Shown here one piece after another: positions 1-64,000 of a DNA stretch of 64,000 nt (position 1 is its first letter; each line of letters opens with the position of its first letter). A model generated the notes under the pieces. The model was given only the letters and a program-made list of their open reading frames with translations, had not been told where the DNA came from and did not search any database. This stretch comes from Lysobacter enzymogenes (GTDB lineage Bacteria > Pseudomonadota > Gammaproteobacteria > Xanthomonadales > Xanthomonadaceae): assembly GCF_900106525.1 (NCBI RefSeq), contig NZ_FNOG01000010.1, forward strand, positions 41,424-105,423, written 5' to 3'. The position numbers were made by a program, and so were the translations under genes.

Positions 1-53
1 CGCTTACGGCGCGACCTGCTGCAACGCGGTCGCGGCTTGCGCCGCTCCTACAG
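1..53 (-). repeat. REP-like palindromic repeat unit, edge copy
   Basis: This half-element of the GTAGGAGCGGCGCGAGCC repeat family is read on the minus strand. It is the exact reverse complement of 8972-9024, 53 bases without a mismatch. It may continue beyond the left edge of the window. Confidence 0.75.
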
Positions 54-88
54 GGAGCGGGCGTTGCATGCGTTGGTGGCGTGGGGCT

Positions 89-793
89 TCAATCCGCCGC
101 GCCTTGCGACCAACGCGCCACGGCGCGTTCCAGCGCGCCGCTGTCGCGGATCGCTACGTGGCGGTAGCGCAGGGCGATCCAGCCGCGTTGTTCCCAGGCT
201 TTGAGCTGTTTGCTCACGCTCTGGCGGGTCGCGCCGAGCATGTTGGCCAGGTCGTCCTGCGGCAGCGGCAGGTCGATCAGGCGGCCTTCGTCGCGCTCCA
301 CGCCGTACACCTGCGCCAGTTCCAGCAGGCGCTTGCCCAGGCGCGCGGCCAGCGGCAGGCTCAGCGCGTCTTCGACGTATTCCAGCGCGGTGCGCAGCTT
401 GCGGCACAGCAGCCGGGTGAAGCCGCGGTATAGCTCAGGATGCTGCTCCAGCAGCGCCAGGAAGCGCGTTCGCGGCAGCAGCAGGATCTCGCTGTCGCCG
501 GCGGCGCGCGCGTCCTGCGGGCGCGGCTCGCCGTCGAACATCGACACTTCGCCGAACCAACTGCCGGGTTCGAACTGCACGATCAACATCTCGCGCCCGC
601 CCGCGGTCGGCACGCTCAGGCGGATGCGGCCGCTGACGACGCTGTACAGGCCTTCGGCGGCGTCGCCGCGCGCGTACAGCAGCTCGCCGTCGCGCAGGCG
701 CCGGCGCACCGACATCGCTTGCAGATGCGCGACCACCTGCGGCGATAGATCGCGCAGCCAGGGGTCGGCGGGCAGGGCGGCGGGTTCGGTCAT
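89..793 (-). CDS. Crp/Fnr-family transcriptional regulator
   Basis: This 234-residue protein has the size and layout of a Crp/Fnr regulator. Residues about 20-135 form a cyclic-nucleotide-binding-like beta-roll (GRIRLSV, PGSWFGEVSMFDGEPR), followed by a long dimerisation helix. The C-terminal winged helix has the recognition stretch LANMLGATRQSVSKQLKAW near residues 185-203. There is no Fnr-type N-terminal cysteine cluster, so oxygen sensing through an iron-sulfur cluster is unlikely. The ligand is unknown. It is divergent from the transporter gene at 1110. No strong Shine-Dalgarno (SD) site precedes its start. Confidence 0.85.
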   Translation of the reverse strand: MTEPAALPADPWLRDLSPQVVAHLQAMSVRRRLRDGELLYARGDAAEGLYSVVSGRIRLSVPTAGGREMLIVQFEPGSWFGEVSMFDGEPRPQDARAAGDSEILLLPRTRFLALLEQHPELYRGFTRLLCRKLRTALEYVEDALSLPLAARLGKRLLELAQVYGVERDEGRLIDLPLPQDDLANMLGATRQSVSKQLKAWEQRGWIALRYRHVAIRDSGALERAVARWSQGAAD

Positions 794-1109
794 GCGCGGC
801 GGACGGCGGGGCTCGCAGGCGGAGGGCGGCCGGCCGATTGTGGCCCAGCGCGGCGCCGGTGTCCGCTCGTGCGCGCGCGGCCGTCGCGGGACGGCTAGGA
901 TCGGGTATCGGGGCCGGCGTTCGGATCGGGCTTTCGCAGCGGGCCGGCCGCCGCAGTGCGTCGGTCGAGCGCGGGTGGCCAGCGAAGGCGCGCCGGCGCC
1001 GAATCGCGGCCTCGCAGCGGCTTACCCGCATCGCAGCGATGCGGAGAACGCGGCATCGATCCGGGCTCCACCGCCCGCAATTGCAGACACCCACCACAAG
1101 GAGGCGTTC
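794..1109. promoter_or_regulatory. Divergent intergenic region with a 9-bp dyad
   Basis: No gene is seen here. The clearest structure is a tight dyad at 1026-1044, CCGCATCGC-A-GCGATGCGG, with nine perfect pairs and one central base. It lies about 65 bases before the transporter start and could be an operator or a small hairpin. TAGGAT near 896-901 is a weak -10-like hexamer without a clear -35. A binding role for the neighbouring Crp-like protein is not supported, because no TGTGA-N6-TCACA site is visible. Confidence 0.35.
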
Positions 1110-1997
1110 GTGCAGGACAGCATACTGCTCAAGATCGGTCTGCCGCTGGCCATCGCCATCATCATGTGTGGCATCGGCCTGACCCTGCGCGGCGAAGACT
1201 TCCGCCAGATCGCGCAGCGGCCGCGGCCGGTCGCGGTCGGCCTGCTCGGCCATTACCTGCTGCTGCCGCTGCTGGGCTTCGCGACCGCGTGGCTGGTCGT
1301 GCGCTCCGGCGGCCCGGGCGCGGTCGAATTCGCGATCGGCTTCGTCCTGGTCGCGGCCTGCCCCAGCGGCAGCAGCTCCAATGCGCTGACCTATCTGGCG
1401 CGCGGCAACGTCGCCCTGGCGGTCACCCTGACCGTGATCAGCGCCTTGGTCACCTTCCTCAGCGTGCCCTTGCTGGTCGAACTGGCCCTGCGCTGGTTCG
1501 GCGGCGAGGCGCGCAGCATCCGCCTGCCGTTCGGCCAGACCGTGCTGCACCTGGCCGCGCTGGTGCTGGCGCCGGTGTTGGCCGGCATGGCCTTGCGCCG
1601 GTTCGCGCCGGCGTTCGCGCTGAAAGTGGAACCGTGGGTCAGCCGGTTCGCGCTGGGCCTGTTGCTGCTGCTGATCGTGGCGATCTGCATCACCCAGCGC
1701 GCGGTGCTGGCGCGCAGCCTGGGCGAACTCGGCCCGGCGGCGCTGGCGATGGGCGCGGCGGCGATCGGCGGCGGCTTCGCGCTCGGCCGCATCGCCCGGC
1801 TCGGCCTGCGCGATGCGATCACCGTGGGCATGGAGGTGGGGGTGCAGAACAGCACCCTGGCGATCGTGATCGCGCTGACCTTGCTGAACTCGCCGGCGGT
1901 GGCAGTGCCGGCGGCGATCTACGGCCTGCTGATGTACCTGCCGGCGTTCGCCGCGGTGTGGCTGGGCCGGCGCGCGGTGGCGCGCTCGCAAGCGTAA
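1110..1997 (+). CDS. Bile acid:sodium symporter (BASS) family transporter
   Basis: This 295-residue inner-membrane protein has about nine hydrophobic segments. The BASS signature is clear at ACPSGSSSNALTYLARGN, followed by a helix-rich second half (MEVGVQNSTLAIV) that mirrors it, as expected of the two inverted repeats. Such proteins move organic anions with sodium; the substrate here cannot be read from sequence. I chose the GTG at 1110 because AAGGAGG lies at 1098-1104, five bases upstream. The frame stays open upstream to position 201, but that stretch is arginine-rich and unlike protein. Confidence 0.85.
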   Translation: MQDSILLKIGLPLAIAIIMCGIGLTLRGEDFRQIAQRPRPVAVGLLGHYLLLPLLGFATAWLVVRSGGPGAVEFAIGFVLVAACPSGSSSNALTYLARGNVALAVTLTVISALVTFLSVPLLVELALRWFGGEARSIRLPFGQTVLHLAALVLAPVLAGMALRRFAPAFALKVEPWVSRFALGLLLLLIVAICITQRAVLARSLGELGPAALAMGAAAIGGGFALGRIARLGLRDAITVGMEVGVQNSTLAIVIALTLLNSPAVAVPAAIYGLLMYLPAFAAVWLGRRAVARSQA

Positions 1998-2068
1998 TGA
2001 GCGCGGCAGGAAGCCGCACGCGAAGGACGACAGCGGGACGGCGGCGATGCGCGCCGCCCCGCGCGCGC

Positions 2069-2950
2069 TCAGCGCCAGTCGATGTGGCCGCGCACCACGT
2101 TGCTGACCCGGCCGCCCGACCAGACTTCGCCGTCGGCGTCCACGCGCAGTTGCAGGCGCGCGTCGAAGCCGACTTCGCGGCCCTGGCTGACGGTGTAGCG
2201 GCCCTCGCGCCCCGGCAGCGCGTCGTTGTGCTTGAGCCACGCGGCGAGCGTGGCGTTGGCCGCGCCGGAGGCGGCGTCCTCGAACTGCGCCGGCGCGCCG
2301 ACGAAGGCGCGCACCACCAGGTCGTAGTCCTGGCCGGCGTCGGCGCGCGCGAACGCGCACAGGCCCATGCTCTCGGTGCTTTCGGCCAGCCGGCCGATCG
2401 CCGCCCAATCGGGCTGGGCGCTGCGCAGCGCGGCTTCGTCGCGCAATTCGGCCAGCCACCAGCGGCGGCCGCCGTCCATCAGCGCCGGCGCCAGCGCGCC
2501 CAAGGGCAGATCGCGCAAAGCCGCGCTCAGGCGCGGATCGGCCGCGTCGGCGGTTTCGACCACGCGCGCGCGCGGCGTGCGCACCGCGATCATGCGCGCC
2601 TCGCCTTCGCCCGACACCGCCAAGGGCAGCAGCCCGGCCACGCCTTCCTGCACCAGCACGCCGTCCACCGGCGCGGCCAGGCCGGCTTCCAGCACCACGC
2701 AGGCAGTGCCGACACTGGGATGGCCGGCGAAGGGCACTTCGCGGCGCGGGCTGAACATACGGATGCGATAGCTGGCGCCGGGCTGGGTCGGCGCGAACAC
2801 GAAAGTGGTTTCCGGCAGCCGGGTCCAGCGGGCGATGGCCTGCATGGCGGCATCGTCGAGGCCTTCGGCATCGAGGACCACGGCCAGCGGGTTGCCGGCG
2901 CCGGGGCGGTCGGCGAAGACGTCCAGTTGCAGATAGCGGCGTTGCGTCAT
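2069..2950 (-). CDS. PhzF-family isomerase/epimerase-like protein
   Basis: This 293-residue protein has the two-lobed PhzF/diaminopimelate-epimerase-like fold signatures. The N-terminal part reads QLDVFADRPGAGNPLAVV. Then come RLPETTFVFAP, with the conserved Glu used as the PhzF general acid/base, FAGHPSVGTA, and the second-lobe EDAASGAANATLAAWL. Characterised relatives isomerise small metabolites, for example in phenazine synthesis, but most genomic copies have unknown substrates. No phenazine genes are nearby, so the name phzF is not justified. The ATG at 2950 gives the usual family length. It is divergent from lysAC. Confidence 0.85.
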   Translation of the reverse strand: MTQRRYLQLDVFADRPGAGNPLAVVLDAEGLDDAAMQAIARWTRLPETTFVFAPTQPGASYRIRMFSPRREVPFAGHPSVGTACVVLEAGLAAPVDGVLVQEGVAGLLPLAVSGEGEARMIAVRTPRARVVETADAADPRLSAALRDLPLGALAPALMDGGRRWWLAELRDEAALRSAQPDWAAIGRLAESTESMGLCAFARADAGQDYDLVVRAFVGAPAQFEDAASGAANATLAAWLKHNDALPGREGRYTVSQGREVGFDARLQLRVDADGEVWSGGRVSNVVRGHIDWR

Positions 2951-3292
2951 TTCCAGGGGCGTTCCGTGAGGCCCGTGCAGGTGGCGTACAAGGGCGGGGC
3001 CAGGGAGGGAGATAGGCGGGAAAGAGGGGATTTCGACAGGTTGGCGAAAGACTTGCGGGCCGAGCGTTCGGCGGCGGTCGGGTTGGACTAGAATCGCAGC
3101 TTCGTGCCCGGCCGCCGGTTCCCACAGGCGGCCCGATTCGCAAGGACGCCGGTTGGAAGCGCGTAATTCTAGGCACGCACGACTCGCAAGTGTGGAATCC
3201 CGCCGCGTCCGTTCATCGGCCGCTGCGGGCGGATCGACCTGCCCCGGCGCGCGCCGGGCCCTACTCAAGTGGAATCGGCAACCGAGGAAATC
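2951..3292. promoter_or_regulatory. lysAC upstream region: -10-like element and GC hairpin
   Basis: No gene is visible. A TAGAAT hexamer at 3089-3094 is the best -10 candidate, with a poor -35 (GTTCGG at 3066-3071). This would leave a leader of nearly 200 bases. A perfect 16-base palindrome, CCCGGCGCGCGCCGGG, sits at 3243-3258, just before the lysAC start region. It could form a stable RNA hairpin limiting translation. I could not recognise a lysine riboswitch core. Confidence 0.35.
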
Positions 3293-5893
3293 GTGGAGAC
3301 GCAACAGACAGGCTGGGTGGTGCTCAAGTTCGGCGGTACTTCGGTATCACGCCGCAACCGTTGGGACACGATCGGACGTCTGGCTGGAAAACGTCTGCGC
3401 GAAGACGGCCGCCGCGTGCTGGTGGTGGTCTCCGCGCTGTCGGGCGTCACCAACGAGCTGCAGGCCATCGCCTACGCGCCGGCCGGCGCGGACGGCGGCC
3501 TCGCCGCGCGCTTCGCCGGTTTGGTCGAGCGCCACCGCAGCTTCTGCGCCGAGCTCGGCCTGGATCCCGACCGCGTGCTCGGCGAACGCCTGGCGAAACT
3601 GGTTGCGCTGGAAACCGATCCGCGCGCGGCCGGCCGCGCGCTGGACTGGCAGGCCGAGGTGCTGGGGCAGGGCGAGTTGCTGTCGTCCACCTTGGGCGCC
3701 GCCTATCTGCGCTCGCAGGGGCTGGACTTCGGTTGGTGCGATGCGCGCGAATGGCTCGACGCGGTTTCGCTGCCCAACGCCAGCGAGTGGGCGCAGCGGC
3801 TGTCGGTGAACTGCCGCCACCACGCCGAACCCGGCTTCGTCGAGCGCTTCAGCGCGCAGCCCACGCAGATGCTGATCACCCAGGGCTTCATCGCCCGCCA
3901 CGGCGACGGCGGCACCGCGATTCTCGGCCGCGGTGGCTCGGACACCTCGGCCGCGTACTTCGGCGCGCTGCTCAAGGCCCAGCGCGTGGAGATCTGGACC
4001 GACGTGCCGGGCATGTTCAGCGCCAACCCGCGCGAAGTGCCCGAGGCGCGCCTGCTGGCGCGGCTGGATTACGCCGAAGCCCAGGAAATCGCCACCACCG
4101 GCGCGAAAGTGCTGCACCCGCGCTCGATCGCGCCGTGCCGCGACGCCGGCGTGCCGATGGCGATCCTCGACACCGAGCGCTTCGACCTGCCCGGCACCCG
4201 CATCGACGCCAGCGCCGCCACGGTGCCGGGCGTGAAAGCGATCAGCCGCCGCAACGGCATCGTGCTGGTGTCGATGGAAAGCATCGGCATGTGGCAGCAG
4301 GTCGGCTTCCTCGCCGACGTGTTCGAGCGGTTCAAGCGGCATGGGCTGTCGATCGACCTGATCGGTTCGTCTGAAACGAACGTGACGGTCTCGCTGGATC
4401 CGAGCGAGAATTTGGTCAACAGCAACGTGCTCGAAGCGCTGTCGGCCGACCTGGCCGAGGTGTGCCGGGTCAAGGTGATCGCGCCGTGCGCGGCGATCAC
4501 CCTGGTCGGCCGCGGCATGCGCTCGCTGCTGCACCGGCTCTCCGACATCTGGGCCGCGTTCGGGCGCGAGCGCGTGCACCTGATCTCGCAGTCGTCCAAC
4601 GATTTGAACCTGACCTTCGTCATCGACGAAGCCGACGCCGACGGCCTGCTGCCGCATCTGCACCACGAGTTGATCCGCGGCGGCGCCATGCCGGTGCGCG
4701 ACGACAGCGTGTTCGGCCCGAGCTGGCGCGAGATTTCCGAAGGCAAGCCGCAGCGCGCCGCGCCGTGGTGGCAGGCGCAGCGTTCGCGCCTGCTGGCGAT
4801 GGCCGCCGCCGGCACCCCGCGTTATGTCTACGACCTGGCCACGGTGCGCGAACGCGCCCGCGCGCTGATCGGCACCGCCGCGGTCGATCGCTGCTTCTAC
4901 GCGATGAAGGCCAACTCGCACCCGGCGGTGCTGCGCGCCATCGTCGGCGAAGGCTTCGGCCTGGAATGCGTGTCGCTGGCCGAGATCGAGCGGGTGTTCC
5001 AGGCGATCCCGCACATGGCGCCCGAGCGGGTGCTGTTCACCCCCAGCTTCGCCCCGCGCCACGAGTACGAGGCCGCGCTCGCGCGCGGCGCCATCGTCAC
5101 CCTCGACAACGTCGAGGCGCTCAAGCGCTGGCCCGAGACCTTCCGCGGCCGCACCCTGTGGCTGCGCCTGGACCTGGGCCACGGCGAAGGCCATCACGAG
5201 AAAGTGCGCACCGGCGGCGCGGCGGCCAAGTTCGGCCTGCCGCTGGCGCGCTTCGATGCGTTCGTCGAAGAGGCGCGCAAGCTCGGCGTGCGCATCAGCG
5301 GCCTGCACGCGCACCTGGGCAGCGGCATCGACGATCCGCAGCACTGGCGCGGCGTCTACGCCAGCCTGGCCGGGCTGGCCGACAGCGTCGGCACCATCGA
5401 GACCATCGACATCGGCGGCGGCCTGCCGGTGGCCTACACGCCGGAAGCGCGCGAGTTCGACCTCAACCTGTGGCGCGCCGGGCTGGACGAGATCAAGGCC
5501 GCGTATCCGCGTTATGGCCTGATCATCGAGCCGGGCCGTTACCTGGTGGCCGAAAGCGGCGTGCTGCTGCTGTCGGTCACCCAGGTGGTGGAGAAGGACG
5601 GCGTGCGCCGGATCGGCTGCGACGCGGGCATGAACGCGCTGATGCGTCCGGCCATGTACGAGGCCTACCACGGCATCCACAACCTCGGCCGCATCGACGA
5701 CACCGACACCGCCGCGTTCGATGTGGTCGGCCCGGTGTGCGAGAGCAGCGACGTGATCGGCCGCGCGCGGCTGCTGCCGAAGGCGACCGAAGAAGGCGAC
5801 GTGATTTTGGTCGCCGACGCCGGCGCCTACGGCATGGCCATGGCCAATACCTACAACCTGCGCGCGCTGCCGGTCGAGGAGGCGCTCGGATGA
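3293..5893 (+). CDS. lysAC: Bifunctional aspartate kinase / diaminopimelate decarboxylase
   Basis: This fusion catalyses the first and last steps of lysine synthesis, as in Xanthomonas and relatives. The N-terminal half is aspartokinase, with KFGGTSVS near residue 13, GRGGSDTSA, and two C-terminal ACT-like regulatory segments ending near residue 470. From about residue 500 comes a PLP-dependent LysA domain: the YAMKANSH lysine at residue 539, the GGGLPV phosphate-binding loop, IEPGRYL and CDAGMN. The GTG at 3293 follows AGGA at 3285-3288; an in-frame GTG at 3269 would add eight residues but lacks an SD site. Its stop overlaps a 24-codon ORF that leads into murL, suggesting one transcript. Confidence 0.95.
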   Translation: METQQTGWVVLKFGGTSVSRRNRWDTIGRLAGKRLREDGRRVLVVVSALSGVTNELQAIAYAPAGADGGLAARFAGLVERHRSFCAELGLDPDRVLGERLAKLVALETDPRAAGRALDWQAEVLGQGELLSSTLGAAYLRSQGLDFGWCDAREWLDAVSLPNASEWAQRLSVNCRHHAEPGFVERFSAQPTQMLITQGFIARHGDGGTAILGRGGSDTSAAYFGALLKAQRVEIWTDVPGMFSANPREVPEARLLARLDYAEAQEIATTGAKVLHPRSIAPCRDAGVPMAILDTERFDLPGTRIDASAATVPGVKAISRRNGIVLVSMESIGMWQQVGFLADVFERFKRHGLSIDLIGSSETNVTVSLDPSENLVNSNVLEALSADLAEVCRVKVIAPCAAITLVGRGMRSLLHRLSDIWAAFGRERVHLISQSSNDLNLTFVIDEADADGLLPHLHHELIRGGAMPVRDDSVFGPSWREISEGKPQRAAPWWQAQRSRLLAMAAAGTPRYVYDLATVRERARALIGTAAVDRCFYAMKANSHPAVLRAIVGEGFGLECVSLAEIERVFQAIPHMAPERVLFTPSFAPRHEYEAALARGAIVTLDNVEALKRWPETFRGRTLWLRLDLGHGEGHHEKVRTGGAAAKFGLPLARFDAFVEEARKLGVRISGLHAHLGSGIDDPQHWRGVYASLAGLADSVGTIETIDIGGGLPVAYTPEAREFDLNLWRAGLDEIKAAYPRYGLIIEPGRYLVAESGVLLLSVTQVVEKDGVRRIGCDAGMNALMRPAMYEAYHGIHNLGRIDDTDTAAFDVVGPVCESSDVIGRARLLPKATEEGDVILVADAGAYGMAMANTYNLRALPVEEALG

Positions 5894-5964
5894 GCGCCGC
5901 CCCGACCCACGACCCCGCGATGGCGCGGCGCGCGACCGTTTCGATTTCGAGAGTGAACCTGTGA
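5890..5964 (+). CDS. Possible 24-residue coupling ORF between lysAC and murL
   Basis: This ORF starts with ATG overlapping the lysAC stop (ATGA at 5890-5893). It ends with TGA overlapping the murL GTG start (GTGA at 5961-5964). The 24-residue product is rich in Ala, Arg and Ser and resembles nothing I know. The precise overlap at both ends suggests a translational relay, because murL has no convincing SD site of its own. It could equally be chance. Confidence 0.3.
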   Translation: MSAAPTHDPAMARRATVSISRVNL

Positions 5965-7406
5965 GCGATCAATTCCAACGCGACGCCGTGCGCGCCTTCC
6001 GTTTCGTGCGCTGCGGCCTGGATGCCCGCACCGGCGCGGCCGAACTGGTCTACGCCTTCGACGACGGCCCGGAGCTGATCGAAACCGTCACTGTGCCCGG
6101 TGCGCCGTTCGCGCTGGATGCGGCGCGCAGCGCGGCGGTCGAACGCATGCTGCGGCTGCTGCATCTGATCGCCGGCGTGAGCTATTACAAGGCCGCGGTG
6201 CCGGAAGAGATCCGCATCGATACGTATGCCATCGATGCCGATACTGCGGCGCTGCTGGAGCTGATCTATGTCAACGGGCTGGGCGAGTTCGCTTATCGCA
6301 ATGGGCTGAACCTGCACGGCAAGATCAAGTTTCCGGTGGGGCCCTCACCCCAGCCCTCTCCCGCGAGCGGGAGAGAGAGCAGTGGCGCAGCCCTTTCCGA
6401 AGAACACCCTCTCCCGCTTGCGGGAGAGGGCCGGGGTGAGGGCCTCGCGCCGTCGCTCGGCCTGCGCGAACACGCCCTGGTCGCCATCGGCGGCGGCAAG
6501 GATTCGCTGGTCAGCATCGAAGCGCTGCGCGCGCTCGGCGTCGAACAGACCGTGACCTGGATCGGCGGCTCGCAACTGATCAAAGCCTGCGCCGAGCGCA
6601 CCGGCCTGGCCACGCTCAACCTCGGCCGCGCGCTGGCGCCGCAGTTGTTCGAGTACAACCGTCAGGGCGCGTACAACGGCCACATCCCGGTGACGGTGGT
6701 GAACTCGGCGATCATGGCCCTGGCCGCGCTGCTGCGCGGCGTCGACCAGGTGGTGTTCTCCAACGAGCGCTCGGCCAGCTACGGCAGCGTGATCGAAGGC
6801 ACCGGCGAGGTGAACCACCAGTGGTCGAAGGGCTGGGCCTGCGAGCAGGCGTTCGGCGAATACCTGCAAAAGCACGTGGCCGCGGACCTGCGCTATTACT
6901 CGCTGCTGCGGCCGCTGAGCGAGCTGGCGGTGGCGCGGCAGTTCGCGCGCGGCGATCGCTACGACGCGCATTTCAGCAGCTGCAATCGCAATTTCCATAT
7001 TCTCGGCGAGCGGCCGGCGAGCCGTTGGTGCGGGGTGTGCCCGAAATGCCACTTCGTGTTCCTGGCGTTGGCGCCTTTCATGACCAAGCCTCGGTTGGTG
7101 TCGATCTTCGGCCGCAACCTGCTCGACGATCCTGCCCAGACCGACGGCTTCGACGCGCTGCTGGAATACCGCAACCACAAGCCGTTCGAATGCGTCGGCG
7201 AAGGCCGCGAATCGCGCGCGGCGATGGCGGCGCTGGCCGAGCGCGCGGAGTGGCGCGAGGATGCGCTGGTCGAGCGCTTCGCGCGCGAGATCCGTCCGCA
7301 GCTGGTGGGCGAGGAGCTGCGCATCGAGCCGCTGCTGGCGCTGGAAGGCGAGCACCGCGTGCCGCCGGCGCTGTGGGAGCGCCTGCGTGCGTATCTCGCA
7401 GCTTGA
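5961..7406 (+). CDS. murL: UDP-MurNAc-L-alanyl-L-glutamate epimerase
   Basis: MurL converts the terminal L-Glu of UDP-MurNAc-L-Ala-L-Glu to D-Glu, replacing the glutamate racemase route with MurD2. This pathway was described in Xanthomonas. The 481-residue protein has the family's PP-loop-like [11 protein letters not shown] at residues 175-185, SNERSASYG, and the cysteine-containing [10 protein letters not shown]. It starts with GTG coupled to the preceding small ORF and overlaps murD2 by 20 bases. Residues about 127-162 are an oddity: they are encoded by a palindromic repeat inserted in frame (6341-6443) just before the nucleotide-binding loop. All flanking motifs are intact, so the gene is probably functional. 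Confidence 0.9.
6341..6443. repeat. BIME-like paired palindrome inside murL
   Basis: Two 24-base arms, 6341-6364 and 6420-6443, are inverted copies matching at 23 of 24 positions; both carry CCCTCACCCC and CCTCTCCCGC. Each end also folds alone: CTCTCCCGC-GA-GCGGGAGAG on the left and CCCTCTCCCGC-TT-GCGGGAGAGGG on the right. The layout is that of a mobile REP doublet. It lies within coding sequence and is read through without a stop, encoding a Pro/Gly/Ser-rich stretch unlike the rest of MurL. Confidence 0.8.
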
Positions 7407-8799
7407 CGGCCAGCGCGTCGCGCTGTGGGGCTGGGGCCGCGAAGGCCGCGCCGCCTACCGCGCGATCCGTGCGCGCCTGCCGCAGCTCGAACTGACCCTG
7501 TTCTGCTCGGTCGATGAGGCCGCCGACGCGCGCGGCCTGCACGATCCGCGACTGATAGTGGAAACCGCCGCCAGCGCCGAGCGCCTGGGCGGGTTCGAAT
7601 GGGTCGTCAAATCGCCGGGCATCAGCCCGTATCGCGCCGAAGCGCTGGCCGCGGCGGAGCAAGGCGCGCGCCTGATCGGCGGCACCGCGCTGTGGTTCGG
7701 CGAACACGCCGCGCAGCGCGGCGGCGGACGCACCGTCTGCGTCACCGGCACCAAGGGCAAGAGCACCACGACTTCGCTGCTGGCGCATCTGCTGCGCGCC
7801 GACGGCCACCGCACCGCGCTGGCCGGCAACATCGGCCTGCCGCTGCTGGAAACCCTGGACGCGCTGGATTCGCCGCAGCCGCCGCAGTTCTGGGCGATCG
7901 AACTGTCGAGCTACCAGACCGGCGACGTCGGCCTGGGCGGGGCGCGGCCGGACGTGGCAGTGGCGCTCAACATCTATCCCGAACATCTCGACTGGCACGG
8001 CTCGCAGGCGCGCTACGTCGAAGACAAGCTGCGCCTGCTGACCCAGGGCCGACCGCGCATCGCCGTGCTCAATGCCGCCGATCCGGTGCTGTCGGCGCTG
8101 GAACTGCCCGACAGCGAAATCCACTGGTTCGGCAACGAAGCCGGCTGGCATCTGCGCGGCGATGCGCTGTGGCGCGGCGACCGCGAAATCATGGACACCG
8201 CATCGCTGCCGCTGCCGGGCCGCCACAACCGCGGCAACTTGTGCGCGGTGCTGACCGCGATCGAAGCGCTCGGCCTCGACGCCGCGCCGCTGGCGCCGGC
8301 CGCGGCGAGCTTCAAGCCGCTGCCGAACCGGTTGCAGCCGATCGGCGAACGCGACGGCGTCGCCTACGTCAACGATTCGATCAGCACCACGCCGCACGCG
8401 ACGCTGGCGGCGCTGGACTGTTACGCGGGCAAGCGCATCGCGCTGTTGGTCGGCGGCCACGACCGCGGCATCGACTGGCACGGCTTCGCCGAGGCGATGC
8501 GCACGCGCGCGCCGCTGGCCATCGTCACGATGGGCGAGAACGGGCCGCGCATCCACGCGCTGCTGGAAGCGGTGGCGGGCGAGGGCGGCTTCGCCCTGAG
8601 TGCGGCGCGCGACCTCGCCGACGCGATGGCCCAGGCCCGCGCCGCGCTCGGCGCGCAGGGCGGCGTGGTGCTGCTGTCGCCGGGCGCGCCGAGCTACGGC
8701 CCGTATCGCGATTACGTCGCGCGCGGCAGGCATTTCGCTGAACTGTCCGGGTTCGATCCCGATACGATCAGCGCGATCGCGGGCATCGGCATCGCCTGA
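7387..8799 (+). CDS. murD2: UDP-N-acetylmuramoyl-L-alanine--L-glutamate ligase
   Basis: MurD2 adds L-Glu to UDP-MurNAc-L-Ala with ATP; MurL then epimerises the product. The 470-residue protein has the Mur-ligase order: an N-terminal Rossmann domain ([13 protein letters not shown]), the ATP loop GTKGKSTTT at residues 121-129, then [23 protein letters not shown], and a C-terminal domain with [16 protein letters not shown] and [10 protein letters not shown]. The GTG at 7387 lies within the 3' end of murL, a 20-base overlap that implies coupled translation. Ordinary MurD has the same fold, but the murL neighbour decides in favour of MurD2. Confidence 0.9.
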
Positions 8800-8832
8800 G
8801 CATCCAGCCCGCGACATCGCGGCGTAGCATTC

Positions 8833-8931
8833 CTGTAGGAGCGGCGCGAGCCGCGACTGCGACAACGCAACCACGTCGAAACCTGCGCGGAAGTTGCGTT
8901 GTCGCGGTCGCGGCTCGCGCCGCTCCTACAG
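8833..8931. repeat. REP-like doublet (inverted pair)
   Basis: CTGTAGGAGCGGCGCGAGCC starts at 8833 and its inverted partner, GGCTCGCGCCGCTCCTACAG, ends at 8931. Both carry the adjoining GCGAC and GTTGCGTTGTCG segments. It is one of several copies between murD2 and ispB. Confidence 0.85.
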
Positions 8932-8971
8932 TCGGACTTCGCACACCATCGCCGCCTGCAACGGCCGCTGC

Positions 8972-9059
8972 CTGTAGGAGCGGCGCAAGCCGCGACCGCG
9001 TTGCAGCAGGTCGCGCCGTAAGCGTGGTGACGCGGTCGCGGCTCGCGCCGCTCCTACAA
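8972..9059. repeat. REP-like doublet, second copy
   Basis: This is an inverted pair of the same family, CTGTAGGAGCGGCGCAAGCC at 8972 and its partner ending in CTCCTACA at 9058. The first 53 bases recur exactly, inverted, at the left edge of the window. The stretch 8800-9149 otherwise holds only the leader of the next gene. Confidence 0.85.
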
Positions 9060-9149
9060 GGAGCGGCCGCTGCATCGTCGCGGCGGGCCGTCACACCGGA
9101 TTGCCCTGGCCGCGCTACTCTGCGCCGACGCCTACCCAGGAGCCTCGCC

Positions 9150-9956
9150 ATGCGCCGTCCCGCTGCCGTTCTGCTGCTCGCTCTGTGCGCTTCGCCCACC
9201 TTCGCCGCGATCAAATCCAAGCCGGTGGAGTGGAAAGTCGGCGACGAAACTTTCAGCGGCGTGCTGGTCTACGACGACGTCAACGCGATCAAGCGTCCGG
9301 GCCTGGTGATGGTGCCCAACTGGATGGGCGTGACCGACAACGCGATCAAGCGCGCGGGCGAGATCGCCGGCGACGATTACGTGGTGCTGGTCGCCGACAT
9401 GTACGGCCGCGACGTGCGGCCGAAGAACAAGGACGAGGCCAAGGCCGCGGTCGGCAAGGTCTACGCCGACGGCGGGCTGACCCTGCGCAAGCGCGCCAGC
9501 GCCGCGGTCGCGGCGTTGAAGGCGCAGGACAAGACCGCGCCGCTGGACGCTTCGCGCATCGGCGCGCTGGGGTTCTGCTTCGGCGGTTCCAGCGTGCTCG
9601 AGCTGGCGCGCACCGGCGCCAACCTCGCTGGCGTGGTCAGCTTCCACGGCGGGCTCAAGGCGCGCCTGCCGGACAGCGGCGTCAAGGTCAACGCGCCGGT
9701 GCTGGTGCTCAACGGCGCCGCCGACAAATCGGTGCCGAACGAGGACGTGGTCGCGTTCGAGAAGGAAATGGACGAGGCCGGCGCCGATTGGCAGCTGGTG
9801 AACTACAGCGGCGCGCGCCATTGCTTCGCCGAGTCGGAGAACGCGGGCAATGCGCCGGAAGACAACTGCCGCTTTGATGCGCGCGCGGCCAAGCGTTCGT
9901 TCACTGCGATGCGCGCGTTCTTCGTCGAGCGTTTCGGCGCGCGTTCCGCGGATTGA
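9150..9956 (+). CDS. Secreted dienelactone hydrolase-family protein
   Basis: This 268-residue alpha/beta hydrolase has a cleavable signal peptide (residues 1-19, ending in SPTFA), so it probably works in the periplasm or outside the cell. The nucleophile elbow is GFCFGGS with Cys143, the cysteine typical of dienelactone hydrolases. Asp192 (GAADKSVP) and His224 (GARHCF) complete the triad. Characterised relatives open lactone rings in chloroaromatic breakdown, but no such pathway is near and the substrate is unknown. CAGGAG at 9137-9142 supports the ATG at 9150. It sits alone between repeat clusters. Confidence 0.85.
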   Translation: MRRPAAVLLLALCASPTFAAIKSKPVEWKVGDETFSGVLVYDDVNAIKRPGLVMVPNWMGVTDNAIKRAGEIAGDDYVVLVADMYGRDVRPKNKDEAKAAVGKVYADGGLTLRKRASAAVAALKAQDKTAPLDASRIGALGFCFGGSSVLELARTGANLAGVVSFHGGLKARLPDSGVKVNAPVLVLNGAADKSVPNEDVVAFEKEMDEAGADWQLVNYSGARHCFAESENAGNAPEDNCRFDARAAKRSFTAMRAFFVERFGARSAD

Positions 9957-9990
9957 CGTAGCCGCGCGATTTAGTAGCTACGCGATCTAC

Positions 9991-10036
9991 CTGTAGGAGC
10001 GGCGCGAGCCGCGACTGCGACAACGCAACTACGCCG
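9991..10036 (+). repeat. REP-like unit, single copy
   Basis: A single direct unit beginning CTGTAGGAGCGGCGCGAGCC has no recognisable inverted partner. Together with its flank GCGATCTAC it is repeated almost exactly 109 bases further on at 10100, which suggests local duplication. Confidence 0.7.
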
Positions 10037-10099
10037 TAACTATCGCAACCCGCGTAGCGGCGCAAGCGCCCCCGACACCAACGCAGCTTGGCGATCTAC

Positions 10100-10198
10100 C
10101 TGTAGGAGCGGCGCGAGCCGCGACCGCGACAACGCAACTACGCCGAACCTTTCGCGATAACCGAGTTGTCGCAGTCGCGGCTCGCGCCGCTCCTACAG
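10100..10198. repeat. REP-like doublet, third inverted pair
   Basis: This pair starts with CTGTAGGAGCGGCGCGAGCC at 10100 and ends with CGCCGCTCCTACAG at 10198. The intervening CGACAACGCAACTACG block matches the unit at 9991. Confidence 0.85.
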
Positions 10199-10230
10199 GT
10201 AGCGGCCGCGACGACGCAGCGATAGAACGA

Positions 10231-10280
10231 ATCGGGGCCGGAACGCCCCGCCGCTCAGCGGCAAACGTTCCGGCCCCGAT
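10231..10280 (-). terminator. Hairpin terminator-like structure after ispB
   Basis: A perfect 15-bp stem, ATCGGGGCCGGAACG at 10231-10245 paired with its complement at 10266-10280, lies 30 bases beyond the ispB stop. Its loop contains a smaller CCGCT/AGCGG hairpin. No clean T-run follows on the minus strand, so intrinsic termination is likely but not certain. Confidence 0.55.
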
Positions 10281-10309
10281 GTCTGCGCAGAAACACCCGC
10301 GCGCAATCC

Positions 10310-11323
10310 TCAGTGATCGCGGCTCACCGCGTAGCGCGCCAAGCCGCGCAGCGCGGCGACGTAATCGTTGTCTTCCAACCCGTCCAGCGCCGCTTCGGCC
10401 GCGTCGGCGTAGTCCTGCGCGCGCTGGCGGCTGTAGGCCAGGCCGCCGGTGGCGTGGATCGCGGCCAGCACGTCCGGCATGGCGTCGCTGTCGCCGTGCT
10501 CGACCGCTGCGCGCAGGCGCGCGCGCACGGCGTCGTCGCTGTGGGCGATGGCGTGGATCAGCGGCAGCGTGGCCTTGCCTTCGGCCAGGTCGTCGCCGAG
10601 GTTCTTGCCCAGGGTCTGCGCGTCGGAGGCGTAGTCGAGCACGTCGTCGGCGATCTGGAAGGCGTAGCCCAGGGCCATGCCGTAGTCGTCCAGGCGCTGC
10701 TGCACCTGCGCGTCGGCGCCCGACAGCAGCGCGCCCAGGCGGGTCGCGGCGGCGAACAGCACCGCGGTCTTGCGCTCGATCACCCGCAGGTAGGCCGGCT
10801 CGTCGGTGTCGGGGTTGCGCACGTGCAACAGCTGCAGCACTTCGCCTTCGGCGATGCGGTTGGTGGTGTCGGCGAGGATCTTCATCACCTCCAACTGCTC
10901 CAGCTCGACCATCAACTGGAAGCTGCGCGAGTACAGGAAGTCGCCGACCAGCACGCTGGCGGCGTTGCCCCACACCGCGTTGGCGGTCTTGCGGCCGCGG
11001 CGCAGGTCGGACTCGTCGACCACGTCGTCGTGCAGCAGGGTGGCGGTGTGGATGAACTCGATCACCGCGGCCAACTGGTGCGCCTGCGGGCCGACGCCTT
11101 TCTCGCCGCGCCCGCCGAGCGCGCCGGCCGCCAGCAGCAACAGCATCGGCCGCAGGCGCTTGCCGCCGGCGCCGACGATGTACTCGGCCACCTGGTTGAT
11201 CAGCACCACGTCCGAGGCCAGCCGGCGGCGGATCAGGGCGTCGACCGCCGCCATGTCGTCGCGGGCCAGGGATTGGATGTTCGCCAGGTCGGGGACGGAC
11301 AGGGTCGTAGCGCTGGAAGGCAT
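10310..11323 (-). CDS. ispB: Polyprenyl (octaprenyl) diphosphate synthase
   Basis: This trans-prenyltransferase elongates farnesyl diphosphate with isopentenyl diphosphate to make the side chain of ubiquinone. The 337-residue protein has GGKRLRP at residues 53-59, the first aspartate-rich motif DDVVD at 99-103, and the second, DDVLD, at 226-230, each with the usual surroundings (TATLLHDDVVDES, YAFQIADDVLDY). Chain length cannot be read from sequence with certainty; eight units is the usual product in gammaproteobacteria. The ATG at 11323 gives the family length; its SD site is weak. It transcribes away from the DUF11 operon. Confidence 0.92.
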   Translation of the reverse strand: MPSSATTLSVPDLANIQSLARDDMAAVDALIRRRLASDVVLINQVAEYIVGAGGKRLRPMLLLLAAGALGGRGEKGVGPQAHQLAAVIEFIHTATLLHDDVVDESDLRRGRKTANAVWGNAASVLVGDFLYSRSFQLMVELEQLEVMKILADTTNRIAEGEVLQLLHVRNPDTDEPAYLRVIERKTAVLFAAATRLGALLSGADAQVQQRLDDYGMALGYAFQIADDVLDYASDAQTLGKNLGDDLAEGKATLPLIHAIAHSDDAVRARLRAAVEHGDSDAMPDVLAAIHATGGLAYSRQRAQDYADAAEAALDGLEDNDYVAALRGLARYAVSRDH

Positions 11324-12343
11324 GGGCGGTCGGATCGGTAAAACGGAAATTATAGGGCTTGGGCGCTGGACAACTGAGCCCGCGGCAAGCGGCGGATGGG
11401 GCGGGGCATTCGACGGCGGAGGGGCTGCGGACGGGGCCCGCCAGGGGGCGTTTGCGGGCGACTTAGCTGAATGGGCTGAATCGACTGCCACCAAATGCAG
11501 CTTTTTACGCATTTTTTGAAGGTTTATGCGATCAAGGTCGCACCGCGATTTCACGCGCCTTCTGCGCGAAGGCCGCTAATTTCGACCTGAAAAACCACTT
11601 TTAGTTCGTTCTTTCGACTTGCTTAGCGTGTGGTCCAGGCGATTCGGCATGGCCGCGGGGCCAAGGGCAAAAACTGTCGGACTGCGTCAGTTTTTGGTCC
11701 AAAAAGGCTCAATTTGTGCTTCCTCCATCTCACATGCGATGTGATTTACGTTGAAATAACAATGTGACGGATGGCACAATATTTGTAGTCCTGTCCTGTA
11801 TGGCAGTACGAATCACGTATTGGCGGTAGGGGTTCCACTCAAGGTGAGCAAAAGGCGTGACCTCAGGGCACGCGCCGGATGCGAGCGGAGAGGGGAAGCA
11901 AGGGGGGCACGTATGACGTGTCAGAGGTCAAACATCGGTATCCGGGTGGATATCGCTGGTCCTGCCGTCCAGTGGACGGCTTCCTTCCGAGCGTCGCGCA
12001 GTGGCCCGTACGGGGCGCGCGTCGAGCGGTTCCTGCTGTAACGAAATCGACAGGCCGAGCGGTACCGGCCGGGGCGTCGACGCATGCGTCGAGGTGCCGG
12101 CAGGCAACGCACGACCGACTTCGACGCACGCGCGGCCTGCCGCCGCGGCGCCGGGGGCAGGACCGCCAAGGCTCGAGCGTTCGCGTTCGCTGCGGCAACC
12201 GCATTCGTCGTAAGGCACGACCCGCACCACCAAGGCAAACCCGCAGTAAGCACGTCGACCAGCCGGAAGACGCACGCAGACTCCCGCCGCGAGGCGGGGT
12301 CGGCGCGTCACGGCGCTTACCGATCTCCTGTTTGGGCTACCGC
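11324..12343 (+). promoter_or_regulatory. Long AT-richer leader upstream of the DUF11 operon
   Basis: About one kilobase without a convincing gene lies between divergent ispB and the DUF11 gene. The best promoter is TTGAAA (11751-11756), an 18-base gap, then CACAAT (11775-11780), which would leave an untranslated leader of roughly 550 bases. Other structures are a hairpin AAAAACTG/CAGTTTTT at 11669-11695, the inverted repeat TCACAT-GCG-ATGTGA at 11730-11744, and a perfect 16-base palindrome TCGACGCATGCGTCGA at 12077-12092. The DUF11 frame is open back to 11879, but that part codes for basic, low-complexity sequence and is probably not translated. No known riboswitch was recognised. Confidence 0.4.
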
Positions 12344-15300
12344 ATGAAAATCGCCAACCTCTTCGTTCCGTCCAGCCAGCCGCCGCGTACGCGCGATCCC
12401 GATGCTGGCCCGCGCAAGACTCGCACCGGAATGAGGATGTGGTTCGCCGCGGCGTTGGCGCTGGCGGCGCTGCCGGCCTTCGCCCAGAACTTCCCGGCGA
12501 CGCTGAGCAACACCGCGAGCATTTCGCCGCCGGCGAATGTGACCAACGTCGACACCGCGTGCACCAGCAACGGCGGCGTGTTCAGCGGCGGCGTGTGCTC
12601 CTCGACCGATACCAACACCCTGGCGGCGGTGTCGGACCTGGCGGTGACCAAGACGGTGTCGAACGCGACCCCGACCGTGGGCACCAACGTCACCTTCACC
12701 GTGACCGTGACCAACAACGGCCCGTCGGCCGCGGTCAGCACCGTCGTCAACGACGCGCTGCCGGCCGGCTACACCTTCGTCTCGGCCACGCCGAGCGTGG
12801 GCACCTACAACGCCGGCACCGGCGCCTGGGCGGTCGGCACCCTGGCCACCGGCGCCAACGCCACGCTGCAGATCGTGGCCACGGTGCGTCCGGCCGGCCC
12901 CTACGCCAACACCGCGACCGCCAGCTCGTCTTCCACCGATTCCAACCCGGCCAACAACAGCGCGACCAGCACCCCGGTGCCGGTGGCCTCGGCCGACCTG
13001 GCGGTGACCAAGACGGTGTCGAACGCGACGCCGACCGTGGGCAGCAACGTCACCTTCACCGTGACGGTGAACAACAACGGCCCGTCGGCGGCCGCGGGCG
13101 TCAACGTCAACGACCAGTTGCCGGCCGGCTACACCTTCGTTTCGGCGACGCCGAGCGTGGGCACCTATAACGCCGGCACCGGCGTGTGGGCGGTCGGCGC
13201 GCTGGCCTCGGGCGCCAACGCGACCTTGCAGATCGTCGCCACCGTGCGCGCCACCGGCCCGTACGCCAACACCGCGACCGCGACCTCGACCACCAGCGAC
13301 CCGACCCCGGGCAACAACACCGCGACCAGCACGCCGACCCCGGTGGCCTCGGCCGACCTCGCCGTGGTCAAGACCGCGTCGAGCGCGACGCCGGCGATCG
13401 GCACCAATGTCACCTTTACCATCACGCTGACCAACAACGGCCCGTCCGCGGCGGCTGGCGTGAACGTCAACGACCAACTGCCGGCCGGCTACCTGTTCGT
13501 CTCGGCCACGCCGAGCGTGGGCACCTACAACGCCGGCACCGGCGTGTGGGCCGTGGGCGCGCTGGCCAACGGCGGCAGCGAGACCCTGCAGATCGTCGCG
13601 ACCGTGCTGCCGACCGGCCCGTACGCGAACACCGCGACGGCGACCTCGACCACCGGCGACCCGACCCCGGGCAACAACACCTCGACCAGCACGCCGACGC
13701 CGGTGGCTTCGGCCGATCTGGCCGTCACCAAGACCGCCTCGAACGCGACGCCGACCGTCGGCACCAATGTCACCTTCACCGTGACGGTGAACAACAACGG
13801 TCCGTCGGCCGCCGCAGGCGTCAACGTCACCGACCAGCTGCCGGCCGGTTACACCTTCGTCTCGGCCACGCCGAGCGTGGGCACCTACAACGCCGGCACC
13901 GGCGTGTGGGCGGTTGGCGCGCTGGCCTCGGGCGCCAACGCGACCTTGCAGATCGTCGCGACCGTGCGTCCGACCGGCCCCTACGCGAACACCGCGACGG
14001 CGACCTCGACCACGACCGACCCGACCCCGGGCAACAACACCGCGACCAATACCCCGGTGCCGGTGGCCTCGGCCGATCTGGCTGTGGTCAAGACGGCGTC
14101 GAGCGCGACGCCGGTGGTCGGCACCAACGTCACCTTCACCATCACCCTGACCAACAACGGTCCGTCGGCGGCCGCGGGCGTCAACGTCAACGACCAGCTG
14201 CCGGCCGGCTACACCTTCGTTTCGGCGACCCCGAGCGTGGGCACCTACAACGCCGGCACCGGCGTGTGGGCGGTCGGCGCGCTGGCGGCCAGCGCCAACG
14301 CGACCTTGCAGATCGTCGCCACCGTGCTGCCGACCGGCCCGTACGCGAACACCGCAACGGCGACCTCGACCACGAGCGATCCGACCCCGGGCAACAACAC
14401 CTCGACGACCACGCCGACGCCGGTGGCTTCGGCTGATCTCGCGGTTACCAAGACCGCGTCGAGCGCAACCCCGACGGTGGGCACGAACGTCACCTTCACC
14501 GTGACCGTGACCAACAACGGTCCGTCCGCGGCGGCCGGCGTGAACGTCAACGACCAACTGCCGACTGGCTACACCTTCGTCTCGGCCAACCCGAGCACGG
14601 GCACCTATAACGCCGGCACCGGTGTGTGGGCGGTCGGCAACCTGACCAACGGCGCCAGCGCGACGCTGACGATCACCGCGACCGTGCTGGCGACGGGCAA
14701 CTACGCCAACACCGCCACGGCCACGTCGAGCACCAGCGACCCGACCCCGGGCAACAACACCGCGACCAACACCCCGACGCCGGTGGCTTCGGCCGATCTG
14801 GCCGTGGTCAAGACCGCGTCGAGCGCGACGCCGGTGGTGGGCACCAATGTCACCTTCACCATCACCCTGACCAACAACGGCCCGTCCGCGGCGGCCGGCG
14901 TGAACGTCAACGACCAGTTGCCGGCGGGTTACACCTTCGTCTCGGCGACGCCGAGCGTGGGCACCTACAACGCCGGCACCGGCGTGTGGGCGGTGGGCGC
15001 GCTGGCCAACGGCGGCAGCGAAACCCTGCAGATCGTCGCGACCGTGCTGCCGACCGGCCCGTACGCGAACACCGCGACGGCGACCTCGACCACCAGCGAC
15101 CCGACTCCGGGCAACAACACCTCGACCAGCACGCCGACGCCGGTGGCTTCGGCCGACCTGGCGGTGACCAAGACCGCGTCGAACGCGACCCCGACCGTGG
15201 GCACCAACGTCACCTTCACCGTGACCGTGACCAACAACGGTCCGTCTGGTGCGGCGGGCGTCAACGTCAACGATCAGCTGCCGAGCGGCTACACCTTCGT

Positions 15301-18300
15301 CTCGGCGAACCCGAGCACCGGCACCTACACCGCCGGCACCGGCGTGTGGGCGATCGGCACCCTGGCCAACGGCGCCAGCGCCACGCTGCAGATCGTCGCC
15401 ACCGTGCGCGCGACCGGCAGCTACGCCAACACCGCGACCGCGACCTCGACCACCAGCGATCCGACCCCGGGCAACAACACCGCGACCAACACCCCGACGC
15501 CGGTGGCTTCGGCCGATCTGGCCGTGGTCAAGACCGCGTCGAGCGCGACGCCGACGGTGGGCACCAACGTCACCTTCACCATCACGCTGACCAACAACGG
15601 CCCGTCCGCGGCGGCCGGCGTGAACGTCAACGACCAACTGCCGGCCGGCTACACCTTCGTCTCGGCGACGCCGAGCGTGGGCACCTATAACGCCGGCACC
15701 GGTGTCTGGGCGGTGGGCGCGCTGGCCAACGGCGGCAGCGAGACCCTGCAGATCGTCGCGACCGTGCTGCCGACCGGCCCGTACGCGAACACCGCGACGG
15801 CGACCTCGACCACGAGCGACCCGACCCCGGGCAACAACACCTCGACCAGCACGCCGACGCCGGTGGCTTCGGCCGACCTCGCGGTGACCAAGACCGCGTC
15901 GAACGCGACCCCGACCGTGGGCACCAACGTCACCTTCACCGTGACCGTGACCAACAACGGTCCGTCTGGTGCGGCGGGCGTCAACGTCAACGATCAGCTG
16001 CCGAGCGGCTACACCTTCGTCTCGGCGAACCCGAGCACCGGCACCTACACCGCCGGCACCGGCGTGTGGGCGATCGGCACCCTGGCCAACGGCGCCAGCG
16101 CCACGCTGCAGATCGTCGCCACCGTGCGCGCGACCGGCAGCTACGCCAACACCGCCACGGCGACCTCGACCACGAGCGATCCGACCCCGGGCAACAACAC
16201 CGCGACCAACACCCCGACGCCGGTGGCTTCGGCGGATCTGGCCGTGGTCAAGACCGCGTCGAGCGCGACGCCGACGGTCGGCACCAACGTCACCTTCACC
16301 ATCACGCTGACCAACAACGGCCCGTCCGCCGCTGCGGGCGTGAACGTCAACGACCAGTTGCCGGCCGGCTACACCTTCGTCTCGGCGACGCCGAGCGTGG
16401 GCACCTACAACGCCGGCACCGGCGTGTGGGCGGTGGGCGCGCTGGCCAACGGCGGCAGCGAAACCCTGCAGATCGTCGCGACCGTGCTGCCGACCGGCCC
16501 GTACGCGAACACTGCGACGGCGACCTCGACCACGAGCGATCCGACCCCGGGCAACAACACCTCGACCAGCACGCCGACGCCGGTGGCTTCGGCCGACCTC
16601 GCGGTGACCAAGACCGCTTCGACCGCGACGCCGACCGTGGGCACCAACGTCACCTTCACCGTGACCGTGACCAACAACGGTCCGTCTGGTGCGGCGGGCG
16701 TCAACGTCAACGATCAGCTGCCGAGCGGCTACACCTTCGTCTCGGCGAATCCGAGCACCGGCACCTACACCGCCGGCACCGGCGTGTGGGCGATCGGCAC
16801 TCTGACCAACGGCGCCAGCGCCACGCTGCAAATCGTCGCCACCGTGCGCGCGACGGGCAGCTACGCCAACACCGCGACCGCGACCTCGACCACCAGCGAC
16901 CCGACCCCGGGCAACAACACCGCGACCAGCACGCCGTCGCCGACCGCCTCGGCCGATCTGGCCGTGGTCAAGACCGCCTCGAGCGCGACCCCGACGGTGG
17001 GCACCAACGTCACCTTCACCATCGCGTTGAGCAACAACGGCCCGTCCGATGCGGCCGCGGTGGTGGTCAACGATCCGCTGCCCAGCGGCTACACCTTCGT
17101 CTCGGCGAACCCGAGCGTGGGCACCTACGACAACGGCACCGGCGCCTGGACCGTCGGCGCGCTGGCCAACGGCGCCAACGCCACGCTCGACATCGTCGCC
17201 ACCGTGCGCGCGACCGGCAGCTACGCCAACACCGCCACCGCGACCTCGACCACGGGCGATCCGGACAGCGCCAACAACAGCTCGACCAATACGCCGACGC
17301 CGGTGGCTTCGGCCGACCTGGCCGTGGTCAAGACCGCGTCCAACCCGACCCCGGTGGTCGGCACCAACGTGACCTTCACCATCGCGGTCAGCAACAACGG
17401 CCCGTCCGACGCCGCCGCGGTGGTGGTCAACGATCCGTTGCCGAGCGGCTACGCCTTCGTCTCGGCCACGCCGAGCGTGGGCGCCTACAACAACGGCACC
17501 GGCGCCTGGACCGTCGGCACCCTGGCCAACGGCGCCAGCGCCACGCTCGACATCACCGCGACCGTGCTGGCGACGGGCAACTACGCCAACACCGCCACGG
17601 CGACCTCGACCACGGGCGACCCGACTCCGGGCAACAACACCGCGACCAACACCCCGACCCCGGTGGCTTCGGCCGACCTGGCCGTGGTCAAGACCGCGTC
17701 CAACCCGAACCCGACGGTCGGCACCAACGTCACCTTCACCATCGTGGTCAGCAACAACGGCCCGTCCGCAGCCGACGCGGTGGTGGTCAACGACGCGCTG
17801 CCCAGCGGCTACACCTTCGTCTCGGCCAACCCCAGCACCGGTACCTACAACGGCACCGCCTGGACTGTGGGCACCCTGGCCAACGGCGCCAGCGCCACGC
17901 TGACCGTCACCGCGACGGTTCTGGCGACGGGCAACTACGCCAACACCGCGACCGCGACCTCGACCACGGGCGACCCGACCCCGGGCAACAACAGCTCCAC
18001 CAGCACGCCGTCGCCGGTGGCCTCGGCCGACCTGGCGGTCACCAAGACCGTCGACAACGCCGCGCCGCCGGTCGGCAGCAACGTGACCTTCACCATCGAA
18101 GTCAGCAACGCCGGCCCGTCCGCGGCCGACGCGGTGGTGGTCAACGATCCGCTGCCCAACGGCTACGCGCTGGTGTCGTCGACGCCGAGCGTGGGCACCT
18201 ACAACGGCACCGCCTGGAACGTGGGCAACCTGGCCGCGGGCGCCAACGCGACCCTGACCGTGGTGGCGCGCGTGCTGGAGACCGGCAGCTACGCCAACAC

Positions 18301-21300
18301 CGCCACCGCGACCTCGCCGACCTCCGACCCGAACAGCGGCAACAACACCGCCACTTCGACGCCGGTGCCGACGCGCAACCCGCAGATGACCCTGGCCAAG
18401 GCCCAGACCAGCTACGCCGACAACGATTCCAGCGGCACCATCACCATCGGCGACGTGCTGACCTACACCTTGACCGCCACCAACACCGGCAACGTCACCT
18501 TGCACAACGTGGTCATCACCGACAGCAAGACCACGCCGTCGAGCTGGAACTGCCCGGACATGGCGCCGACCGGCCCGAGCGCGGTGTGCACCGTCACCGG
18601 CACCTACACCGTGGTCCAGGCCGACGCCGCCAGCGGCAACATCGTCAACAACGCCGGCGTGACCTCGGCCGAGATCACCACGCCGGTGACCGCGACCACC
18701 AACACCCCGGTGCAGCGCCGTCCGATCGTGGCCAACAACGACGCCGGCACCGTCGCCAACGGCGCCGCCGGCGGCACCGCGGTGGCCAACGTGCTGAGCA
18801 ACGACACCCTCAACGGCCAGCCGGCGACCACCGCCACGGTGACCATCAGCCAGGTCTCCACCTCCGATCCGAAGGTGACCCTGGATCCGGCCACCGGCGC
18901 GGTGCATGTCGCCCCGGGCACGCCGAAGGGCAGCTACACGGTCGAGTACCGGATCTGCGAAATCGCCGACCCGGCCAACTGCACCACCGCGACCGTCGCG
19001 GTGACCGTCGACGCTGCGCCGATCGACGCGGTCGACGACATCGTCGCCAGGCCGGTCAACGGCGCCACCGGCGGCACCAACGTGGTCAACGTGCTCGGCA
19101 ACGACACCCTGGGCGGCAGCGCGGTCAATCCGGCCGACGTCACCGTCAAGCCGAACAGCAACGGCCCGCTGACGGTCAAGGCCGACGGCAATGTCGATGT
19201 CGCGCCGAACACCCCGGCCGGCACCTACACCGTCACCTACCAGCTGTGCGAAGTGCTGAACCCGGCCAACTGCGACACCGCGACGGTCACCATCACCGTG
19301 TCGGCGCCGGCGATCACCGCCACCGACGACCCGGCCGGCGGCACCGGCGTCACCCCGCAGAACACGCCGGTGACCACCAACGTGATCGCCAACGACACGC
19401 TCAACGGCGCGCCGATCGATCCGAACCTGGTGACCATCACCGTCAGCACCGGCCCGGCCAACGGCACCACCGTGGTCAACAGCGACGGCACCATCACCTA
19501 CACGCCGCGCAACAACTTCAGCGGCGACGACGTCTACACCTACACGATCTGCGAGAAGCTCAACCCGACCAACTGCGCCACCGCGCAGGTGCACGTGACC
19601 GTGCAGCCGAACAAGGTCACCGCCAACCCCGACACCGCCCAGACCAACCAGCAGACCCCGGTGACCATCAACGTGATCGGCAACGACACGGTGACCGGCG
19701 CGCCGCTGGATCCGGCCTCGGTGAGCGTGGTCGGCCAGCCGGCCAACGGCACGGTGACCTGCACGGCGGGTTCGTGCACCTACACGCCCAAGCAGTTCTT
19801 CGCCGGCACCGACAGCTTCACCTACCGCGTCTGCGACACCTCCTCGCCGACGCCGGTGTGCGCCAACGCCACGGTGACCATCACCGTGATCGCCAACGCG
19901 CCGGTGCTGCGCCTGGTCAAGACCTCGGCGGTGCGCGAGGTCAAGATCGGCGACCTGGTCCGCTACAGCGTGCTGATCGAGAACGTCGGCGACTCGCCGG
20001 CGGTGAACGCCACCCTGGTCGATATCCCGCCGGCCGGCTTCACCTTCGTCGACAACTCGCTGACCGTGGACGACGACAACAAGAACGGCGTGGTCATCAG
20101 CGCCAACCCGCTGCGCATCGGCGGCATCGACGTGGCGATCGGCGGCAAGGCCACCGTGAGCTACTTCCTGCGCGTCGGCGCCGGCGTGGGCAAGGGCACG
20201 CACAAGAACCAGGTCACCGGTTACGACGACAAGGGCACCAAGATCTCCAACGACGCCACCGCCGAAGTGACCATGGCCGGCGACCCGCTGCTGGAAGACA
20301 GCCTGCTGGTCGGCAGCGTGTTCGACGACCGCGACGGCGACGGCTGGCAGGATCCGGCCAAGGCCACCGGCGTGCGCGTGCAGGGCGGCTTCGCGCCGAA
20401 CGCCTACGTCGCCGGTTCCACCACCGTCGACCGCGGCGAAGGCCCGGTCGCCGAGCCCGACGCGAGCGCGCCGATGCTGCACGGCATCGCCCTGGGCCGC
20501 ATCGACGGCCGTGGTTCGGCGGCGATGCCGACGCGCGAAGTGGTGGTGCGCCAGACGCTGAGCGAACTGGCCTTCACCGACGACTTCGTGCTGACCACCG
20601 ACGAAGGCACCACCGTGCGCATGGGCGCCGACGGCCGCAGCACGGTCGAACGCACCCGAGGCGACGCTGCCAAGGGTTTGACCGCGCAAGACCTGCAGGT
20701 CACCCGTCAGGTCAGCCAGGGCGCGGCCGGTTACGTCGTCTCCTACACGATCCGCAACAACGGCATCGAGGAGCGCGGCATTCCGGGCGTGCGCATCGCA
20801 TCGGTGGAAGGTCTGATCATGGAAACCGACGCGTACGGCCGTTACCACCTGGAAGGCATCGAGGGCGGCAACGCCGCGCGCGGCCGCAACTTCATCCTCA
20901 AGGTCGATCCGGCCACGCTGCCGCCGGGCTCGGTGTTCACCACCGAAAACCCGCGCGTGCGCCGCATCACCCAGGGCATCCCGACCCGCTTCGACTTCGG
21001 CGTCAAACTGCCGCCGGGCGAAGTGTCCGGGACCAAGTCGGAGACCGACGTGGAACTGGGCGAGGTGATGTTCGACGCCGGCAGCGCCAAGGTGAAGGAG
21101 AGCTACGCGCCGATGTTCGGCCAGATCGCCGCCCGCCTGCGCGATGCCGGCGGCGGCAGCGTCACCGTCGCCGCGCAGGCCGATGAGGAGGCCCTGGCCT
21201 TCGCCCGCGCCCGCGCAGTGCAGGCCGAGCTGCTCAAGCAGATCGAGGGCGACCCGGCGCTGGCGAGCAAGGTCAAGGTGGACGTGGTCGCCGGCACCGA

Positions 21301-21622
21301 CGCGACCCTGGTCAGCCTGGACCCGGCGATCCGCCTGGGCGAGGTGCTGTTCGACACCGACCAGGCCACGATCAAGCCGCAGTACCGCGCGCTCATCAGC
21401 GAAATCGCCAAGACGCTCAACCAGCAGGGCAGCGGTGCGATCGGCATCGTCGGCCGCGCCGACAAGCGCGGCGCGAGCGCCTACAACGTCCAGCTGGGAC
21501 TGCGTCGCGCCAAGGCCGTGTTCGAAGCGATCGCGGCCGAACTCAAGCCCGAGGTAAGGCAGAAAGTGCGAGTGGATATCACCGACGACACCCAGGCGCC
21601 GGTCGGCGTGGGCAACCGCTGA
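12344..21622 (+). CDS. Giant DUF11-repeat surface protein with C-terminal OmpA-like domains
   Basis: This protein of about 3,092 residues has a signal peptide after an extended basic N-region (hydrophobic core AAALALAALPAFA, near residues 33-46). From residue about 97 to 2010 come 16 tandem DUF11 (CARDB-like) beta-sandwich repeats of 117-120 residues. A related domain follows (2011-2125), then four Ig-like/cadherin-like modules with NDTL motifs (2126-2516), one more DUF11-like domain, an SdrD-B-like segment (VFDDRDGDGWQD) and two OmpA-like domains (from about 2905). The last has the peptidoglycan-binding RADKRGASAYN and LRRAKAV. The likely topology is a periplasmic OmpA anchor with a very long repeat stalk. 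ATG 12431 is an alternative start. Function is unknown; adhesion is inference. Confidence 0.85.
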   Translation: MKIANLFVPSSQPPRTRDPDAGPRKTRTGMRMWFAAALALAALPAFAQNFPATLSNTASISPPANVTNVDTACTSNGGVFSGGVCSSTDTNTLAAVSDLAVTKTVSNATPTVGTNVTFTVTVTNNGPSAAVSTVVNDALPAGYTFVSATPSVGTYNAGTGAWAVGTLATGANATLQIVATVRPAGPYANTATASSSSTDSNPANNSATSTPVPVASADLAVTKTVSNATPTVGSNVTFTVTVNNNGPSAAAGVNVNDQLPAGYTFVSATPSVGTYNAGTGVWAVGALASGANATLQIVATVRATGPYANTATATSTTSDPTPGNNTATSTPTPVASADLAVVKTASSATPAIGTNVTFTITLTNNGPSAAAGVNVNDQLPAGYLFVSATPSVGTYNAGTGVWAVGALANGGSETLQIVATVLPTGPYANTATATSTTGDPTPGNNTSTSTPTPVASADLAVTKTASNATPTVGTNVTFTVTVNNNGPSAAAGVNVTDQLPAGYTFVSATPSVGTYNAGTGVWAVGALASGANATLQIVATVRPTGPYANTATATSTTTDPTPGNNTATNTPVPVASADLAVVKTASSATPVVGTNVTFTITLTNNGPSAAAGVNVNDQLPAGYTFVSATPSVGTYNAGTGVWAVGALAASANATLQIVATVLPTGPYANTATATSTTSDPTPGNNTSTTTPTPVASADLAVTKTASSATPTVGTNVTFTVTVTNNGPSAAAGVNVNDQLPTGYTFVSANPSTGTYNAGTGVWAVGNLTNGASATLTITATVLATGNYANTATATSSTSDPTPGNNTATNTPTPVASADLAVVKTASSATPVVGTNVTFTITLTNNGPSAAAGVNVNDQLPAGYTFVSATPSVGTYNAGTGVWAVGALANGGSETLQIVATVLPTGPYANTATATSTTSDPTPGNNTSTSTPTPVASADLAVTKTASNATPTVGTNVTFTVTVTNNGPSGAAGVNVNDQLPSGYTFVSANPSTGTYTAGTGVWAIGTLANGASATLQIVATVRATGSYANTATATSTTSDPTPGNNTATNTPTPVASADLAVVKTASSATPTVGTNVTFTITLTNNGPSAAAGVNVNDQLPAGYTFVSATPSVGTYNAGTGVWAVGALANGGSETLQIVATVLPTGPYANTATATSTTSDPTPGNNTSTSTPTPVASADLAVTKTASNATPTVGTNVTFTVTVTNNGPSGAAGVNVNDQLPSGYTFVSANPSTGTYTAGTGVWAIGTLANGASATLQIVATVRATGSYANTATATSTTSDPTPGNNTATNTPTPVASADLAVVKTASSATPTVGTNVTFTITLTNNGPSAAAGVNVNDQLPAGYTFVSATPSVGTYNAGTGVWAVGALANGGSETLQIVATVLPTGPYANTATATSTTSDPTPGNNTSTSTPTPVASADLAVTKTASTATPTVGTNVTFTVTVTNNGPSGAAGVNVNDQLPSGYTFVSANPSTGTYTAGTGVWAIGTLTNGASATLQIVATVRATGSYANTATATSTTSDPTPGNNTATSTPSPTASADLAVVKTASSATPTVGTNVTFTIALSNNGPSDAAAVVVNDPLPSGYTFVSANPSVGTYDNGTGAWTVGALANGANATLDIVATVRATGSYANTATATSTTGDPDSANNSSTNTPTPVASADLAVVKTASNPTPVVGTNVTFTIAVSNNGPSDAAAVVVNDPLPSGYAFVSATPSVGAYNNGTGAWTVGTLANGASATLDITATVLATGNYANTATATSTTGDPTPGNNTATNTPTPVASADLAVVKTASNPNPTVGTNVTFTIVVSNNGPSAADAVVVNDALPSGYTFVSANPSTGTYNGTAWTVGTLANGASATLTVTATVLATGNYANTATATSTTGDPTPGNNSSTSTPSPVASADLAVTKTVDNAAPPVGSNVTFTIEVSNAGPSAADAVVVNDPLPNGYALVSSTPSVGTYNGTAWNVGNLAAGANATLTVVARVLETGSYANTATATSPTSDPNSGNNTATSTPVPTRNPQMTLAKAQTSYADNDSSGTITIGDVLTYTLTATNTGNVTLHNVVITDSKTTPSSWNCPDMAPTGPSAVCTVTGTYTVVQADAASGNIVNNAGVTSAEITTPVTATTNTPVQRRPIVANNDAGTVANGAAGGTAVANVLSNDTLNGQPATTATVTISQVSTSDPKVTLDPATGAVHVAPGTPKGSYTVEYRICEIADPANCTTATVAVTVDAAPIDAVDDIVARPVNGATGGTNVVNVLGNDTLGGSAVNPADVTVKPNSNGPLTVKADGNVDVAPNTPAGTYTVTYQLCEVLNPANCDTATVTITVSAPAITATDDPAGGTGVTPQNTPVTTNVIANDTLNGAPIDPNLVTITVSTGPANGTTVVNSDGTITYTPRNNFSGDDVYTYTICEKLNPTNCATAQVHVTVQPNKVTANPDTAQTNQQTPVTINVIGNDTVTGAPLDPASVSVVGQPANGTVTCTAGSCTYTPKQFFAGTDSFTYRVCDTSSPTPVCANATVTITVIANAPVLRLVKTSAVREVKIGDLVRYSVLIENVGDSPAVNATLVDIPPAGFTFVDNSLTVDDDNKNGVVISANPLRIGGIDVAIGGKATVSYFLRVGAGVGKGTHKNQVTGYDDKGTKISNDATAEVTMAGDPLLEDSLLVGSVFDDRDGDGWQDPAKATGVRVQGGFAPNAYVAGSTTVDRGEGPVAEPDASAPMLHGIALGRIDGRGSAAMPTREVVVRQTLSELAFTDDFVLTTDEGTTVRMGADGRSTVERTRGDAAKGLTAQDLQVTRQVSQGAAGYVVSYTIRNNGIEERGIPGVRIASVEGLIMETDAYGRYHLEGIEGGNAARGRNFILKVDPATLPPGSVFTTENPRVRRITQGIPTRFDFGVKLPPGEVSGTKSETDVELGEVMFDAGSAKVKESYAPMFGQIAARLRDAGGGSVTVAAQADEEALAFARARAVQAELLKQIEGDPALASKVKVDVVAGTDATLVSLDPAIRLGEVLFDTDQATIKPQYRALISEIAKTLNQQGSGAIGIVGRADKRGASAYNVQLGLRRAKAVFEAIAAELKPEVRQKVRVDITDDTQAPVGVGNR
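12632..18370 (+). repeat. Sixteen tandem 360-bp repeats encoding DUF11 domains
   Basis: Units of 360 bp begin with codons for ASADLAV, with unit 2 starting at 12986 and later units in register; units 15 and 16 are slightly shorter. Units 2-13 strictly alternate between a DLAVTKT form and a DLAVVKT form, so the effective repeat is 720 bp. The blocks 15146-15865 and 15866-16585 are nearly identical: 15181-15420 equals 15901-16140 base for base. This indicates recent unequal recombination. Confidence 0.9.
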
Positions 21623-21632
21623 GGACATGGCC

Positions 21633-24600
21633 ATGAAGATCAAGATGAAGCTTCTGGACATGACCCTGATCGGCCTGCTGTCCGGCGGCGTGTTCGCCGC
21701 CGGCGCCGCCGCCCCGGCTTACGCGCAAAAAACCGGCCAGCCCAGCCTGCCGCAGTCCAAAGGCGACGGCGGCCGCGGCACCGCACCGGTCGACCTGCGC
21801 TCGCTCGACAAGCCGGCGCCGGCGCGCGAAGCGCTGGTGCCCGAGGTGCCGACGCAGTGCGTCGGCGACGAGTGCCGCAGCGACGAAGGCCTGCTGTTCC
21901 GCGTGCGCACGCGCGGCGAGGACAAGCCGGTGGCGCAAGGCGACGACGCAGCCGCGTTGCAGGCCAACCGCCGCGTCGACGTGGTGCGCGAGAACGTCGC
22001 GCCGGGCTCGGCCAAGATCGCCGGCAAGTTCCAGATCGACCTGCCCAACGGCGGCGTGATCTGGGCCACCGAAGATCCCACCCTCGGCCCGCCGGTGCTC
22101 AACGTGCAGACCGGCTCGACCGCGCCGTTCGAGAACGGCCGCATCACCAAGCCGGTGCGCTTCCACGGCTACACCAACTACGCCTCGTTCATCGACAAGC
22201 TGCAGGTCACCGTGTACCGCGGCAGCGACACCGACCTGGTAACGCCGCTGGCGACCATCGACCTGCCGGTGGAGAGCGTCTCCGAACAGGAATGGGACGG
22301 CACCCTGCCGGCCGGGCTGAACCTGCTCGCCGGCGACGAGCTGATCTACATCGCGCGCGCTTACGGCAAGAGCGGCGCGACGACCACCACGTTCGACGAG
22401 ATCCAGCCGCAGCGCATCCAGCTGCTCAAGCCCGAAGAGTACGAGCGCGGCATCCAGATCCAGCGCGAGCAGGTGCAAAAGACCCTGGGCCAGCCGATCG
22501 ACGAGCGCAACGCCCAGGACCTGGCCGTCACCAGCTCGATCTACGGCACCAACGCGATCCGGTTGCAGAACATCCCGGTGTACGGCTCGCGCGTGCGCAT
22601 CTACGGCCGCGACATCCCGCGCGACAGCCAGATCACCATCAACGATCAGAGCTTCCCGATCGACCTGGAGCGCAAGTTCGCCGCCGAGTTCCTGGAACCG
22701 ATCGGCCCGCACAACTACGCGGTCAAGATCAAGAGCCAGGGCGGGGCGACGCTTACGAGGAGCCTCGACGTCAACGTCACCGGCAAGTACAGCTTCCTGG
22801 TCGCGCTGGCCGACGTCACCCTGTCCAAGAACAGCGTCAGCGGCAACATCGAGCCGCTCGCCGCCGGCGACCGCGGCCGCTACGACGACAGCTTCATCAG
22901 CGAAGGCCGCCTGGCGTTCTATTTGAAGGGCAAGGTGCAGGGCAAGTACCTGATCACCGCCCAGGCCGACACGCGCGAGAACGAGATCAAGCGCCTGTTC
23001 AACGGCTTCTTCGACGCCGACGCGCAGGACATCTTCCGCCGCCTCGATCCGAACCTGTACTACCCGGTCTACGGCGACGACTCCAACACCTACCGCGACG
23101 TCGACACGCAAGGCAAGCTGTACCTGCGCGTGGACTGGGACCAGAACCAGGCGGTGTGGGGCAACTTCAACACCGGCATCACCGGCACCGAATACGCCCA
23201 GTACAACCGCTCGCTGTACGGCGCGGCGCTGGCCTGGCGCAGCCGCAACACCACCGTGCTCGGCGATCCGCGCAGCGAGCTGCGGGTGTTCGGTTCCGAA
23301 GCGCAGAGCGCGCTGGGCCACACCGAATTCCTCGGCACCGGCAACAGCCTGTACATGCTGCGCCACACCGACCTGCTGCCGGGTTCGGAAAAGGTGACCG
23401 TCGAAATCCGCGACGTCAGCACCGGCCGGGTCGAGTCGCGCGTCGACCTCGCCCGCGGCGCCGATTACGAAATCAACAACATGCAGGGCCGCATCCTGCT
23501 GACCCGTCCGCTGTCGCAGATCACCCGCGAGAACGTGCGCACGCTGACCCGCGACACCCCGCTGGACGGTTACACCCAGCGCTTGCTGGTGGATTACGAA
23601 TACGTCCCGGCCGGTTTCCAGACCGACGACGTCAGCGCCGGCTTCCGCGGCAAGCAGTGGCTCGGCGATCACTTCGCCGTCGGCGGCACCTACGTCGACG
23701 AGAACCGCAGCGGCGACGACTACACCCTCAAGGGCGTGGACCTGACCCTGCAGGCCGGCCGCGGCACCTACCTGAAGCTGGAGAAGACCCGCACCGAGTC
23801 GACCTCGGCGCCGCTGTGGTACTCCACCAACGGCGGTATCGACTTCACCCGCATCAACCCGATCGACGGCCCGCGCAAGGGCGACGCCGACAAGATCGAA
23901 GCGCGCGCCAACTTCAAGGAACTGGGCTGGACCCAGCTCGACTGGAGCGCCGGCGCGTGGTGGCGCGACATCGATCCGGGCTTCTCGATCTCGCGTTACG
24001 ACCAAGGCCAGGCGGTGCGCGAATACGGCGCCGAGTTCCTGGGCTACTTCACCGAGACCTTCAGCCTGTTCGGCCGCCACACCCGGCGCGAGAGCGGCGA
24101 CCAGGCGCTCGAGCAGAGCCAGCTGACGATGGACTGGCGCATCACCAACGACGACCAGCTCGGCGCCGAACTGCGCCGCATCCGCGAAGAGCGCGGCGTG
24201 GGCTCGACCACGCCGGACCTGGACGCGATGCTGTTCGCGATGCGCTACACCCACCGCATCGGCTCCAGCCTGGAGCTGTACGTCGCCGGCCAGTACACCG
24301 TCGACGACGACGGCGGCAAGTACAAGCGCAACGACCTGGGCACCATCGGCGCGCGTTACCTGTTCGGCGACCGCTCCAGCATCAACGCCGAATACAGCAA
24401 CGGCAGCCGCGGCGACGCCGGCAAGGTCGACGCCGAATACCGCCTGACCCCGGACCACACGATCTACGGCGGCTACACCTTCAGCACCGACCGCACCGAG
24501 CGCGACCCGCTGTTCGACAACGTGCTGCAGACCGGCTGGACCATCGGCCAACGCTGGCGCCTCAACAACCAGACCAACCTCTACAACGAAAGCCAGTTCC

Positions 24601-25448
24601 TCAAGGACCCGCGCGACGCCAGCCAAGGCATCGCCCACACCTTCGGCATGGATTTCTATCCCGGCGAAGGCTGGAACCTGGGCTTCAGCGTGATGGACGG
24701 CGACCTCGACGCGGCCAGCGGCCACATCGACCGCCGCGCCTACAGCCTCAGCGGCGGCCGCACCGACCAACGCACCGACTGGTCGAGCAAGCTCGAATAC
24801 CGCAAGGACAGCGGTGCCGAACGCCGCGAAGCCTGGACCACCGCGAACCGGCTGTTCTACAAGATCAACGACGACTGGCGCATCGCCGCACGCTTCCTGT
24901 ACTCCGACATCAAGGACCAGATCGACGCCTCGCGCGGCGCCAAGACCGTGGAAGGCAACCTCGGCTTCGCCTACCGCCCGCATGACAGCTCGCGCTGGGC
25001 CGCGTTCGGCAAGTACATCTATTTGTACGACCTGGCCACCATCGGCCAGGAAGGCGGCAACCAATACGACCAGCGCTCGCAAGTGCTGTCGTTCGAAGGC
25101 ATCTACCGCCTAGACGACAAGTGGGAACTGGCCGCCAAAGCCGCCAGCCGCTGGGGCGACTACCGCATGGGCCGCGGCGAAGGCCTGTGGCTGGACAGCC
25201 GCGCCGACTTGCTGGCCGGGCAGGTGCGCTATCACCTGATCGCCAAGTGGGACGCGATGGCGGAGTACCGCTGGTTGTCGGTGAAGGACGGCGGCGATCG
25301 GCGCGGTTGGCTGGTCGGGGTGGATCGGCAGTTGAGTCAGAACTTCAAGGTGGGGATTGGGTATAACTTCACCGACTTTAGCGATGATTTGACGGATCTG
25401 GAGTACGACAATAAGGGGTGGTTCCTCAACTTGGCCGGTTACTACTGA
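21633..25448 (+). CDS. Large outer-membrane beta-barrel partner of the DUF11 protein
   Basis: This protein of about 1,271 residues has a signal peptide ending in PAYAQ. Near residue 105 a short segment ending QANRRVDVV resembles the end of an OmpA C-terminal domain. A periplasmic region of roughly 300 residues follows, then a C-terminal barrel from about residue 380 with many alternating amphipathic strands. The last residues, LNLAGYY, end in an aromatic residue as barrel proteins do. I see no TonB box or plug. GAGGA at 21621-21625 overlaps the stop of the upstream gene and suits the ATG at 21633; ATG 21627 is too close to it. The pair is one operon. Export or anchoring of the DUF11 stalk is an inference; no function is known to me. 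Confidence 0.8.
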   Translation: MKIKMKLLDMTLIGLLSGGVFAAGAAAPAYAQKTGQPSLPQSKGDGGRGTAPVDLRSLDKPAPAREALVPEVPTQCVGDECRSDEGLLFRVRTRGEDKPVAQGDDAAALQANRRVDVVRENVAPGSAKIAGKFQIDLPNGGVIWATEDPTLGPPVLNVQTGSTAPFENGRITKPVRFHGYTNYASFIDKLQVTVYRGSDTDLVTPLATIDLPVESVSEQEWDGTLPAGLNLLAGDELIYIARAYGKSGATTTTFDEIQPQRIQLLKPEEYERGIQIQREQVQKTLGQPIDERNAQDLAVTSSIYGTNAIRLQNIPVYGSRVRIYGRDIPRDSQITINDQSFPIDLERKFAAEFLEPIGPHNYAVKIKSQGGATLTRSLDVNVTGKYSFLVALADVTLSKNSVSGNIEPLAAGDRGRYDDSFISEGRLAFYLKGKVQGKYLITAQADTRENEIKRLFNGFFDADAQDIFRRLDPNLYYPVYGDDSNTYRDVDTQGKLYLRVDWDQNQAVWGNFNTGITGTEYAQYNRSLYGAALAWRSRNTTVLGDPRSELRVFGSEAQSALGHTEFLGTGNSLYMLRHTDLLPGSEKVTVEIRDVSTGRVESRVDLARGADYEINNMQGRILLTRPLSQITRENVRTLTRDTPLDGYTQRLLVDYEYVPAGFQTDDVSAGFRGKQWLGDHFAVGGTYVDENRSGDDYTLKGVDLTLQAGRGTYLKLEKTRTESTSAPLWYSTNGGIDFTRINPIDGPRKGDADKIEARANFKELGWTQLDWSAGAWWRDIDPGFSISRYDQGQAVREYGAEFLGYFTETFSLFGRHTRRESGDQALEQSQLTMDWRITNDDQLGAELRRIREERGVGSTTPDLDAMLFAMRYTHRIGSSLELYVAGQYTVDDDGGKYKRNDLGTIGARYLFGDRSSINAEYSNGSRGDAGKVDAEYRLTPDHTIYGGYTFSTDRTERDPLFDNVLQTGWTIGQRWRLNNQTNLYNESQFLKDPRDASQGIAHTFGMDFYPGEGWNLGFSVMDGDLDAASGHIDRRAYSLSGGRTDQRTDWSSKLEYRKDSGAERREAWTTANRLFYKINDDWRIAARFLYSDIKDQIDASRGAKTVEGNLGFAYRPHDSSRWAAFGKYIYLYDLATIGQEGGNQYDQRSQVLSFEGIYRLDDKWELAAKAASRWGDYRMGRGEGLWLDSRADLLAGQVRYHLIAKWDAMAEYRWLSVKDGGDRRGWLVGVDRQLSQNFKVGIGYNFTDFSDDLTDLEYDNKGWFLNLAGYY

Positions 25449-25480
25449 CGGCAGGGTAGGGCGGCACCATCGCCGAAACA

Positions 25481-25512
25481 AAAAGGGCGTCCGCGAGGGC
25501 GCCCTTTTCTTT
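25481..25512 (+). terminator. Rho-independent terminator of the DUF11/barrel operon
   Basis: The stem AAAAGGGCG (25481-25489) pairs with CGCCCTTTT (25500-25508) across a 10-base loop and is followed by CTTT. It lies 32 bases after the stop of the barrel gene and fits intrinsic termination well. Confidence 0.85.
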
Positions 25513-25549
25513 GTCGTAAAGACAAATGTCGCGCAAGCCAGAGCCACCC

Positions 25550-25580
25550 CTGTAGGAGCGGCGCGAGCCGCGACCGCGCC
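25550..25580 (+). repeat. REP-like unit, single copy after the barrel operon
   Basis: CTGTAGGAGCGGCGCGAGCC and the following CGCGACCGCG match the repeat family seen at 1-53 and 8.8-10.2 kb. No inverted partner is seen. Its place, just past a terminator, is typical of these elements. Confidence 0.75.
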
Positions 25581-25792
25581 AATTCAACTGGATCGGCACC
25601 TCATTCGGGTGCACTGTCTGGCGAAGTACCTTCAGCTACGCTGCAGAAACACAGAGCCGCGAGAGAAACCGCGCGGATTGTCGTCTGCAGCTAATCTTTG
25701 AAGTAGAGGAGGGAATGCCTATGCCGCGCCAGCGTTTCTTCGTACGCCTCAAGACAGCCGCGTAGGGTATCGACGACGATTTCGAGCCGGCC

Positions 25793-25963
25793 TTACTCGC
25801 ATTGCTGGGCAACGAGTTCCAGGGCGGCCAACGCAGTATTCGTGCGTCGATACATGCTGTGCAGCGTGTCGCCTTGCAGCAGCAATCCATGGAGCTGCCG
25901 GGTGGACCGCTTGACGATGGCGCTGTTCGTAGTCGGATCGAGGCTGTCGGCGGTCGTGTTCAT
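25793..25963 (-). CDS. Small hypothetical protein, 56 residues
   Basis: The ORF runs from ATG at 25963 to TAA at 25793. Its product has normal, non-arginine-biased composition and a helical, Leu-rich middle (QLHGLLLQGDTLHSMY, ALAALELVAQQ), unlike the chance ORFs around it. It faintly recalls the short DUF3077/DUF6124-type proteins of pseudomonads, but I cannot claim homology. No clear SD site is visible. It sits in a gene-poor stretch of lower GC between the barrel operon and the SUKH-like gene. Confidence 0.4.
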   Translation of the reverse strand: MNTTADSLDPTTNSAIVKRSTRQLHGLLLQGDTLHSMYRRTNTALAALELVAQQCE

Positions 25964-26206
25964 GGTGATTTTGCCGAGAGCGAGGACGGTCTAGTCGGAG
26001 CCATGGCTTTCAACCGTCGCACTGGTAATCGGCGCTTACGGGATTGAAGCGGATATCGGTGAGATGAGTCTTCCATTTCTCGTTGGTCTCGAACTCTTTG
26101 CCGGTAGTCCGTTTCAATCCAAGCTACAAGCGCAACCCCTCCCGTTTGCACTGGACGCTTCTGTTGTCGCCCGTGCCTGGGTTTTCGAGCGCGCCGGCGC
26201 AAGTGG
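25964..26206 (-). pseudogene. Possible gene remnant
   Basis: On the minus strand one frame between stops reads a protein-like segment containing TGKEFETNEKWKTHLTDIR and ending soon after in YQCDG-stop. It has natural composition, but a stop codon cuts it off upstream and it has no start. It may be the tail of a decayed gene. The rest of 25581-25792 and 25964-26206 shows nothing else I can support. Confidence 0.25.
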
Positions 26207-26983
26207 CTATCCGATCAACGCGTCCAGATACTCCGAACAACTGTCGTGCAGTGGTATCGGCGCGCTGCCGACGATGCAGGCGTAAACCGCCGGATCGTCC
26301 GCGCCGTCGCACAGGCAGTACAGGAGCTGGTGACCCTGGTAGGTCGCCATCACGAAGGCGTTGGCCGGAAGGTGGAAATCGTGGAAATCCGTGTAGTCCT
26401 GCGTTTCCTGCCGGGCTTCTTCGAGCATTTCCAGGGCATCTTGTTTGAGCCCCTTCAGCGATGGGTAAAAGAAATGGCAGTCGCCGCACAAGCGCCCGGC
26501 CGCGCGCCCGCATTCGGCCAGGAACGCTGCGTAGGCGCGCGGCAGGGCCACGCCCTGTTGGTGTTCGATCGCGGCGATCTGGCTCGGCGTCAGCCCGCAG
26601 ATGCTCAGGCCGTCGGCGACGCCGGCGGCGAGCAGCTTTCTGCGATAGCGGTAGTCGTCGCCGGGCGGACAGTTGTCCAGCGTCAGCGGTGTGCGGATCG
26701 GGTGGATCACATACAGGCATTGGCCGTGATAGTCGCCGGCGGGTACCGCTACCTGTGCGCCCGGGAAATACAGGTCTGCGGCTTCGACCGCTGCGGCGAA
26801 ACCGGCGCGCACGCTCGCGGCGCAAGCCGATCCGCGCGTGGGCCACAGCACCACCGCGCGGCCTTTCAGCAACGCGCGGTAGACGGTGTTGCGCAGGCGG
26901 TCGGGCGGCAAGGCCTGCTGAAGCAGCAGGGCGCCGGCTTCGATTTCGCGCTCGGCGATCGCGATCGGATCGAGAGGGGGCAT
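26207..26983 (-). CDS. SMI1/KNR4 (SUKH) family protein
   Basis: The 258-residue product has a C-terminal half with SUKH-like features: LTPSQIAAIEHQQGVALPRAYAAFL is the usual opening of the fold, followed by FVMATYQGHQLLYCL and a PAVYACI strand. The N-terminal 120 residues have no recognised domain. SUKH proteins often act as immunity proteins for contact-dependent or polymorphic toxins, but no toxin gene is intact here, so that role is only a possibility. The ATG at 26983 is preferred; a GTG at 27031 would add 16 residues. The preceding region looks decayed. Confidence 0.65.
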   Translation of the reverse strand: MPPLDPIAIAEREIEAGALLLQQALPPDRLRNTVYRALLKGRAVVLWPTRGSACAASVRAGFAAAVEAADLYFPGAQVAVPAGDYHGQCLYVIHPIRTPLTLDNCPPGDDYRYRRKLLAAGVADGLSICGLTPSQIAAIEHQQGVALPRAYAAFLAECGRAAGRLCGDCHFFYPSLKGLKQDALEMLEEARQETQDYTDFHDFHLPANAFVMATYQGHQLLYCLCDGADDPAVYACIVGSAPIPLHDSCSEYLDALIG

Positions 26984-27323
26984 GGTGCGTCCGCAGTCTG
27001 GGGTGTTCGGGCAGCGCCGATCATGGCGCACCAGCCGGGCCCGGTGGTCGGGGTCGGCCGGGACGGACCTTGTCCTCGCGAGGTTTCGGCAGGCCGATGG
27101 TCGCTCGCCCTGAGTTCAACGGGACGAACCCAACGGGCTGGGCCGGGCCCGTCCCGGTGCCGGCCCCGGTCAGGGGAAAGCTTGTCTCACAAGGGTTCCA
27201 GGCATTTCCTGGCGCCGCCGCGGGCGGGCGTCCGACCTGCCTTCGGCCCCCGGGCCGATACCGGGGGGAGGGGCTATAATCCACGCTTAGGCCGTCCAAG
27301 AACGGCAGTCAGCAAGGAATCCC
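26984..27323 (+). promoter_or_regulatory. ssb promoter region
   Basis: A consensus TATAAT at 27275-27280 lies 44 bases before the ssb start. No good -35 is seen 17 bases upstream (GGGCCG), so activation or an extended contact may be needed. GC-rich dyads around CGGCCCCCGGGCCG (about 27244-27257) precede it. No gene is visible in the remaining bases. Confidence 0.5.
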
Positions 27324-27890
<567 letters not shown>

Positions 27891-27931
27891 TCCACGCGTT
27901 CGGAACCACGTGTTCCGCACCAGCGCCCTAT

Positions 27932-27961
27932 AAAAAGCCCTCCGCAAGGAGGGCTTTTTTT
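27932..27961 (+). terminator. Rho-independent terminator after ssb
   Basis: A 12-bp stem, AAAAAGCCCTCC paired with GGAGGGCTTTTT, with a GCAA tetraloop and a run of T, ends the ssb transcript 42 bases after its stop. Confidence 0.92.
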
Positions 27962-28171
27962 GTCCACAGACCAGGCTGCGACCGCGCCGCGTTCGAACGA
28001 GGCGATCGTGCGGATTCGTGCGCCTCGCGATAAGGCGCACAGGCAGGTGCGTCCGATAACGGATCGAAATGTATTGCGGTCGTCGGCCCGTGACGCCGGT
28101 CTGACACCCATGCTTCCTTGCCGGCGACGATGTGGTTTCACAGGAATATCCCACAGCAAGGAGGTTGAAAG

Positions 28172-29404
28172 ATGTCCCACACTTCCGTTCGTGCCTCGAT
28201 GTTTTCGGTCGCATGCCTGACCGCCCTGGCCGCACCCGTTGCGAATGCAGCCTATGTCGACGCAGGGGCCGATCCGGCGCTCATCGATCCGGCGCTGACG
28301 CAGGCCCTGTCGCGCGACCTCGACGTTTCGCCAGACCAGCTGCCGCAATTGCTGCGCGTGCAGCGCCATGCGAGCGCCGAGGAAGCTCTCATCCGGCGCG
28401 AACTCGGCAAGGATTTCGCCGGCAGTTGGATCGAGCGCGCGCCAGACGGCGCTTCCCGGCTGATCGTGGCCACGTCGGGACGTCAGCGCGCGAGCGACTT
28501 ATGTTCGAACCTGTGCGGCAGCGTCGAAGTGCGCCAGGTCCGGCATAGCTGGAGTCGGCTGCAGGCTTCAAAGCAACGTTTGGACGAGATGCTGCGATCG
28601 CTTCGGATCGGCATCCACAAGCCGCTGCGCGGCATCCGCACCTGGCACGTCGATCCGATCAGCAACCGAGTCGTCGTCCGCGTCGCCCGCAACGCCGGAC
28701 CGGACGTGGCCGACTTCATAGCTGCGAGCGGCGCTGACACGGACGCGATACGTTTCGAATACATGGACGGCGCGCCGCAGCCGACCAATTGGATCTTCGG
28801 TGGGATTTCATACATCACCGCCTCCGGCGGCGGCTGCACCTCGGGCTTCGCTGCCTACAAGGGCACGGCTCCCGGCGTGGTGACCGCCGGCCACTGCGGA
28901 ACCGCGCCGGATCGGATCGACGTGGATTGGTCGGGCATCGGCAGGACCTACTTCGGCGTGTTCGAGAACTCCAGGTTCCCCGGCGCGGACCGTGGATGGA
29001 TCCGCTCGTCGGCCTCGTTCGCCGTTTCGGCGCAGATTTACGACTGGAGCGGCGGCTACATCACCGTCAAAGGCTCCGCCGAAGCGCCGATCGGGGCGAC
29101 GGTATGCCGCTCCGGGCCGAAGACGGCTTATCGCTGCGGGCAGATCACCGCCAAGCAAGTCACGGTCAACTATCAGCTCGGCGCGCTCTACAACATGAGC
29201 GAGGGCAACAACTGCTCCGGCCTGGGCGATTCCGGTGGGCCGTGGATCGATTTGCTCGGGCAGGCGCAGGGAATCCAGTCCGGCAACAGCGGCGTATCCA
29301 GCGCCGGCCACAACTGCGACATGCCGGCGTCGCAGCGCAGATCCTGGTTCGATCCGATCAATCCGATCCTGAGCGAGTTCGGCCTGGTTCTGGCCGTGGG
29401 CTGA
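28172..29404 (+). CDS. Secreted alpha-lytic-protease-like serine protease precursor
   Basis: This 410-residue preproenzyme of the chymotrypsin fold (S1E type) has a signal peptide (1-26, ending ANA). A pro-region of about 178 residues contains a WHVDPISNRVVVRV strand like that of alpha-lytic protease. The mature domain starts near Thr205 (TNWIFGGISYI). The triad is His241 (VTAGHCG), Asp273 (GADRGW) and Ser354 (GLGDSGGPW). Six cysteines in the mature part suggest disulfides. Such proproteins fold with help from the pro-region and are secreted; Lysobacter uses them as bacteriolytic and proteolytic enzymes. AAGGAGG at 28158-28164 gives a strong start. The gene appears monocistronic. Confidence 0.93.
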   Translation: MSHTSVRASMFSVACLTALAAPVANAAYVDAGADPALIDPALTQALSRDLDVSPDQLPQLLRVQRHASAEEALIRRELGKDFAGSWIERAPDGASRLIVATSGRQRASDLCSNLCGSVEVRQVRHSWSRLQASKQRLDEMLRSLRIGIHKPLRGIRTWHVDPISNRVVVRVARNAGPDVADFIAASGADTDAIRFEYMDGAPQPTNWIFGGISYITASGGGCTSGFAAYKGTAPGVVTAGHCGTAPDRIDVDWSGIGRTYFGVFENSRFPGADRGWIRSSASFAVSAQIYDWSGGYITVKGSAEAPIGATVCRSGPKTAYRCGQITAKQVTVNYQLGALYNMSEGNNCSGLGDSGGPWIDLLGQAQGIQSGNSGVSSAGHNCDMPASQRRSWFDPINPILSEFGLVLAVG

Positions 29405-29835
29405 TCCACGCCTGGCCGCGCTGCGGGCGGCGCGGCCGCACGCGCGGCCGTTCCGCGTCGCGTCGCGGTTCGCACGCCGATCCTGTTCGGCCGTCGGCGC
29501 GCGTTCGCCGATCGCGCGCGCTGTGCATCCCGCGACCGGCGCTGCATGCGCCCGGCAGTAGCCTTCCGGCGACGCCTCGAAACAACGCGAACCGGAAAGA
29601 ACGCTAATCCGTATACGCCAATCCCGCACCGGTTCCGCGCTGCGATTCACGCGGCCCATGCTGCGCCGCCGCAAGGAATACGGCCGAGAAAACGCTTTCT
29701 CCTTGATGCCGGTAGCACTTTTGTCCAGATAATTGACAGCGCTGTCATGCGCGCGTCAAATCGCCCCGCAGCAACCAAGGGGGCGGGACGGGATCGGCCC
29801 GCCCGTGCATCGTGGAATCCTGGGGAGGAGTTTCG
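29405..29835 (+). promoter_or_regulatory. LacI-type operator before the beta-glucan operon
   Basis: The region has no gene. At 29734-29747 lies a perfect 14-base palindrome, TGACAGCGCTGTCA, of the form bound by LacI-family sugar regulators in proteobacterial carbohydrate regulons. It is 88 bases before the TonB-dependent receptor start. The overlapping TTGACA (29733-29738) could be a -35 element, so a bound repressor would block it. No lacI-family gene is in the window. Confidence 0.6.
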
Positions 29836-32800
29836 ATGAAGCAAACGCGCGGCGCCGCCAAGCGCACTGTGTTGACGTCCGCATTGCTGTTGGCCCTGGG
29901 CCAGCCGGCGTATGCGCAAAGCACCGCACCGGCGGCCGAGGCCGGCGCCGACGCTCAGGCCGACGCTCCGGCGCAGGCGGGACAGCAGAGCCGGCCCGGC
30001 GCCGGCGACGATGCCAGGACGCTCGACGCCGTCGTCGTCACCGGCATCAAGGGCAGTCTGACTTCGTCGATGAACCTCAAGCGCGACGCCGAGGGCATCG
30101 TCGACGGCATCGTCGCCGAGGACATCGGCAAGTTCCCCGACACCAATCTGGCCGAGGCGCTGCAGCGCATCAGCGGCGTGTCGATCGACCGCAACGCCGG
30201 CGAAGGCTCGCGCGTGACCGTGCGCGGCGTCGGCCCCGATTTCAATCTGGTGCTGCTCAACGGCCGGCAGATGCCGACCGCCACCGGCAGCCGCGCGTTC
30301 GAGTTCAGCGATCTGGCCGCCGAATCGATTTCCGCGGTCGAGGTGTACAAGAGCAGCCGCGCCAGCACGCCTACCGGCGGCATCGGCGCCACCATCAACA
30401 TCAAGACCGCGCGTCCGCTGGACAATCCCGGCGTGCACGCCAACGTCGGCGTCAAAGGCATCTGGGATACCTCCGACGACGATCTGCCGCGCGATCTGAA
30501 GGGCGATTCGGTCACCCCCGACGCCTCGGGCATCTTCAGCGCGACCTCGGCCGACGGCCGCTTCGGCATCGGCCTGAGCGCGAACTACCTCAAGCGCGAA
30601 TCCGGCTCGGCTTCGGCGTTCGTGGCCTCCGGCAACGGGTGGCGGCCTTTCATCGACACGCCGCTGGCCAGCGGCGAAGGCGGCGGTTCGGCGCTGCCGC
30701 TGCCGGGCCAGCCGGGCTCGGAGCACATCACCAACCGTCCGGGCCCGAACGATGTCTACTCGATGCCGCAGAGCCTGGGCTACAGCGTCAACTCGGTGAA
30801 GCGCGAGCGCATCAACGGCCAGCTGACCCTGCAGTGGGCGCCGACCGACAACCTCACCACCACGCTCGACTACACCTATTCGCAGAACAAGATCGAGCAG
30901 ATGCGCCACGACATGTCGGTGTGGCTCAACTTCACCCCGGGCGTGAGCTCGTGGACGAAGGGCTCGGGCTCCTCGCCGCTGATCTACGACGAGCGCTACA
31001 ACGGCCTGTCCGACTTCGCCAACGGCGCCGGCAAGAGCGCGGTCAAGCGCGAGAACAAGTCGCTCGGCCTCAACGTCGACTGGAAGCTCAGCGACGATTT
31101 CAGCCTGAACTTCGACTACCACCGCTCCACCGCCGATTCCTCGCCCGACAGCCCCTACGGCTCGAACAACACCCTGGCCAGCGCCGGCTTCTTCCGCGCC
31201 GGCAACATCATCGACTTCAGCCGCGATTTCCCGGTGCTGACCCTGCTGTTGCCCAACGGCATGAACGCGATCGACCCGGCGCAAATGCTGGTGACCGGCT
31301 CGGTGTTCCGCAACGAGCGCGAGCGCGCCGAAATCGAGCAGTTCCAGGCCAGCGGCGAGTACAAGTTCGGCGACTACAACAAGCTGAGCTTCGGCCTAGC
31401 TTCCACCGACTACAAGAACCGCTCGGCCTTCACCCACGTCCAGCTCGACACCTGGGGCGGCGCCACCAGCCCGAACGACTACCCCGATTCGGTCTGGCAG
31501 CTCGCCCACATGGGCGACTACTTCCGCGGCGTCAGCGGCGCCAACGATCCGCGCTTCACCGACGCGTTCTTCATCTTCGACTTCGACCGCGTGCGCAAGC
31601 TCGCCGAAGACGCCTGGGTCGCAAGCGGCAAGGGCGTACGCGACGACTACCGCGCCTCGTTCGACTACACCGGCGCGGCGGTGCCCGGCAGCGCCGCCAA
31701 CCGCACCGTCGGCGACAGCCGCGTGCGCGAGGAGTCGCGCAGCTTCTACCTGCAGTGGAGCAGCACCTTCGACTGGAAGCTGCCGGTCAACGTCGCCGCC
31801 GGCGTGCGCTACGAGCGCACCAAGGTCAAGGCGTCGGCGCTGCAGCCGGCGCCGGTGGGCATCGACTGGGTCGCGGCCAACGAGTTCGTCATCCGCTACT
31901 CCGGCTCGCAGTTCCGCGAACTCGACGGCGACTACAAGTACTGGCTGCCCAGCCTCGACGTCTCGGTGGACTTGAACGACAGCATGAAGCTGCGCGCCAG
32001 CTACGGCGAATCGATCGGCCGGCCGAACTGGGGCAGCCTCAACCCGGCGCTGAGCGTCGGCGGCCAGGCGCGCTTCGACGGCGGCGGCGGCAGCGCGGGC
32101 AATCCCAACCTCAAGCCGCTGGAATCGCGCAACTTCGACCTGTCCTACGAGTGGTACTACGGCGAATCGAGCTATCTGTCGGTCGGCTATTTCCGCAAGA
32201 AGATCGACAACTTCATCGCCGACCAAGTGAGCAAGCAGACGCCTTACCCGGATCTGCACACGCCGTCGGGCGGCAATTACTGGAACGCGGCCATCTCCGC
32301 CGGCGGCTGCGCCAACACCGACCGTCCGTGCATCCGCAACTACATCCTCAACACCTACAACGGCCAGCCCGGCGTGGTGAAGACCGGTGTGGATTCCAAC
32401 GGCATGGCCACCGGCACGGTCAGCGGCCTGAGCGGCGATCCGGTGCTGTCGTTCAACATCACCCAGCCGGTCAACAACCGCTCCGATACGCTCGACGGCT
32501 GGGAGTTCAACGTCCAGCACGTGTTCGGCCAGTCCGGCTTCGGCCTGTCGGCGAACTACACCATCGTCGACTCGGGCCTGACCTACAAGAACGGCAGCCT
32601 GGGCACTCAGTTCGCGATGACCGGCCTGAGCGATTCGGCCAATGTGGTCGCGTTCTACGAAAAGGGCCCGTGGCAGGCGCGCGCGGCGTACAACTGGCGC
32701 GACCAGTTCCTGACCAACCTGGGCGACGGCAAGGGCGCCAATCCGATCTATGTCGAGGCCTACGGCCAGCTCGACATGAACGTCAGCTACGCGGTGTCCG

Positions 32801-32937
32801 ACAATCTGGTGTTCACGCTGGAAGGCATCAACGTGACCGACGAGACCATGCGCACGCGCGGCCGCAACAAGCGCCAGCTGTATTCGTTCGACCAGTACGG
32901 GCCGCGCTACATGTTCGGGGTGCGCTACAAGTTCTGA
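29836..32937 (+). CDS. TonB-dependent receptor (carbohydrate uptake type)
   Basis: This 1,033-residue outer-membrane importer has a signal peptide (1-27, ending AYAQ) and a TonB-box-like DAVVVTG near residue 58. The plug contains DTNLAEALQRISGVSIDR, VRGVGPDFNLVLLNGRQMP and GATINIKTARP, the pattern of the large Xanthomonas/Caulobacter sugar-receptor subfamily. A 22-strand barrel would end in GVRYKF, with the usual terminal Phe. Energy comes from TonB-ExbBD encoded elsewhere. GGGGAGGAG at 29822-29830 sets the ATG at 29836. Its place ahead of a glucanase and a glucokinase suggests uptake of beta-glucan oligosaccharides. Confidence 0.93.
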   Translation: MKQTRGAAKRTVLTSALLLALGQPAYAQSTAPAAEAGADAQADAPAQAGQQSRPGAGDDARTLDAVVVTGIKGSLTSSMNLKRDAEGIVDGIVAEDIGKFPDTNLAEALQRISGVSIDRNAGEGSRVTVRGVGPDFNLVLLNGRQMPTATGSRAFEFSDLAAESISAVEVYKSSRASTPTGGIGATINIKTARPLDNPGVHANVGVKGIWDTSDDDLPRDLKGDSVTPDASGIFSATSADGRFGIGLSANYLKRESGSASAFVASGNGWRPFIDTPLASGEGGGSALPLPGQPGSEHITNRPGPNDVYSMPQSLGYSVNSVKRERINGQLTLQWAPTDNLTTTLDYTYSQNKIEQMRHDMSVWLNFTPGVSSWTKGSGSSPLIYDERYNGLSDFANGAGKSAVKRENKSLGLNVDWKLSDDFSLNFDYHRSTADSSPDSPYGSNNTLASAGFFRAGNIIDFSRDFPVLTLLLPNGMNAIDPAQMLVTGSVFRNERERAEIEQFQASGEYKFGDYNKLSFGLASTDYKNRSAFTHVQLDTWGGATSPNDYPDSVWQLAHMGDYFRGVSGANDPRFTDAFFIFDFDRVRKLAEDAWVASGKGVRDDYRASFDYTGAAVPGSAANRTVGDSRVREESRSFYLQWSSTFDWKLPVNVAAGVRYERTKVKASALQPAPVGIDWVAANEFVIRYSGSQFRELDGDYKYWLPSLDVSVDLNDSMKLRASYGESIGRPNWGSLNPALSVGGQARFDGGGGSAGNPNLKPLESRNFDLSYEWYYGESSYLSVGYFRKKIDNFIADQVSKQTPYPDLHTPSGGNYWNAAISAGGCANTDRPCIRNYILNTYNGQPGVVKTGVDSNGMATGTVSGLSGDPVLSFNITQPVNNRSDTLDGWEFNVQHVFGQSGFGLSANYTIVDSGLTYKNGSLGTQFAMTGLSDSANVVAFYEKGPWQARAAYNWRDQFLTNLGDGKGANPIYVEAYGQLDMNVSYAVSDNLVFTLEGINVTDETMRTRGRNKRQLYSFDQYGPRYMFGVRYKF

Positions 32938-33094
32938 TCGCGGCGGTCGCGCGGGGCCGCGCCGGCGCATCGCCGGCGGCGGCTGCGCGGAATCGACAGG
33001 GCCGCGTCCGGCGATGCGCCGGACGGGACGCTTCCGACCGGCCATCCGGCCGCGCGATATCCTCGCGCGGCCGGTCACGACCCTGGAAATCGCG

Positions 33095-33832
33095 ATGTCG
33101 CAAACCGTTCTGCTCAACAACGTCGACCACCACGACCTGCGCGTGATCGTCGCGCGCGGTGCGCGCTACGGCGACGACGAAATGCTGGCGCCGACCTTCT
33201 TCGGCGAGTTCCGCGAGTTGCAGGCGCACTATCCCATCGTGTTCCAGCAGACCGCCGACGGCGGCTTCCGCTCGCTGGCGTTGCTGGGGCTGCGGCCACG
33301 CGAGAATCTGTTTCTTGAGGGCGATGCGCTCGCCGGCGCCGGCGAGCGCTGGGACGCGCACTACCTGCCGATGGCGATCGAGCGCCTGCCGTTCCTGATC
33401 GGCATCGCCGAGGACGAACCGATGGTGCACATCGACCTGGAGCATCCGCGCGTGGTACGCGGCGACGGCCGCGGCGGCGAGCCGCTGTTCCTCGAACACG
33501 GCGGCAGCAGCGAGTTCCTGCAGCGCGCCGCCTCGCTGCTGCGCGCATTGCACGATGGTCTGCGCGAGGATGCCGGCTTCATCGCCGCGCTGCGGCGCCT
33601 GCATCTGCTCGAACCGTTCGCACTCGATATCCGCCTGGACGAACACACCCAGCACCGCTTGTCCGGGTTCCACACCATCGACGAGCGTGCGCTGCGCGCG
33701 CTCGGCGCGGCGGACCTGCACGCGCTGGCGCAAGCCGGTTATCTGGAAGCGATCTACATGGCGCTGGCGTCGCTGTCGCGCCTGCGCGATCTGATCGAAC
33801 GCTTGAGCCGCCGCCATGCTGCCGGCCGCTGA
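33095..33832 (+). CDS. SapC-like family protein
   Basis: This 245-residue soluble protein has no signal peptide. It matches the SapC-related proteins that accompany TonB-dependent receptors in carbohydrate loci of Xanthomonadaceae, Caulobacter and Alteromonadales. The characteristic stretches are VIVARGARYGDD, EFRELQAHYPIVF and WDAHYLPMAIERLPFLIG. Its biochemical role is unknown. It follows the receptor by 157 bases and overlaps the cupin gene by 17 bases, so it belongs to the same operon. Confidence 0.82.
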   Translation: MSQTVLLNNVDHHDLRVIVARGARYGDDEMLAPTFFGEFRELQAHYPIVFQQTADGGFRSLALLGLRPRENLFLEGDALAGAGERWDAHYLPMAIERLPFLIGIAEDEPMVHIDLEHPRVVRGDGRGGEPLFLEHGGSSEFLQRAASLLRALHDGLREDAGFIAALRRLHLLEPFALDIRLDEHTQHRLSGFHTIDERALRALGAADLHALAQAGYLEAIYMALASLSRLRDLIERLSRRHAAGR

Positions 33833-34829
33833 GCCCATCGAGGAGCTGCACGGCGTCGATGCGGCGGCGCTGCCCGAGCACTTACTGCGTGCGACCCGGC
33901 CCTACGTGCTGCGCGGCCTGGTGGCGCACTGGCCGCTGGCCCGCGCCGGGGCCGCGTCGATGCACGAGGCGGCGGCTTATCTCACCGGCTTCGCCAGCGA
34001 CGCGCCGGCGACGGTCAGTGTCGCGCCGCCGGAAGCCGACGGCCATATCGGTTATCGGCCGGACCTGCTCGGTTTCGGCTTCGCCCAGCAGAAGGCCTCG
34101 TTGCCGGCGGTGTTGGACGCGCTGCTGCGCTATGCCGACGATCCGGCGGCGCCGACCCTCTACCTCGGCTCGACCACGATCGACACCTGGCTGCCCGGCC
34201 TGCGCGAACACAACGATCTCGGCTTCGGCGCGCTGCAGCCGCTGGCCAGCATCTGGATCGGCAACCGCACCCGCATCCCCGCGCACCAAGACGTGCCCGA
34301 CAACATCGCCTGCGTGGTCGCCGGCCGCCGCCGCGCGACGCTGTTTCCGCCGGAGCAGTTGCAGAACCTGTACATCGGGCCGCTCGACCGCACGCCGGCC
34401 GGGCAGGCGATCAGCCTGGTCGATTTCGACGCGCCGGACCTGCAGCGCTTTCCGCGCTTCGCCGAGGCGATGCGCCACGCCGTCAGCGCGGAACTCGGCC
34501 CGGGCGATGCCTTGCTGATCCCGAGCATGTGGTGGCATCGCATGCGGGCGCTGGATGCGTTCAACGTGTTGGTCAATTATTGGTGGCGGCAGTCGCCGCG
34601 CTGGATGGACACGCCGATGAACGCGTTGTTGCACGCGATCATGAGCGTGCGCGACCTGCCGCCGGCGCAACGCGAGGTCTGGCGCGAGGCGTTCCGCCAT
34701 TACGTGTTCGACGCCGATGCGCAGACCGCCGCGCATATTCCCGAGGCCGTACGCGGCGTGCTGGCGCCGATGGACGAGGCGCGTTCGCGCGAACTGCGCG
34801 CGCGGCTGTTGCAAGGTCTGAACCGTTGA
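33816..34829 (+). CDS. Cupin-8 / JmjC-like protein of the receptor cluster
   Basis: This 337-residue protein has the cupin-8 layout. The iron-binding HxD is visible in RIPAHQDVPDNIACVV, with a later His in PSMWWHRMRAL, as in 2-oxoglutarate-dependent hydroxylases. No transit peptide is seen. Relatives called Pass1 occur beside TonB-dependent receptors and SapC proteins and may modify a protein or sugar, but no reaction is established to my knowledge. Its start overlaps the SapC gene and its stop overlaps the SD site of the GH5 gene. Confidence 0.8.
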   Translation: MLPAAEPIEELHGVDAAALPEHLLRATRPYVLRGLVAHWPLARAGAASMHEAAAYLTGFASDAPATVSVAPPEADGHIGYRPDLLGFGFAQQKASLPAVLDALLRYADDPAAPTLYLGSTTIDTWLPGLREHNDLGFGALQPLASIWIGNRTRIPAHQDVPDNIACVVAGRRRATLFPPEQLQNLYIGPLDRTPAGQAISLVDFDAPDLQRFPRFAEAMRHAVSAELGPGDALLIPSMWWHRMRALDAFNVLVNYWWRQSPRWMDTPMNALLHAIMSVRDLPPAQREVWREAFRHYVFDADAQTAAHIPEAVRGVLAPMDEARSRELRARLLQGLNR

Positions 34830-34837
34830 GGAGCGCC

Positions 34838-36622
34838 ATGCACGACACGAACGAATCCGCGGCTGGCCGGCTCGCGAAAAGCCGGCTGCGCTGCGGCGTA
34901 CGCGCGGCCGCCGGCTTCGCCGTGCTGGCGGCCGCGCTGGCGCTGGCGCCGCTGCCCGGCCGCGCCGAAGGCTTCCTGCGCGCGCAAGACCAGCGCATCG
35001 TCGACGAACAAGGCCGGCCGGTGATCCTGCGCGGCGTCGGCCTCGGTGGCTGGATGCTTCAGGAGGGCTACATGCTCGGCCTCGCCGGCCCCGGCATGCA
35101 GCACGCGATCCGCGCGCGCATCGCCGATTTGATCGGCGAGCAGGACACGCAGGCGTTCTATCGCGCGTGGCTCGACAACTACGTAACCAAGGACGATATC
35201 GACGCGCTCGCGGCCTGGGGCTTCAATTCGGTGCGCCTGCCGATGCACTACGAGCTCTACACCTTGCCGACGTCGCAGGAGCCGGTGGCGGGGCGGCAGA
35301 CCTGGCGTGAAGACGGCTTCCGCCGCACCGACGAACTGATCGCGTGGGCCAAGGCCAACGGCATGTACGTGATCCTCGACCTGCACGCGGCGCCGGGCGG
35401 GCAGGGCAACGATCTCAACATCTCCGACCGCGACCCCGCGCAACCGTCGCTGTGGGACGACGCGGCCCATCGCGACAAGACCGTGGCGCTGTGGCGGGAA
35501 CTGGCCCAACGCTACCGCGACGAGCCCGCGGTCGCCGGTTACGACCTCATCAACGAGCCCAACTGGGGCTTCGCCGATGCCGGCGACAAGCACGGCTGCA
35601 AGGAAACCGGCAACGCGCCGCTGCGCGAGCTGCTGGTGCGCATCAGCGCGGCGATCCGCGAAGTCGACCGGCGCCACATGCTGATCGTCGAAGGCAACTG
35701 CTGGGGCAACAACTACCGCGGCGTGCTCGACGCCGGGCTGTGGGACGACAACCTGGCGCTGAGCTTCCACAAATACTGGAACGACACCGACCGCGACAGC
35801 ATCGCCGAGCATCTGGCCATGCGCGCACGCTGGAACGTACCGCTGTGGCTGGGCGAGACCGGCGAGAACTCCAACGACTGGTTCGCCCGCACCGTGGCGA
35901 CGGTGGAAGGCGAGGGCATCGGCTGGGCCAACTGGCCGGTGAAGAAGCTGCGCTACAACAATCCGCTGCAAGTGATCGCCAATCCCGGTTACGAGCAGGT
36001 GCTTGCGTACTGGGAAGGCAAAGGGCCGCGGCCGCAGCGCGCGCAGGCGCGCGAGGCGTTGCTGACGCTCGCCGGGCGCGACGTGCGCTTCGAGCACAAC
36101 CGCCCGCATCCCGACGTCGCCGACGCCTGGCTGCGCTCGCCGCACGACGACCGCAGTCTGCCATTCAAGCCGCACCGCATCGGTCGCGACGGCGGCGAAC
36201 TGGCAGCGGCGGATTTCGACATGGGCCGCAACGGCGTGGCCTATTTCGACCACAGCGCGGCCAACGAGAGCGGCAAGCCCAACGCCGATTGGAACCCGTC
36301 GCAGCTGTACCGCAACGACGGTGTCGACCTGCTGCGCGACGGCGCAGGCGAGCGCGTGCGCGTGGCGATGCAGCCGGGCGAATGGCTGAAGTACACGATC
36401 CAGGCCGAGGCCGCGGGCGACTTTGCGTTGAGCTGGCGCGGCAACGGCGCGGGCGCGCTGCGGGTCCGGCTCAACGGCGATGCGCTGGCGCCGTTCGAGG
36501 CGAACCAGACGCAGCGGGCGGCGCTACAGCGCGGGCGCAACACGCTGGTGCTCGAAGCGGTGTCGGGCGCGCCGGAGCCGGCGACGCTGCGGTTCGAACC
36601 CGCCGCCGCGCAGGTGCGCTGA
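34838..36622 (+). CDS. GH5-type glucanase with C-terminal carbohydrate-binding domain
   Basis: This 594-residue secreted hydrolase has a signal peptide (to about residue 43, GRA/EG). It opens like exo-1,3-beta-glucanases (VILRGVGLGGWMLQEGYMLG). The acid/base is Glu240 in LINEPNWGF and the nucleophile is Glu340 in LGETGENSNDW. Residues about 450-594 look like a CBM6/35-type module (YFDHSAANE, GEWLKYTIQAEA, LSWRGNGAG). The expected reaction is release of glucose from beta-1,3-glucan such as laminarin or fungal wall glucan. GAGGAG precedes the ATG, and its TGA overlaps the glucokinase ATG. The exact linkage specificity is an inference. Confidence 0.88.
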   Translation: MHDTNESAAGRLAKSRLRCGVRAAAGFAVLAAALALAPLPGRAEGFLRAQDQRIVDEQGRPVILRGVGLGGWMLQEGYMLGLAGPGMQHAIRARIADLIGEQDTQAFYRAWLDNYVTKDDIDALAAWGFNSVRLPMHYELYTLPTSQEPVAGRQTWREDGFRRTDELIAWAKANGMYVILDLHAAPGGQGNDLNISDRDPAQPSLWDDAAHRDKTVALWRELAQRYRDEPAVAGYDLINEPNWGFADAGDKHGCKETGNAPLRELLVRISAAIREVDRRHMLIVEGNCWGNNYRGVLDAGLWDDNLALSFHKYWNDTDRDSIAEHLAMRARWNVPLWLGETGENSNDWFARTVATVEGEGIGWANWPVKKLRYNNPLQVIANPGYEQVLAYWEGKGPRPQRAQAREALLTLAGRDVRFEHNRPHPDVADAWLRSPHDDRSLPFKPHRIGRDGGELAAADFDMGRNGVAYFDHSAANESGKPNADWNPSQLYRNDGVDLLRDGAGERVRVAMQPGEWLKYTIQAEAAGDFALSWRGNGAGALRVRLNGDALAPFEANQTQRAALQRGRNTLVLEAVSGAPEPATLRFEPAAAQVR

Positions 36623-37605
36623 TGCGCGTGCTGGTCAGCGACATCGGCGGCACCAACGCGCGCTTCGCCATCGCCGAACTGGCGCGCGGCGAGCGGCTGC
36701 TGCACGAGAGCGTGCGCGAATACGCGGCCGCCGACTTCGCCAGCGCGGCCGAGGCCGCGCGGCATTTCCTCGACGAACTGGGCGAACGCGCCGACGCCGC
36801 GGTGTTCGCCGTGGCCGGGCGGGTGCGTTTCGAGGAAGCGCGCATCACCAACCATCCCTGGCAGATCCGCGCGCCGGAGATCGGCTCGGCGCTGGGCACG
36901 CCGCGCATCGCGCTGATCAACGATTTCGCCGCGCAGGCGATGGCGATCTCGCGCCTGAGCGCGGACGACGTGGTCGCGGTCGGCGCGGTCGGCTGGTCCG
37001 GCTTCGACATGGGCGCGGCGCAGACCTATGCGGTGATCGGCCCGGGCACCGGCCTGGGCGTGGGCGGCCTGCTGGTGCGCAACGGCCGGTGTTTCGCGCT
37101 GGAGACCGAAGGCGGCCACGCCGGTTTCGCGCCGTCGCGGCCGCGCGACCTGCAGGTGCTGGAATGCCTGATGCGCCGCTACGGGCGGGTGTCGTGCGAG
37201 CGCTTGGTGTCGGGGCCGGGGCTGGCGAATCTTTACGCCGCGGTGTGCGAGCTGGACGGCGTCGTTGCGCAGCCGTGGTCGCCGGCGCAGATCAACGCCC
37301 AGGCCGCGGCCGGCGACGCGCGCTGCCGGCATGCGGTGGAACTGTTCTGCGCCGCGTTCGGCTCGATGGCCGGCGACCTGGTGCTGACCCTGGGCGCGTG
37401 GGACGGCGTATTCCTCGCCGGCGGCGTGGTGCCGAAACTGCTCGACGCGCTGCAGACCGACAGCTTCCGCGCCGCATTCGAAGCCAAGGGCCGGTTCGCG
37501 TCGGCGATGGCCGAAGTGCCGTCGCTGGCGGTGGTGCATGCGTGTTCGGGCCTGCTCGGCGCGGCGGCGCATGCGGCGGAGACTTACGACGTGGCGGCGC
37601 TATAG
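36622..37605 (+). CDS. glk: Glucokinase
   Basis: This 327-residue bacterial glucokinase phosphorylates intracellular glucose with ATP. The phosphate-binding signature SDIGGTNARFA spans residues 6-16. INDFAAQAMA, PGTGLGVGGLL and ETEGGHAGFAP complete the substrate and ATP sites, and FLAGGVVPKL closes the C-terminal lobe. It is the Glk type rather than ROK, as there is no CXCGXXGCXE cysteine motif. Its ATG overlaps the GH5 stop (TGATG), so glucose released by the glucanase would be phosphorylated by its operon neighbour. No glucose permease is present here. Confidence 0.93.
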   Translation: MRVLVSDIGGTNARFAIAELARGERLLHESVREYAAADFASAAEAARHFLDELGERADAAVFAVAGRVRFEEARITNHPWQIRAPEIGSALGTPRIALINDFAAQAMAISRLSADDVVAVGAVGWSGFDMGAAQTYAVIGPGTGLGVGGLLVRNGRCFALETEGGHAGFAPSRPRDLQVLECLMRRYGRVSCERLVSGPGLANLYAAVCELDGVVAQPWSPAQINAQAAAGDARCRHAVELFCAAFGSMAGDLVLTLGAWDGVFLAGGVVPKLLDALQTDSFRAAFEAKGRFASAMAEVPSLAVVHACSGLLGAAAHAAETYDVAAL

Positions 37606-37720
37606 GCCTGCTGCGCAAGCGCAGGTGCGAATGCCGCAAATAGTTTGGTCTCGGCGTTACGGCGATCGTTCCCGCGCGCAGGCAGTCGAAATCGATGCGG
37701 CCGGTCTACCCGCAGGTTCG

Positions 37721-38308
37721 TCAGCGAGCGCAGCTCAGCGCTGTGATCAGTTCAATCGGCCGCTCTCGCGCAGGGAAACGCCAGGCTTCGACGATGCGCC
37801 TCCCGCGTTGGTCGCATTTCGGGTCCGAGGATGACTGCTTGAATCTCGCGTTCGCGACGGTGCCGTTCGGCAGGACGGAAAACTGGACCTTGACCTTGCG
37901 GCCGTACGAGCGCTCGACGTTGGCGCCGCTGCGATTTATCGGCCTTGGCGCGCTTTCTTTCGAGCCGACAAGATCGGGCAGATTCAACGTTGGTCCCTTG
38001 CCCCAGGAAATCCTCCCGGTATGTTTCCCGACGAGGATGGCGTTCTTGTCGGCGACGCCGGCCGGATCGGTCAACGGCACGACGGCCCAGTCGCTGTGTC
38101 GGTCCGTCGCGGGCGCTACCGTTCCGCAACCGCCGATGTAGCGCCGGCAGTAGTGTTCGGCAATCGTGCCGGCCTGGGCTCGGGTGATGCCCGAGCGCAG
38201 ATCGACGGCGCCGACTTCATGCGCCAGGTCCTGTTCCAGCGTGTTGATGTCTTGCGCGTTCGCCGTTGTGCAAAGACCGAGCGATACGGCCATGAAGAGG
38301 TTCTTCAT
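37721..38308 (-). CDS. Secreted protein with TonB C-terminal-like domain
   Basis: The 195-residue product has a short signal peptide (MKNLFMAVSLGLCTTANA). An N-terminal helix-rich part carries two cysteines (YCRRYIGGCG). The C-terminal domain (KVKVQFSVLPNGTVANARF, then a Cys and EAWRFP) resembles the TonB_C/energy-transducer fold. It lacks the N-terminal membrane anchor and proline-rich linker of TonB, so it cannot transduce energy. It is probably a periplasmic binding or chaperone-like relative of unknown role. ATG 38308 is chosen for the signal peptide; the frame stays open to 38371. Confidence 0.6.
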   Translation of the reverse strand: MKNLFMAVSLGLCTTANAQDINTLEQDLAHEVGAVDLRSGITRAQAGTIAEHYCRRYIGGCGTVAPATDRHSDWAVVPLTDPAGVADKNAILVGKHTGRISWGKGPTLNLPDLVGSKESAPRPINRSGANVERSYGRKVKVQFSVLPNGTVANARFKQSSSDPKCDQRGRRIVEAWRFPARERPIELITALSCAR

Positions 38309-38669
38309 CGCCCGCGCGCGCAGATGGCCGTTGCGGGCTTGTTGCGGACGATACGCAGATGAAAAATCCATTTCTCGAGTGCTCGGCAGTCGACTGCGGT
38401 GGCGCTGGGCTGGCTGGTTTGCGTGCGGGTTCGCGAGACGTTCAGCTGCGAACTCGCACTACGCAGCCCGCGCGCGTCGGGGCGAGGAAAAGCATGAGCG
38501 CATCCCCGCTTTGTTCCTCATCGATCCCCGGTAAGCCTGAAAATCGGGATCTTCCACGACGATAGCGCACCGGCGGCCGCGCGTGTATGCGGAAACGTCG
38601 GTGCGGATGCCGCAAAGGGCAGCGCACCGACGTTGCGGCTATCCGCTCAACGCGGACGCCGCGAATGCA

Positions 38670-38990
38670 TCAGCCGCCGATCGGCACGAAGTGGCAGTAC
38701 TCCACCACGACGGTGTTGCCGCTGGAATACCACGATTGCAGCTGCGAATCGCAGTATTCCTGGGTCGAGGCGACGATGTCGGCGTACTTCCAGGTCAGGC
38801 GGCGGCCGTCGGGCGCGGTGTGCGGCGAGAGGTACTTCACCTTGGCCTGCCAGGTGCCGGCGGGCTGCGGCGGTTGCGGCTGGGTGCCGATGCCGCCGGG
38901 CGGCGCGGCGACGGCGGCGCCGGCCAGGGCCAGGCCGAGCAAAACAGCGGAGAGATGAGCGGGCAACAAGGTCGTCAATGACTGCTTCAT
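38670..38990 (-). CDS. Small secreted hypothetical protein
   Basis: This 106-residue product has a signal peptide of about 29 residues (AGAAVA/APP), a short Pro/Gln-rich linker, and a compact domain with two cysteines (EYCDSQLQSWYSSGNTVVVEYC) that could form a disulfide. It resembles no family I can name. AAGGAG lies just before its ATG, so it is well expressed or at least well initiated. The bases between it and the neighbours (38372-38669 and 38991-39274) show nothing I can support. Confidence 0.6.
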   Translation of the reverse strand: MKQSLTTLLPAHLSAVLLGLALAGAAVAAPPGGIGTQPQPPQPAGTWQAKVKYLSPHTAPDGRRLTWKYADIVASTQEYCDSQLQSWYSSGNTVVVEYCHFVPIGG

Positions 38991-39274
38991 GGATGCTCCT
39001 TAGTCCGAGTGGCGATCGAACGGGCAGCGCGGTCGCTGCTCCGGCGGGCGCAGCCGGCGAGGCGCCGGTTTCGCCGCGCATCCAAGGTGAACGCAGTCGG
39101 GGCGGGCAGCGGGCAGGAAGGCGCCGGCTTTCGGATGGACGCGCGCGCGCGGCGTACCAGCGGAGCATGGACGGCCGCACGCCGGCGCCGGATGTTGCGC
39201 TTGCGATACACGCTCGCGATGGAGCCTGCCCGCGGGGAACGATCTGGCAGCGGCCCGGGCTGGGCGCGGACGGC

Positions 39275-40384
39275 TCAGCTCAGCTCGACGCGGCGCCCGC
39301 CCACATACACCTCGGCCACGCGCAGTTGCGCGTCCAGCACCACCAGGTCGGCGCGCGCGCCTGGTTCGAGCCGGCCGCGATCGCTCAATCCGAGGTAGTC
39401 GGCCGGGAAGGTCGACACGCGCTGCGCGGCATCGGCCAGGTCCAGCCCCACTTCGACCAGATTGCGCAGCGCCTGATCCATGGTCAGCGCGCTGCCGGCC
39501 AGCGAACCGCTGGCCAGGCGCACGCAGCCCAGGCACTTGTGCACGCGCTGCGAGCCCAGCGCGTATTCGCCGTCGGGCATGCCGGTGGCGGCGGTGGCGT
39601 CGGTGACCGCGTACAGGCGCGGGATCGCGCGCAGGGCCAGGCGGATCGCGCCGGGATGCACGTGCTGCAGGTCGGGAATCAGTTCGGCGTACTCGGCGTG
39701 GGCCAGCGCGGCCGCGGCGATGCCGGGCTTGTAGTGGTCGACGCCGGTCATGCCGTTGAACAGATGGGTGAAGCCGGACGCGCCGGCGCGCAGCGCGGCC
39801 AGGCCTTCTTCGTAAGTGCCGGCGCTGTGGCCGAGCTGCACGCGGATGCCGAGCGCGCACAGCGCCGGGATCAGCTCGGTGTGGCGGCCGATTTCCGGCG
39901 CCAGGGTCAGCACCCGGATCGGCGCCAGCGCGTGCAGGCGCTGCACCGATTCCAGCGTGGCCTCGACCGTCAGCGGCGGTTGCGCGCCGAGCCGGTGCGG
40001 GCTGATGAAGGGGCCTTCCAGATGCACGCCGAGGATCTGCGCCGCATCCGGATCCGGCGCGGCGATGACTGCCGCCAGGCCGCGCAGCGCTGCGGCGATG
40101 TCGTCTTCCGCCGCGGTCATGGTGGTGCCGAGCAAGGCGGTGGTGCCGTAGCGGACGTGGGCGCGGGTGATGGTGCGCGCGACATCAAAGCCCTGCATCA
40201 GGTCGACGCCGGCGGCGCCGTGCACGTGCAGGTCGATGAAGCCGGGCAGGACGATGCGCTCGTCGGCACCGCCGCCCGCGCCGTCGTCTTCGATGGATTC
40301 GATTCGCGCGCCGAAGCCGATGCGGCCGCGGCGCCAGCCGGCAGGGGTGAGGATGCGGCCTTGCAGGGCGCTGGATTCGGTCAC
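39275..40384 (-). CDS. agaA: N-acetylhexosamine-6-phosphate deacetylase (GalNAc-6-P likely)
   Basis: This 369-residue amidohydrolase of the NagA family has the metal-site DLHVHG (His53, His55), GVHLEGPF, LGHSAGT, HLFNGM and the catalytic aspartate in AVTDATAATG. NagA acts on GlcNAc-6-phosphate and AgaA on GalNAc-6-phosphate; the motifs do not separate the two. The gene is the last of an operon with agaS, a ROK kinase, gatZ/agaZ and an AgaR-like regulator, so the GalNAc substrate is the better inference. Its GTG start overlaps the agaR stop by four bases (GTGA). Confidence 0.85.
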   Translation of the reverse strand: MTESSALQGRILTPAGWRRGRIGFGARIESIEDDGAGGGADERIVLPGFIDLHVHGAAGVDLMQGFDVARTITRAHVRYGTTALLGTTMTAAEDDIAAALRGLAAVIAAPDPDAAQILGVHLEGPFISPHRLGAQPPLTVEATLESVQRLHALAPIRVLTLAPEIGRHTELIPALCALGIRVQLGHSAGTYEEGLAALRAGASGFTHLFNGMTGVDHYKPGIAAAALAHAEYAELIPDLQHVHPGAIRLALRAIPRLYAVTDATAATGMPDGEYALGSQRVHKCLGCVRLASGSLAGSALTMDQALRNLVEVGLDLADAAQRVSTFPADYLGLSDRGRLEPGARADLVVLDAQLRVAEVYVGGRRVELS

Positions 40385-41163
40385 GGCAACGGCTCGGCGA
40401 TGATGACTTCGATGCCCAGCCGCAGCAGCCCCTCGCGGTAGCGCTCGTCGATGCCGGGGTCGGTGATGATGGCGTGGATCTGGTCGAGCCGGGCGATGCG
40501 GTGCAGGCTGACCCGGCCGAACTTGGACGCGTCGGTCAGCACCACGATCCGGCGCGCGCGCTCGACCATGCGGTGGTTGAGGCGGGCTTCGGCTTCGTCG
40601 TGGGTGGTCAGGCCGAACTGCAGGTCCAGGCCGTCCACGCCGAGGAACAAGGTGTCGAAGCTGTAGGCGTTGAGGCTGGCCTCGGCCTGGCTGCCCTGCA
40701 GCGACAGCGACTGCTTGCGCAGCAGGCCGCCGCTGAGCAGCACTTCCACGCCGGGCGCATTGGCCAGTTCCCAGGCGATGTTGAGGCCGTTGGTCATCAC
40801 CGTGACGTCGCGGTGGCCGCGCAGGTGGCGGGCCAGGGTCATGGTGGTGGAGCCCGAGTCGATGATGATGTTCTCGCCGGCCTGCACCAGTTGCGCGGCG
40901 CGCGCGCCGATGCGCTCCTTCAGCGGCAGGTTCAGCGCATCCTTCTCATGGATGTCCTGCTCCTGCGGCGGCGTGCGCACCAGGGTGGCGCCGCCGTGGG
41001 TGCGGGTGGCCAGGCCCTGCGATTCGATGTGGCTGAGGTCGGCGCGGATGGTCACCGCCGACACCTCGAAGCGTTCGACCAGCTCGGCCACCTGCACCGA
41101 GCCCTGTTCGATCAGGCACTGCAGGATCTGCTGCCGGCGGGATCGGGTATTGCGCATGGCCAT
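40381..41163 (-). CDS. agaR: DeoR-family repressor, AgaR-like
   Basis: This 260-residue DeoR-type regulator has an N-terminal helix-turn-helix (VAELVERFEVSAVTIRADLSHIE). It also has a sugar-phosphate-binding domain with IIDSGSTTMTLARHL, VMTNGLNIAWEL and LFLGVDGLD, characteristic of this fold. In GalNAc operons such proteins repress until an amino-sugar phosphate appears. Candidate operators of TTTCG-type sequence lie in the divergent region 44675-45010. It is co-transcribed between gatZ and the deacetylase. ATG 41157 is a possible alternative start. Confidence 0.85.
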   Translation of the reverse strand: MAMRNTRSRRQQILQCLIEQGSVQVAELVERFEVSAVTIRADLSHIESQGLATRTHGGATLVRTPPQEQDIHEKDALNLPLKERIGARAAQLVQAGENIIIDSGSTTMTLARHLRGHRDVTVMTNGLNIAWELANAPGVEVLLSGGLLRKQSLSLQGSQAEASLNAYSFDTLFLGVDGLDLQFGLTTHDEAEARLNHRMVERARRIVVLTDASKFGRVSLHRIARLDQIHAIITDPGIDERYREGLLRLGIEVIIAEPLP

Positions 41164-41199
41164 CGGCGGGTCCGCGGTGAAAGCCCAAGATTATCCGTA

Positions 41200-42510
41200 T
41201 TAGCCGTTCGCTGCCGCTGGGCGCGCGCCGGCGGCGTTGGCCGCGCAGGCGCGCGCGTACTCGTCCAGGCACAGGCCGATGCGGTGGCGCACCAAGGCTT
41301 CCGGCGTATTGGCCAGGGCGCCGGCGCGCACCGCGCGGTATTGCTCGGGCAGGTATTGGCTGAGCAGGAACAGCGGCGCCGGGTGCGCGCGCAGGTTGTC
41401 GAACAGGCGCTGCACCGCGGCGACCAGCGCCGGCTCGCCCCAGTAATAGCGGCAGCGGTCGCTGAGCGCGTAGGCGCGCAACAGGCGCAGCTCGTTGTCG
41501 TCGCCGTGGTAGTGCTGCTGCCAATGCTTGGGTTGCTCGAGCATGCAGCGCTCCAGCACCTGCGGCAGGTCCGAGCGTTGCGTAGGCGGCAGCAGTTCGG
41601 CTTCGATCGCGGCCAGCGCGAACAACGCTTCGCGATAGGCGAAGGTCGCCGCCGGGCCGACCTTGAGGATGGCGAAGTGATCGCGCACCAGCGCGTGCAG
41701 TCCGTCTTCGCGCTGGTAATCGGTGGAGTGCGCTTCGAACACGATGCGCGGCTGGCGTTCGAGGAAATCGGCCAGGGCGCGCGCTGCGGCCGGGTCGTAG
41801 TCGTGCACGCTGCTGTGGTCGAAGTCCACGCCCGGCTGCACCACCATCGCGATCACCCGTTCCCAGGCCGCGGCCAGATCCGGCGCGGCGAAGGCTTCGC
41901 GGTGGATCGCCAGGGTCTGCTCGGCCGCCTGCGGCGTGGTCACCTGCAGGCCGCCGGCCAGCGAGGCTTCGCCGCCGGGCACCGGCACTTCAGTGCCGAT
42001 CACATACACCGGCGCCGGCAAGCCATGCGCGGCGGCGGTGCGTTCGGCGATGCGCGCCAGATCGGCCGAGCGCGCGGCGACGGTCGCGTCGGGCAGCGGA
42101 GTCGGATCGTCGGCGCAGGACATGCTGCAGTCGAGATGGATCTTGTGGAAACCGGCGGCGACATAGGCCTCGATCAACACCCGCGCATGCGCCATCGCTT
42201 CTTCGGCCGGACGCTTCTGCCACGCGTTGGGGCCGAGGTGATCGCCGCCGAGCACCAGGCGTTCGCTCGGGAAACCTTCTTCGCGCGCCAGGCGCAGCAC
42301 GTAGTCGCGGTATTGCGGCGGGGTCATGCCGGTGTAGCCGCCGAATTGATCGACCTGGTTGGAGGTCGCCTCGATCAGCAGCAAGGTGTCGTGGCGGCGC
42401 GCCACGTCCATCGCCGCGCGCAGCACCAGCTCGTTGCTGCAGCACACGCTGTACAGGCCGACGCTGCGGCCTTGGCGGTGGGAAGCGATCAGCGATTGCA
42501 CGGGCGACAT
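41200..42510 (-). CDS. agaZ: Tagatose-bisphosphate aldolase non-catalytic subunit family (GatZ/KbaZ/AgaZ)
   Basis: This 436-residue protein has the GatZ/KbaZ hallmarks: SVCCSNELVLRAAMD, IEATSNQVDQFGGYTGM, GGDHLGPNAWQ, HLDCSMSCADD and VYVIGTEVPVPGGE. In enteric bacteria this family stabilises a class II tagatose-1,6-bisphosphate aldolase (GatY/KbaY). Here no catalytic partner is in the operon, so it may act with a distant aldolase. Alternatively it may supply the tagatose-6-phosphate kinase step that has been suggested for AgaZ. Which is true cannot be read from sequence. It lies 41 bases after the ROK kinase and 36 before agaR. Confidence 0.85.
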   Translation of the reverse strand: MSPVQSLIASHRQGRSVGLYSVCCSNELVLRAAMDVARRHDTLLLIEATSNQVDQFGGYTGMTPPQYRDYVLRLAREEGFPSERLVLGGDHLGPNAWQKRPAEEAMAHARVLIEAYVAAGFHKIHLDCSMSCADDPTPLPDATVAARSADLARIAERTAAAHGLPAPVYVIGTEVPVPGGEASLAGGLQVTTPQAAEQTLAIHREAFAAPDLAAAWERVIAMVVQPGVDFDHSSVHDYDPAAARALADFLERQPRIVFEAHSTDYQREDGLHALVRDHFAILKVGPAATFAYREALFALAAIEAELLPPTQRSDLPQVLERCMLEQPKHWQQHYHGDDNELRLLRAYALSDRCRYYWGEPALVAAVQRLFDNLRAHPAPLFLLSQYLPEQYRAVRAGALANTPEALVRHRIGLCLDEYARACAANAAGARPAAANG

Positions 42511-42551
42511 GGGCGGAACTCCAGCGAAGACGGATTAAAAAACAGGTGGAT

Positions 42552-43484
42552 TCAAGACAGCGCCAGCAGGGCGGCGCCGCGCGCGCCGCCGGCATCGCCG
42601 AAACGCGGCGGCACGATCGGCGGCACCTGCACGCCGGCGAACAGATGCGTGGAGATCGCGTTGGGTAACGCGTCGTACAACGGCGCGTGTTGCGACAAGC
42701 CGCCGCCGAGCACGATCACATGCGGGTCCAGCGCGAGAATCAGCGCGGCCAGACTGTGGCCGAGCAGATCCAGATGGATCGCCCGCACCTGCTGCGCGCG
42801 CGCATCGCCCGCGTCGGCCTGCGCGAGCACCGCGCCGGCCTCGACCGCGTCGCCGCCGAAATGGCGGTACAGCGCGACCAGCCCGCTGCCGGACACGTAA
42901 CGCTCGACGCAGCCGCGCAGGCCGCAGGCGCAATCCAGCACCGGCAGGCCGTGGCGTTGCAGCAGATGCGCCGGCACGCTCCAGTGGCCCCATTCGCCGG
43001 CGATGCCGTTGAAGCCGGCGATCAGGCGGCCGCCCAGGCAATAGCCGCCGCCCGCACCGGTGCCGAGGATCGCGCCGAACATGCTCGGATAGCCGTGCGC
43101 GGCGCCGCCGTGCGCTTCCGACAGGGCGAAGCATTGCAGGTCGTTGCCGAAGAACAGCGGCCGGCGCAGCCGCGCTTGCAGGTCTGCGGCCACGCTGCGG
43201 CCCGTCAACGCGGGCACGTTGGCGCTGAGCTGGCGGCCGCTGCGGCGGTCGCGCACGCCGGGCAGAGCGATGCCGACCGCGGCGCCGGCCTGGGCGAGCT
43301 GCGCATCGGCGTCGGCGAGCACAGCCTCCAGCGCGGCGAGGAAACCGTCGTAGTCGCCCTGCGGCGTGGCGATGCGGCGGCGGTGCAGCACCTCCAGCGT
43401 CGTCGCATCGCAGGCGACCAGTTCGATCTTGGTGCCGCCGATGTCGATGCCGTAACCGACGGCGGCGCGCGCAGGTTCAGCCAT
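42552..43484 (-). CDS. agaK: ROK-family sugar kinase, probable GalNAc kinase
   Basis: This 310-residue ROK kinase has GIDIGGTKIEL at residues 10-20, GILGTGAGGGYCL, HWSVPAHLL and the ROK zinc motif CACGLRGCVERYVSG. ROK kinases phosphorylate hexoses or N-acetylhexosamines at O6. In this operon the natural substrate is N-acetylgalactosamine, matching AgaK of Shewanella; GlcNAc or fructose cannot be excluded from sequence alone. The ATG at 43484 is five bases past the agaS stop. The frame runs on upstream antisense to agaS, but that extension is an artefact. Confidence 0.85.
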   Translation of the reverse strand: MAEPARAAVGYGIDIGGTKIELVACDATTLEVLHRRRIATPQGDYDGFLAALEAVLADADAQLAQAGAAVGIALPGVRDRRSGRQLSANVPALTGRSVAADLQARLRRPLFFGNDLQCFALSEAHGGAAHGYPSMFGAILGTGAGGGYCLGGRLIAGFNGIAGEWGHWSVPAHLLQRHGLPVLDCACGLRGCVERYVSGSGLVALYRHFGGDAVEAGAVLAQADAGDARAQQVRAIHLDLLGHSLAALILALDPHVIVLGGGLSQHAPLYDALPNAISTHLFAGVQVPPIVPPRFGDAGGARGAALLALS

Positions 43485-43489
43485 AATGA

Positions 43490-44674
43490 TCAGCCCTGAT
43501 GGATGGTGACGCCCTTGACCACGCGGTTGACGGTGCCGTCGGGGAACGGATTGTCCGGAGTCAGCCCGAGCGCGGCGGAGCGCTGCAACGCATAGATCTG
43601 CGCGAAGGTCAGCCACACCGGCGCCAGCCAGCTGTCGTTGAGCATGCCGTCGTTGCGCGCACTGTCGCCCAGCGGCGGTACGCGCAGCGTGTGTTCGTCG
43701 TCGCTGCCGATGTCCGAATGCGGGCCGATCGCCAGCACCTGCCCGGCCACGCCGTCGCGGCGCAGTTCGTCGAGCAGGTCTTGTTCGTAGCGGCGCGCCA
43801 GCGCGTGAGCGCTGCGGATCACCACCACCAGGGTGTCGCCGTCGAGGGTCGACTTGGGGCCGTGGCGGAAACCGAGCGGCGTGTTGGCCAGCGCCAGCAC
43901 TTGTCCGGCGGTGAGTTCGAGCACCTTCAGCGCGGCCTCGCGCGCCAGCGCTTCCAGCGGGCCGCTGGCCAGATAGATCACCCGGTCGAACGGGCGCTGC
44001 GCCAGCGCGCCGGCGGCCGCGTCCCATTGCGCCAGGCCCTCGCGCGCGAGCGCGGCGACTTGGCGCAGCGGCTCCAGGCGCTGCGGCCACGGCGCGGCGT
44101 CGAACACGCACAGCGCCGCCAGCAGCATGCAGCTCAGGCTGCTGGTCATGGCGAAAGCGCGGTCGCAGCTCGCCGCCGGCATCAGCAGGGTGCAGGTGTC
44201 CTCGCGCCCTTTGCCGCGGCGGGCGAGCTCGCCTTCGGGATTGCAGGTGATGTCGAGGAAGCGCGCGTCGTCGACCTGCGCGCGCAGCAGTTCGACCGCG
44301 GCCACGCTCTCCGGGCTGGAGCCGCTGCGCGCGAACGACACCAGCAGGGTCGGGCGGTCGCGCTGCAGGTACAGCGCCGGATGGGTCAGCAGGCTGGTGG
44401 TGTGCACGGCGCGCACGTCGGCCGGCCATTGCGCGTTGATGCGGTCGGCGACCATGTCGGCGATGAAGCCCGAGCTGCCGGCGCCGGTGAACAGCACGCG
44501 CTGGTTCGGGTCGTTGAGGCGGTCGCCGAGAAAGGCCTGCACGCGTTCGCGCGCCTGCGAAAGGTCGTGCGCCAGGTGTTCCCACAACGCCGGCTGCTGG
44601 GCGATCTCGGCGGCGGTGTCGGCTCCGCCCAGGCGCTGCCAGGCGGACGAATCGGAAAGCGGAGTGGCGTCCAT
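43490..44674 (-). CDS. agaS: Galactosamine-6-phosphate deaminase/isomerase
   Basis: AgaS converts galactosamine-6-phosphate to tagatose-6-phosphate and ammonia. The 394-residue protein has two SIS domains, the first with LFTGAGSSGFIAD and LVSFARSGSSPES, the second with YLASGPLEALAREAALKVLELT and TPLGFRHGPKS. This is the typical AgaS pattern, distinct from NagB. It is the first gene of the leftward operon, with AGGAA before its ATG and AgaR-like boxes 39-79 bases upstream. Reassignment to another sugar isomerase is possible, but the whole gene set argues for GalNAc. Confidence 0.9.
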   Translation of the reverse strand: MDATPLSDSSAWQRLGGADTAAEIAQQPALWEHLAHDLSQARERVQAFLGDRLNDPNQRVLFTGAGSSGFIADMVADRINAQWPADVRAVHTTSLLTHPALYLQRDRPTLLVSFARSGSSPESVAAVELLRAQVDDARFLDITCNPEGELARRGKGREDTCTLLMPAASCDRAFAMTSSLSCMLLAALCVFDAAPWPQRLEPLRQVAALAREGLAQWDAAAGALAQRPFDRVIYLASGPLEALAREAALKVLELTAGQVLALANTPLGFRHGPKSTLDGDTLVVVIRSAHALARRYEQDLLDELRRDGVAGQVLAIGPHSDIGSDDEHTLRVPPLGDSARNDGMLNDSWLAPVWLTFAQIYALQRSAALGLTPDNPFPDGTVNRVVKGVTIHQG

Positions 44675-45010
44675 GAAAGATTCCTGTTGAGCGACGGCAC
44701 GATCTTAGTTTTCTTTCGGAAAGTCAATTATCGAAAGTAAAACAAAAGAAATTGACCGAATGGGCTTCGGGTGCGGGCACGCCGCGATAAAGCGAAAGGT
44801 GCAGCGAAGACGGCTTTCGTTACGCGCTTAACGGGGATTTTGGCGTGGTTTAGAAAGTATTGCATTGCACAAACTTTCGTTTCATCGAAGAAATTCTTCC
44901 TTTTTCCTTTCAATTTATTGACAGGTTTCGAAACCCTGGCCTAGAGTCGGCCGCACTCGTTGTTCGTTGTTCGGTTTTCGAAAGCCCGCCGCGCGGGCCT
45001 TGGGGGCAAG
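44675..45010. promoter_or_regulatory. Divergent control region of the GalNAc locus, AgaR-like boxes
   Basis: This AT-rich region separates agaS and the GH31 gene. On the agaS side lie CTTTC-G-GAAAG (44713-44723) and, read leftward, a TTTC-rich element TTTCTTTTGTTTTACTTTCG (44732-44751). On the other side lies AAACTTTCGTTTCATCGAAG (44871-44890). Both resemble the TTTCRTTTY repeats of known AgaR sites. A promoter for GH31 fits TTGACA (44918-44923), 17 bases, CTAGAG (44941-44946). Its spacer contains the perfect palindrome GGTTTCGAAACC (44924-44935). Repression by AgaR is an inference. Confidence 0.6.
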
Positions 45011-48000
45011 GTGGAATTCCGTGTGCGTCGTCCGCGACTGTCGATCGCGATCCTCTCGGGGGCGATCTTCGCCGCGCTGTGCGCGTCGTCGCTGCCGGCC
45101 GCAGCCGAGCCGGTCGGCAACCTGCGGGCGGTGCGTGCCGGCGCCGGCGCGACGCCGAGCTGGGAGCTGAGCACCGACACCGGCAGCGCGCTGCGCATCG
45201 AGGTGTTGGCCGACGATATCGTGCGGGTGCAGGCCGGCCGCGGCGGCAAGCTCAGCGGCGCCGGCGACAAGGCCGCGCCGATCGTGCTGCCGCAGGCGGC
45301 GGGCAAGGTCGAGGCGGTATTGGAAGAGGACGCCGCCGAGGTGCGCGTGCGCACCGCCGCGCTGGTGCTGCACGTGCAACGCCAGCCGTTGAAGCTGCGT
45401 CTGGAACGCATCGACGGCGAACGCCGTACCCATCTGTGGCAGGAACTGCAGCCGCTCGACCTGGACCAGGCGCAGAGCGTGCAGGTGCTGTCCTCGCAAG
45501 CCGACGAAGCCTTCTACGGCGGCGGCCAGCAGAACGGCCGCTACCAATTCAAAGGCCGCGAACTCGAAGTCTCGTACTCCGGCGGCTGGGAAGAGGGCGA
45601 CCGCCCGAGCCCGGCGCCGATGCTGCTGAGCTCGCGCGGCTGGGGCATGTTGCGCAACACCTGGAGCGACGGCAGCTACGACCTGCGCCAGAACGACCAG
45701 GCCACCTTGCTGCACCGCGAGGACCGCTTCGACGCGTATTACTTCGTCGGCGAGCTGCCGCGCCTGCTCGAACGCTACACCCGCCTGACCGGCCGCCCGG
45801 TGCTGCTGCCGCGCTGGGCGCTGTCGTACGGCGACGCCGATTGCTACAACGACGGCGACAACGTCAAAAAGCCCGGCACCGTGCCCGAGGGCTGGCACGA
45901 CGGCCCGACCGGCACCACGCCCGACGTGGTCGAGAGCGTGGCGCGGCAATACCGCGAACACGACATGCCCGGCGGCTGGATCCTGCCCAACGACGGCTAC
46001 GGCTGCGGCTACAAGCAATTGCCTGAAACGGTGAAGGGGCTGGCCAAGTACGGCTTCCGCACCGGCCTGTGGACCGAGAACGGCGTCGACAAGATCGCCT
46101 GGGAAGTCGGCACCGCCGGCAGCCGGGTGCAGAAGCTCGACGTGGCCTGGACCGGCAAGGGCTATCAGTTCGCGATGGACGCGAATCAATCCGCGTTCAA
46201 CGGCATCCTCAACAACTCCGACTCGCGTCCGTTCCTGTGGACGGTGATGGGCTGGGCCGGCATCCAGCGTTATGCGGTGGCCTGGACCGGCGACCAGAGC
46301 GCGAGCTGGGACTACATCCGCTGGCACGTGCCGACCTTGGTCGGCTCGGGCCTGTCGGGCATGGCCTACGCCACCGGCGACGTCGATGCGATCTTCGGCG
46401 GCAGCGCCGAGACCTACACCCGCGACCTGCAGTGGAAGGCGTTCACGCCGGTGCTGATGGGCATGTCGGGCTGGTCGTCGAACGCGCGCAAGCATCCGTG
46501 GTGGTTCGACGAGCCTTACCGCAGCATCAACCGCGATTATCTGAAGCTGAAGATGCGGCTGACGCCGTACATGTACGGCCTGGTGCACGAGGCCGCGCAG
46601 ACCGGCGCGCCGCCGGTGCGCGGGCTGATGTGGGATTACCCGGACGACCCGCACGCGCGCGACGAAGCCTACAAATATCAGTTCCTGCTCGGCCGCGACC
46701 TGCTGGTGGCGCCGGTGTACCGCAGCCAGGCCGCCAGCCGCGGCTGGCGCCGCGGCATCCATCTGCCGGCCGGGCGCTGGATCGATTACTGGGACGGCCG
46801 CAGCGTGCAGGCCGGCGCGGCCGGGCGCGAGCTCGACCGCCCGGTCGAACTGGCGACGCTGCCGGTGTTCGTGCGCGCCGGCGCGATCGTGCCGATGCAT
46901 CCGGCGATGCTCTACGACGGCGAGAAGCCGCTCGACGAGATCAGCTTCGATCTGTATCCGCAGGGCGAATCGCAATACAGCTTGTACGAGGACGACGGCA
47001 ACACCCGTCGCTTTGAGCAGGGCGAGTCGAGCACCCAGCAACTGCGCATGAGCGCGCCGGCGACGGGCAGCGGCCCGACGACGGTGTCGATCGGCGCGGT
47101 GCAGGGCCAGTACCAAGGCCAGCTGCCGCAGCGCCGCTACACGCTGCGCGTGCTGAGCCGGCAGGCGCCGCGCGCGGTGTCGCTGGACGGCCGCGCGCTG
47201 CCGAAGCTGGCCGACGCCGCTGCGTTGCAGGCCGCGACGGAAGGCTGGTACTTCGATCCGGCCGAACGCAAGGGCACGCTGCACGTGCGCACCGCGGCCG
47301 CCGACATCCGCAAGCCGCTGCAGTTCGCGCTCGATATCCCGGTCGCCGCGGCCGCCGCCGACGATGCTTATCCGGCTGCGCCGGCGCTGGGCCGCGCATT
47401 GCCGGCCGACAGCCTGCTGGTAGTCAACCGTCCCGCCGAAGAGCCCGGGCATGCGTTGGAAAACGCGTTCGACGACGATCCCAACACCTGGTTCCGCAGC
47501 GTGCGCAACCAAGCCGTGCGCACCGGCGCCCACGAGTGGACGGTCGGCTTCGGCGAACGCAAGCTGATCGACGGCATCGAACTGGCGCCGCGCAACGACA
47601 AGAATTGGAAACACGGCCAGGTCCGCGATTACGAGGTCTACCTGGGCGACAGCAACGGCGAGTGGGGCGAACCGGTCGCGCGCGGCCGCCTGCAGCTCAA
47701 GCAGGAGATGCAGCGCATCGACTTCCCGGCGCACGCCGGCCGGCTGCTGCGCTTCCGCGTGCTGAGCGTGCAGAACCCCGATGGCGACGGCGCCTCGGCG
47801 AGCGATCCGATGGTGACCGCGGCCCAGGCCGGCGCGGCGCGCGCGGTCGATGCGCTGCAGCCGCGCGATGTCGGCCCGATCGCGCTGTCGAGTTTCCACA
47901 TCCTCGAACACCAGCAAGCCGAGCGGCCGGCGCAGCAGCGCTATCTCTCCGAGCTGCCGTTGCCTGCCGCCGCGGCCGCGCAAGTGCGCGCCGACCGCGC

Positions 48001-48379
48001 GTTCCGCGGCGACCAGCCGCTGCGCATGAACGGCCTGCTGTTCCGCCGCGGCCTCGGCGTCGGCGCCAACAGCCGCATCGATCTGCGCCTGCAAGGGCTG
48101 TGGCGTCTGCTGCGCGCGGACCTGGGCATCGACGATGCCTGCCGCGCCGCTGGCGGCCTGCAGTTCCAGGTCTGGGGCGACGGCCGTTTGCTCTACGACA
48201 GCGGACTGGTCAAGGCGCCCGGCGTGGTCAAGCCGGAACTCGACATCCGCGGCCTGTCGTCGCTGAGCCTGCGCACGCTCGGCGCGCAGGGCAGCCAACC
48301 CGCCCAGGTCTGCGCCAACTGGGCCAATGCCGCGCTGATCGGCCAGGAGGGCGATACCGCCAGCATCCTCGCGCCATGA
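45011..48379 (+). CDS. GH31-type glycosidase with CBM32-like and NPCBM-like domains, probable alpha-N-acetylgalactosaminidase
   Basis: The 1,122-residue product has a signal peptide (SLPAAA/EP) and an N-terminal beta-sandwich (about 25-250). The GH31 (beta/alpha)8 barrel follows (about 255-600), with Asp377 in KLDVAW as likely nucleophile and Asp428 in AWTGDQSASW as likely acid/base. Beta domains come next, then a discoidin-like module (about 805-930, NAFDDDPNTWFRS) and an NPCBM-like end (GLGVGANSRIDLRL). The usual GH31 DMNE is absent; the LDVAW variant recalls subfamily 18, which includes alpha-N-acetylgalactosaminidases. The location opposite agaS supports that. I chose GTG 45011 for the signal peptide; TTG 44960 is also open. 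Substrate is an inference. Confidence 0.82.
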   Translation: MEFRVRRPRLSIAILSGAIFAALCASSLPAAAEPVGNLRAVRAGAGATPSWELSTDTGSALRIEVLADDIVRVQAGRGGKLSGAGDKAAPIVLPQAAGKVEAVLEEDAAEVRVRTAALVLHVQRQPLKLRLERIDGERRTHLWQELQPLDLDQAQSVQVLSSQADEAFYGGGQQNGRYQFKGRELEVSYSGGWEEGDRPSPAPMLLSSRGWGMLRNTWSDGSYDLRQNDQATLLHREDRFDAYYFVGELPRLLERYTRLTGRPVLLPRWALSYGDADCYNDGDNVKKPGTVPEGWHDGPTGTTPDVVESVARQYREHDMPGGWILPNDGYGCGYKQLPETVKGLAKYGFRTGLWTENGVDKIAWEVGTAGSRVQKLDVAWTGKGYQFAMDANQSAFNGILNNSDSRPFLWTVMGWAGIQRYAVAWTGDQSASWDYIRWHVPTLVGSGLSGMAYATGDVDAIFGGSAETYTRDLQWKAFTPVLMGMSGWSSNARKHPWWFDEPYRSINRDYLKLKMRLTPYMYGLVHEAAQTGAPPVRGLMWDYPDDPHARDEAYKYQFLLGRDLLVAPVYRSQAASRGWRRGIHLPAGRWIDYWDGRSVQAGAAGRELDRPVELATLPVFVRAGAIVPMHPAMLYDGEKPLDEISFDLYPQGESQYSLYEDDGNTRRFEQGESSTQQLRMSAPATGSGPTTVSIGAVQGQYQGQLPQRRYTLRVLSRQAPRAVSLDGRALPKLADAAALQAATEGWYFDPAERKGTLHVRTAAADIRKPLQFALDIPVAAAAADDAYPAAPALGRALPADSLLVVNRPAEEPGHALENAFDDDPNTWFRSVRNQAVRTGAHEWTVGFGERKLIDGIELAPRNDKNWKHGQVRDYEVYLGDSNGEWGEPVARGRLQLKQEMQRIDFPAHAGRLLRFRVLSVQNPDGDGASASDPMVTAAQAGAARAVDALQPRDVGPIALSSFHILEHQQAERPAQQRYLSELPLPAAAAAQVRADRAFRGDQPLRMNGLLFRRGLGVGANSRIDLRLQGLWRLLRADLGIDDACRAAGGLQFQVWGDGRLLYDSGLVKAPGVVKPELDIRGLSSLSLRTLGAQGSQPAQVCANWANAALIGQEGDTASILAP

Positions 48380-48507
48380 CGCTCCCCGCCACGTAACGAC
48401 GCTCCTCCCCCGCCCACTTCCGACTGCGGCCGACCGGCCGCGGCCCGGGATCGCTGTTGCCCTTCGTCCGCCATCCGCGCCGCAGATCCTGCCAGGAGAG
48501 TTCCGAA

Positions 48508-51500
48508 ATGTCGCCCGCAAGCCGCCGCCCGCGCTGTCAACCCGCCCATCGCCAACCCCGCTTCCCCGTCGCTCCGCTGTCGATGGCGCTCGCCGCCGCG
48601 CTGCTGGGTCATGCGTCTTTCGCCGCCGCGCAGGACGCGCCGGACGAGAAGGCCAAGGACAAGACCACCGAGCTGTCGCGGATCCAGGTCACCGGCTCCA
48701 ACATCCGCCGCCTCGACGTGGAAACCGCCTCGCCGGTGCAGGTGATCAGCAAGCAGGACATCGAGAACATGGGCGCGCGCACCTTGCTGCAGGTGCTCGA
48801 CAACCTGCCGGCGGCGCGCCCGGCGCAGCAGGATTCGCGCTCGCTGTTCACCGGCTCCGACGGCGCCTCGCAGGCCAACCTGCGCGGCCTCGGCGCGCAG
48901 GCCACCTTGGTCCTGCTCAACGGCCGACGCCTGTCGTACTACGGCGCGCCGGCGGGTTTCCAGACCCAGTTCGTCAACATCGACTCGATCCCCGCCGCGG
49001 CGATCGAGCGCATGGAAGTGCTGACCGACGGCGCCTCGGCGGTGTACGGCACCGACGCGATGGCCGGTGTGATCAACGTCATCACCAAGCGCAACTACCA
49101 GGGCGTCGAAGTCACCGCGACCACCGACAGCTCCTCGCGCATCGATTCCTACGGCGAGCACCAGGCCAGCATCACCGCCGGCTTCGGCGATCTCGACCGC
49201 GACCGCTACAACGTCTACGGCTCGTTCAACTTCTATCGCCGCGACGCGATCCCGCTGAGCGATTTCTACGACAAGCGGCCGAACCAGTACTACATCAACA
49301 ATCCCAACTATCTGAAGAATCTGCGCCTGGGCACCGGCAGCAAGCCGGGCGAGTTCAACCCCGGCACCTACTTCGCCTTCGATCCGCGCACCGGCGCGCG
49401 CCGGCAGGAAGCCGCGCCGGGCTGCAACAACGTGCTGACCGGCGAGGCCGCCGGCCCGCGTTGCATCTGGCAGACCTGGATGAACAACGAGATCGACGCC
49501 GGCGCGCAGACCGAGCGCATGACCGGCTACGTCAACGCCCACTTCCTGATCGGCGAGAGCACCGAAGCCTTCGCCGAACTGACCTATACCGACATCGACC
49601 TGCGCGCCAACGGCGGCACCCCGCGCGCGTTCAGCACCACCACCGGCAACCCGACCAGCTGGTTCTCGCGCGACACCGGCGCCACGGTCAACCAGTTCCT
49701 GTATCCGTTCCTCGGCCCGAACAACGAGTACAACCGCGCCAGCCCCGAGCTCAAGGCGATGATGGGCGGCGTGGTCGGCCTGCAATACCTGCTGCAGGAC
49801 GCGGGCAAGAACTACTTCGGCCAGCGCAACACCGACCAGAGCTATCGCGCCGTCGGCGGCCTGCGCGGCAACTTCGGCGACTGGAACTGGGAAACCGCGT
49901 TCGCCACCGCCGGCAGCCACTCGATCACCTACCAGACGATCAACGTCAACCTCGACGGCTTCCGCAAGGCGTTCGGCCCGTTCACCGTCGATCCGGGCAC
50001 CGGCCGGGTCATCATCTCCGACCATCCGGCGTACAAGTTCGGCGAGATCAGCGAGGCCAACGCGGCGCTGCTGCGCGAGGCGTATCCGACCTTCGACATC
50101 CAGTCCTGGACCCGCCTGCACACCCTCGACGGCAAGATCGAAGGCCCGCTGGCGCAGCTGCCGGCCGGCGAGATGCGCGCCGCGTTCGGCTTCAACATCA
50201 GCCGCGAGACCTTCTACACCCCGGGCAACGAGGACGCTGCGCGCGGCCTGATCACCCAGCAGGGCGGCTCGTGGTTCGACGGCAAGCGCAACACCTACGC
50301 GCTGTTCGCCGAAACCGTCGCGCCGATCACCGAAAAGCTCGAGCTCGACGCCGCGCTGCGCGTGGACAAGTACCCGAACTTCAGCGCCAACGTCGCGCCG
50401 AAGATCGGCCTGAAGTACCAGGTGCTGCCGAACCTGCTGCTGCGCGGCACCTACTCGGAAGGCTTCCGCGCGCCGAGCCTGGCCGAGGCCGGTACCGGCG
50501 GCGTGTTCGCCCAGCTCGGCGGCTTCCGCGACGAACAGCGCTGCAGCGAGACCAACGCCATCGCCAACCTGCTGCGCCAGTCGCGCCGCGCCGGCGACGT
50601 CGACCTGGGCAATTCGTTGCTCAACGTCGACTGCAGCCGCACCGTCGCGCGCATGACCCAGCCCAACCAGGATCTGAAGCCGGAGAAGGCCAAGATCGCC
50701 ACGCTCGGCTTCGTGTTCGAGCCGCTGGACTGGCTGTCGGTGTCGGCCGACTACTGGTTCGTCTACCGCCGTAACGAAATCGCCGCGCCGGATTTCAGCA
50801 AGATCCAGGACATCTCCGAGCTGGTTCGCTCGCCGATCACCGACTCCGACCGCGCCGCGGTCGCGGCGCTGGCGGCGATGTGCGCCGATCCGGCCAGCGG
50901 CGTGGTCTGCCCGGGCACGCTGCCGGGCTACACCGTCGGCAACGTCGCCAGCGTGGTCGGCCAGTACAAGAACCGCGGCCGCACCCTGATCGACGGCTTC
51001 GACATCGACGCGCGCAGCCGCTTCTCGCTGGGCGAGTGGGGCAGCCTCAACGTCGGCCTGGCCGCGACCATCGCCGGCCGCAACCGCTCCTACCTCGACG
51101 ACGAAAGCGGCTGGTTCTACGGCGACACCGTCGGCTACTACAACAACCCGCGCCTGCGCGCGACGATCAACGCCGACTGGAACTACCAGAAGTTCACCAC
51201 CAGCGTCTTCGTCAACTACGTCGGCGGCACCAAGTGGGCGCGCGAACGCATCGACGAGGTCGACAACAACGAGCAGACCTGCACCGCCGGCTACCTGCCG
51301 GTGCCCAAGCCGCAATGCGACGGCGCACCGTCGTGGTGGACCGCCAACCTCAGCCTGAACTGGCGCCCGACCGACAAGCTCAACGTCGGGGTGACGGTCA
51401 AGAACCTGTTCGATCGTTTGCCGTTCTACGATCCGAACAGCTTCCTCGGCGACTCTCCGGATTACGCGAGCATTTTTGGGCGTAGCTATAGCTTTACGGT

Positions 51501-51516
51501 CGGGTACAAGTTCTGA
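48508..51516 (+). CDS. TonB-dependent receptor of the GalNAc locus
   Basis: This 1,002-residue outer-membrane receptor has a signal peptide after an unusually long basic N-region (core SMALAAALLGHASFAAA) and a TonB-box-like ELSRIQVTG. The plug reads ASPVQVISKQDIENMGARTLLQVLDNLPAARP, ANLRGLGAQATLVLLNGRRLSYYG and DGASAVYGTDAMAGVINVIT. The barrel ends with FTVGYKF. It belongs to a different receptor subfamily from the one at 29.8 kb, with longer loops and paired cysteines in the second half. AGGAG precedes the ATG at 48508. It follows the GH31 gene by 128 bases, so GalNAc-containing glycans are the expected cargo. Confidence 0.92.
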   Translation: MSPASRRPRCQPAHRQPRFPVAPLSMALAAALLGHASFAAAQDAPDEKAKDKTTELSRIQVTGSNIRRLDVETASPVQVISKQDIENMGARTLLQVLDNLPAARPAQQDSRSLFTGSDGASQANLRGLGAQATLVLLNGRRLSYYGAPAGFQTQFVNIDSIPAAAIERMEVLTDGASAVYGTDAMAGVINVITKRNYQGVEVTATTDSSSRIDSYGEHQASITAGFGDLDRDRYNVYGSFNFYRRDAIPLSDFYDKRPNQYYINNPNYLKNLRLGTGSKPGEFNPGTYFAFDPRTGARRQEAAPGCNNVLTGEAAGPRCIWQTWMNNEIDAGAQTERMTGYVNAHFLIGESTEAFAELTYTDIDLRANGGTPRAFSTTTGNPTSWFSRDTGATVNQFLYPFLGPNNEYNRASPELKAMMGGVVGLQYLLQDAGKNYFGQRNTDQSYRAVGGLRGNFGDWNWETAFATAGSHSITYQTINVNLDGFRKAFGPFTVDPGTGRVIISDHPAYKFGEISEANAALLREAYPTFDIQSWTRLHTLDGKIEGPLAQLPAGEMRAAFGFNISRETFYTPGNEDAARGLITQQGGSWFDGKRNTYALFAETVAPITEKLELDAALRVDKYPNFSANVAPKIGLKYQVLPNLLLRGTYSEGFRAPSLAEAGTGGVFAQLGGFRDEQRCSETNAIANLLRQSRRAGDVDLGNSLLNVDCSRTVARMTQPNQDLKPEKAKIATLGFVFEPLDWLSVSADYWFVYRRNEIAAPDFSKIQDISELVRSPITDSDRAAVAALAAMCADPASGVVCPGTLPGYTVGNVASVVGQYKNRGRTLIDGFDIDARSRFSLGEWGSLNVGLAATIAGRNRSYLDDESGWFYGDTVGYYNNPRLRATINADWNYQKFTTSVFVNYVGGTKWARERIDEVDNNEQTCTAGYLPVPKPQCDGAPSWWTANLSLNWRPTDKLNVGVTVKNLFDRLPFYDPNSFLGDSPDYASIFGRSYSFTVGYKF

Positions 51517-51525
51517 TCCAGGCGG

Positions 51526-51548
51526 CCGCGCCGGCGTTGCCGGCGCGG
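51526..51548 (+). terminator. GC-rich terminator-like hairpin after the receptor gene
   Basis: CCGCGCCGGC (51526-51535), loop GTT, and GCCGGCGCGG (51539-51548) form a perfect 10-bp stem beginning nine bases after the stop. No T-run follows, so termination may be weak or protein-assisted. Confidence 0.5.
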
Positions 51549-51610
51549 GGTCGTGTACAGGCCCCGCAGCCGACGGGTTCGGATGCCCGCATCCGCCGAC
51601 CGTGCAGCGC

Positions 51611-52486
51611 TTAGGTTCGAAGGAACTCCATTTCCAGGAATTCGCTCATGCGGCGGGCGAACATCGCCGCGCTGTAGCGACTGCCCGTTTGGCCTTTACC
51701 GCTGCCCATCGCATGGATGCAGATCCCGTCGCCGTTTGCGTCGGTCCAGAGCATTCCGCTGTCGCCGCGAAACGTGCCGGCGCCATCGACGGCGATCAAC
51801 GCATCCACGTAGCATCCGTAGGCCTCGACCGCGACCAAATCGATGGTCCCGCGGATCGTCCCGTGCGCCGACACGCCTGTCACCCGCATTCCGACGCTAG
51901 GAGCGCGAAGCTTCATCGGTCGCGCGCCGTCCACCAGCTTGAACGCGTGTTTGTCCTGGATCTGAAAGACCCCGATGTCGGAAAATCCGTAGTCTTCGAT
52001 CGAGCCGGAGCCAGGGCTGACGAAGCGAAAGCCGCTTTGGCCGACCACCGCATAGGCGTTCTTGGCGTAGTCGTAGACCGAGATGGGGATTTCCCCCAGA
52101 TCCGACGACTCGCCCTCCAGGCAGTGGGCGCAGGTGATCCCGTACGCGGTGCCGTCGATGTTCGCGAACGCCGAAACGATCCCTTGATGGTAGCCGTCGC
52201 TGCAGAAAGCGGCCTGCTTGTGCAGCCGCGACATCTGTAGGACATCGGTGCGGATCGTGCGGCCGTCGAGCTTCACGAACGAGGGGATGCGTTCTTGTCG
52301 TGTCAGTTTCGAGATCGGTTTTTTCGCATCGACGATGACGACCAATGCCGGTTCGCGCGTCAGCGCGCCATCGGTGCGCTTCAAGCCAAGTCCGGTTCCC
52401 TTGACGTGCGGTTTCCGCTGCAGTGTCGTCCGGCGCGCATCGCGCGCCGTGCCCAGGCGGCGGATCACGGTGCCGTGTGCCTTCAT
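51611..52486 (-). CDS. Trypsin-fold serine protease-like protein without signal peptide
   Basis: This 291-residue protein carries a recognisable chymotrypsin-fold triad: His121 in GITCAHCL, Asp170 in GFSDIGVFQI and Ser243 in TFRGDSGML. The N-terminal 90 residues are basic and not part of the fold (VKGTGLGLKRTDG, ALVVIVDAKK), recalling proteins that handle a conserved nascent substrate. No signal peptide or membrane segment is seen, so it would be cytoplasmic unless delivered by another route. The start overlaps the stop of the lipoprotein gene by four bases (ATGA), so the two are translated together. The substrate is unknown. Confidence 0.65.
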   Translation of the reverse strand: MKAHGTVIRRLGTARDARRTTLQRKPHVKGTGLGLKRTDGALTREPALVVIVDAKKPISKLTRQERIPSFVKLDGRTIRTDVLQMSRLHKQAAFCSDGYHQGIVSAFANIDGTAYGITCAHCLEGESSDLGEIPISVYDYAKNAYAVVGQSGFRFVSPGSGSIEDYGFSDIGVFQIQDKHAFKLVDGARPMKLRAPSVGMRVTGVSAHGTIRGTIDLVAVEAYGCYVDALIAVDGAGTFRGDSGMLWTDANGDGICIHAMGSGKGQTGSRYSAAMFARRMSEFLEMEFLRT

Positions 52487-53346
52487 TTCGCGGCCTTCGG
52501 GAAATCCACTTCCCGCAGGACGGTTATGCCGTCGACCGTCGCGATCTCATAGAGGCTGAAGGTCTGCGGCGGCGTTTCGGCCGGCTTGAGCTTTTTGGCC
52601 GCGCCGGCGACTTCCGCCGAGACCGAGGCGACCTGTCCCCAGAATTTCTTGCCGGGCTCGCTGGCGTTTTGGGTATCGCTGGGTTTGACGCCGGAAAGCG
52701 ACTTCTGGGTCGATTCTACGCCTTTGGCGATGTCGGCTACTTTTGCGCCAGCGCCGGGCTGCTGCAAGGATGTCGCGTGTTTGTCCAGGGCTTTGGCGAT
52801 CTGGCCCAACGTGGCTTTCTGGTTCTTAGTGACCACCGATGCGTATGCGTCGTCGTCGAGAAGACCGCTCAAAGTAGTCGATGCCGCCGCCAGCGTATCG
52901 GCCGCCTCCTTGAGCTCCGCATCGGTCGCTTCCTTGCGCAGCATTACCGACGCCTCCGCGCGGGTCTTGGCGGCGGTGGCGAGACTCCCCGGGACACCGG
53001 CGAGTGAGGTGATCAGTTCGGTGATCTTGGGATCGGTCTGCTGACCGACCGTGGTGAGGATGCCGTTGGAGAATGCGAGATCGAGCTTCGACGAACCCAG
53101 CCCGGCCACGGTGCGCGCGTAGTACGGCTGGCTCAGATCCGGCAGATACACGACCTCGACACTGACCGGAGCTGCCTGAGCCCCAGTGCGCGCCACCAGA
53201 ATGTAGGGCTTGGGCGCATAGAATTTGATGCCGACTTCGTTTCTCGATGCTCCAGTACCGTCGTAGACGGAAATATGCCCGCACGCTGCGACCAGCAAGA
53301 GCGCGGCAAGGGCCGATGCGTGCGCAAACATCCTTTGTATTTTCAT
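52483..53346 (-). CDS. Putative lipoprotein of unknown function
   Basis: This 287-residue protein has a lipobox LLVAAC with the modified cysteine at residue 22. The mature part begins with a beta-rich domain (GIKFYAPKPYILVART, VSVEVVYLPD). A helical region of about 130 residues follows, rich in Ala, Thr and Lys (ATAAKTRAEASVMLRKEA, TLGQIAKALDKHA), possibly coiled coil. It ends with a beta segment (FSLYEIATVDGITVLREVDF). I recognise no family. It is the first gene of a two-gene unit with the trypsin-like protein. The AT-rich patch near 53474-53491 could hold its promoter. Confidence 0.7.
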   Translation of the reverse strand: MKIQRMFAHASALAALLLVAACGHISVYDGTGASRNEVGIKFYAPKPYILVARTGAQAAPVSVEVVYLPDLSQPYYARTVAGLGSSKLDLAFSNGILTTVGQQTDPKITELITSLAGVPGSLATAAKTRAEASVMLRKEATDAELKEAADTLAAASTTLSGLLDDDAYASVVTKNQKATLGQIAKALDKHATSLQQPGAGAKVADIAKGVESTQKSLSGVKPSDTQNASEPGKKFWGQVASVSAEVAGAAKKLKPAETPPQTFSLYEIATVDGITVLREVDFPKAAK

Positions 53347-53520
53347 GGCTGTTTCCCCCGTTGGTACTTGCTCACTACGCCGTACACAAGAGGAAGCGGC
53401 CAGATTGAAGGGGCCGGATTGTGTATCTCACCGACAGACGCGCCGTGCTCCGCCAATCTGCATGTTTCGGCATTTTTAGTATGTATAAACTGCGGCTTTG
53501 GCTTGGCAGTTCGTTATGAA

Positions 53521-53545
53521 CGATGCCGGTGGCGCGCCGGCATCG
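53521..53545 (-). terminator. Terminator-like hairpin at the end of the baseplate operon
   Basis: CGATGCCGG and CCGGCATCG pair over nine bases with a seven-base loop, 72 bases past the DUF6519 stop on the minus strand. Only a short T-containing stretch follows. It separates the injection-system operon from the lipoprotein unit. Confidence 0.45.
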
Positions 53546-53616
53546 TCGCTTGCCGGCGCGTCATCTCGCGTCGCGTGTCGCGGAGCGCTCGGCCCAGCGC
53601 CCGATGCCGAATGCGC

Positions 53617-55224
53617 TCAGCCATCTTTTCGCTTGGTCGTGCTCTTTGCGGCTTTGGTGACTGAGGTGTTGGTTTCCTGAGCCTTGGCCACCGCCGCCAC
53701 CGCCGCCGGCGCCGCCGTATCGGCCACTGGCTTGACCGGCGCACGCACCGCGTCCTCGCGCACCCGCCCCTGCAGCAGCCCGCAGGTGCTGGTCGGATGC
53801 ACCAAACAGCGGCACGGCGTTTCCGCGCTCGGGTTGCCGTCGGAGTTGGGGCCGACGAAGCCCAGCGGGGCGTATTGCGCATCGGCGGCGCGCGGCGGTT
53901 GGTAGACGGGCTGGCCGGCGGCGTCTTGCGGCCAGTCGATGCGGCCGGTGGTGCGCGCCGGGATCAGCCAGTAATCGCCGCTGCGGTAATCGCCGTCGGC
54001 GGCGAAGCGCACTTGCACGCCGTCTTCCAGGTCGATCCATTCGTAGTCGCCGTTGTTGTCGGTCACCGGCACCGCGCCGTCGCGCAGGCGGATGTCGCCG
54101 TTGGCGCTCTGGTCCCAGCGCCGCACCTTGGTGCCGGGGCCGGCGAGGCGGTCTTGTTCGGCGGTCAGGATCAGCACATTGCCCTCGACGCTGGCGATGC
54201 GGCACAGCGAGCCGGATTGGCCGAGCAGGTCGTCGTCTTCGTCGCTGAGCTCGATCCACTGCGCGTCGCGGAAATCGCGCGGGTTGGCCACTTCCAGGCG
54301 GCTGCCGCCGCCGCCGATCCAGCGGGTGAGCACGCTGCCGTTGTCGCGCGACCATTTGAACGTGGCGACGGCGCCGTCTTCGTTGCCGCGGTGGATCTCG
54401 ACCCGATACAGCTGGTTCTCGGCGCCGCGGTATTCCGCATCGGGGCTGACGATGCACGGGTCGTCCAGGCGTTCGGGCGGTTGCAGCCGCGCGGCCAGGC
54501 TCGGCGCGTCGCGCTCGAACAGCGCCAGCGGCGCCGCGCAGCCCTGGCGGTAGTCTTCGCTCAACTGGGAGATGCGCTCGTGCAGATCGTCCAGGCGCTG
54601 CTGCAGGCGCGCTTGTTCGGCGGCGTCCTGAGTCGTGCCGAGGCGCTGCTTGGTCGCCTCATAACGCTCCTTCAGCGCGCTTTCGATTTCCTCCAGCGCC
54701 AGCGCGCGCACCTGCCACACCACTTGCGCGCGGCTGCAGGTGTCCGGCCCGCCCAGCGCGACCTCGCGCAGCGACGGCCATTCCACGCTGGTGATATGGC
54801 GCTCCCACACTTTCAGGTAGACCCAGAAGCGGGCGTCGTCGTCGCGGCTGGAGGATTCCAGCCAGCGCCGCAGCGGATCGCCGGAGCCGGTGTCTTTACC
54901 TTGCGGCTGCGGGCGGAAGTGCGGCTGGTCGATGTAGTCGCAGCCTTCGCTTTCGCACAGGATGCCCTGCACGTAATAGCGGCCGGCGCCGATGGCCAGG
55001 CTCAGCGCGCCGTCCTCGCCTTGCAGTTGCAGGTCGAACCCGGCGTTGTCGACCGGCGCGGCGTAGGGGCCGAACAGATCGCGCGCGAGCGTGCGCAGGT
55101 AGTGCAGCAAGATCGCGCTCTGCTCGTTGGGATCCGCGTCCAGGGTGACCCGGCCCTGTTGCAGCAGCACCTGGCTGAAATGGTTGCGGGGGTCGAAGCT
55201 CACCCGCGAGAAGTCGCCTTTCAT
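53617..55224 (-). CDS. DUF6519 protein of a contractile injection / tail-like cluster
   Basis: The 535-residue protein opens with MKGDFSRVSFDPRNHFSQVL and GRVTLDADPNEQ, the hallmark of DUF6519 proteins found beside baseplate genes of phage-tail-like systems. A coiled-coil-prone segment lies near residues 180-225, a beta-rich body follows, then a Cys cluster (TPCRCLVHPTSTCG, about 470-484). The tail of about 50 residues is Ala/Lys/Thr-rich and low in complexity. Its exact role is not established; a structural part or adaptor for cargo is an inference. AAGGA precedes the ATG at 55224, 17 bases past the stop of the tail-protein gene. Confidence 0.85.
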   Translation of the reverse strand: MKGDFSRVSFDPRNHFSQVLLQQGRVTLDADPNEQSAILLHYLRTLARDLFGPYAAPVDNAGFDLQLQGEDGALSLAIGAGRYYVQGILCESEGCDYIDQPHFRPQPQGKDTGSGDPLRRWLESSSRDDDARFWVYLKVWERHITSVEWPSLREVALGGPDTCSRAQVVWQVRALALEEIESALKERYEATKQRLGTTQDAAEQARLQQRLDDLHERISQLSEDYRQGCAAPLALFERDAPSLAARLQPPERLDDPCIVSPDAEYRGAENQLYRVEIHRGNEDGAVATFKWSRDNGSVLTRWIGGGGSRLEVANPRDFRDAQWIELSDEDDDLLGQSGSLCRIASVEGNVLILTAEQDRLAGPGTKVRRWDQSANGDIRLRDGAVPVTDNNGDYEWIDLEDGVQVRFAADGDYRSGDYWLIPARTTGRIDWPQDAAGQPVYQPPRAADAQYAPLGFVGPNSDGNPSAETPCRCLVHPTSTCGLLQGRVREDAVRAPVKPVADTAAPAAVAAVAKAQETNTSVTKAAKSTTKRKDG

Positions 55225-55241
55225 GTCTGTGTCCTTTCAGG

Positions 55242-57518
55242 TCAGTCGGCAAGGAGAAGTCCGACCGTCATGCCGGCCGGGGTGTGCTGGTCCAGGCGCG
55301 CGCGCAGGTTGGCTTGGCGCTGGGGTTCGTAGAGGTTGTGGTAGACGCCGGGCTCGGACTGGTCGTCGGCGCCGCGCAGCAACTCGGGCGCGCATTCGGC
55401 GGCGAGGCGGGCGTAGCCGGGGCGGCCGTAGCGCCGCGATTGGTAGCGCGGGCGCAGGCGCAGCCGTTCGGCCGCGATCAGTTCCTGTTCCACCGCCGCC
55501 GGCAGTTTTTTCGCCCGCACCGCGGCGATGGCCTCGTCGGGTTGGCAACGGTAGCGGCGCGGCGTGCGGCAACGGCAGGGCACATAGCAAAAGCGCATGC
55601 AGCCCAACTGGCGGCGGGCGACGTTGAGGCAGTCGTTGAACAGGCTGTTCTCGGCCAGCTCCACCGCGTGCACCTCGACCGTGCCGAACACGGTGCAGCG
55701 GCGCATGCTCAGGCAGACGTGGGCGACCGCGGCGGCCGGCGCGCCGATCGCCTGTTCGCGCGGGCCGGCGGCGTCGACGATGCTGTCTTCGATCGACAGC
55801 GCGATCGGATCGGTGCCGACTTCGTCTTCCTGCACCTGGATCGAACCCAGGATGCTGTGGCTCACCTTGACCTGGGCGCGCACGCCGTGCAGTTCCAGGC
55901 TCGGCTCGGCCGGACGCTCGGGGTCGCAGCCGCAGTCGATGGCCCATCCGGGCACCAGGGTGCAATGGCGGATCGACACTTCGGCGCCGCAGTCGGGCAG
56001 GCCTTGCGCGAGCTCGGCGTAGGTGCCCGGTTCGCGCGGCGCGCACACGTGCAGCGGGCGGCCGGTCAGCAGGATGCCGTCGAGATGGAAGCGGCTGCCG
56101 GCGTCGAGTTCGACCGTCAACGCGTCGGGCAGGTCGGTCTGCCAGTCGATCAGACGGATCACCGGGCGCACGCCGTCGGCCGCGCGCAGGGTCAGCGACT
56201 GGCCGGGGCGCAGGCGGATGTGCAGCGGCTCCACCCACACCCCGCTGTGCAGCAGCTCGATCACCGCGTGCTGCGGCGCCTGTTCGTTCCACTGGCGCAG
56301 CGCGTCGCCGATGCGCGGCACCACCGGCGGCAGCTCGCCGTCGTCGCCGGCCGCCGCAGCGGCTTCGCTGTCGCCGACGCGGTACAGCGCGAACGCCTGC
56401 GCCGGGTCGCGCAGGCCGCGCAGATATTCGCCGCCGCCCAGGTCGGCGGCGAAGCCGTAGCGATAGCTCACCCGCACGCCTTTCTTCGGCACCTGCGACG
56501 GCGGGAACATCAGCCGGCCCAGCACCGGGTCGATCGCGACCTTGCCGCGCGGCGTGCGGTAGCGCCAGCCGCTGAGGTCGGCGACCACCACCGCGCTGGC
56601 CGGCACCGGTTCGCCGTCGCCGCCGCCGCCGGCCCATTGCTCGGCCCACACCGCCAGGCTGGCGTCGCTGCCGTATTCGGCGGCCAGGCCGTCGCGCAGC
56701 GCGCGCCGGCTCAGCGGCAAGGGCAGGTTGGTTTCGTCGGCGAGATGGCTGGGGTCGGTCTCCGGCCGCGGCTTGCGGTACAGCGGCGCGTCCTGGCCGA
56801 GCACGCTGAAGGTGTAGCAGTGCGGGCCGGCGTCTTCCACGCAATACGCCGGCGTGCGCGTGACCGGATAGCTGCGCATGCGCCAGGCGAACACGCCGAC
56901 GCTGGGAATGTCGTAGCGGCCCACGCGCCGGTGCGAGGCGATGCGGCGCACATCCACGCTGTGGGCGAGCGAATCGAACGGGCCGTCGCAGCGTTCCAGC
57001 GCCGCGCCGTCACGCAGGCTGGCGGTGCCCAAGCGGTCGCTATGCAGATGATTGATGTCCTGAGCGCGATCGAGCAATTTGAAGAACTCGACCGCGCGCG
57101 TCGGCCAGCCGGCGACGTCGTAGGCCAGGTCTTCCAGCAGCGCGACCGTACCCTTGCGCCGGCGCTGCGCGATCAGATGCGCGACCTCGCGCCGCGGCAC
57201 CAGCGCGCGGTTGAGCGCCTGTCCGGCCGCGCCGAGTTCGCGCGAGAGCGCGCCGGCGGCCAGCACCGGGCGATAGCCGAGCAGGTCGGCCAGGTACGGC
57301 ACCGCCCAGTCGTCGGCGGTTTCCACGAACCAGTTGTCGTAGAGCCGGGCGATATCGTCCTCGACCAGATTCATCTGCTCGGCGATGGTGCGCAGCAGCG
57401 CCTGCAGGGGATAGCCCTGCTCGGCGTCGCGGATGCGGTGGATCGCCGGCAGCAGCCGGTACAGGCGGTCGATGCGCGGCGGGGCGTGCAGCGAAGGAAT
57501 GTCCATGTCGTCGCTCAC
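55242..57518 (-). CDS. Phage tail protein (tail protein I-like, TIGR02242 type)
   Basis: This protein of about 758 residues has an N-terminal 200 residues that match tail-protein-I/Afp-type baseplate proteins (RLYRLLPAIHRIRDAE, QMNLVEDDIARLYDNWFVETADDWAVPYLADLLGYRP read in pieces). The middle has a right-handed beta-like region. The C-terminal third carries a cysteine cluster (CMRFCYVPCRC, then CQ). It would sit at the edge of the baseplate connecting to fibres or outer parts. The GTG at 57518 overlaps the upstream stop by four bases, like the other junctions; ATG 57506 is the alternative. Confidence 0.8.
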   Translation of the reverse strand: MSDDMDIPSLHAPPRIDRLYRLLPAIHRIRDAEQGYPLQALLRTIAEQMNLVEDDIARLYDNWFVETADDWAVPYLADLLGYRPVLAAGALSRELGAAGQALNRALVPRREVAHLIAQRRRKGTVALLEDLAYDVAGWPTRAVEFFKLLDRAQDINHLHSDRLGTASLRDGAALERCDGPFDSLAHSVDVRRIASHRRVGRYDIPSVGVFAWRMRSYPVTRTPAYCVEDAGPHCYTFSVLGQDAPLYRKPRPETDPSHLADETNLPLPLSRRALRDGLAAEYGSDASLAVWAEQWAGGGGDGEPVPASAVVVADLSGWRYRTPRGKVAIDPVLGRLMFPPSQVPKKGVRVSYRYGFAADLGGGEYLRGLRDPAQAFALYRVGDSEAAAAAGDDGELPPVVPRIGDALRQWNEQAPQHAVIELLHSGVWVEPLHIRLRPGQSLTLRAADGVRPVIRLIDWQTDLPDALTVELDAGSRFHLDGILLTGRPLHVCAPREPGTYAELAQGLPDCGAEVSIRHCTLVPGWAIDCGCDPERPAEPSLELHGVRAQVKVSHSILGSIQVQEDEVGTDPIALSIEDSIVDAAGPREQAIGAPAAAVAHVCLSMRRCTVFGTVEVHAVELAENSLFNDCLNVARRQLGCMRFCYVPCRCRTPRRYRCQPDEAIAAVRAKKLPAAVEQELIAAERLRLRPRYQSRRYGRPGYARLAAECAPELLRGADDQSEPGVYHNLYEPQRQANLRARLDQHTPAGMTVGLLLAD

Positions 57519-60500
57519 TGGACCGGGTTGAGGATCAAGGTGTCGGGCACGGCGGTGGCGAAGAACGCCAGCTGGCCCGGACGGATGCGTTCGCCCTCGG
57601 CCTGGGCGCGCTGCGCGTCCACCCGCGCCGGCGGCTGCAAGGGTTCGTAGTCGTCTTCGCCGTTGGCGGTGTTCTCGTCGGAATCGCCGTCGAGGATCCA
57701 GCGCACGGTGTCGGTGATTTCGTCCTGGGTGATCAGGCGGCGCTGCTGGGTGTGCCAGTCCAGCGTGGTCTCGGGGATCGCGCCGAAGCTGTCGACGTCG
57801 ACCCAGTCGATGCCGCGCACCGACTGCATCGCCGCGACCAGTTCGCACAGCAGCGCCGGCTGGGCGATGGCGCGGGCGTGGAAGCCGAAGCGGTCGAGCA
57901 GGCGCTCGCGCACGGCCTGCGACACCGGTTCCCATTGATAGCCGGGCAGCAGCTTGAGCTTGGCCTGCAGCACCAGCGCCAGGCGCTCGCGCATCGCCAC
58001 CTGTACGGTCAGCGCGGGGTCGCCGAGTTCGCGCAGCGCGGTCAGCAGGTTGCGGTAGAGGTCGGAGTCCTCGTCGATGGGCATGTCGTCGACGCCGGCG
58101 ACGGTGAGGTGGACCAGCTCGCGCGTACCGTCGCCCAAGCGCACCGCGTCGGCCTTGGCGATGCCGGCGAACATGCGGGTGAAGTCGGCGTAGTCCGACA
58201 GCGACACCAGCCGGTCCAGCGCCATCAGCGAACGCGGCGCGTTCTCGCGGATCAGCTCCAGGCTTTCGCGGTCGGCGCCGCCGGAGGCGCGCAGCGGGTT
58301 GACCACGTCCTTGATCCCGAGCGGGCGGCTGACCAGCAGCGAGATCTGCCCGGCGCGCACGTTGCCGCCGGCGCCGATGCCGTTGCGGTACTGCGCGCGC
58401 AGGTTCTCGAAGCCGCTGGGCGGGCGCAGCCCGTGTTCGCCGTCGCCGAAGATCACCTGGGTGACGCCGTCGTCGCCGGTGAGGGTGACGAAAGCGCGCG
58501 CGTCCGCGTTCAGTGCGGCCAGGTTGGCGGCTTCTTGCCATTGCACGCCGTCGACCAACACCTTGAGCGTGCTCGCCGCGCCGGCCGCGGTCGGCGCGGG
58601 GCGCCAGGTCAGCGGCGGCTGACGCAAGGCGAAGCGCTGCATCGGCTGGCGCGCATCGCTGCTGCCGAGCACTTCGCTGCGGCTCTCGCCGTGGCTGGCC
58701 GGGACCACGTTGGCGTGGATGCGCAGGCCGTCGCGGTAGTAGGTGTTGGCCAGCGAAGTCGCCAGATGCAGGGTGGTGTGCGGTCGGTCGCCGGGCAGGT
58801 AGGGGTCGTAGCCGTGCTCGAGGCCGGCGACCATCATCAGCTCGCTGGCGCGCACGCCGCGCACGCCCGCGATGTCGCTGCGCTCGCCTTCGACCACGAC
58901 CCAGCGGCCCGATTGCAGTTGCTGGTGCAGCGGGCCCAGTTCCAGGACGGCGCCGGACACGTCGTTAAGGATCGGCTCGGCCGAGGGCTGCAACTGTTTG
59001 CGCTGCGGATGCAGCCAGGTGCGGCGCAGCTCGGCGATGTCGGCGGTGCCGTCCTTGCCGGCTTCGACCTTGCGCCAGCTGGTGGCGACGCCGTCGATGC
59101 CGAACTCCAGCGCGGTGCTCTCGCTGGAGATGCCGTACGCGTTGCGCGGGCCGGTGCGCGCGCTGGCGACGGTGAGGATGCGGTAATCCGGCAGGCCGCT
59201 GTCGCCGGGCCGCGCGACCAGGACCAGATCGCCCTGCGCCAGCAGCGGCAGCGACTTGCCGAGGAAGGCGTTGCTGTTGTTTTCATCGCCCGCGTACAGC
59301 CAGTCGCCCCAGTTCTGCACCGCCGGCACCTTGTTGTTGACGATCTCCGGCATCGGCCGCCCGCTGGCGGCGCCGAACAGCGCTTCGCCGGCGCCGAGCG
59401 AATACAGCGCGGTGAGGTGCTGGTACGGAATCTGGGTGTCCACCTGGGCGCCGCGCCAGGCTTGGTAATAGCTGTCCTTCAGGCGCGGAGCGAACTCGGT
59501 GATGAGCTGCGGCTGCAGGTCGGCGCCGTAATCGAAAGCGCTGCGCAGGTCGCGGCGCAGCCGCTGCGGGCTGGCGGCCTGGACCACCGGCTTGCGCAGC
59601 AGGCCGTCGACGAAGCGGTCGGGCGAGGAGGTGGCCACGGCCGATGCGGACGGCTGCAGCTTGCGGATCGACTCGCCGAATTCCTGGATCAGCTGGATCG
59701 ATTCTTCTTCCTCGGCGCCGCTGCCGAGCAGGCCGTCCCAGTCCTGCAACGGCGCGACCTGCACGCCTTGCTCGATCTGGCCCAGCAGGGTTTCGGCGTT
59801 TTCGACCGCGCGCGCATCGCCTTCGCCCTGGCCGATCCGCCACTTCAGCCGCACGATCAGCAGCTTGAGCAGCGACAGCGCCTGGGTCAGCACCGCGGCC
59901 AACGGCAGCTGCACGCGCTTGATCGCGTCGTCGAATTCGTCCAGCGGCGTCAGCGCCGCGCCGGACACGCCCTCGGCGATGCGCTGATGCCATTGCGCCA
60001 GCGGCCAGTGCGGCGCGCCCAGGCGCACCGCCGATTGCAGCGCGCGCGCCCGCGCCAGCGCGGTCGAGCTGCCGTTGCCCTGGCTTTGCAATTGTTCGAG
60101 CTTGCCGATCAGCACCGCCAGCGGCGGCAGCGCCTGCGCCAGCAGCGGTTGCAGCGGCTGCAGCGAGATCGCGCTGCGCTTGGCGATGAAGTCGGCCTCC
60201 ACCGCGGTGACGCGGCGGACCTGATACACCGCGTTGGCGCCGGCGCCGAACTGGAACAGCAGCAGTTCGCCGCTCTGCACGCCGCTGTCGGCGCCATCGA
60301 CATAGACCGTGCCGAGCGACAGCACGCTGCCGCTGTCGATGGCCTGCGGGCGTTCGCGCCGGATCTGCAAGTCGTTCCATTCGCGCCGCGCCTGCAGCGG
60401 CGCGTCGGTCTCGAACGATTGCGGGGTCTCGTCGGGGCCGGGCAGGCTCTGCGCGCGCGTGCCGACCGGCAGGTCGACCGGCTCGGCCTGGTTGTCGTCG

Positions 60501-60955
60501 ACGGTGTAGGACAGGAACACGCTGGCCGACACGCCCGGACGCGGCGCGTAGCCGACCAGACGCGCCATCTCCACCAGCGAGCGGCGCTCGGTCGCGGTGC
60601 GCACATAGCCTTCGTTGGCGATGCGTTCCTGGTAGAACGTCAGTACGTCGGCGACCGTGGCCCAGGCGTCGAGCAAGGCGATGGCCGGGTCGGCCGGGTC
60701 GCGCGTGGTCAGCGCCTGCAGCGGCCGCAGCGTGCGCGGCGGCTGGCCGTCGTCGCCGGCGGTCTCCACTTCCATGCTCGGCAGACGCGCGGTCATGCTG
60801 GCCATGAAGCGGCCGTGGGTGCCGACGCGATAGTTCAGCGCGGGCAGGCCCGGCCGGTTGGCGACATCGACCGGGGTGGCCGCGGCGACGCCGTCGCAGC
60901 AACCGCAAGCGCCGTCGCCGCAGGCGCCGCCGCAACCGCAGGACAGGGAATTCAT
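57515..60955 (-). CDS. Putative baseplate assembly protein (TIGR02243 type), large
   Basis: At 1,146 residues this is the largest protein of the cluster. It starts with a cysteine-rich tip (CGCGGACGDGACGCC, residues 6-20) and then the family sequence NRPGLPALNYRVGTHGRFMASM, LTTRDPADPAIALLDAWATVADVLTFYQERIANEGYVRTATERRS read in pieces, and GYAPRPGVSASVFL. The C-terminal third has the gpJ-like wedge region (GDGEHGLRPPSGFENLRAQYRNG, NPLRASGGADRESLE). It probably forms the baseplate wedge of a contractile injection system. The ATG overlaps the upstream gene stop by four bases. Confidence 0.87.
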   Translation of the reverse strand: MNSLSCGCGGACGDGACGCCDGVAAATPVDVANRPGLPALNYRVGTHGRFMASMTARLPSMEVETAGDDGQPPRTLRPLQALTTRDPADPAIALLDAWATVADVLTFYQERIANEGYVRTATERRSLVEMARLVGYAPRPGVSASVFLSYTVDDNQAEPVDLPVGTRAQSLPGPDETPQSFETDAPLQARREWNDLQIRRERPQAIDSGSVLSLGTVYVDGADSGVQSGELLLFQFGAGANAVYQVRRVTAVEADFIAKRSAISLQPLQPLLAQALPPLAVLIGKLEQLQSQGNGSSTALARARALQSAVRLGAPHWPLAQWHQRIAEGVSGAALTPLDEFDDAIKRVQLPLAAVLTQALSLLKLLIVRLKWRIGQGEGDARAVENAETLLGQIEQGVQVAPLQDWDGLLGSGAEEEESIQLIQEFGESIRKLQPSASAVATSSPDRFVDGLLRKPVVQAASPQRLRRDLRSAFDYGADLQPQLITEFAPRLKDSYYQAWRGAQVDTQIPYQHLTALYSLGAGEALFGAASGRPMPEIVNNKVPAVQNWGDWLYAGDENNSNAFLGKSLPLLAQGDLVLVARPGDSGLPDYRILTVASARTGPRNAYGISSESTALEFGIDGVATSWRKVEAGKDGTADIAELRRTWLHPQRKQLQPSAEPILNDVSGAVLELGPLHQQLQSGRWVVVEGERSDIAGVRGVRASELMMVAGLEHGYDPYLPGDRPHTTLHLATSLANTYYRDGLRIHANVVPASHGESRSEVLGSSDARQPMQRFALRQPPLTWRPAPTAAGAASTLKVLVDGVQWQEAANLAALNADARAFVTLTGDDGVTQVIFGDGEHGLRPPSGFENLRAQYRNGIGAGGNVRAGQISLLVSRPLGIKDVVNPLRASGGADRESLELIRENAPRSLMALDRLVSLSDYADFTRMFAGIAKADAVRLGDGTRELVHLTVAGVDDMPIDEDSDLYRNLLTALRELGDPALTVQVAMRERLALVLQAKLKLLPGYQWEPVSQAVRERLLDRFGFHARAIAQPALLCELVAAMQSVRGIDWVDVDSFGAIPETTLDWHTQQRRLITQDEITDTVRWILDGDSDENTANGEDDYEPLQPPARVDAQRAQAEGERIRPGQLAFFATAVPDTLILNPVQ

Positions 60956-63480
60956 CGGCCACCTCCGACGCTGATGGCGAGCTTGCCGTGTTCGGGATAG
61001 TTGGGATCGCGGTCCAGCCGCGGGATCTCGTGCGCGCCCAGGCGCAGCACGCCGTCTTCGAGTTCGCGGTTGGGCGCGGCGAACAGGCGCTGCAGGCGGG
61101 TCACCCGCGCGCATTCCACGCCCGCCACCGCCATCGCCTCGGCGACCAGCGCGCTGACCCGCAGGTTCTGGCCGAAGCCGAGCCGGTCGGGATGGAAATA
61201 GCCCGGCGCGCCGTCGCGGCGGCGGCCGGCGCTGAAGCGGTCGAGCAGCGCCGCCTCGACTTCGCCGCGCTCATAGCCGGGCAGGGCGCAGACCTCCAGC
61301 GCCAGGTCCAGCGCCACGTAGACCGCGGTCTCCACGTGCAGGTCGTGGCCCATGCGCCGCACCCGTTCCAGCGCGGCCTGGCTCTGCGCGATCAGCGCAG
61401 CGTCGGCCGGCACTTCGCCGTAAGGGTCGAGCGCGACATCGGCCTCGTACCAGCTGCCGGTCCACACCAGTTCGGCGTTGGCGCGCTGCACGCGCGCATC
61501 GCGTTCGGCGATGCGCGCGTAGTCGTCGGCGGTGATCGCGCGCAGCAGCTGGCTGCGGAACGCGCCGGGCGCGAGCAGGCGCGCCTGCGCCAGCGATTCG
61601 GGCTCGCTGCCGCCGGCGGCGGCGAGCGGGTTGTCGATGCTCAGGCGCAGGCCGTTCCATTCGCCGTCGCCGAGCGCGATGCGGTTGATGCTGTGCGCGC
61701 CGACGTTGCCGGCGCGGCCGTTGCCGATGCGGTAGCGCGCGGCGAACTCCAGGCCCGGGTCGGGGCGGCGGCCGAGTTCGCCGTTGCCCAGGCGCAGGCG
61801 CGCGCGGCCGTCGTTGTCGATTTCGGCGACCACGTGGCGGTCGTCGGGCCGGCTGGCGAGCAGGTCGAACACCGCCGTCCACGCGTGGCCGGCGCTGTCG
61901 TGCAGGCGCAGCGCCGGACGCGCGGCGCGCGGATCCTGGTCGAGGCTGGCGCTGGCCGCGCGGCTCGGCGGCGGCGCCGCTTCGGCGTGGGTCAGCGGCG
62001 CGTCGGGCAGGCGCCAGTCGAAGCGGCCGGGCGTGCGCTGGACCTCACCGGGCTGGTGCTCGCACAGGCATTCGGCTTCGCTCTCGCCCTGCGGCACGCG
62101 GCCCAGATCGACCGCGCCGACGCTGCGGCCGTGATCGACCAACACCACATTGGCGAACGCCATCGACAGATCGCGCAGACGCGCGCACACCGGCGCCGGG
62201 CCCAGCGCCGACAGGCACAGCGGGAACGGCAGCGCGTCGTCGGCATGCCAATGCACGCGCAGCAGCGGCGTCGGCCGGGCCGGGCCGCTGGTGTCGTCGT
62301 CGGACTCGCCGACGACGACGGGAAACACCGGATCTTCATCGCGTTCCACCCGCACCAGCCGCACCGGCCACACCCGCGCCGGGTCGGCGTCGACTTCCAG
62401 GCCGCTGCGGGCGCCGCGCACTTCGCGCAGCAGCAGCACGTCGCCCGGATGCAGGTCGAGCGCGCGCGCATCGCCTTCGCCATCGAGCCAGGCGTCGCGC
62501 AGCACGGCGTGGGTGGCGCCGCGCGGCAGACAGCAGTCTTCGCGGCCCCAGTCGTAGAACGCGATGCGGTTGTGGGCGACGCGCACCGCCAGCGCGTCGC
62601 AGTCCGCCGGCAGGATCGGTTCGAACCGCTCGCAGGCCAGCGTGGGGTGTTCGCTCAGCAACGTAGGCCCGAGCACCGTCGGCAGCCCCAGCGCGGGATC
62701 CACGCCGCTGAGGAAAGCCATCGCCGCGGTCGGCAGGAACACGTCCTGATCGGTTTCGATCGCGACCCAGGCGCGCGCGTTGCAGCCTTCGTGCAGGAAG
62801 TAATCGACCAGGCGCGCGTGCCGGCGCACCGAGATGCGCTGGCGCGCGGTGCCCAGGTAGGCCTCGGTCGCCACCGCATCCTGGAAGTAGCTCAGGTAAT
62901 CGCCGGCGTACGCCAACAGCTCGGTCAAAGTAACGCCGATGTCGGGCACGTGGCTCAGCGGCCAGTCCGGCGCGATCAACGCCAGGCGGTCCTGGATCAG
63001 GCGGCGGAAGCTGGCGTAGTCCTTGGCCAGGTACGAGATCGGCGGCTCCGGCGGCGGCGCGTCGATGCAGGCCGGCGCCTGCTTGCAGTCCAGGTCCGAC
63101 GGACAGCCGACCTTGAACGAGAACTCGGCGCTGGCGTACATCGGGTCGAGCCCGGCGATGTCGAGCAAACGCAGGCGATAGCGCGAATGGTCGCCGTAGC
63201 GGTCCAGGCGCAGCACCAGCCAGTCGTCCAGATCGGGCTCGCCGCTGAGATGCGGGTCGGCGTCGAGGATGCGGATGTCGCGGATGCGCGCGCCGCCTTC
63301 GATGCGCAGATGCCGCTCCAGGCCTTCGCCGTCGCGCGCCAGTTCCGGCGGCAGCTTGCCGAGGAAGCACACGCGCAAGGTCAGTTGATCGGCGGAGACT
63401 TCGACGAAGTCCAGGCCGACCCGGCCCTGGAAGGCGCGGACCGCGTCGCGGCGCGGGTCGTTGCGGCAGGAGAGATTCAT
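60952..63480 (-). CDS. Baseplate assembly protein (gpJ-like wedge component)
   Basis: This 842-residue protein is related to the following baseplate gene product. Its N-terminal domain is of unknown fold. Then come YLAKDYASFRRLIQDRLALIAPDW and DIGVTLTELLAYAGDYLSYFQDAVATEAYLGTARQR, both typical of tail-like baseplate proteins, and a C-terminal gpJ-like region (LRLGNGELGRRPDPGLEFAARYRIGNG, NPLAAAGGSEPESL). A duplicated wedge protein with its neighbour is usual in Afp/PVC-type systems. The start has GGAG-like bases only weakly visible. It lies 42 bases after the gp25-like gene. Confidence 0.86.
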   Translation of the reverse strand: MNLSCRNDPRRDAVRAFQGRVGLDFVEVSADQLTLRVCFLGKLPPELARDGEGLERHLRIEGGARIRDIRILDADPHLSGEPDLDDWLVLRLDRYGDHSRYRLRLLDIAGLDPMYASAEFSFKVGCPSDLDCKQAPACIDAPPPEPPISYLAKDYASFRRLIQDRLALIAPDWPLSHVPDIGVTLTELLAYAGDYLSYFQDAVATEAYLGTARQRISVRRHARLVDYFLHEGCNARAWVAIETDQDVFLPTAAMAFLSGVDPALGLPTVLGPTLLSEHPTLACERFEPILPADCDALAVRVAHNRIAFYDWGREDCCLPRGATHAVLRDAWLDGEGDARALDLHPGDVLLLREVRGARSGLEVDADPARVWPVRLVRVERDEDPVFPVVVGESDDDTSGPARPTPLLRVHWHADDALPFPLCLSALGPAPVCARLRDLSMAFANVVLVDHGRSVGAVDLGRVPQGESEAECLCEHQPGEVQRTPGRFDWRLPDAPLTHAEAAPPPSRAASASLDQDPRAARPALRLHDSAGHAWTAVFDLLASRPDDRHVVAEIDNDGRARLRLGNGELGRRPDPGLEFAARYRIGNGRAGNVGAHSINRIALGDGEWNGLRLSIDNPLAAAGGSEPESLAQARLLAPGAFRSQLLRAITADDYARIAERDARVQRANAELVWTGSWYEADVALDPYGEVPADAALIAQSQAALERVRRMGHDLHVETAVYVALDLALEVCALPGYERGEVEAALLDRFSAGRRRDGAPGYFHPDRLGFGQNLRVSALVAEAMAVAGVECARVTRLQRLFAAPNRELEDGVLRLGAHEIPRLDRDPNYPEHGKLAISVGGGR

Positions 63481-63522
63481 GGCGGTGTCCTGGCGTATGC
63501 GGAGGCGCTCATGCGGCGGCGT

Positions 63523-63879
63523 TCAGATGGGACGCACGAAGCTGGCGCTGGCCGGTTCGCCGGTGCGCAGCAAGGCGTAACTGAGGTTGACGGTGAGGGT
63601 GGCGTCGTTGGCTTCCACACGCAGCTCGCGCACTTCGATCAGATCCGACAGCCAGCGCTGCAGCGCCGCGTGCAGGGTGAACTGCACGGTCGCCGCCAGC
63701 TCCGGGCTGTTGCCGGCGAACACCAACTGCATCAGGCCGCTGCCGAAATCCGGGCGGTTGACGCGTTCGCCGGGTTGGGTGAAGACCAACTGCTCGATCA
63801 GGTCGCGCACGTAGCCGGCATGGTCGGTCTGCGCGCTGCGGCCGCGGCCGTCGATGCGGAAGGGGAAGTCGAGATGCAT
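63523..63879 (-). CDS. GPW/gp25-like baseplate protein
   Basis: This 118-residue protein has the T4 gp25/phage P2 gpW-like fold: FPFRIDGRGRSAQ, YVRDLIEQLVFTQPGERVNRPDFGSGL and a C-terminal strand LTVNLSYALL. It is the core baseplate subunit of contractile systems and is often the first recognised member of an injection cluster. The usual length is about 120-140 residues, so it is complete. AAGGAG stands before the ATG. The gene order gp25, wedge, wedge, tail I, DUF6519 fits known clusters. Confidence 0.88.
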   Translation of the reverse strand: MHLDFPFRIDGRGRSAQTDHAGYVRDLIEQLVFTQPGERVNRPDFGSGLMQLVFAGNSPELAATVQFTLHAALQRWLSDLIEVRELRVEANDATLTVNLSYALLRTGEPASASFVRPI

Positions 63880-63899
63880 GGCGGGCTCCTTGGCTCGGC

Positions 63900-64000
63900 T
63901 CAGGTCGCCAACACGCGGGTCTGCACGGCGCCGACGATGGGCGCGCCCTGCGGGATCTGTTCGACGCTCTGGCAGATGCCCGGGCCGGTGCCGGGGCCGG
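63900..64000 (-). CDS. Partial gene, C-terminus only
   Basis: Only the last 32 residues lie in the window, ending ...IPQGAPIVGAVQTRVLAT with TGA at 63900-63902. The gene continues beyond the right edge and precedes the gp25-like gene in the same operon. The Gly/Pro-rich end could belong to a PAAR-like tip or spike protein, which often sits at this place, but the fragment is too short to say. Confidence 0.5.
   Translation of the reverse strand, partial: GPGTGPGICQSVEQIPQGAPIVGAVQTRVLAT

Follow-up and report, generated by a model that had tools for sequence, protein, structure and literature searches.

Fused and split pairing of DUF11 stalk proteins with a large barrel points to a candidate two-component surface-fibre system

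Introduction

How a long surface protein made of covalently locked domains could leave a cell with an outer membrane is the question raised by a gene pair of Lysobacter enzymogenes. The literature consulted offered no explanation of the route by which internally isopeptide-bonded adhesins of great length cross the outer membrane of Gram-negative bacteria, and because isopeptide-bonded domains should resist unfolding, a narrow pore seems unsuitable. In the 64,000-nucleotide stretch analyzed here (the window), such a protein, the stalk, is encoded directly upstream of a predicted outer-membrane barrel, and the relationship between the two was examined in the window and in related genomes.

Results and discussion

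Layout of the gene pair

The features of the locus are as follows:

12344..21622, + strand: stalk gene (3092 aa) for a secreted protein of the fibrillar adhesin type
12485..12634, + strand: probable mature N-terminus of the stalk (residues about 48-97), an orphan segment resembling the last DUF11 strands
12635..18373, + strand: 16 tandem DUF11 (CLIPPER) repeats, with Lys, Asp and Asn motifs in each
18377..19906, + strand: DUF7507-like and Big_9 Ig modules (Pfam)
19907..21019, + strand: membrane-proximal module, i.e., the last DUF11 and an SdrD_B-like domain with an insertion; co-occurs with the barrel
21044..21292, + strand: first OmpA-like domain, degenerate, without Pfam match (AlphaFold model, close relatives)
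21302..21583, + strand: second OmpA domain (Pfam, residues 3002-3064 above cut-off)
21633..25448, + strand: partner outer-membrane barrel gene, 1271 aa
22032..22784, + strand: N-terminal part of the barrel protein (residues about 134-384), with strands and helices in the AlphaFold model
22842..23924, + strand: most conserved core, residues about 404-764, common to the most distant relatives
23571..25439, + strand: C-terminal half, rich in strands (32 predicted with at least 8 residues each); the protein ends in Tyr
25481..25508, + strand: terminator-like hairpin of 12 pairs, 3' of both genes

Ten bases separate the stalk stop from the barrel start, for which an alternative ATG lies at 21627. 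An alternative in-frame ATG of the stalk at 11879 would give 3247 aa; the start at 12344 was preferred because an apparent signal peptide, judged by eye, follows it. An earlier note, made from the DNA letters, had described a stalk of about 3,092 residues with 16 DUF11 repeats and Ig-like modules, and a barrel gene ten bases past its stop; the open reading frames and Pfam bear out both descriptions. Its single terminator after both genes fares less clearly: the hairpin at 25481-25508 has the longest stem listed in a scan of the region, but the scan is weak on its own, since it returned 17 terminator-like sites versus 12.7 in shuffles. The gene pair recurs across many genera, so the pairing is not a matter of chance.

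The stalk protein

By its predicted domains, the stalk is a fibrillar adhesin of the DUF11 (CLIPPER) type, long, secreted and built from stalk domains in tandem. The repeats cover residues 98-2010 and form a 360-bp tandem array of 15.9 copies, and a 17th DUF11 starts at about residue 2522. When the triad positions of isopeptide-forming DUF11 domains were taken from PMC12617251, matching motifs were found in 16 of 16 repeats (Asp in 16, Asn in 16, and Lys in 15 by one pattern, with DLAVTK in the first repeat); the repeats thus carry motifs for predicted isopeptide bonds. A Pfam scan of the window's stalk found no N-terminal adhesive domain, and among 20 related stalks CshA_NR2 is present in three and GEVED in three. 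As judged by eye, the N-terminal letters vary among stalks and the C-terminal part is constant; SdrD_B is named there by Pfam in relatives L145, L161 and L165.

The AlphaFold model of the stalk end contains two successive alpha/beta domains (residues 2901-2983 and 2987-3080), and in two close relatives (L139, L173) a custom OmpA profile detects two such domains each. Both OmpA-like domains claimed earlier are therefore upheld, one by its score above the Pfam cut-off and the other by the model and the profile in these relatives. Asp3040 and Arg3055, which we take from the OmpA literature to be the peptidoglycan-binding motif positions, are conserved in 33/33 and 34/34 of the aligned rows with a letter there (38 rows in total), and fit a predicted OmpA-like peptidoglycan binder. 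The position of OmpA is not constant among systems: it may lie at the stalk end, at the barrel N-terminus, between module and barrel, in a separate gene, or nowhere nearby. Five arrangements place it at or beside the stalk/barrel junction, and it was not found in other systems. In many relatives it was not found or is encoded elsewhere, including L140, one of three such systems in the same genome as the window. OmpA was accordingly rejected as a defining part of the system.

The barrel protein

Searches of Pfam, NCBIfam and PDB with the barrel sequence matched no family, in agreement with the earlier remark that the system matches no familiar secretion type, and no description of this barrel was found in the literature. 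Porin- and barrel-type Pfam families gave weak matches below their cut-offs; with no family above cut-off, identities as TonB receptor, porin, TPS partner or usher were rejected. The AlphaFold model, with a modest confidence of pLDDT 71.1 and pTM 0.60, places its 32 long strands in the C-terminal half, while the region of residues about 134-384 is probably periplasmic. A Foldseek search with this model returned SlpA, SprA, usher, LptD and TonB receptors, with TM-scores of at most 0.34 among the 50 matches listed. Barrels folded by BAM often end in an aromatic residue; a C-terminal Tyr is found in all 97 near barrels, and an aromatic last residue in 15 of 36 distant or paralogous ones (F 9, Y 5, W 1).

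Genomic linkage and fused forms

At 97 of 100 barrel loci, a set in which the window's copy is counted and some strains appear twice, the C-terminal part of a stalk lies directly upstream of the barrel homologue, and the other three are contig ends. Candidate barrel starts range mostly from a 4-nt overlap to a 15-nt gap relative to the stalk. Stalk frames in relatives were defined by matches, not by length. Across 398 Pseudomonadota genomes, both module and barrel were detected in 53, the barrel only in 3, the module only in 4, and neither in 338 (Fisher p 2.7e-57, kinship not corrected for). The earlier note had proposed a dedicated partner barrel and had named frequent DUF11 genes without it as an observation that would speak against this; the pair survived that examination, and the linkage in both collections supports the proposal. 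What had been named as the partner, a DUF11-OmpA stalk, has to be narrowed: the C-terminal DUF11-SdrD_B module co-occurs with the barrel, but OmpA does not define the partner, nor does DUF11 in general, as the genome of the window holds many DUF11 genes besides this stalk.

At 57 of 64 barrel places the module is found upstream in the same orientation, no more than 4 kb away, and at 33 of these 57 module and barrel share one continuous open frame. The module precedes the barrel in such frames, which is an autotransporter-like order. As we read the tree, the two forms, fused and split, interconverted more than once. Barrel and module distances correlate (r 0.77, 38 loci), which can stem from shared ancestry. 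In 12 inspected fused frames, one of which (L145) is open at a contig end, the passenger before the module measures 359-928 aa, counted from the frame start; since these passengers are short, the fused proteins may not be long stalks.

Tip proteins and orphan strands

Neighboring genes encode tip-like proteins that end in a DUF11 domain without its last strands, and an orphan stretch that resembles the missing strands is often present at the stalk N-terminus. Together, these features suggest donor-strand docking of a tip, perhaps covalent. In the window's stalk, the segment at 12485..12634 is a putative donor for a tip protein, of the Cys class and without a clear Asn-Asn motif. A short donor-strand HMM is too weak to be of use: it gave no match in the window's stalk, and its few matches at the mature start were in L055, L076 and two fused proteins, L162 and L165, none with an E-value better than 0.48. 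An initial motif count yielded 13 of 42 stalks, but its signal-peptide guess was poor. With an improved but still crude guess, a five-residue motif chosen post hoc was found in 16 of 36 stalks, where shuffling gave a mean of 2.24. Small subunits carry it in 7 of 7 cases, fused proteins in 6 of 9 and tips in 2 of 22, against shuffled means of 0.55, 0.42 and 1.01, respectively. The stalk count excludes 7 of 42 closed frames whose starts were judged to lie within repeats or masked sequence, which leaves 35 plus the window's stalk; the small gene of L168, open at a contig end, was left out.

Tip genes occur at the same locus for 5 of 15 donor-type stalks versus 2 of 20 others, which is not significant (p 0.11); p becomes 0.03 if L107, whose N-terminus is donor-like by eye, is moved. 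In a MAFFT alignment of 27 cut DUF11 domains (22 from the loci and 5 from the window's own genome, with L184 misaligned at its end), Lys is retained in 26/27 and Asp in 27/27. By profile alignment, both residues are present in 15/22 cut and 256/406 internal domains, so that retention in cut domains resembles that in internal ones and does not exceed it; Asn is poorly scorable in this alignment, being found in 58/406 internal domains.

Proposed mechanism and alternatives

We hold it to be fairly probable that stalk and cognate barrel form a two-component surface-fibre system, with the barrel as dedicated exporter or anchor of isopeptide-locked stalks. Barrel function, export direction, peptidoglycan clamping and tip docking are what we infer, as follows. 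The stalk would enter the periplasm via its signal peptide, and its C-terminal DUF11-SdrD_B module would work with the outer-membrane barrel encoded next to it. The barrel would export the stalk, either led by its N-terminal end or as a hairpin, before holding its base; that it passes or holds the stalk, as the earlier note had inferred, is favored by the fused forms. OmpA domains, where present, would remain periplasmic and clamp the base to peptidoglycan, a step that cannot be general, since no OmpA turned up in the vicinity of several systems. The stalk N-terminus would be distal and bear the adhesive part, either fused on or as a separate docked tip protein, the latter being expected for the window's stalk.

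The barrel might instead only anchor, the stalk leaving by another route such as type II secretion and its base plugging the barrel from outside. The constant C-terminal module could serve as such a plug, and an Acinetobacter adhesin is reported as a type II substrate (PMC9245377); however, fused forms hold module and barrel in one chain, so their passenger has no free form that could be secreted beforehand, and we regard pure anchoring as unlikely. A barrel acting as porin or nutrient receptor, with a stalk unrelated to its transport, is suggested by records naming some homologues 'TonB-dependent receptor' and by the weak Pfam matches to porin- and barrel-type families. Against this speak the strict barrel-module pairing and the fusions, and neither Plug nor TonB_dep_Rec matches the window's barrel in Pfam at E 1 or better, which makes this reading highly improbable.

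A third alternative, possible though doubtful, concerns the relatives and not the window itself: systems of the fused kind could be pilus-like, the subunit encoded by an upstream gene of ~400 aa polymerizing by donor strands onto the barrel protein. Such a gene precedes the fused gene at eight loci, all seven tested subunits of this type carry the N-terminal donor motif, and among nine that were scanned, three (those of L163 and L165 and the one of 1005 aa from L167) have a terminal DUF11 that stops at profile position 84/114, at most 2 residues from the C-terminus. Yet the subunit's own N-terminus could take the place of the missing strand, the subunits of L161 and L159 have no DUF11 match, and those of L164 and L167 match only below cut-off.

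A bolder version of the exporter-anchor reading is offered tentatively: a new export route through a giant barrel of at least 32 strands, which would pass folded isopeptide-locked Ig domains and hold the stalk, combined with natural split-isopeptide coupling of tips. The tip DUF11 would keep Lys and Asp and lack the Asn-bearing last strands, and the mature stalk N-terminus would supply such strands, so that tips may click onto the stalk, covalently in Asn-bearing stalks. Click-on tips of this kind would be comparable to a natural SpyTag/SpyCatcher.

The repeated, sometimes fused pairing suggests an undescribed way to build and anchor surface fibres, in genera that include soil bacteria. As strict linkage and fusion pin the partner barrel, the crossing question becomes directly testable by removal of one gene; if tip docking is true, these loci would in addition supply natural self-coupling protein pairs.

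Comparison with known systems

The stalk type is already in print as a CLIPPER fibrillar adhesin. An example in Acinetobacter silvestris ANC 4999 is B9T28_05395 (structure 9IFR), which shares the CLIPPER/DUF11 stalk, the isopeptide bond (predicted for the window's stalk) and the OmpA-like end. In locus L103, which comes from this strain and has a stalk frame of similar length (2145 aa stop to stop versus 2129 aa printed), a barrel gene adjoins that frame; the main text of the B9T28_05395 paper makes no mention of outer membrane, secretion or barrel, and the partner gene seems absent from it. Myxococcus TraA/TraB, as described in PMC3325183, pairs a surface adhesin with a downstream envelope protein with an OmpA domain, the genes overlapping by four bases; the likeness is one of gene layout and description, and TraA uses MYXO-CTERM, unlike the window's stalk. 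Donor-strand complementation, as proposed here for docking, is known from archaeal threads and chaperone-usher pili, and the threads also appear to carry intermolecular isopeptide bonds, according to PMC9715654. These are different proteins from the window pair, in which Pfam matched no usher or chaperone domains.

SprA, the type IX translocon, is likewise a very large barrel, and its chains rank 2nd, 3rd, 5th and 12th by Foldseek E-value (E 5e-8), with TM-scores of only 0.08-0.15. PDB sequence searches with the barrel returned no SprA chain, and a search for SprA_N is uninformative, since it matched nothing even in the controls; SprA membership, considered on account of a resemblance, found no backing in the profile search and only slight backing in the fold. 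Type V systems offer parallels in organization. No Autotransporter, POTRA, ShlB or haemagglutination-activity domains were found by Pfam in the window pair, no POTRA or Omp85-type barrel matched the partner in Pfam at E up to 1, and PF03797 was found neither in the pair nor in the fused relatives L145, L161, L162, L165 and L167; the type Va and Vb barrels are of another family. The passenger-barrel order of type Va autotransporters is nevertheless that of the fused forms, and the adjacent passenger and barrel genes of type Vb TpsA/TpsB recall the split forms; the system would act like a split autotransporter built on a barrel of another family.

Genomic context and repeats of the stalk

The stalk, a DUF11 (CLIPPER) surface protein, and its partner outer-membrane barrel are encoded in tandem. 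The reading of the earlier note was borne out for the sizes of both genes, the 16 DUF11 repeats, the spacing of ten bases between the stalk stop and the barrel gene start, and the terminator-like hairpin after both.

Features of the gene pair in the window
12344-21622 (+): stalk gene, 3092 aa, 16 tandem DUF11 repeats
21633-25448 (+): partner barrel gene, 1271 aa
25481-25508: terminator-like hairpin, 3' of both genes

The same note had claimed two OmpA-like domains; both are present in the structure predicted for the C-terminal 552 residues of the stalk (pLDDT 87.4, pTM 0.51) as successive OmpA-type alpha/beta domains, but only one passes the Pfam cut-off. The Lys, Asp and Asn motifs, which form an isopeptide bond in DUF11, renamed CLIPPER in the consulted text of PMC12617251, occur in 16/16 repeats. 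Across 20 related stalks, the domains found were DUF11 (20/20), OmpA (19/20), DUF7507 (17/20), CshA_NR2 (3/20) and GEVED (3/20). Within 15152-16231, the DUF11 repeats that begin at residues 937 and 1177, with one repeat between them, have the same protein sequence and 98.9% identical DNA, which points to recent duplication or conversion. On the opposite strand, one frame of 3114 aa (12317-21661, -) is free of stops over the entire stalk gene, probably a by-product of GC-rich repeats. Elsewhere in the window lie a fusion of an amino acid kinase with an Orn/DAP/Arg-type PLP-dependent decarboxylase (3269-5893, +) and a serine protease bearing an alpha-lytic protease prodomain (28172-29404, +).

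The 6.26 Mb genome carries three such systems: that of the window, one on contig C18 with OmpA, and one on contig C9 where no OmpA was found. In the homologue scan, the nearest named loci to the window pair were from Lysobacter.

Conservation of the stalk-barrel pair

Barrel homologues were detected in 60 of 199 genomes, comprising the window's own and relatives up to the order. A named genome collection yielded 117 barrel places, and the best 80 of these 117 belong to genera including Lysobacter, Stenotrophomonas, Pseudoxanthomonas, Luteimonas, Comamonas, Lampropedia, Variovorax, Acinetobacter, Pseudomonas, Microbulbifer, Saccharophagus and Dyella. Together with 20 loci from relatives' genomes (the window's included), these 80 form a set of 100 barrel loci in which some strains appear twice. 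The stalk C-terminus lies immediately 5' of the barrel in 97 of them; in the remaining three, the contig ends upstream of the barrel, leaving 3, 69 or 104 bases before the barrel match. Relative to the stalk stop, candidate barrel start codons mostly fall in the range from 4 bases upstream to 15 bases downstream, the start being a guess in many loci and four having no candidate in the stretch scanned. One locus (L087), from a record named Bacillus subtilis, holds a Gram-negative stalk-barrel pair and is probably a contaminated assembly.

Co-occurrence, the check set by the earlier note, was assessed by searching the same 398 Pseudomonadota genomes with a barrel profile (56 genomes matched) and a profile of the module, the C-terminal DUF11-SdrD_B part of the stalk (57 matched). 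Both were found in 53 genomes, against three with the barrel only (G403 and G465, incomplete assemblies; G419, a fragment containing a stop) and four with the module only (G146, G397 and G422, weak matches; G453, an incomplete assembly). At 57 of 64 barrel places, the module is encoded on the same strand, at most 4 kb 5' of the barrel. One of the other seven, in G377, has the module downstream on the same strand, in a frame that opens directly after the barrel stop and runs for 2761 aa or more; the other six (G403, G249, G374, G465, G399, G419) consist of short fragments or belong to fragmented assemblies. The stalk-barrel linkage is close to certain. In G279 (C1 1813385-1817103), the barrel is divided between two frames, one matching profile positions 1-1076 and the other 1077-1220, reflecting a broken gene or a sequencing error.

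Fused forms and the moving OmpA domain

Module and barrel share an open frame at 33 of the 57 paired places and are split at 24. The position of OmpA was followed with home-made profiles in 36 distant or paralogous loci (L139-L174), and Pfam was consistent with these profiles in the loci it was used to scan.

Arrangements of module, barrel and OmpA in the 36 distant or paralogous loci
Stalk-module-OmpA, then barrel: L139, L173
Stalk-module, barrel, separate OmpA gene after: L141, L142, L158, L166, L172, L174
Stalk-module, then OmpA-barrel: L143, L144, L146, L147, L156, L157
Single frame module-OmpA-barrel: L159, L160, L161, L164, L171
Single frame module-barrel, OmpA not found: L145, L162, L163, L165, L167, L170
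Single frame module-barrel, OmpA in next gene: L168
Split, OmpA not found: L140, L148-L151, L153-L155
Cut by contig end: L169
Reversed order: L152

A tree of 45 barrel domains comprises two large clades, the root being a midpoint only. The fused L145 falls among split forms and a split clade (L158, L166, L172, L174) lies inside a mostly fused one; read from this midpoint-rooted tree, these positions suggest that fused and split forms interconverted more than once. In eight loci (L159, L161-L165, L168, L170), the gene immediately 5' of the fused module-barrel gene encodes a protein of about 350-480 aa that looks like a secreted subunit.

Identity of the barrel

The window barrel has no Pfam family above cut-off and no NCBIfam match, likewise those of L141 and L152, and a PDB sequence search with the barrel protein and two profiles gave no convincing match. 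Among 20 listed of 24 plasmid records, homologues are named 'hypothetical protein', 'TonB-dependent receptor', 'OmpA family protein' and 'outer membrane protein transport protein'. The AlphaFold model (42-row alignment; pLDDT 71.1, pTM 0.60) predicts 32 strands of at least 8 residues in the last 625 residues and more upstream of these. Ranked by E-value, the top Foldseek matches include SlpA (an S-layer barrel), SprA, Cir, LptD and the FimD usher, with TM-scores of at most 0.34 among the 50 matches shown. The C-terminal residue is Tyr in 97/97 near barrels and aromatic in just 15/36 distant or paralogous ones. As the best reading, we favor with moderate confidence a barrel that serves to export or hold the stalk.

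Putative tip proteins and incomplete DUF11 domains

In the loci examined, DUF11 domains ending a protein (E 1e-4 or better, at most 16 residues from the stop) are incomplete in 25/25 cases, stopping at profile positions 80-89 (22) or 90-99 (3) of 111; position 100 or more is reached by 293/338 internal domains versus 0/25 terminal ones (Fisher p 2e-20, rows not independent). Pfam agrees for 6/8 of the putative tip proteins tried, its best DUF11 stretch ending at 84-88 of 114 and at most 2 residues from the C-terminus; for L060 and L099, it picks a different, complete domain as the best stretch. Most of nine scanned tips carry CshA_NR2, DUF6923, SpaA-type or polysaccharide-lyase domains. Where a distance is listed, 17/18 tip frames are located 3' of the barrel, with frame starts ranging between 2.0 kb ahead of the barrel stop and 5.0 kb beyond it; the L107 frame is on the opposite strand. 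The remaining one (L053) is far upstream.

No tip gene was identified within the window. The window's own genome encodes six DUF11 proteins with an incomplete C-terminal domain, one adjoining the C9 barrel; the other five are possible partners for its stalks.

DUF11 proteins with incomplete terminal domain in the window's own genome
L140 4363-6438 (-), contig C9: candidate tip, 692-aa CshA_NR2-GEVED-SpaA_3 protein, directly after the barrel gene
L183, L184, L185, L187, L188, contigs C15, C9 and C16: five further proteins, 646-821 aa

A motif resembling the missing DUF11 strands, a putative donor, is present at the mature N-terminus of 16/36 stalks. The clearest case is L148, with a tip (cut C-terminal domain, no donor), an adaptor (both) and a stalk (donor). 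As judged from sequence, with mixed controls, the incomplete tip domain and the stalk N-terminal motif would fit donor-strand complementation.

Comparison with known systems

No paper on the stalk-barrel pair was found among the best-ranked titles of the open-licence PMC literature (most subscription papers and preprints lie outside it); the papers drawn on were PMC12617251, PMC12282271, PMC9210967, PMC8286594, PMC12502724, PMC8877628, PMC3325183 and PMC9715654. According to the portion of PMC12617251 consulted, the crystallized CLIPPER domain comes from the stalk of Acinetobacter silvestris ANC 4999, and an OmpA-like anchoring domain is mentioned; a word search of that text returned neither 'barrel' nor 'outer membrane'. 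The locus of the same strain here (L103) includes the barrel. On present evidence, the stalk is of a known kind, and what sets the system apart is the barrel partner, together with its fusions and a possible docking of tips; barrel export or split-domain docking would, if true, be of greater novelty. Donor-strand complementation itself is known from chaperone-usher pili and archaeal threads, as described in the consulted part of PMC9715654.
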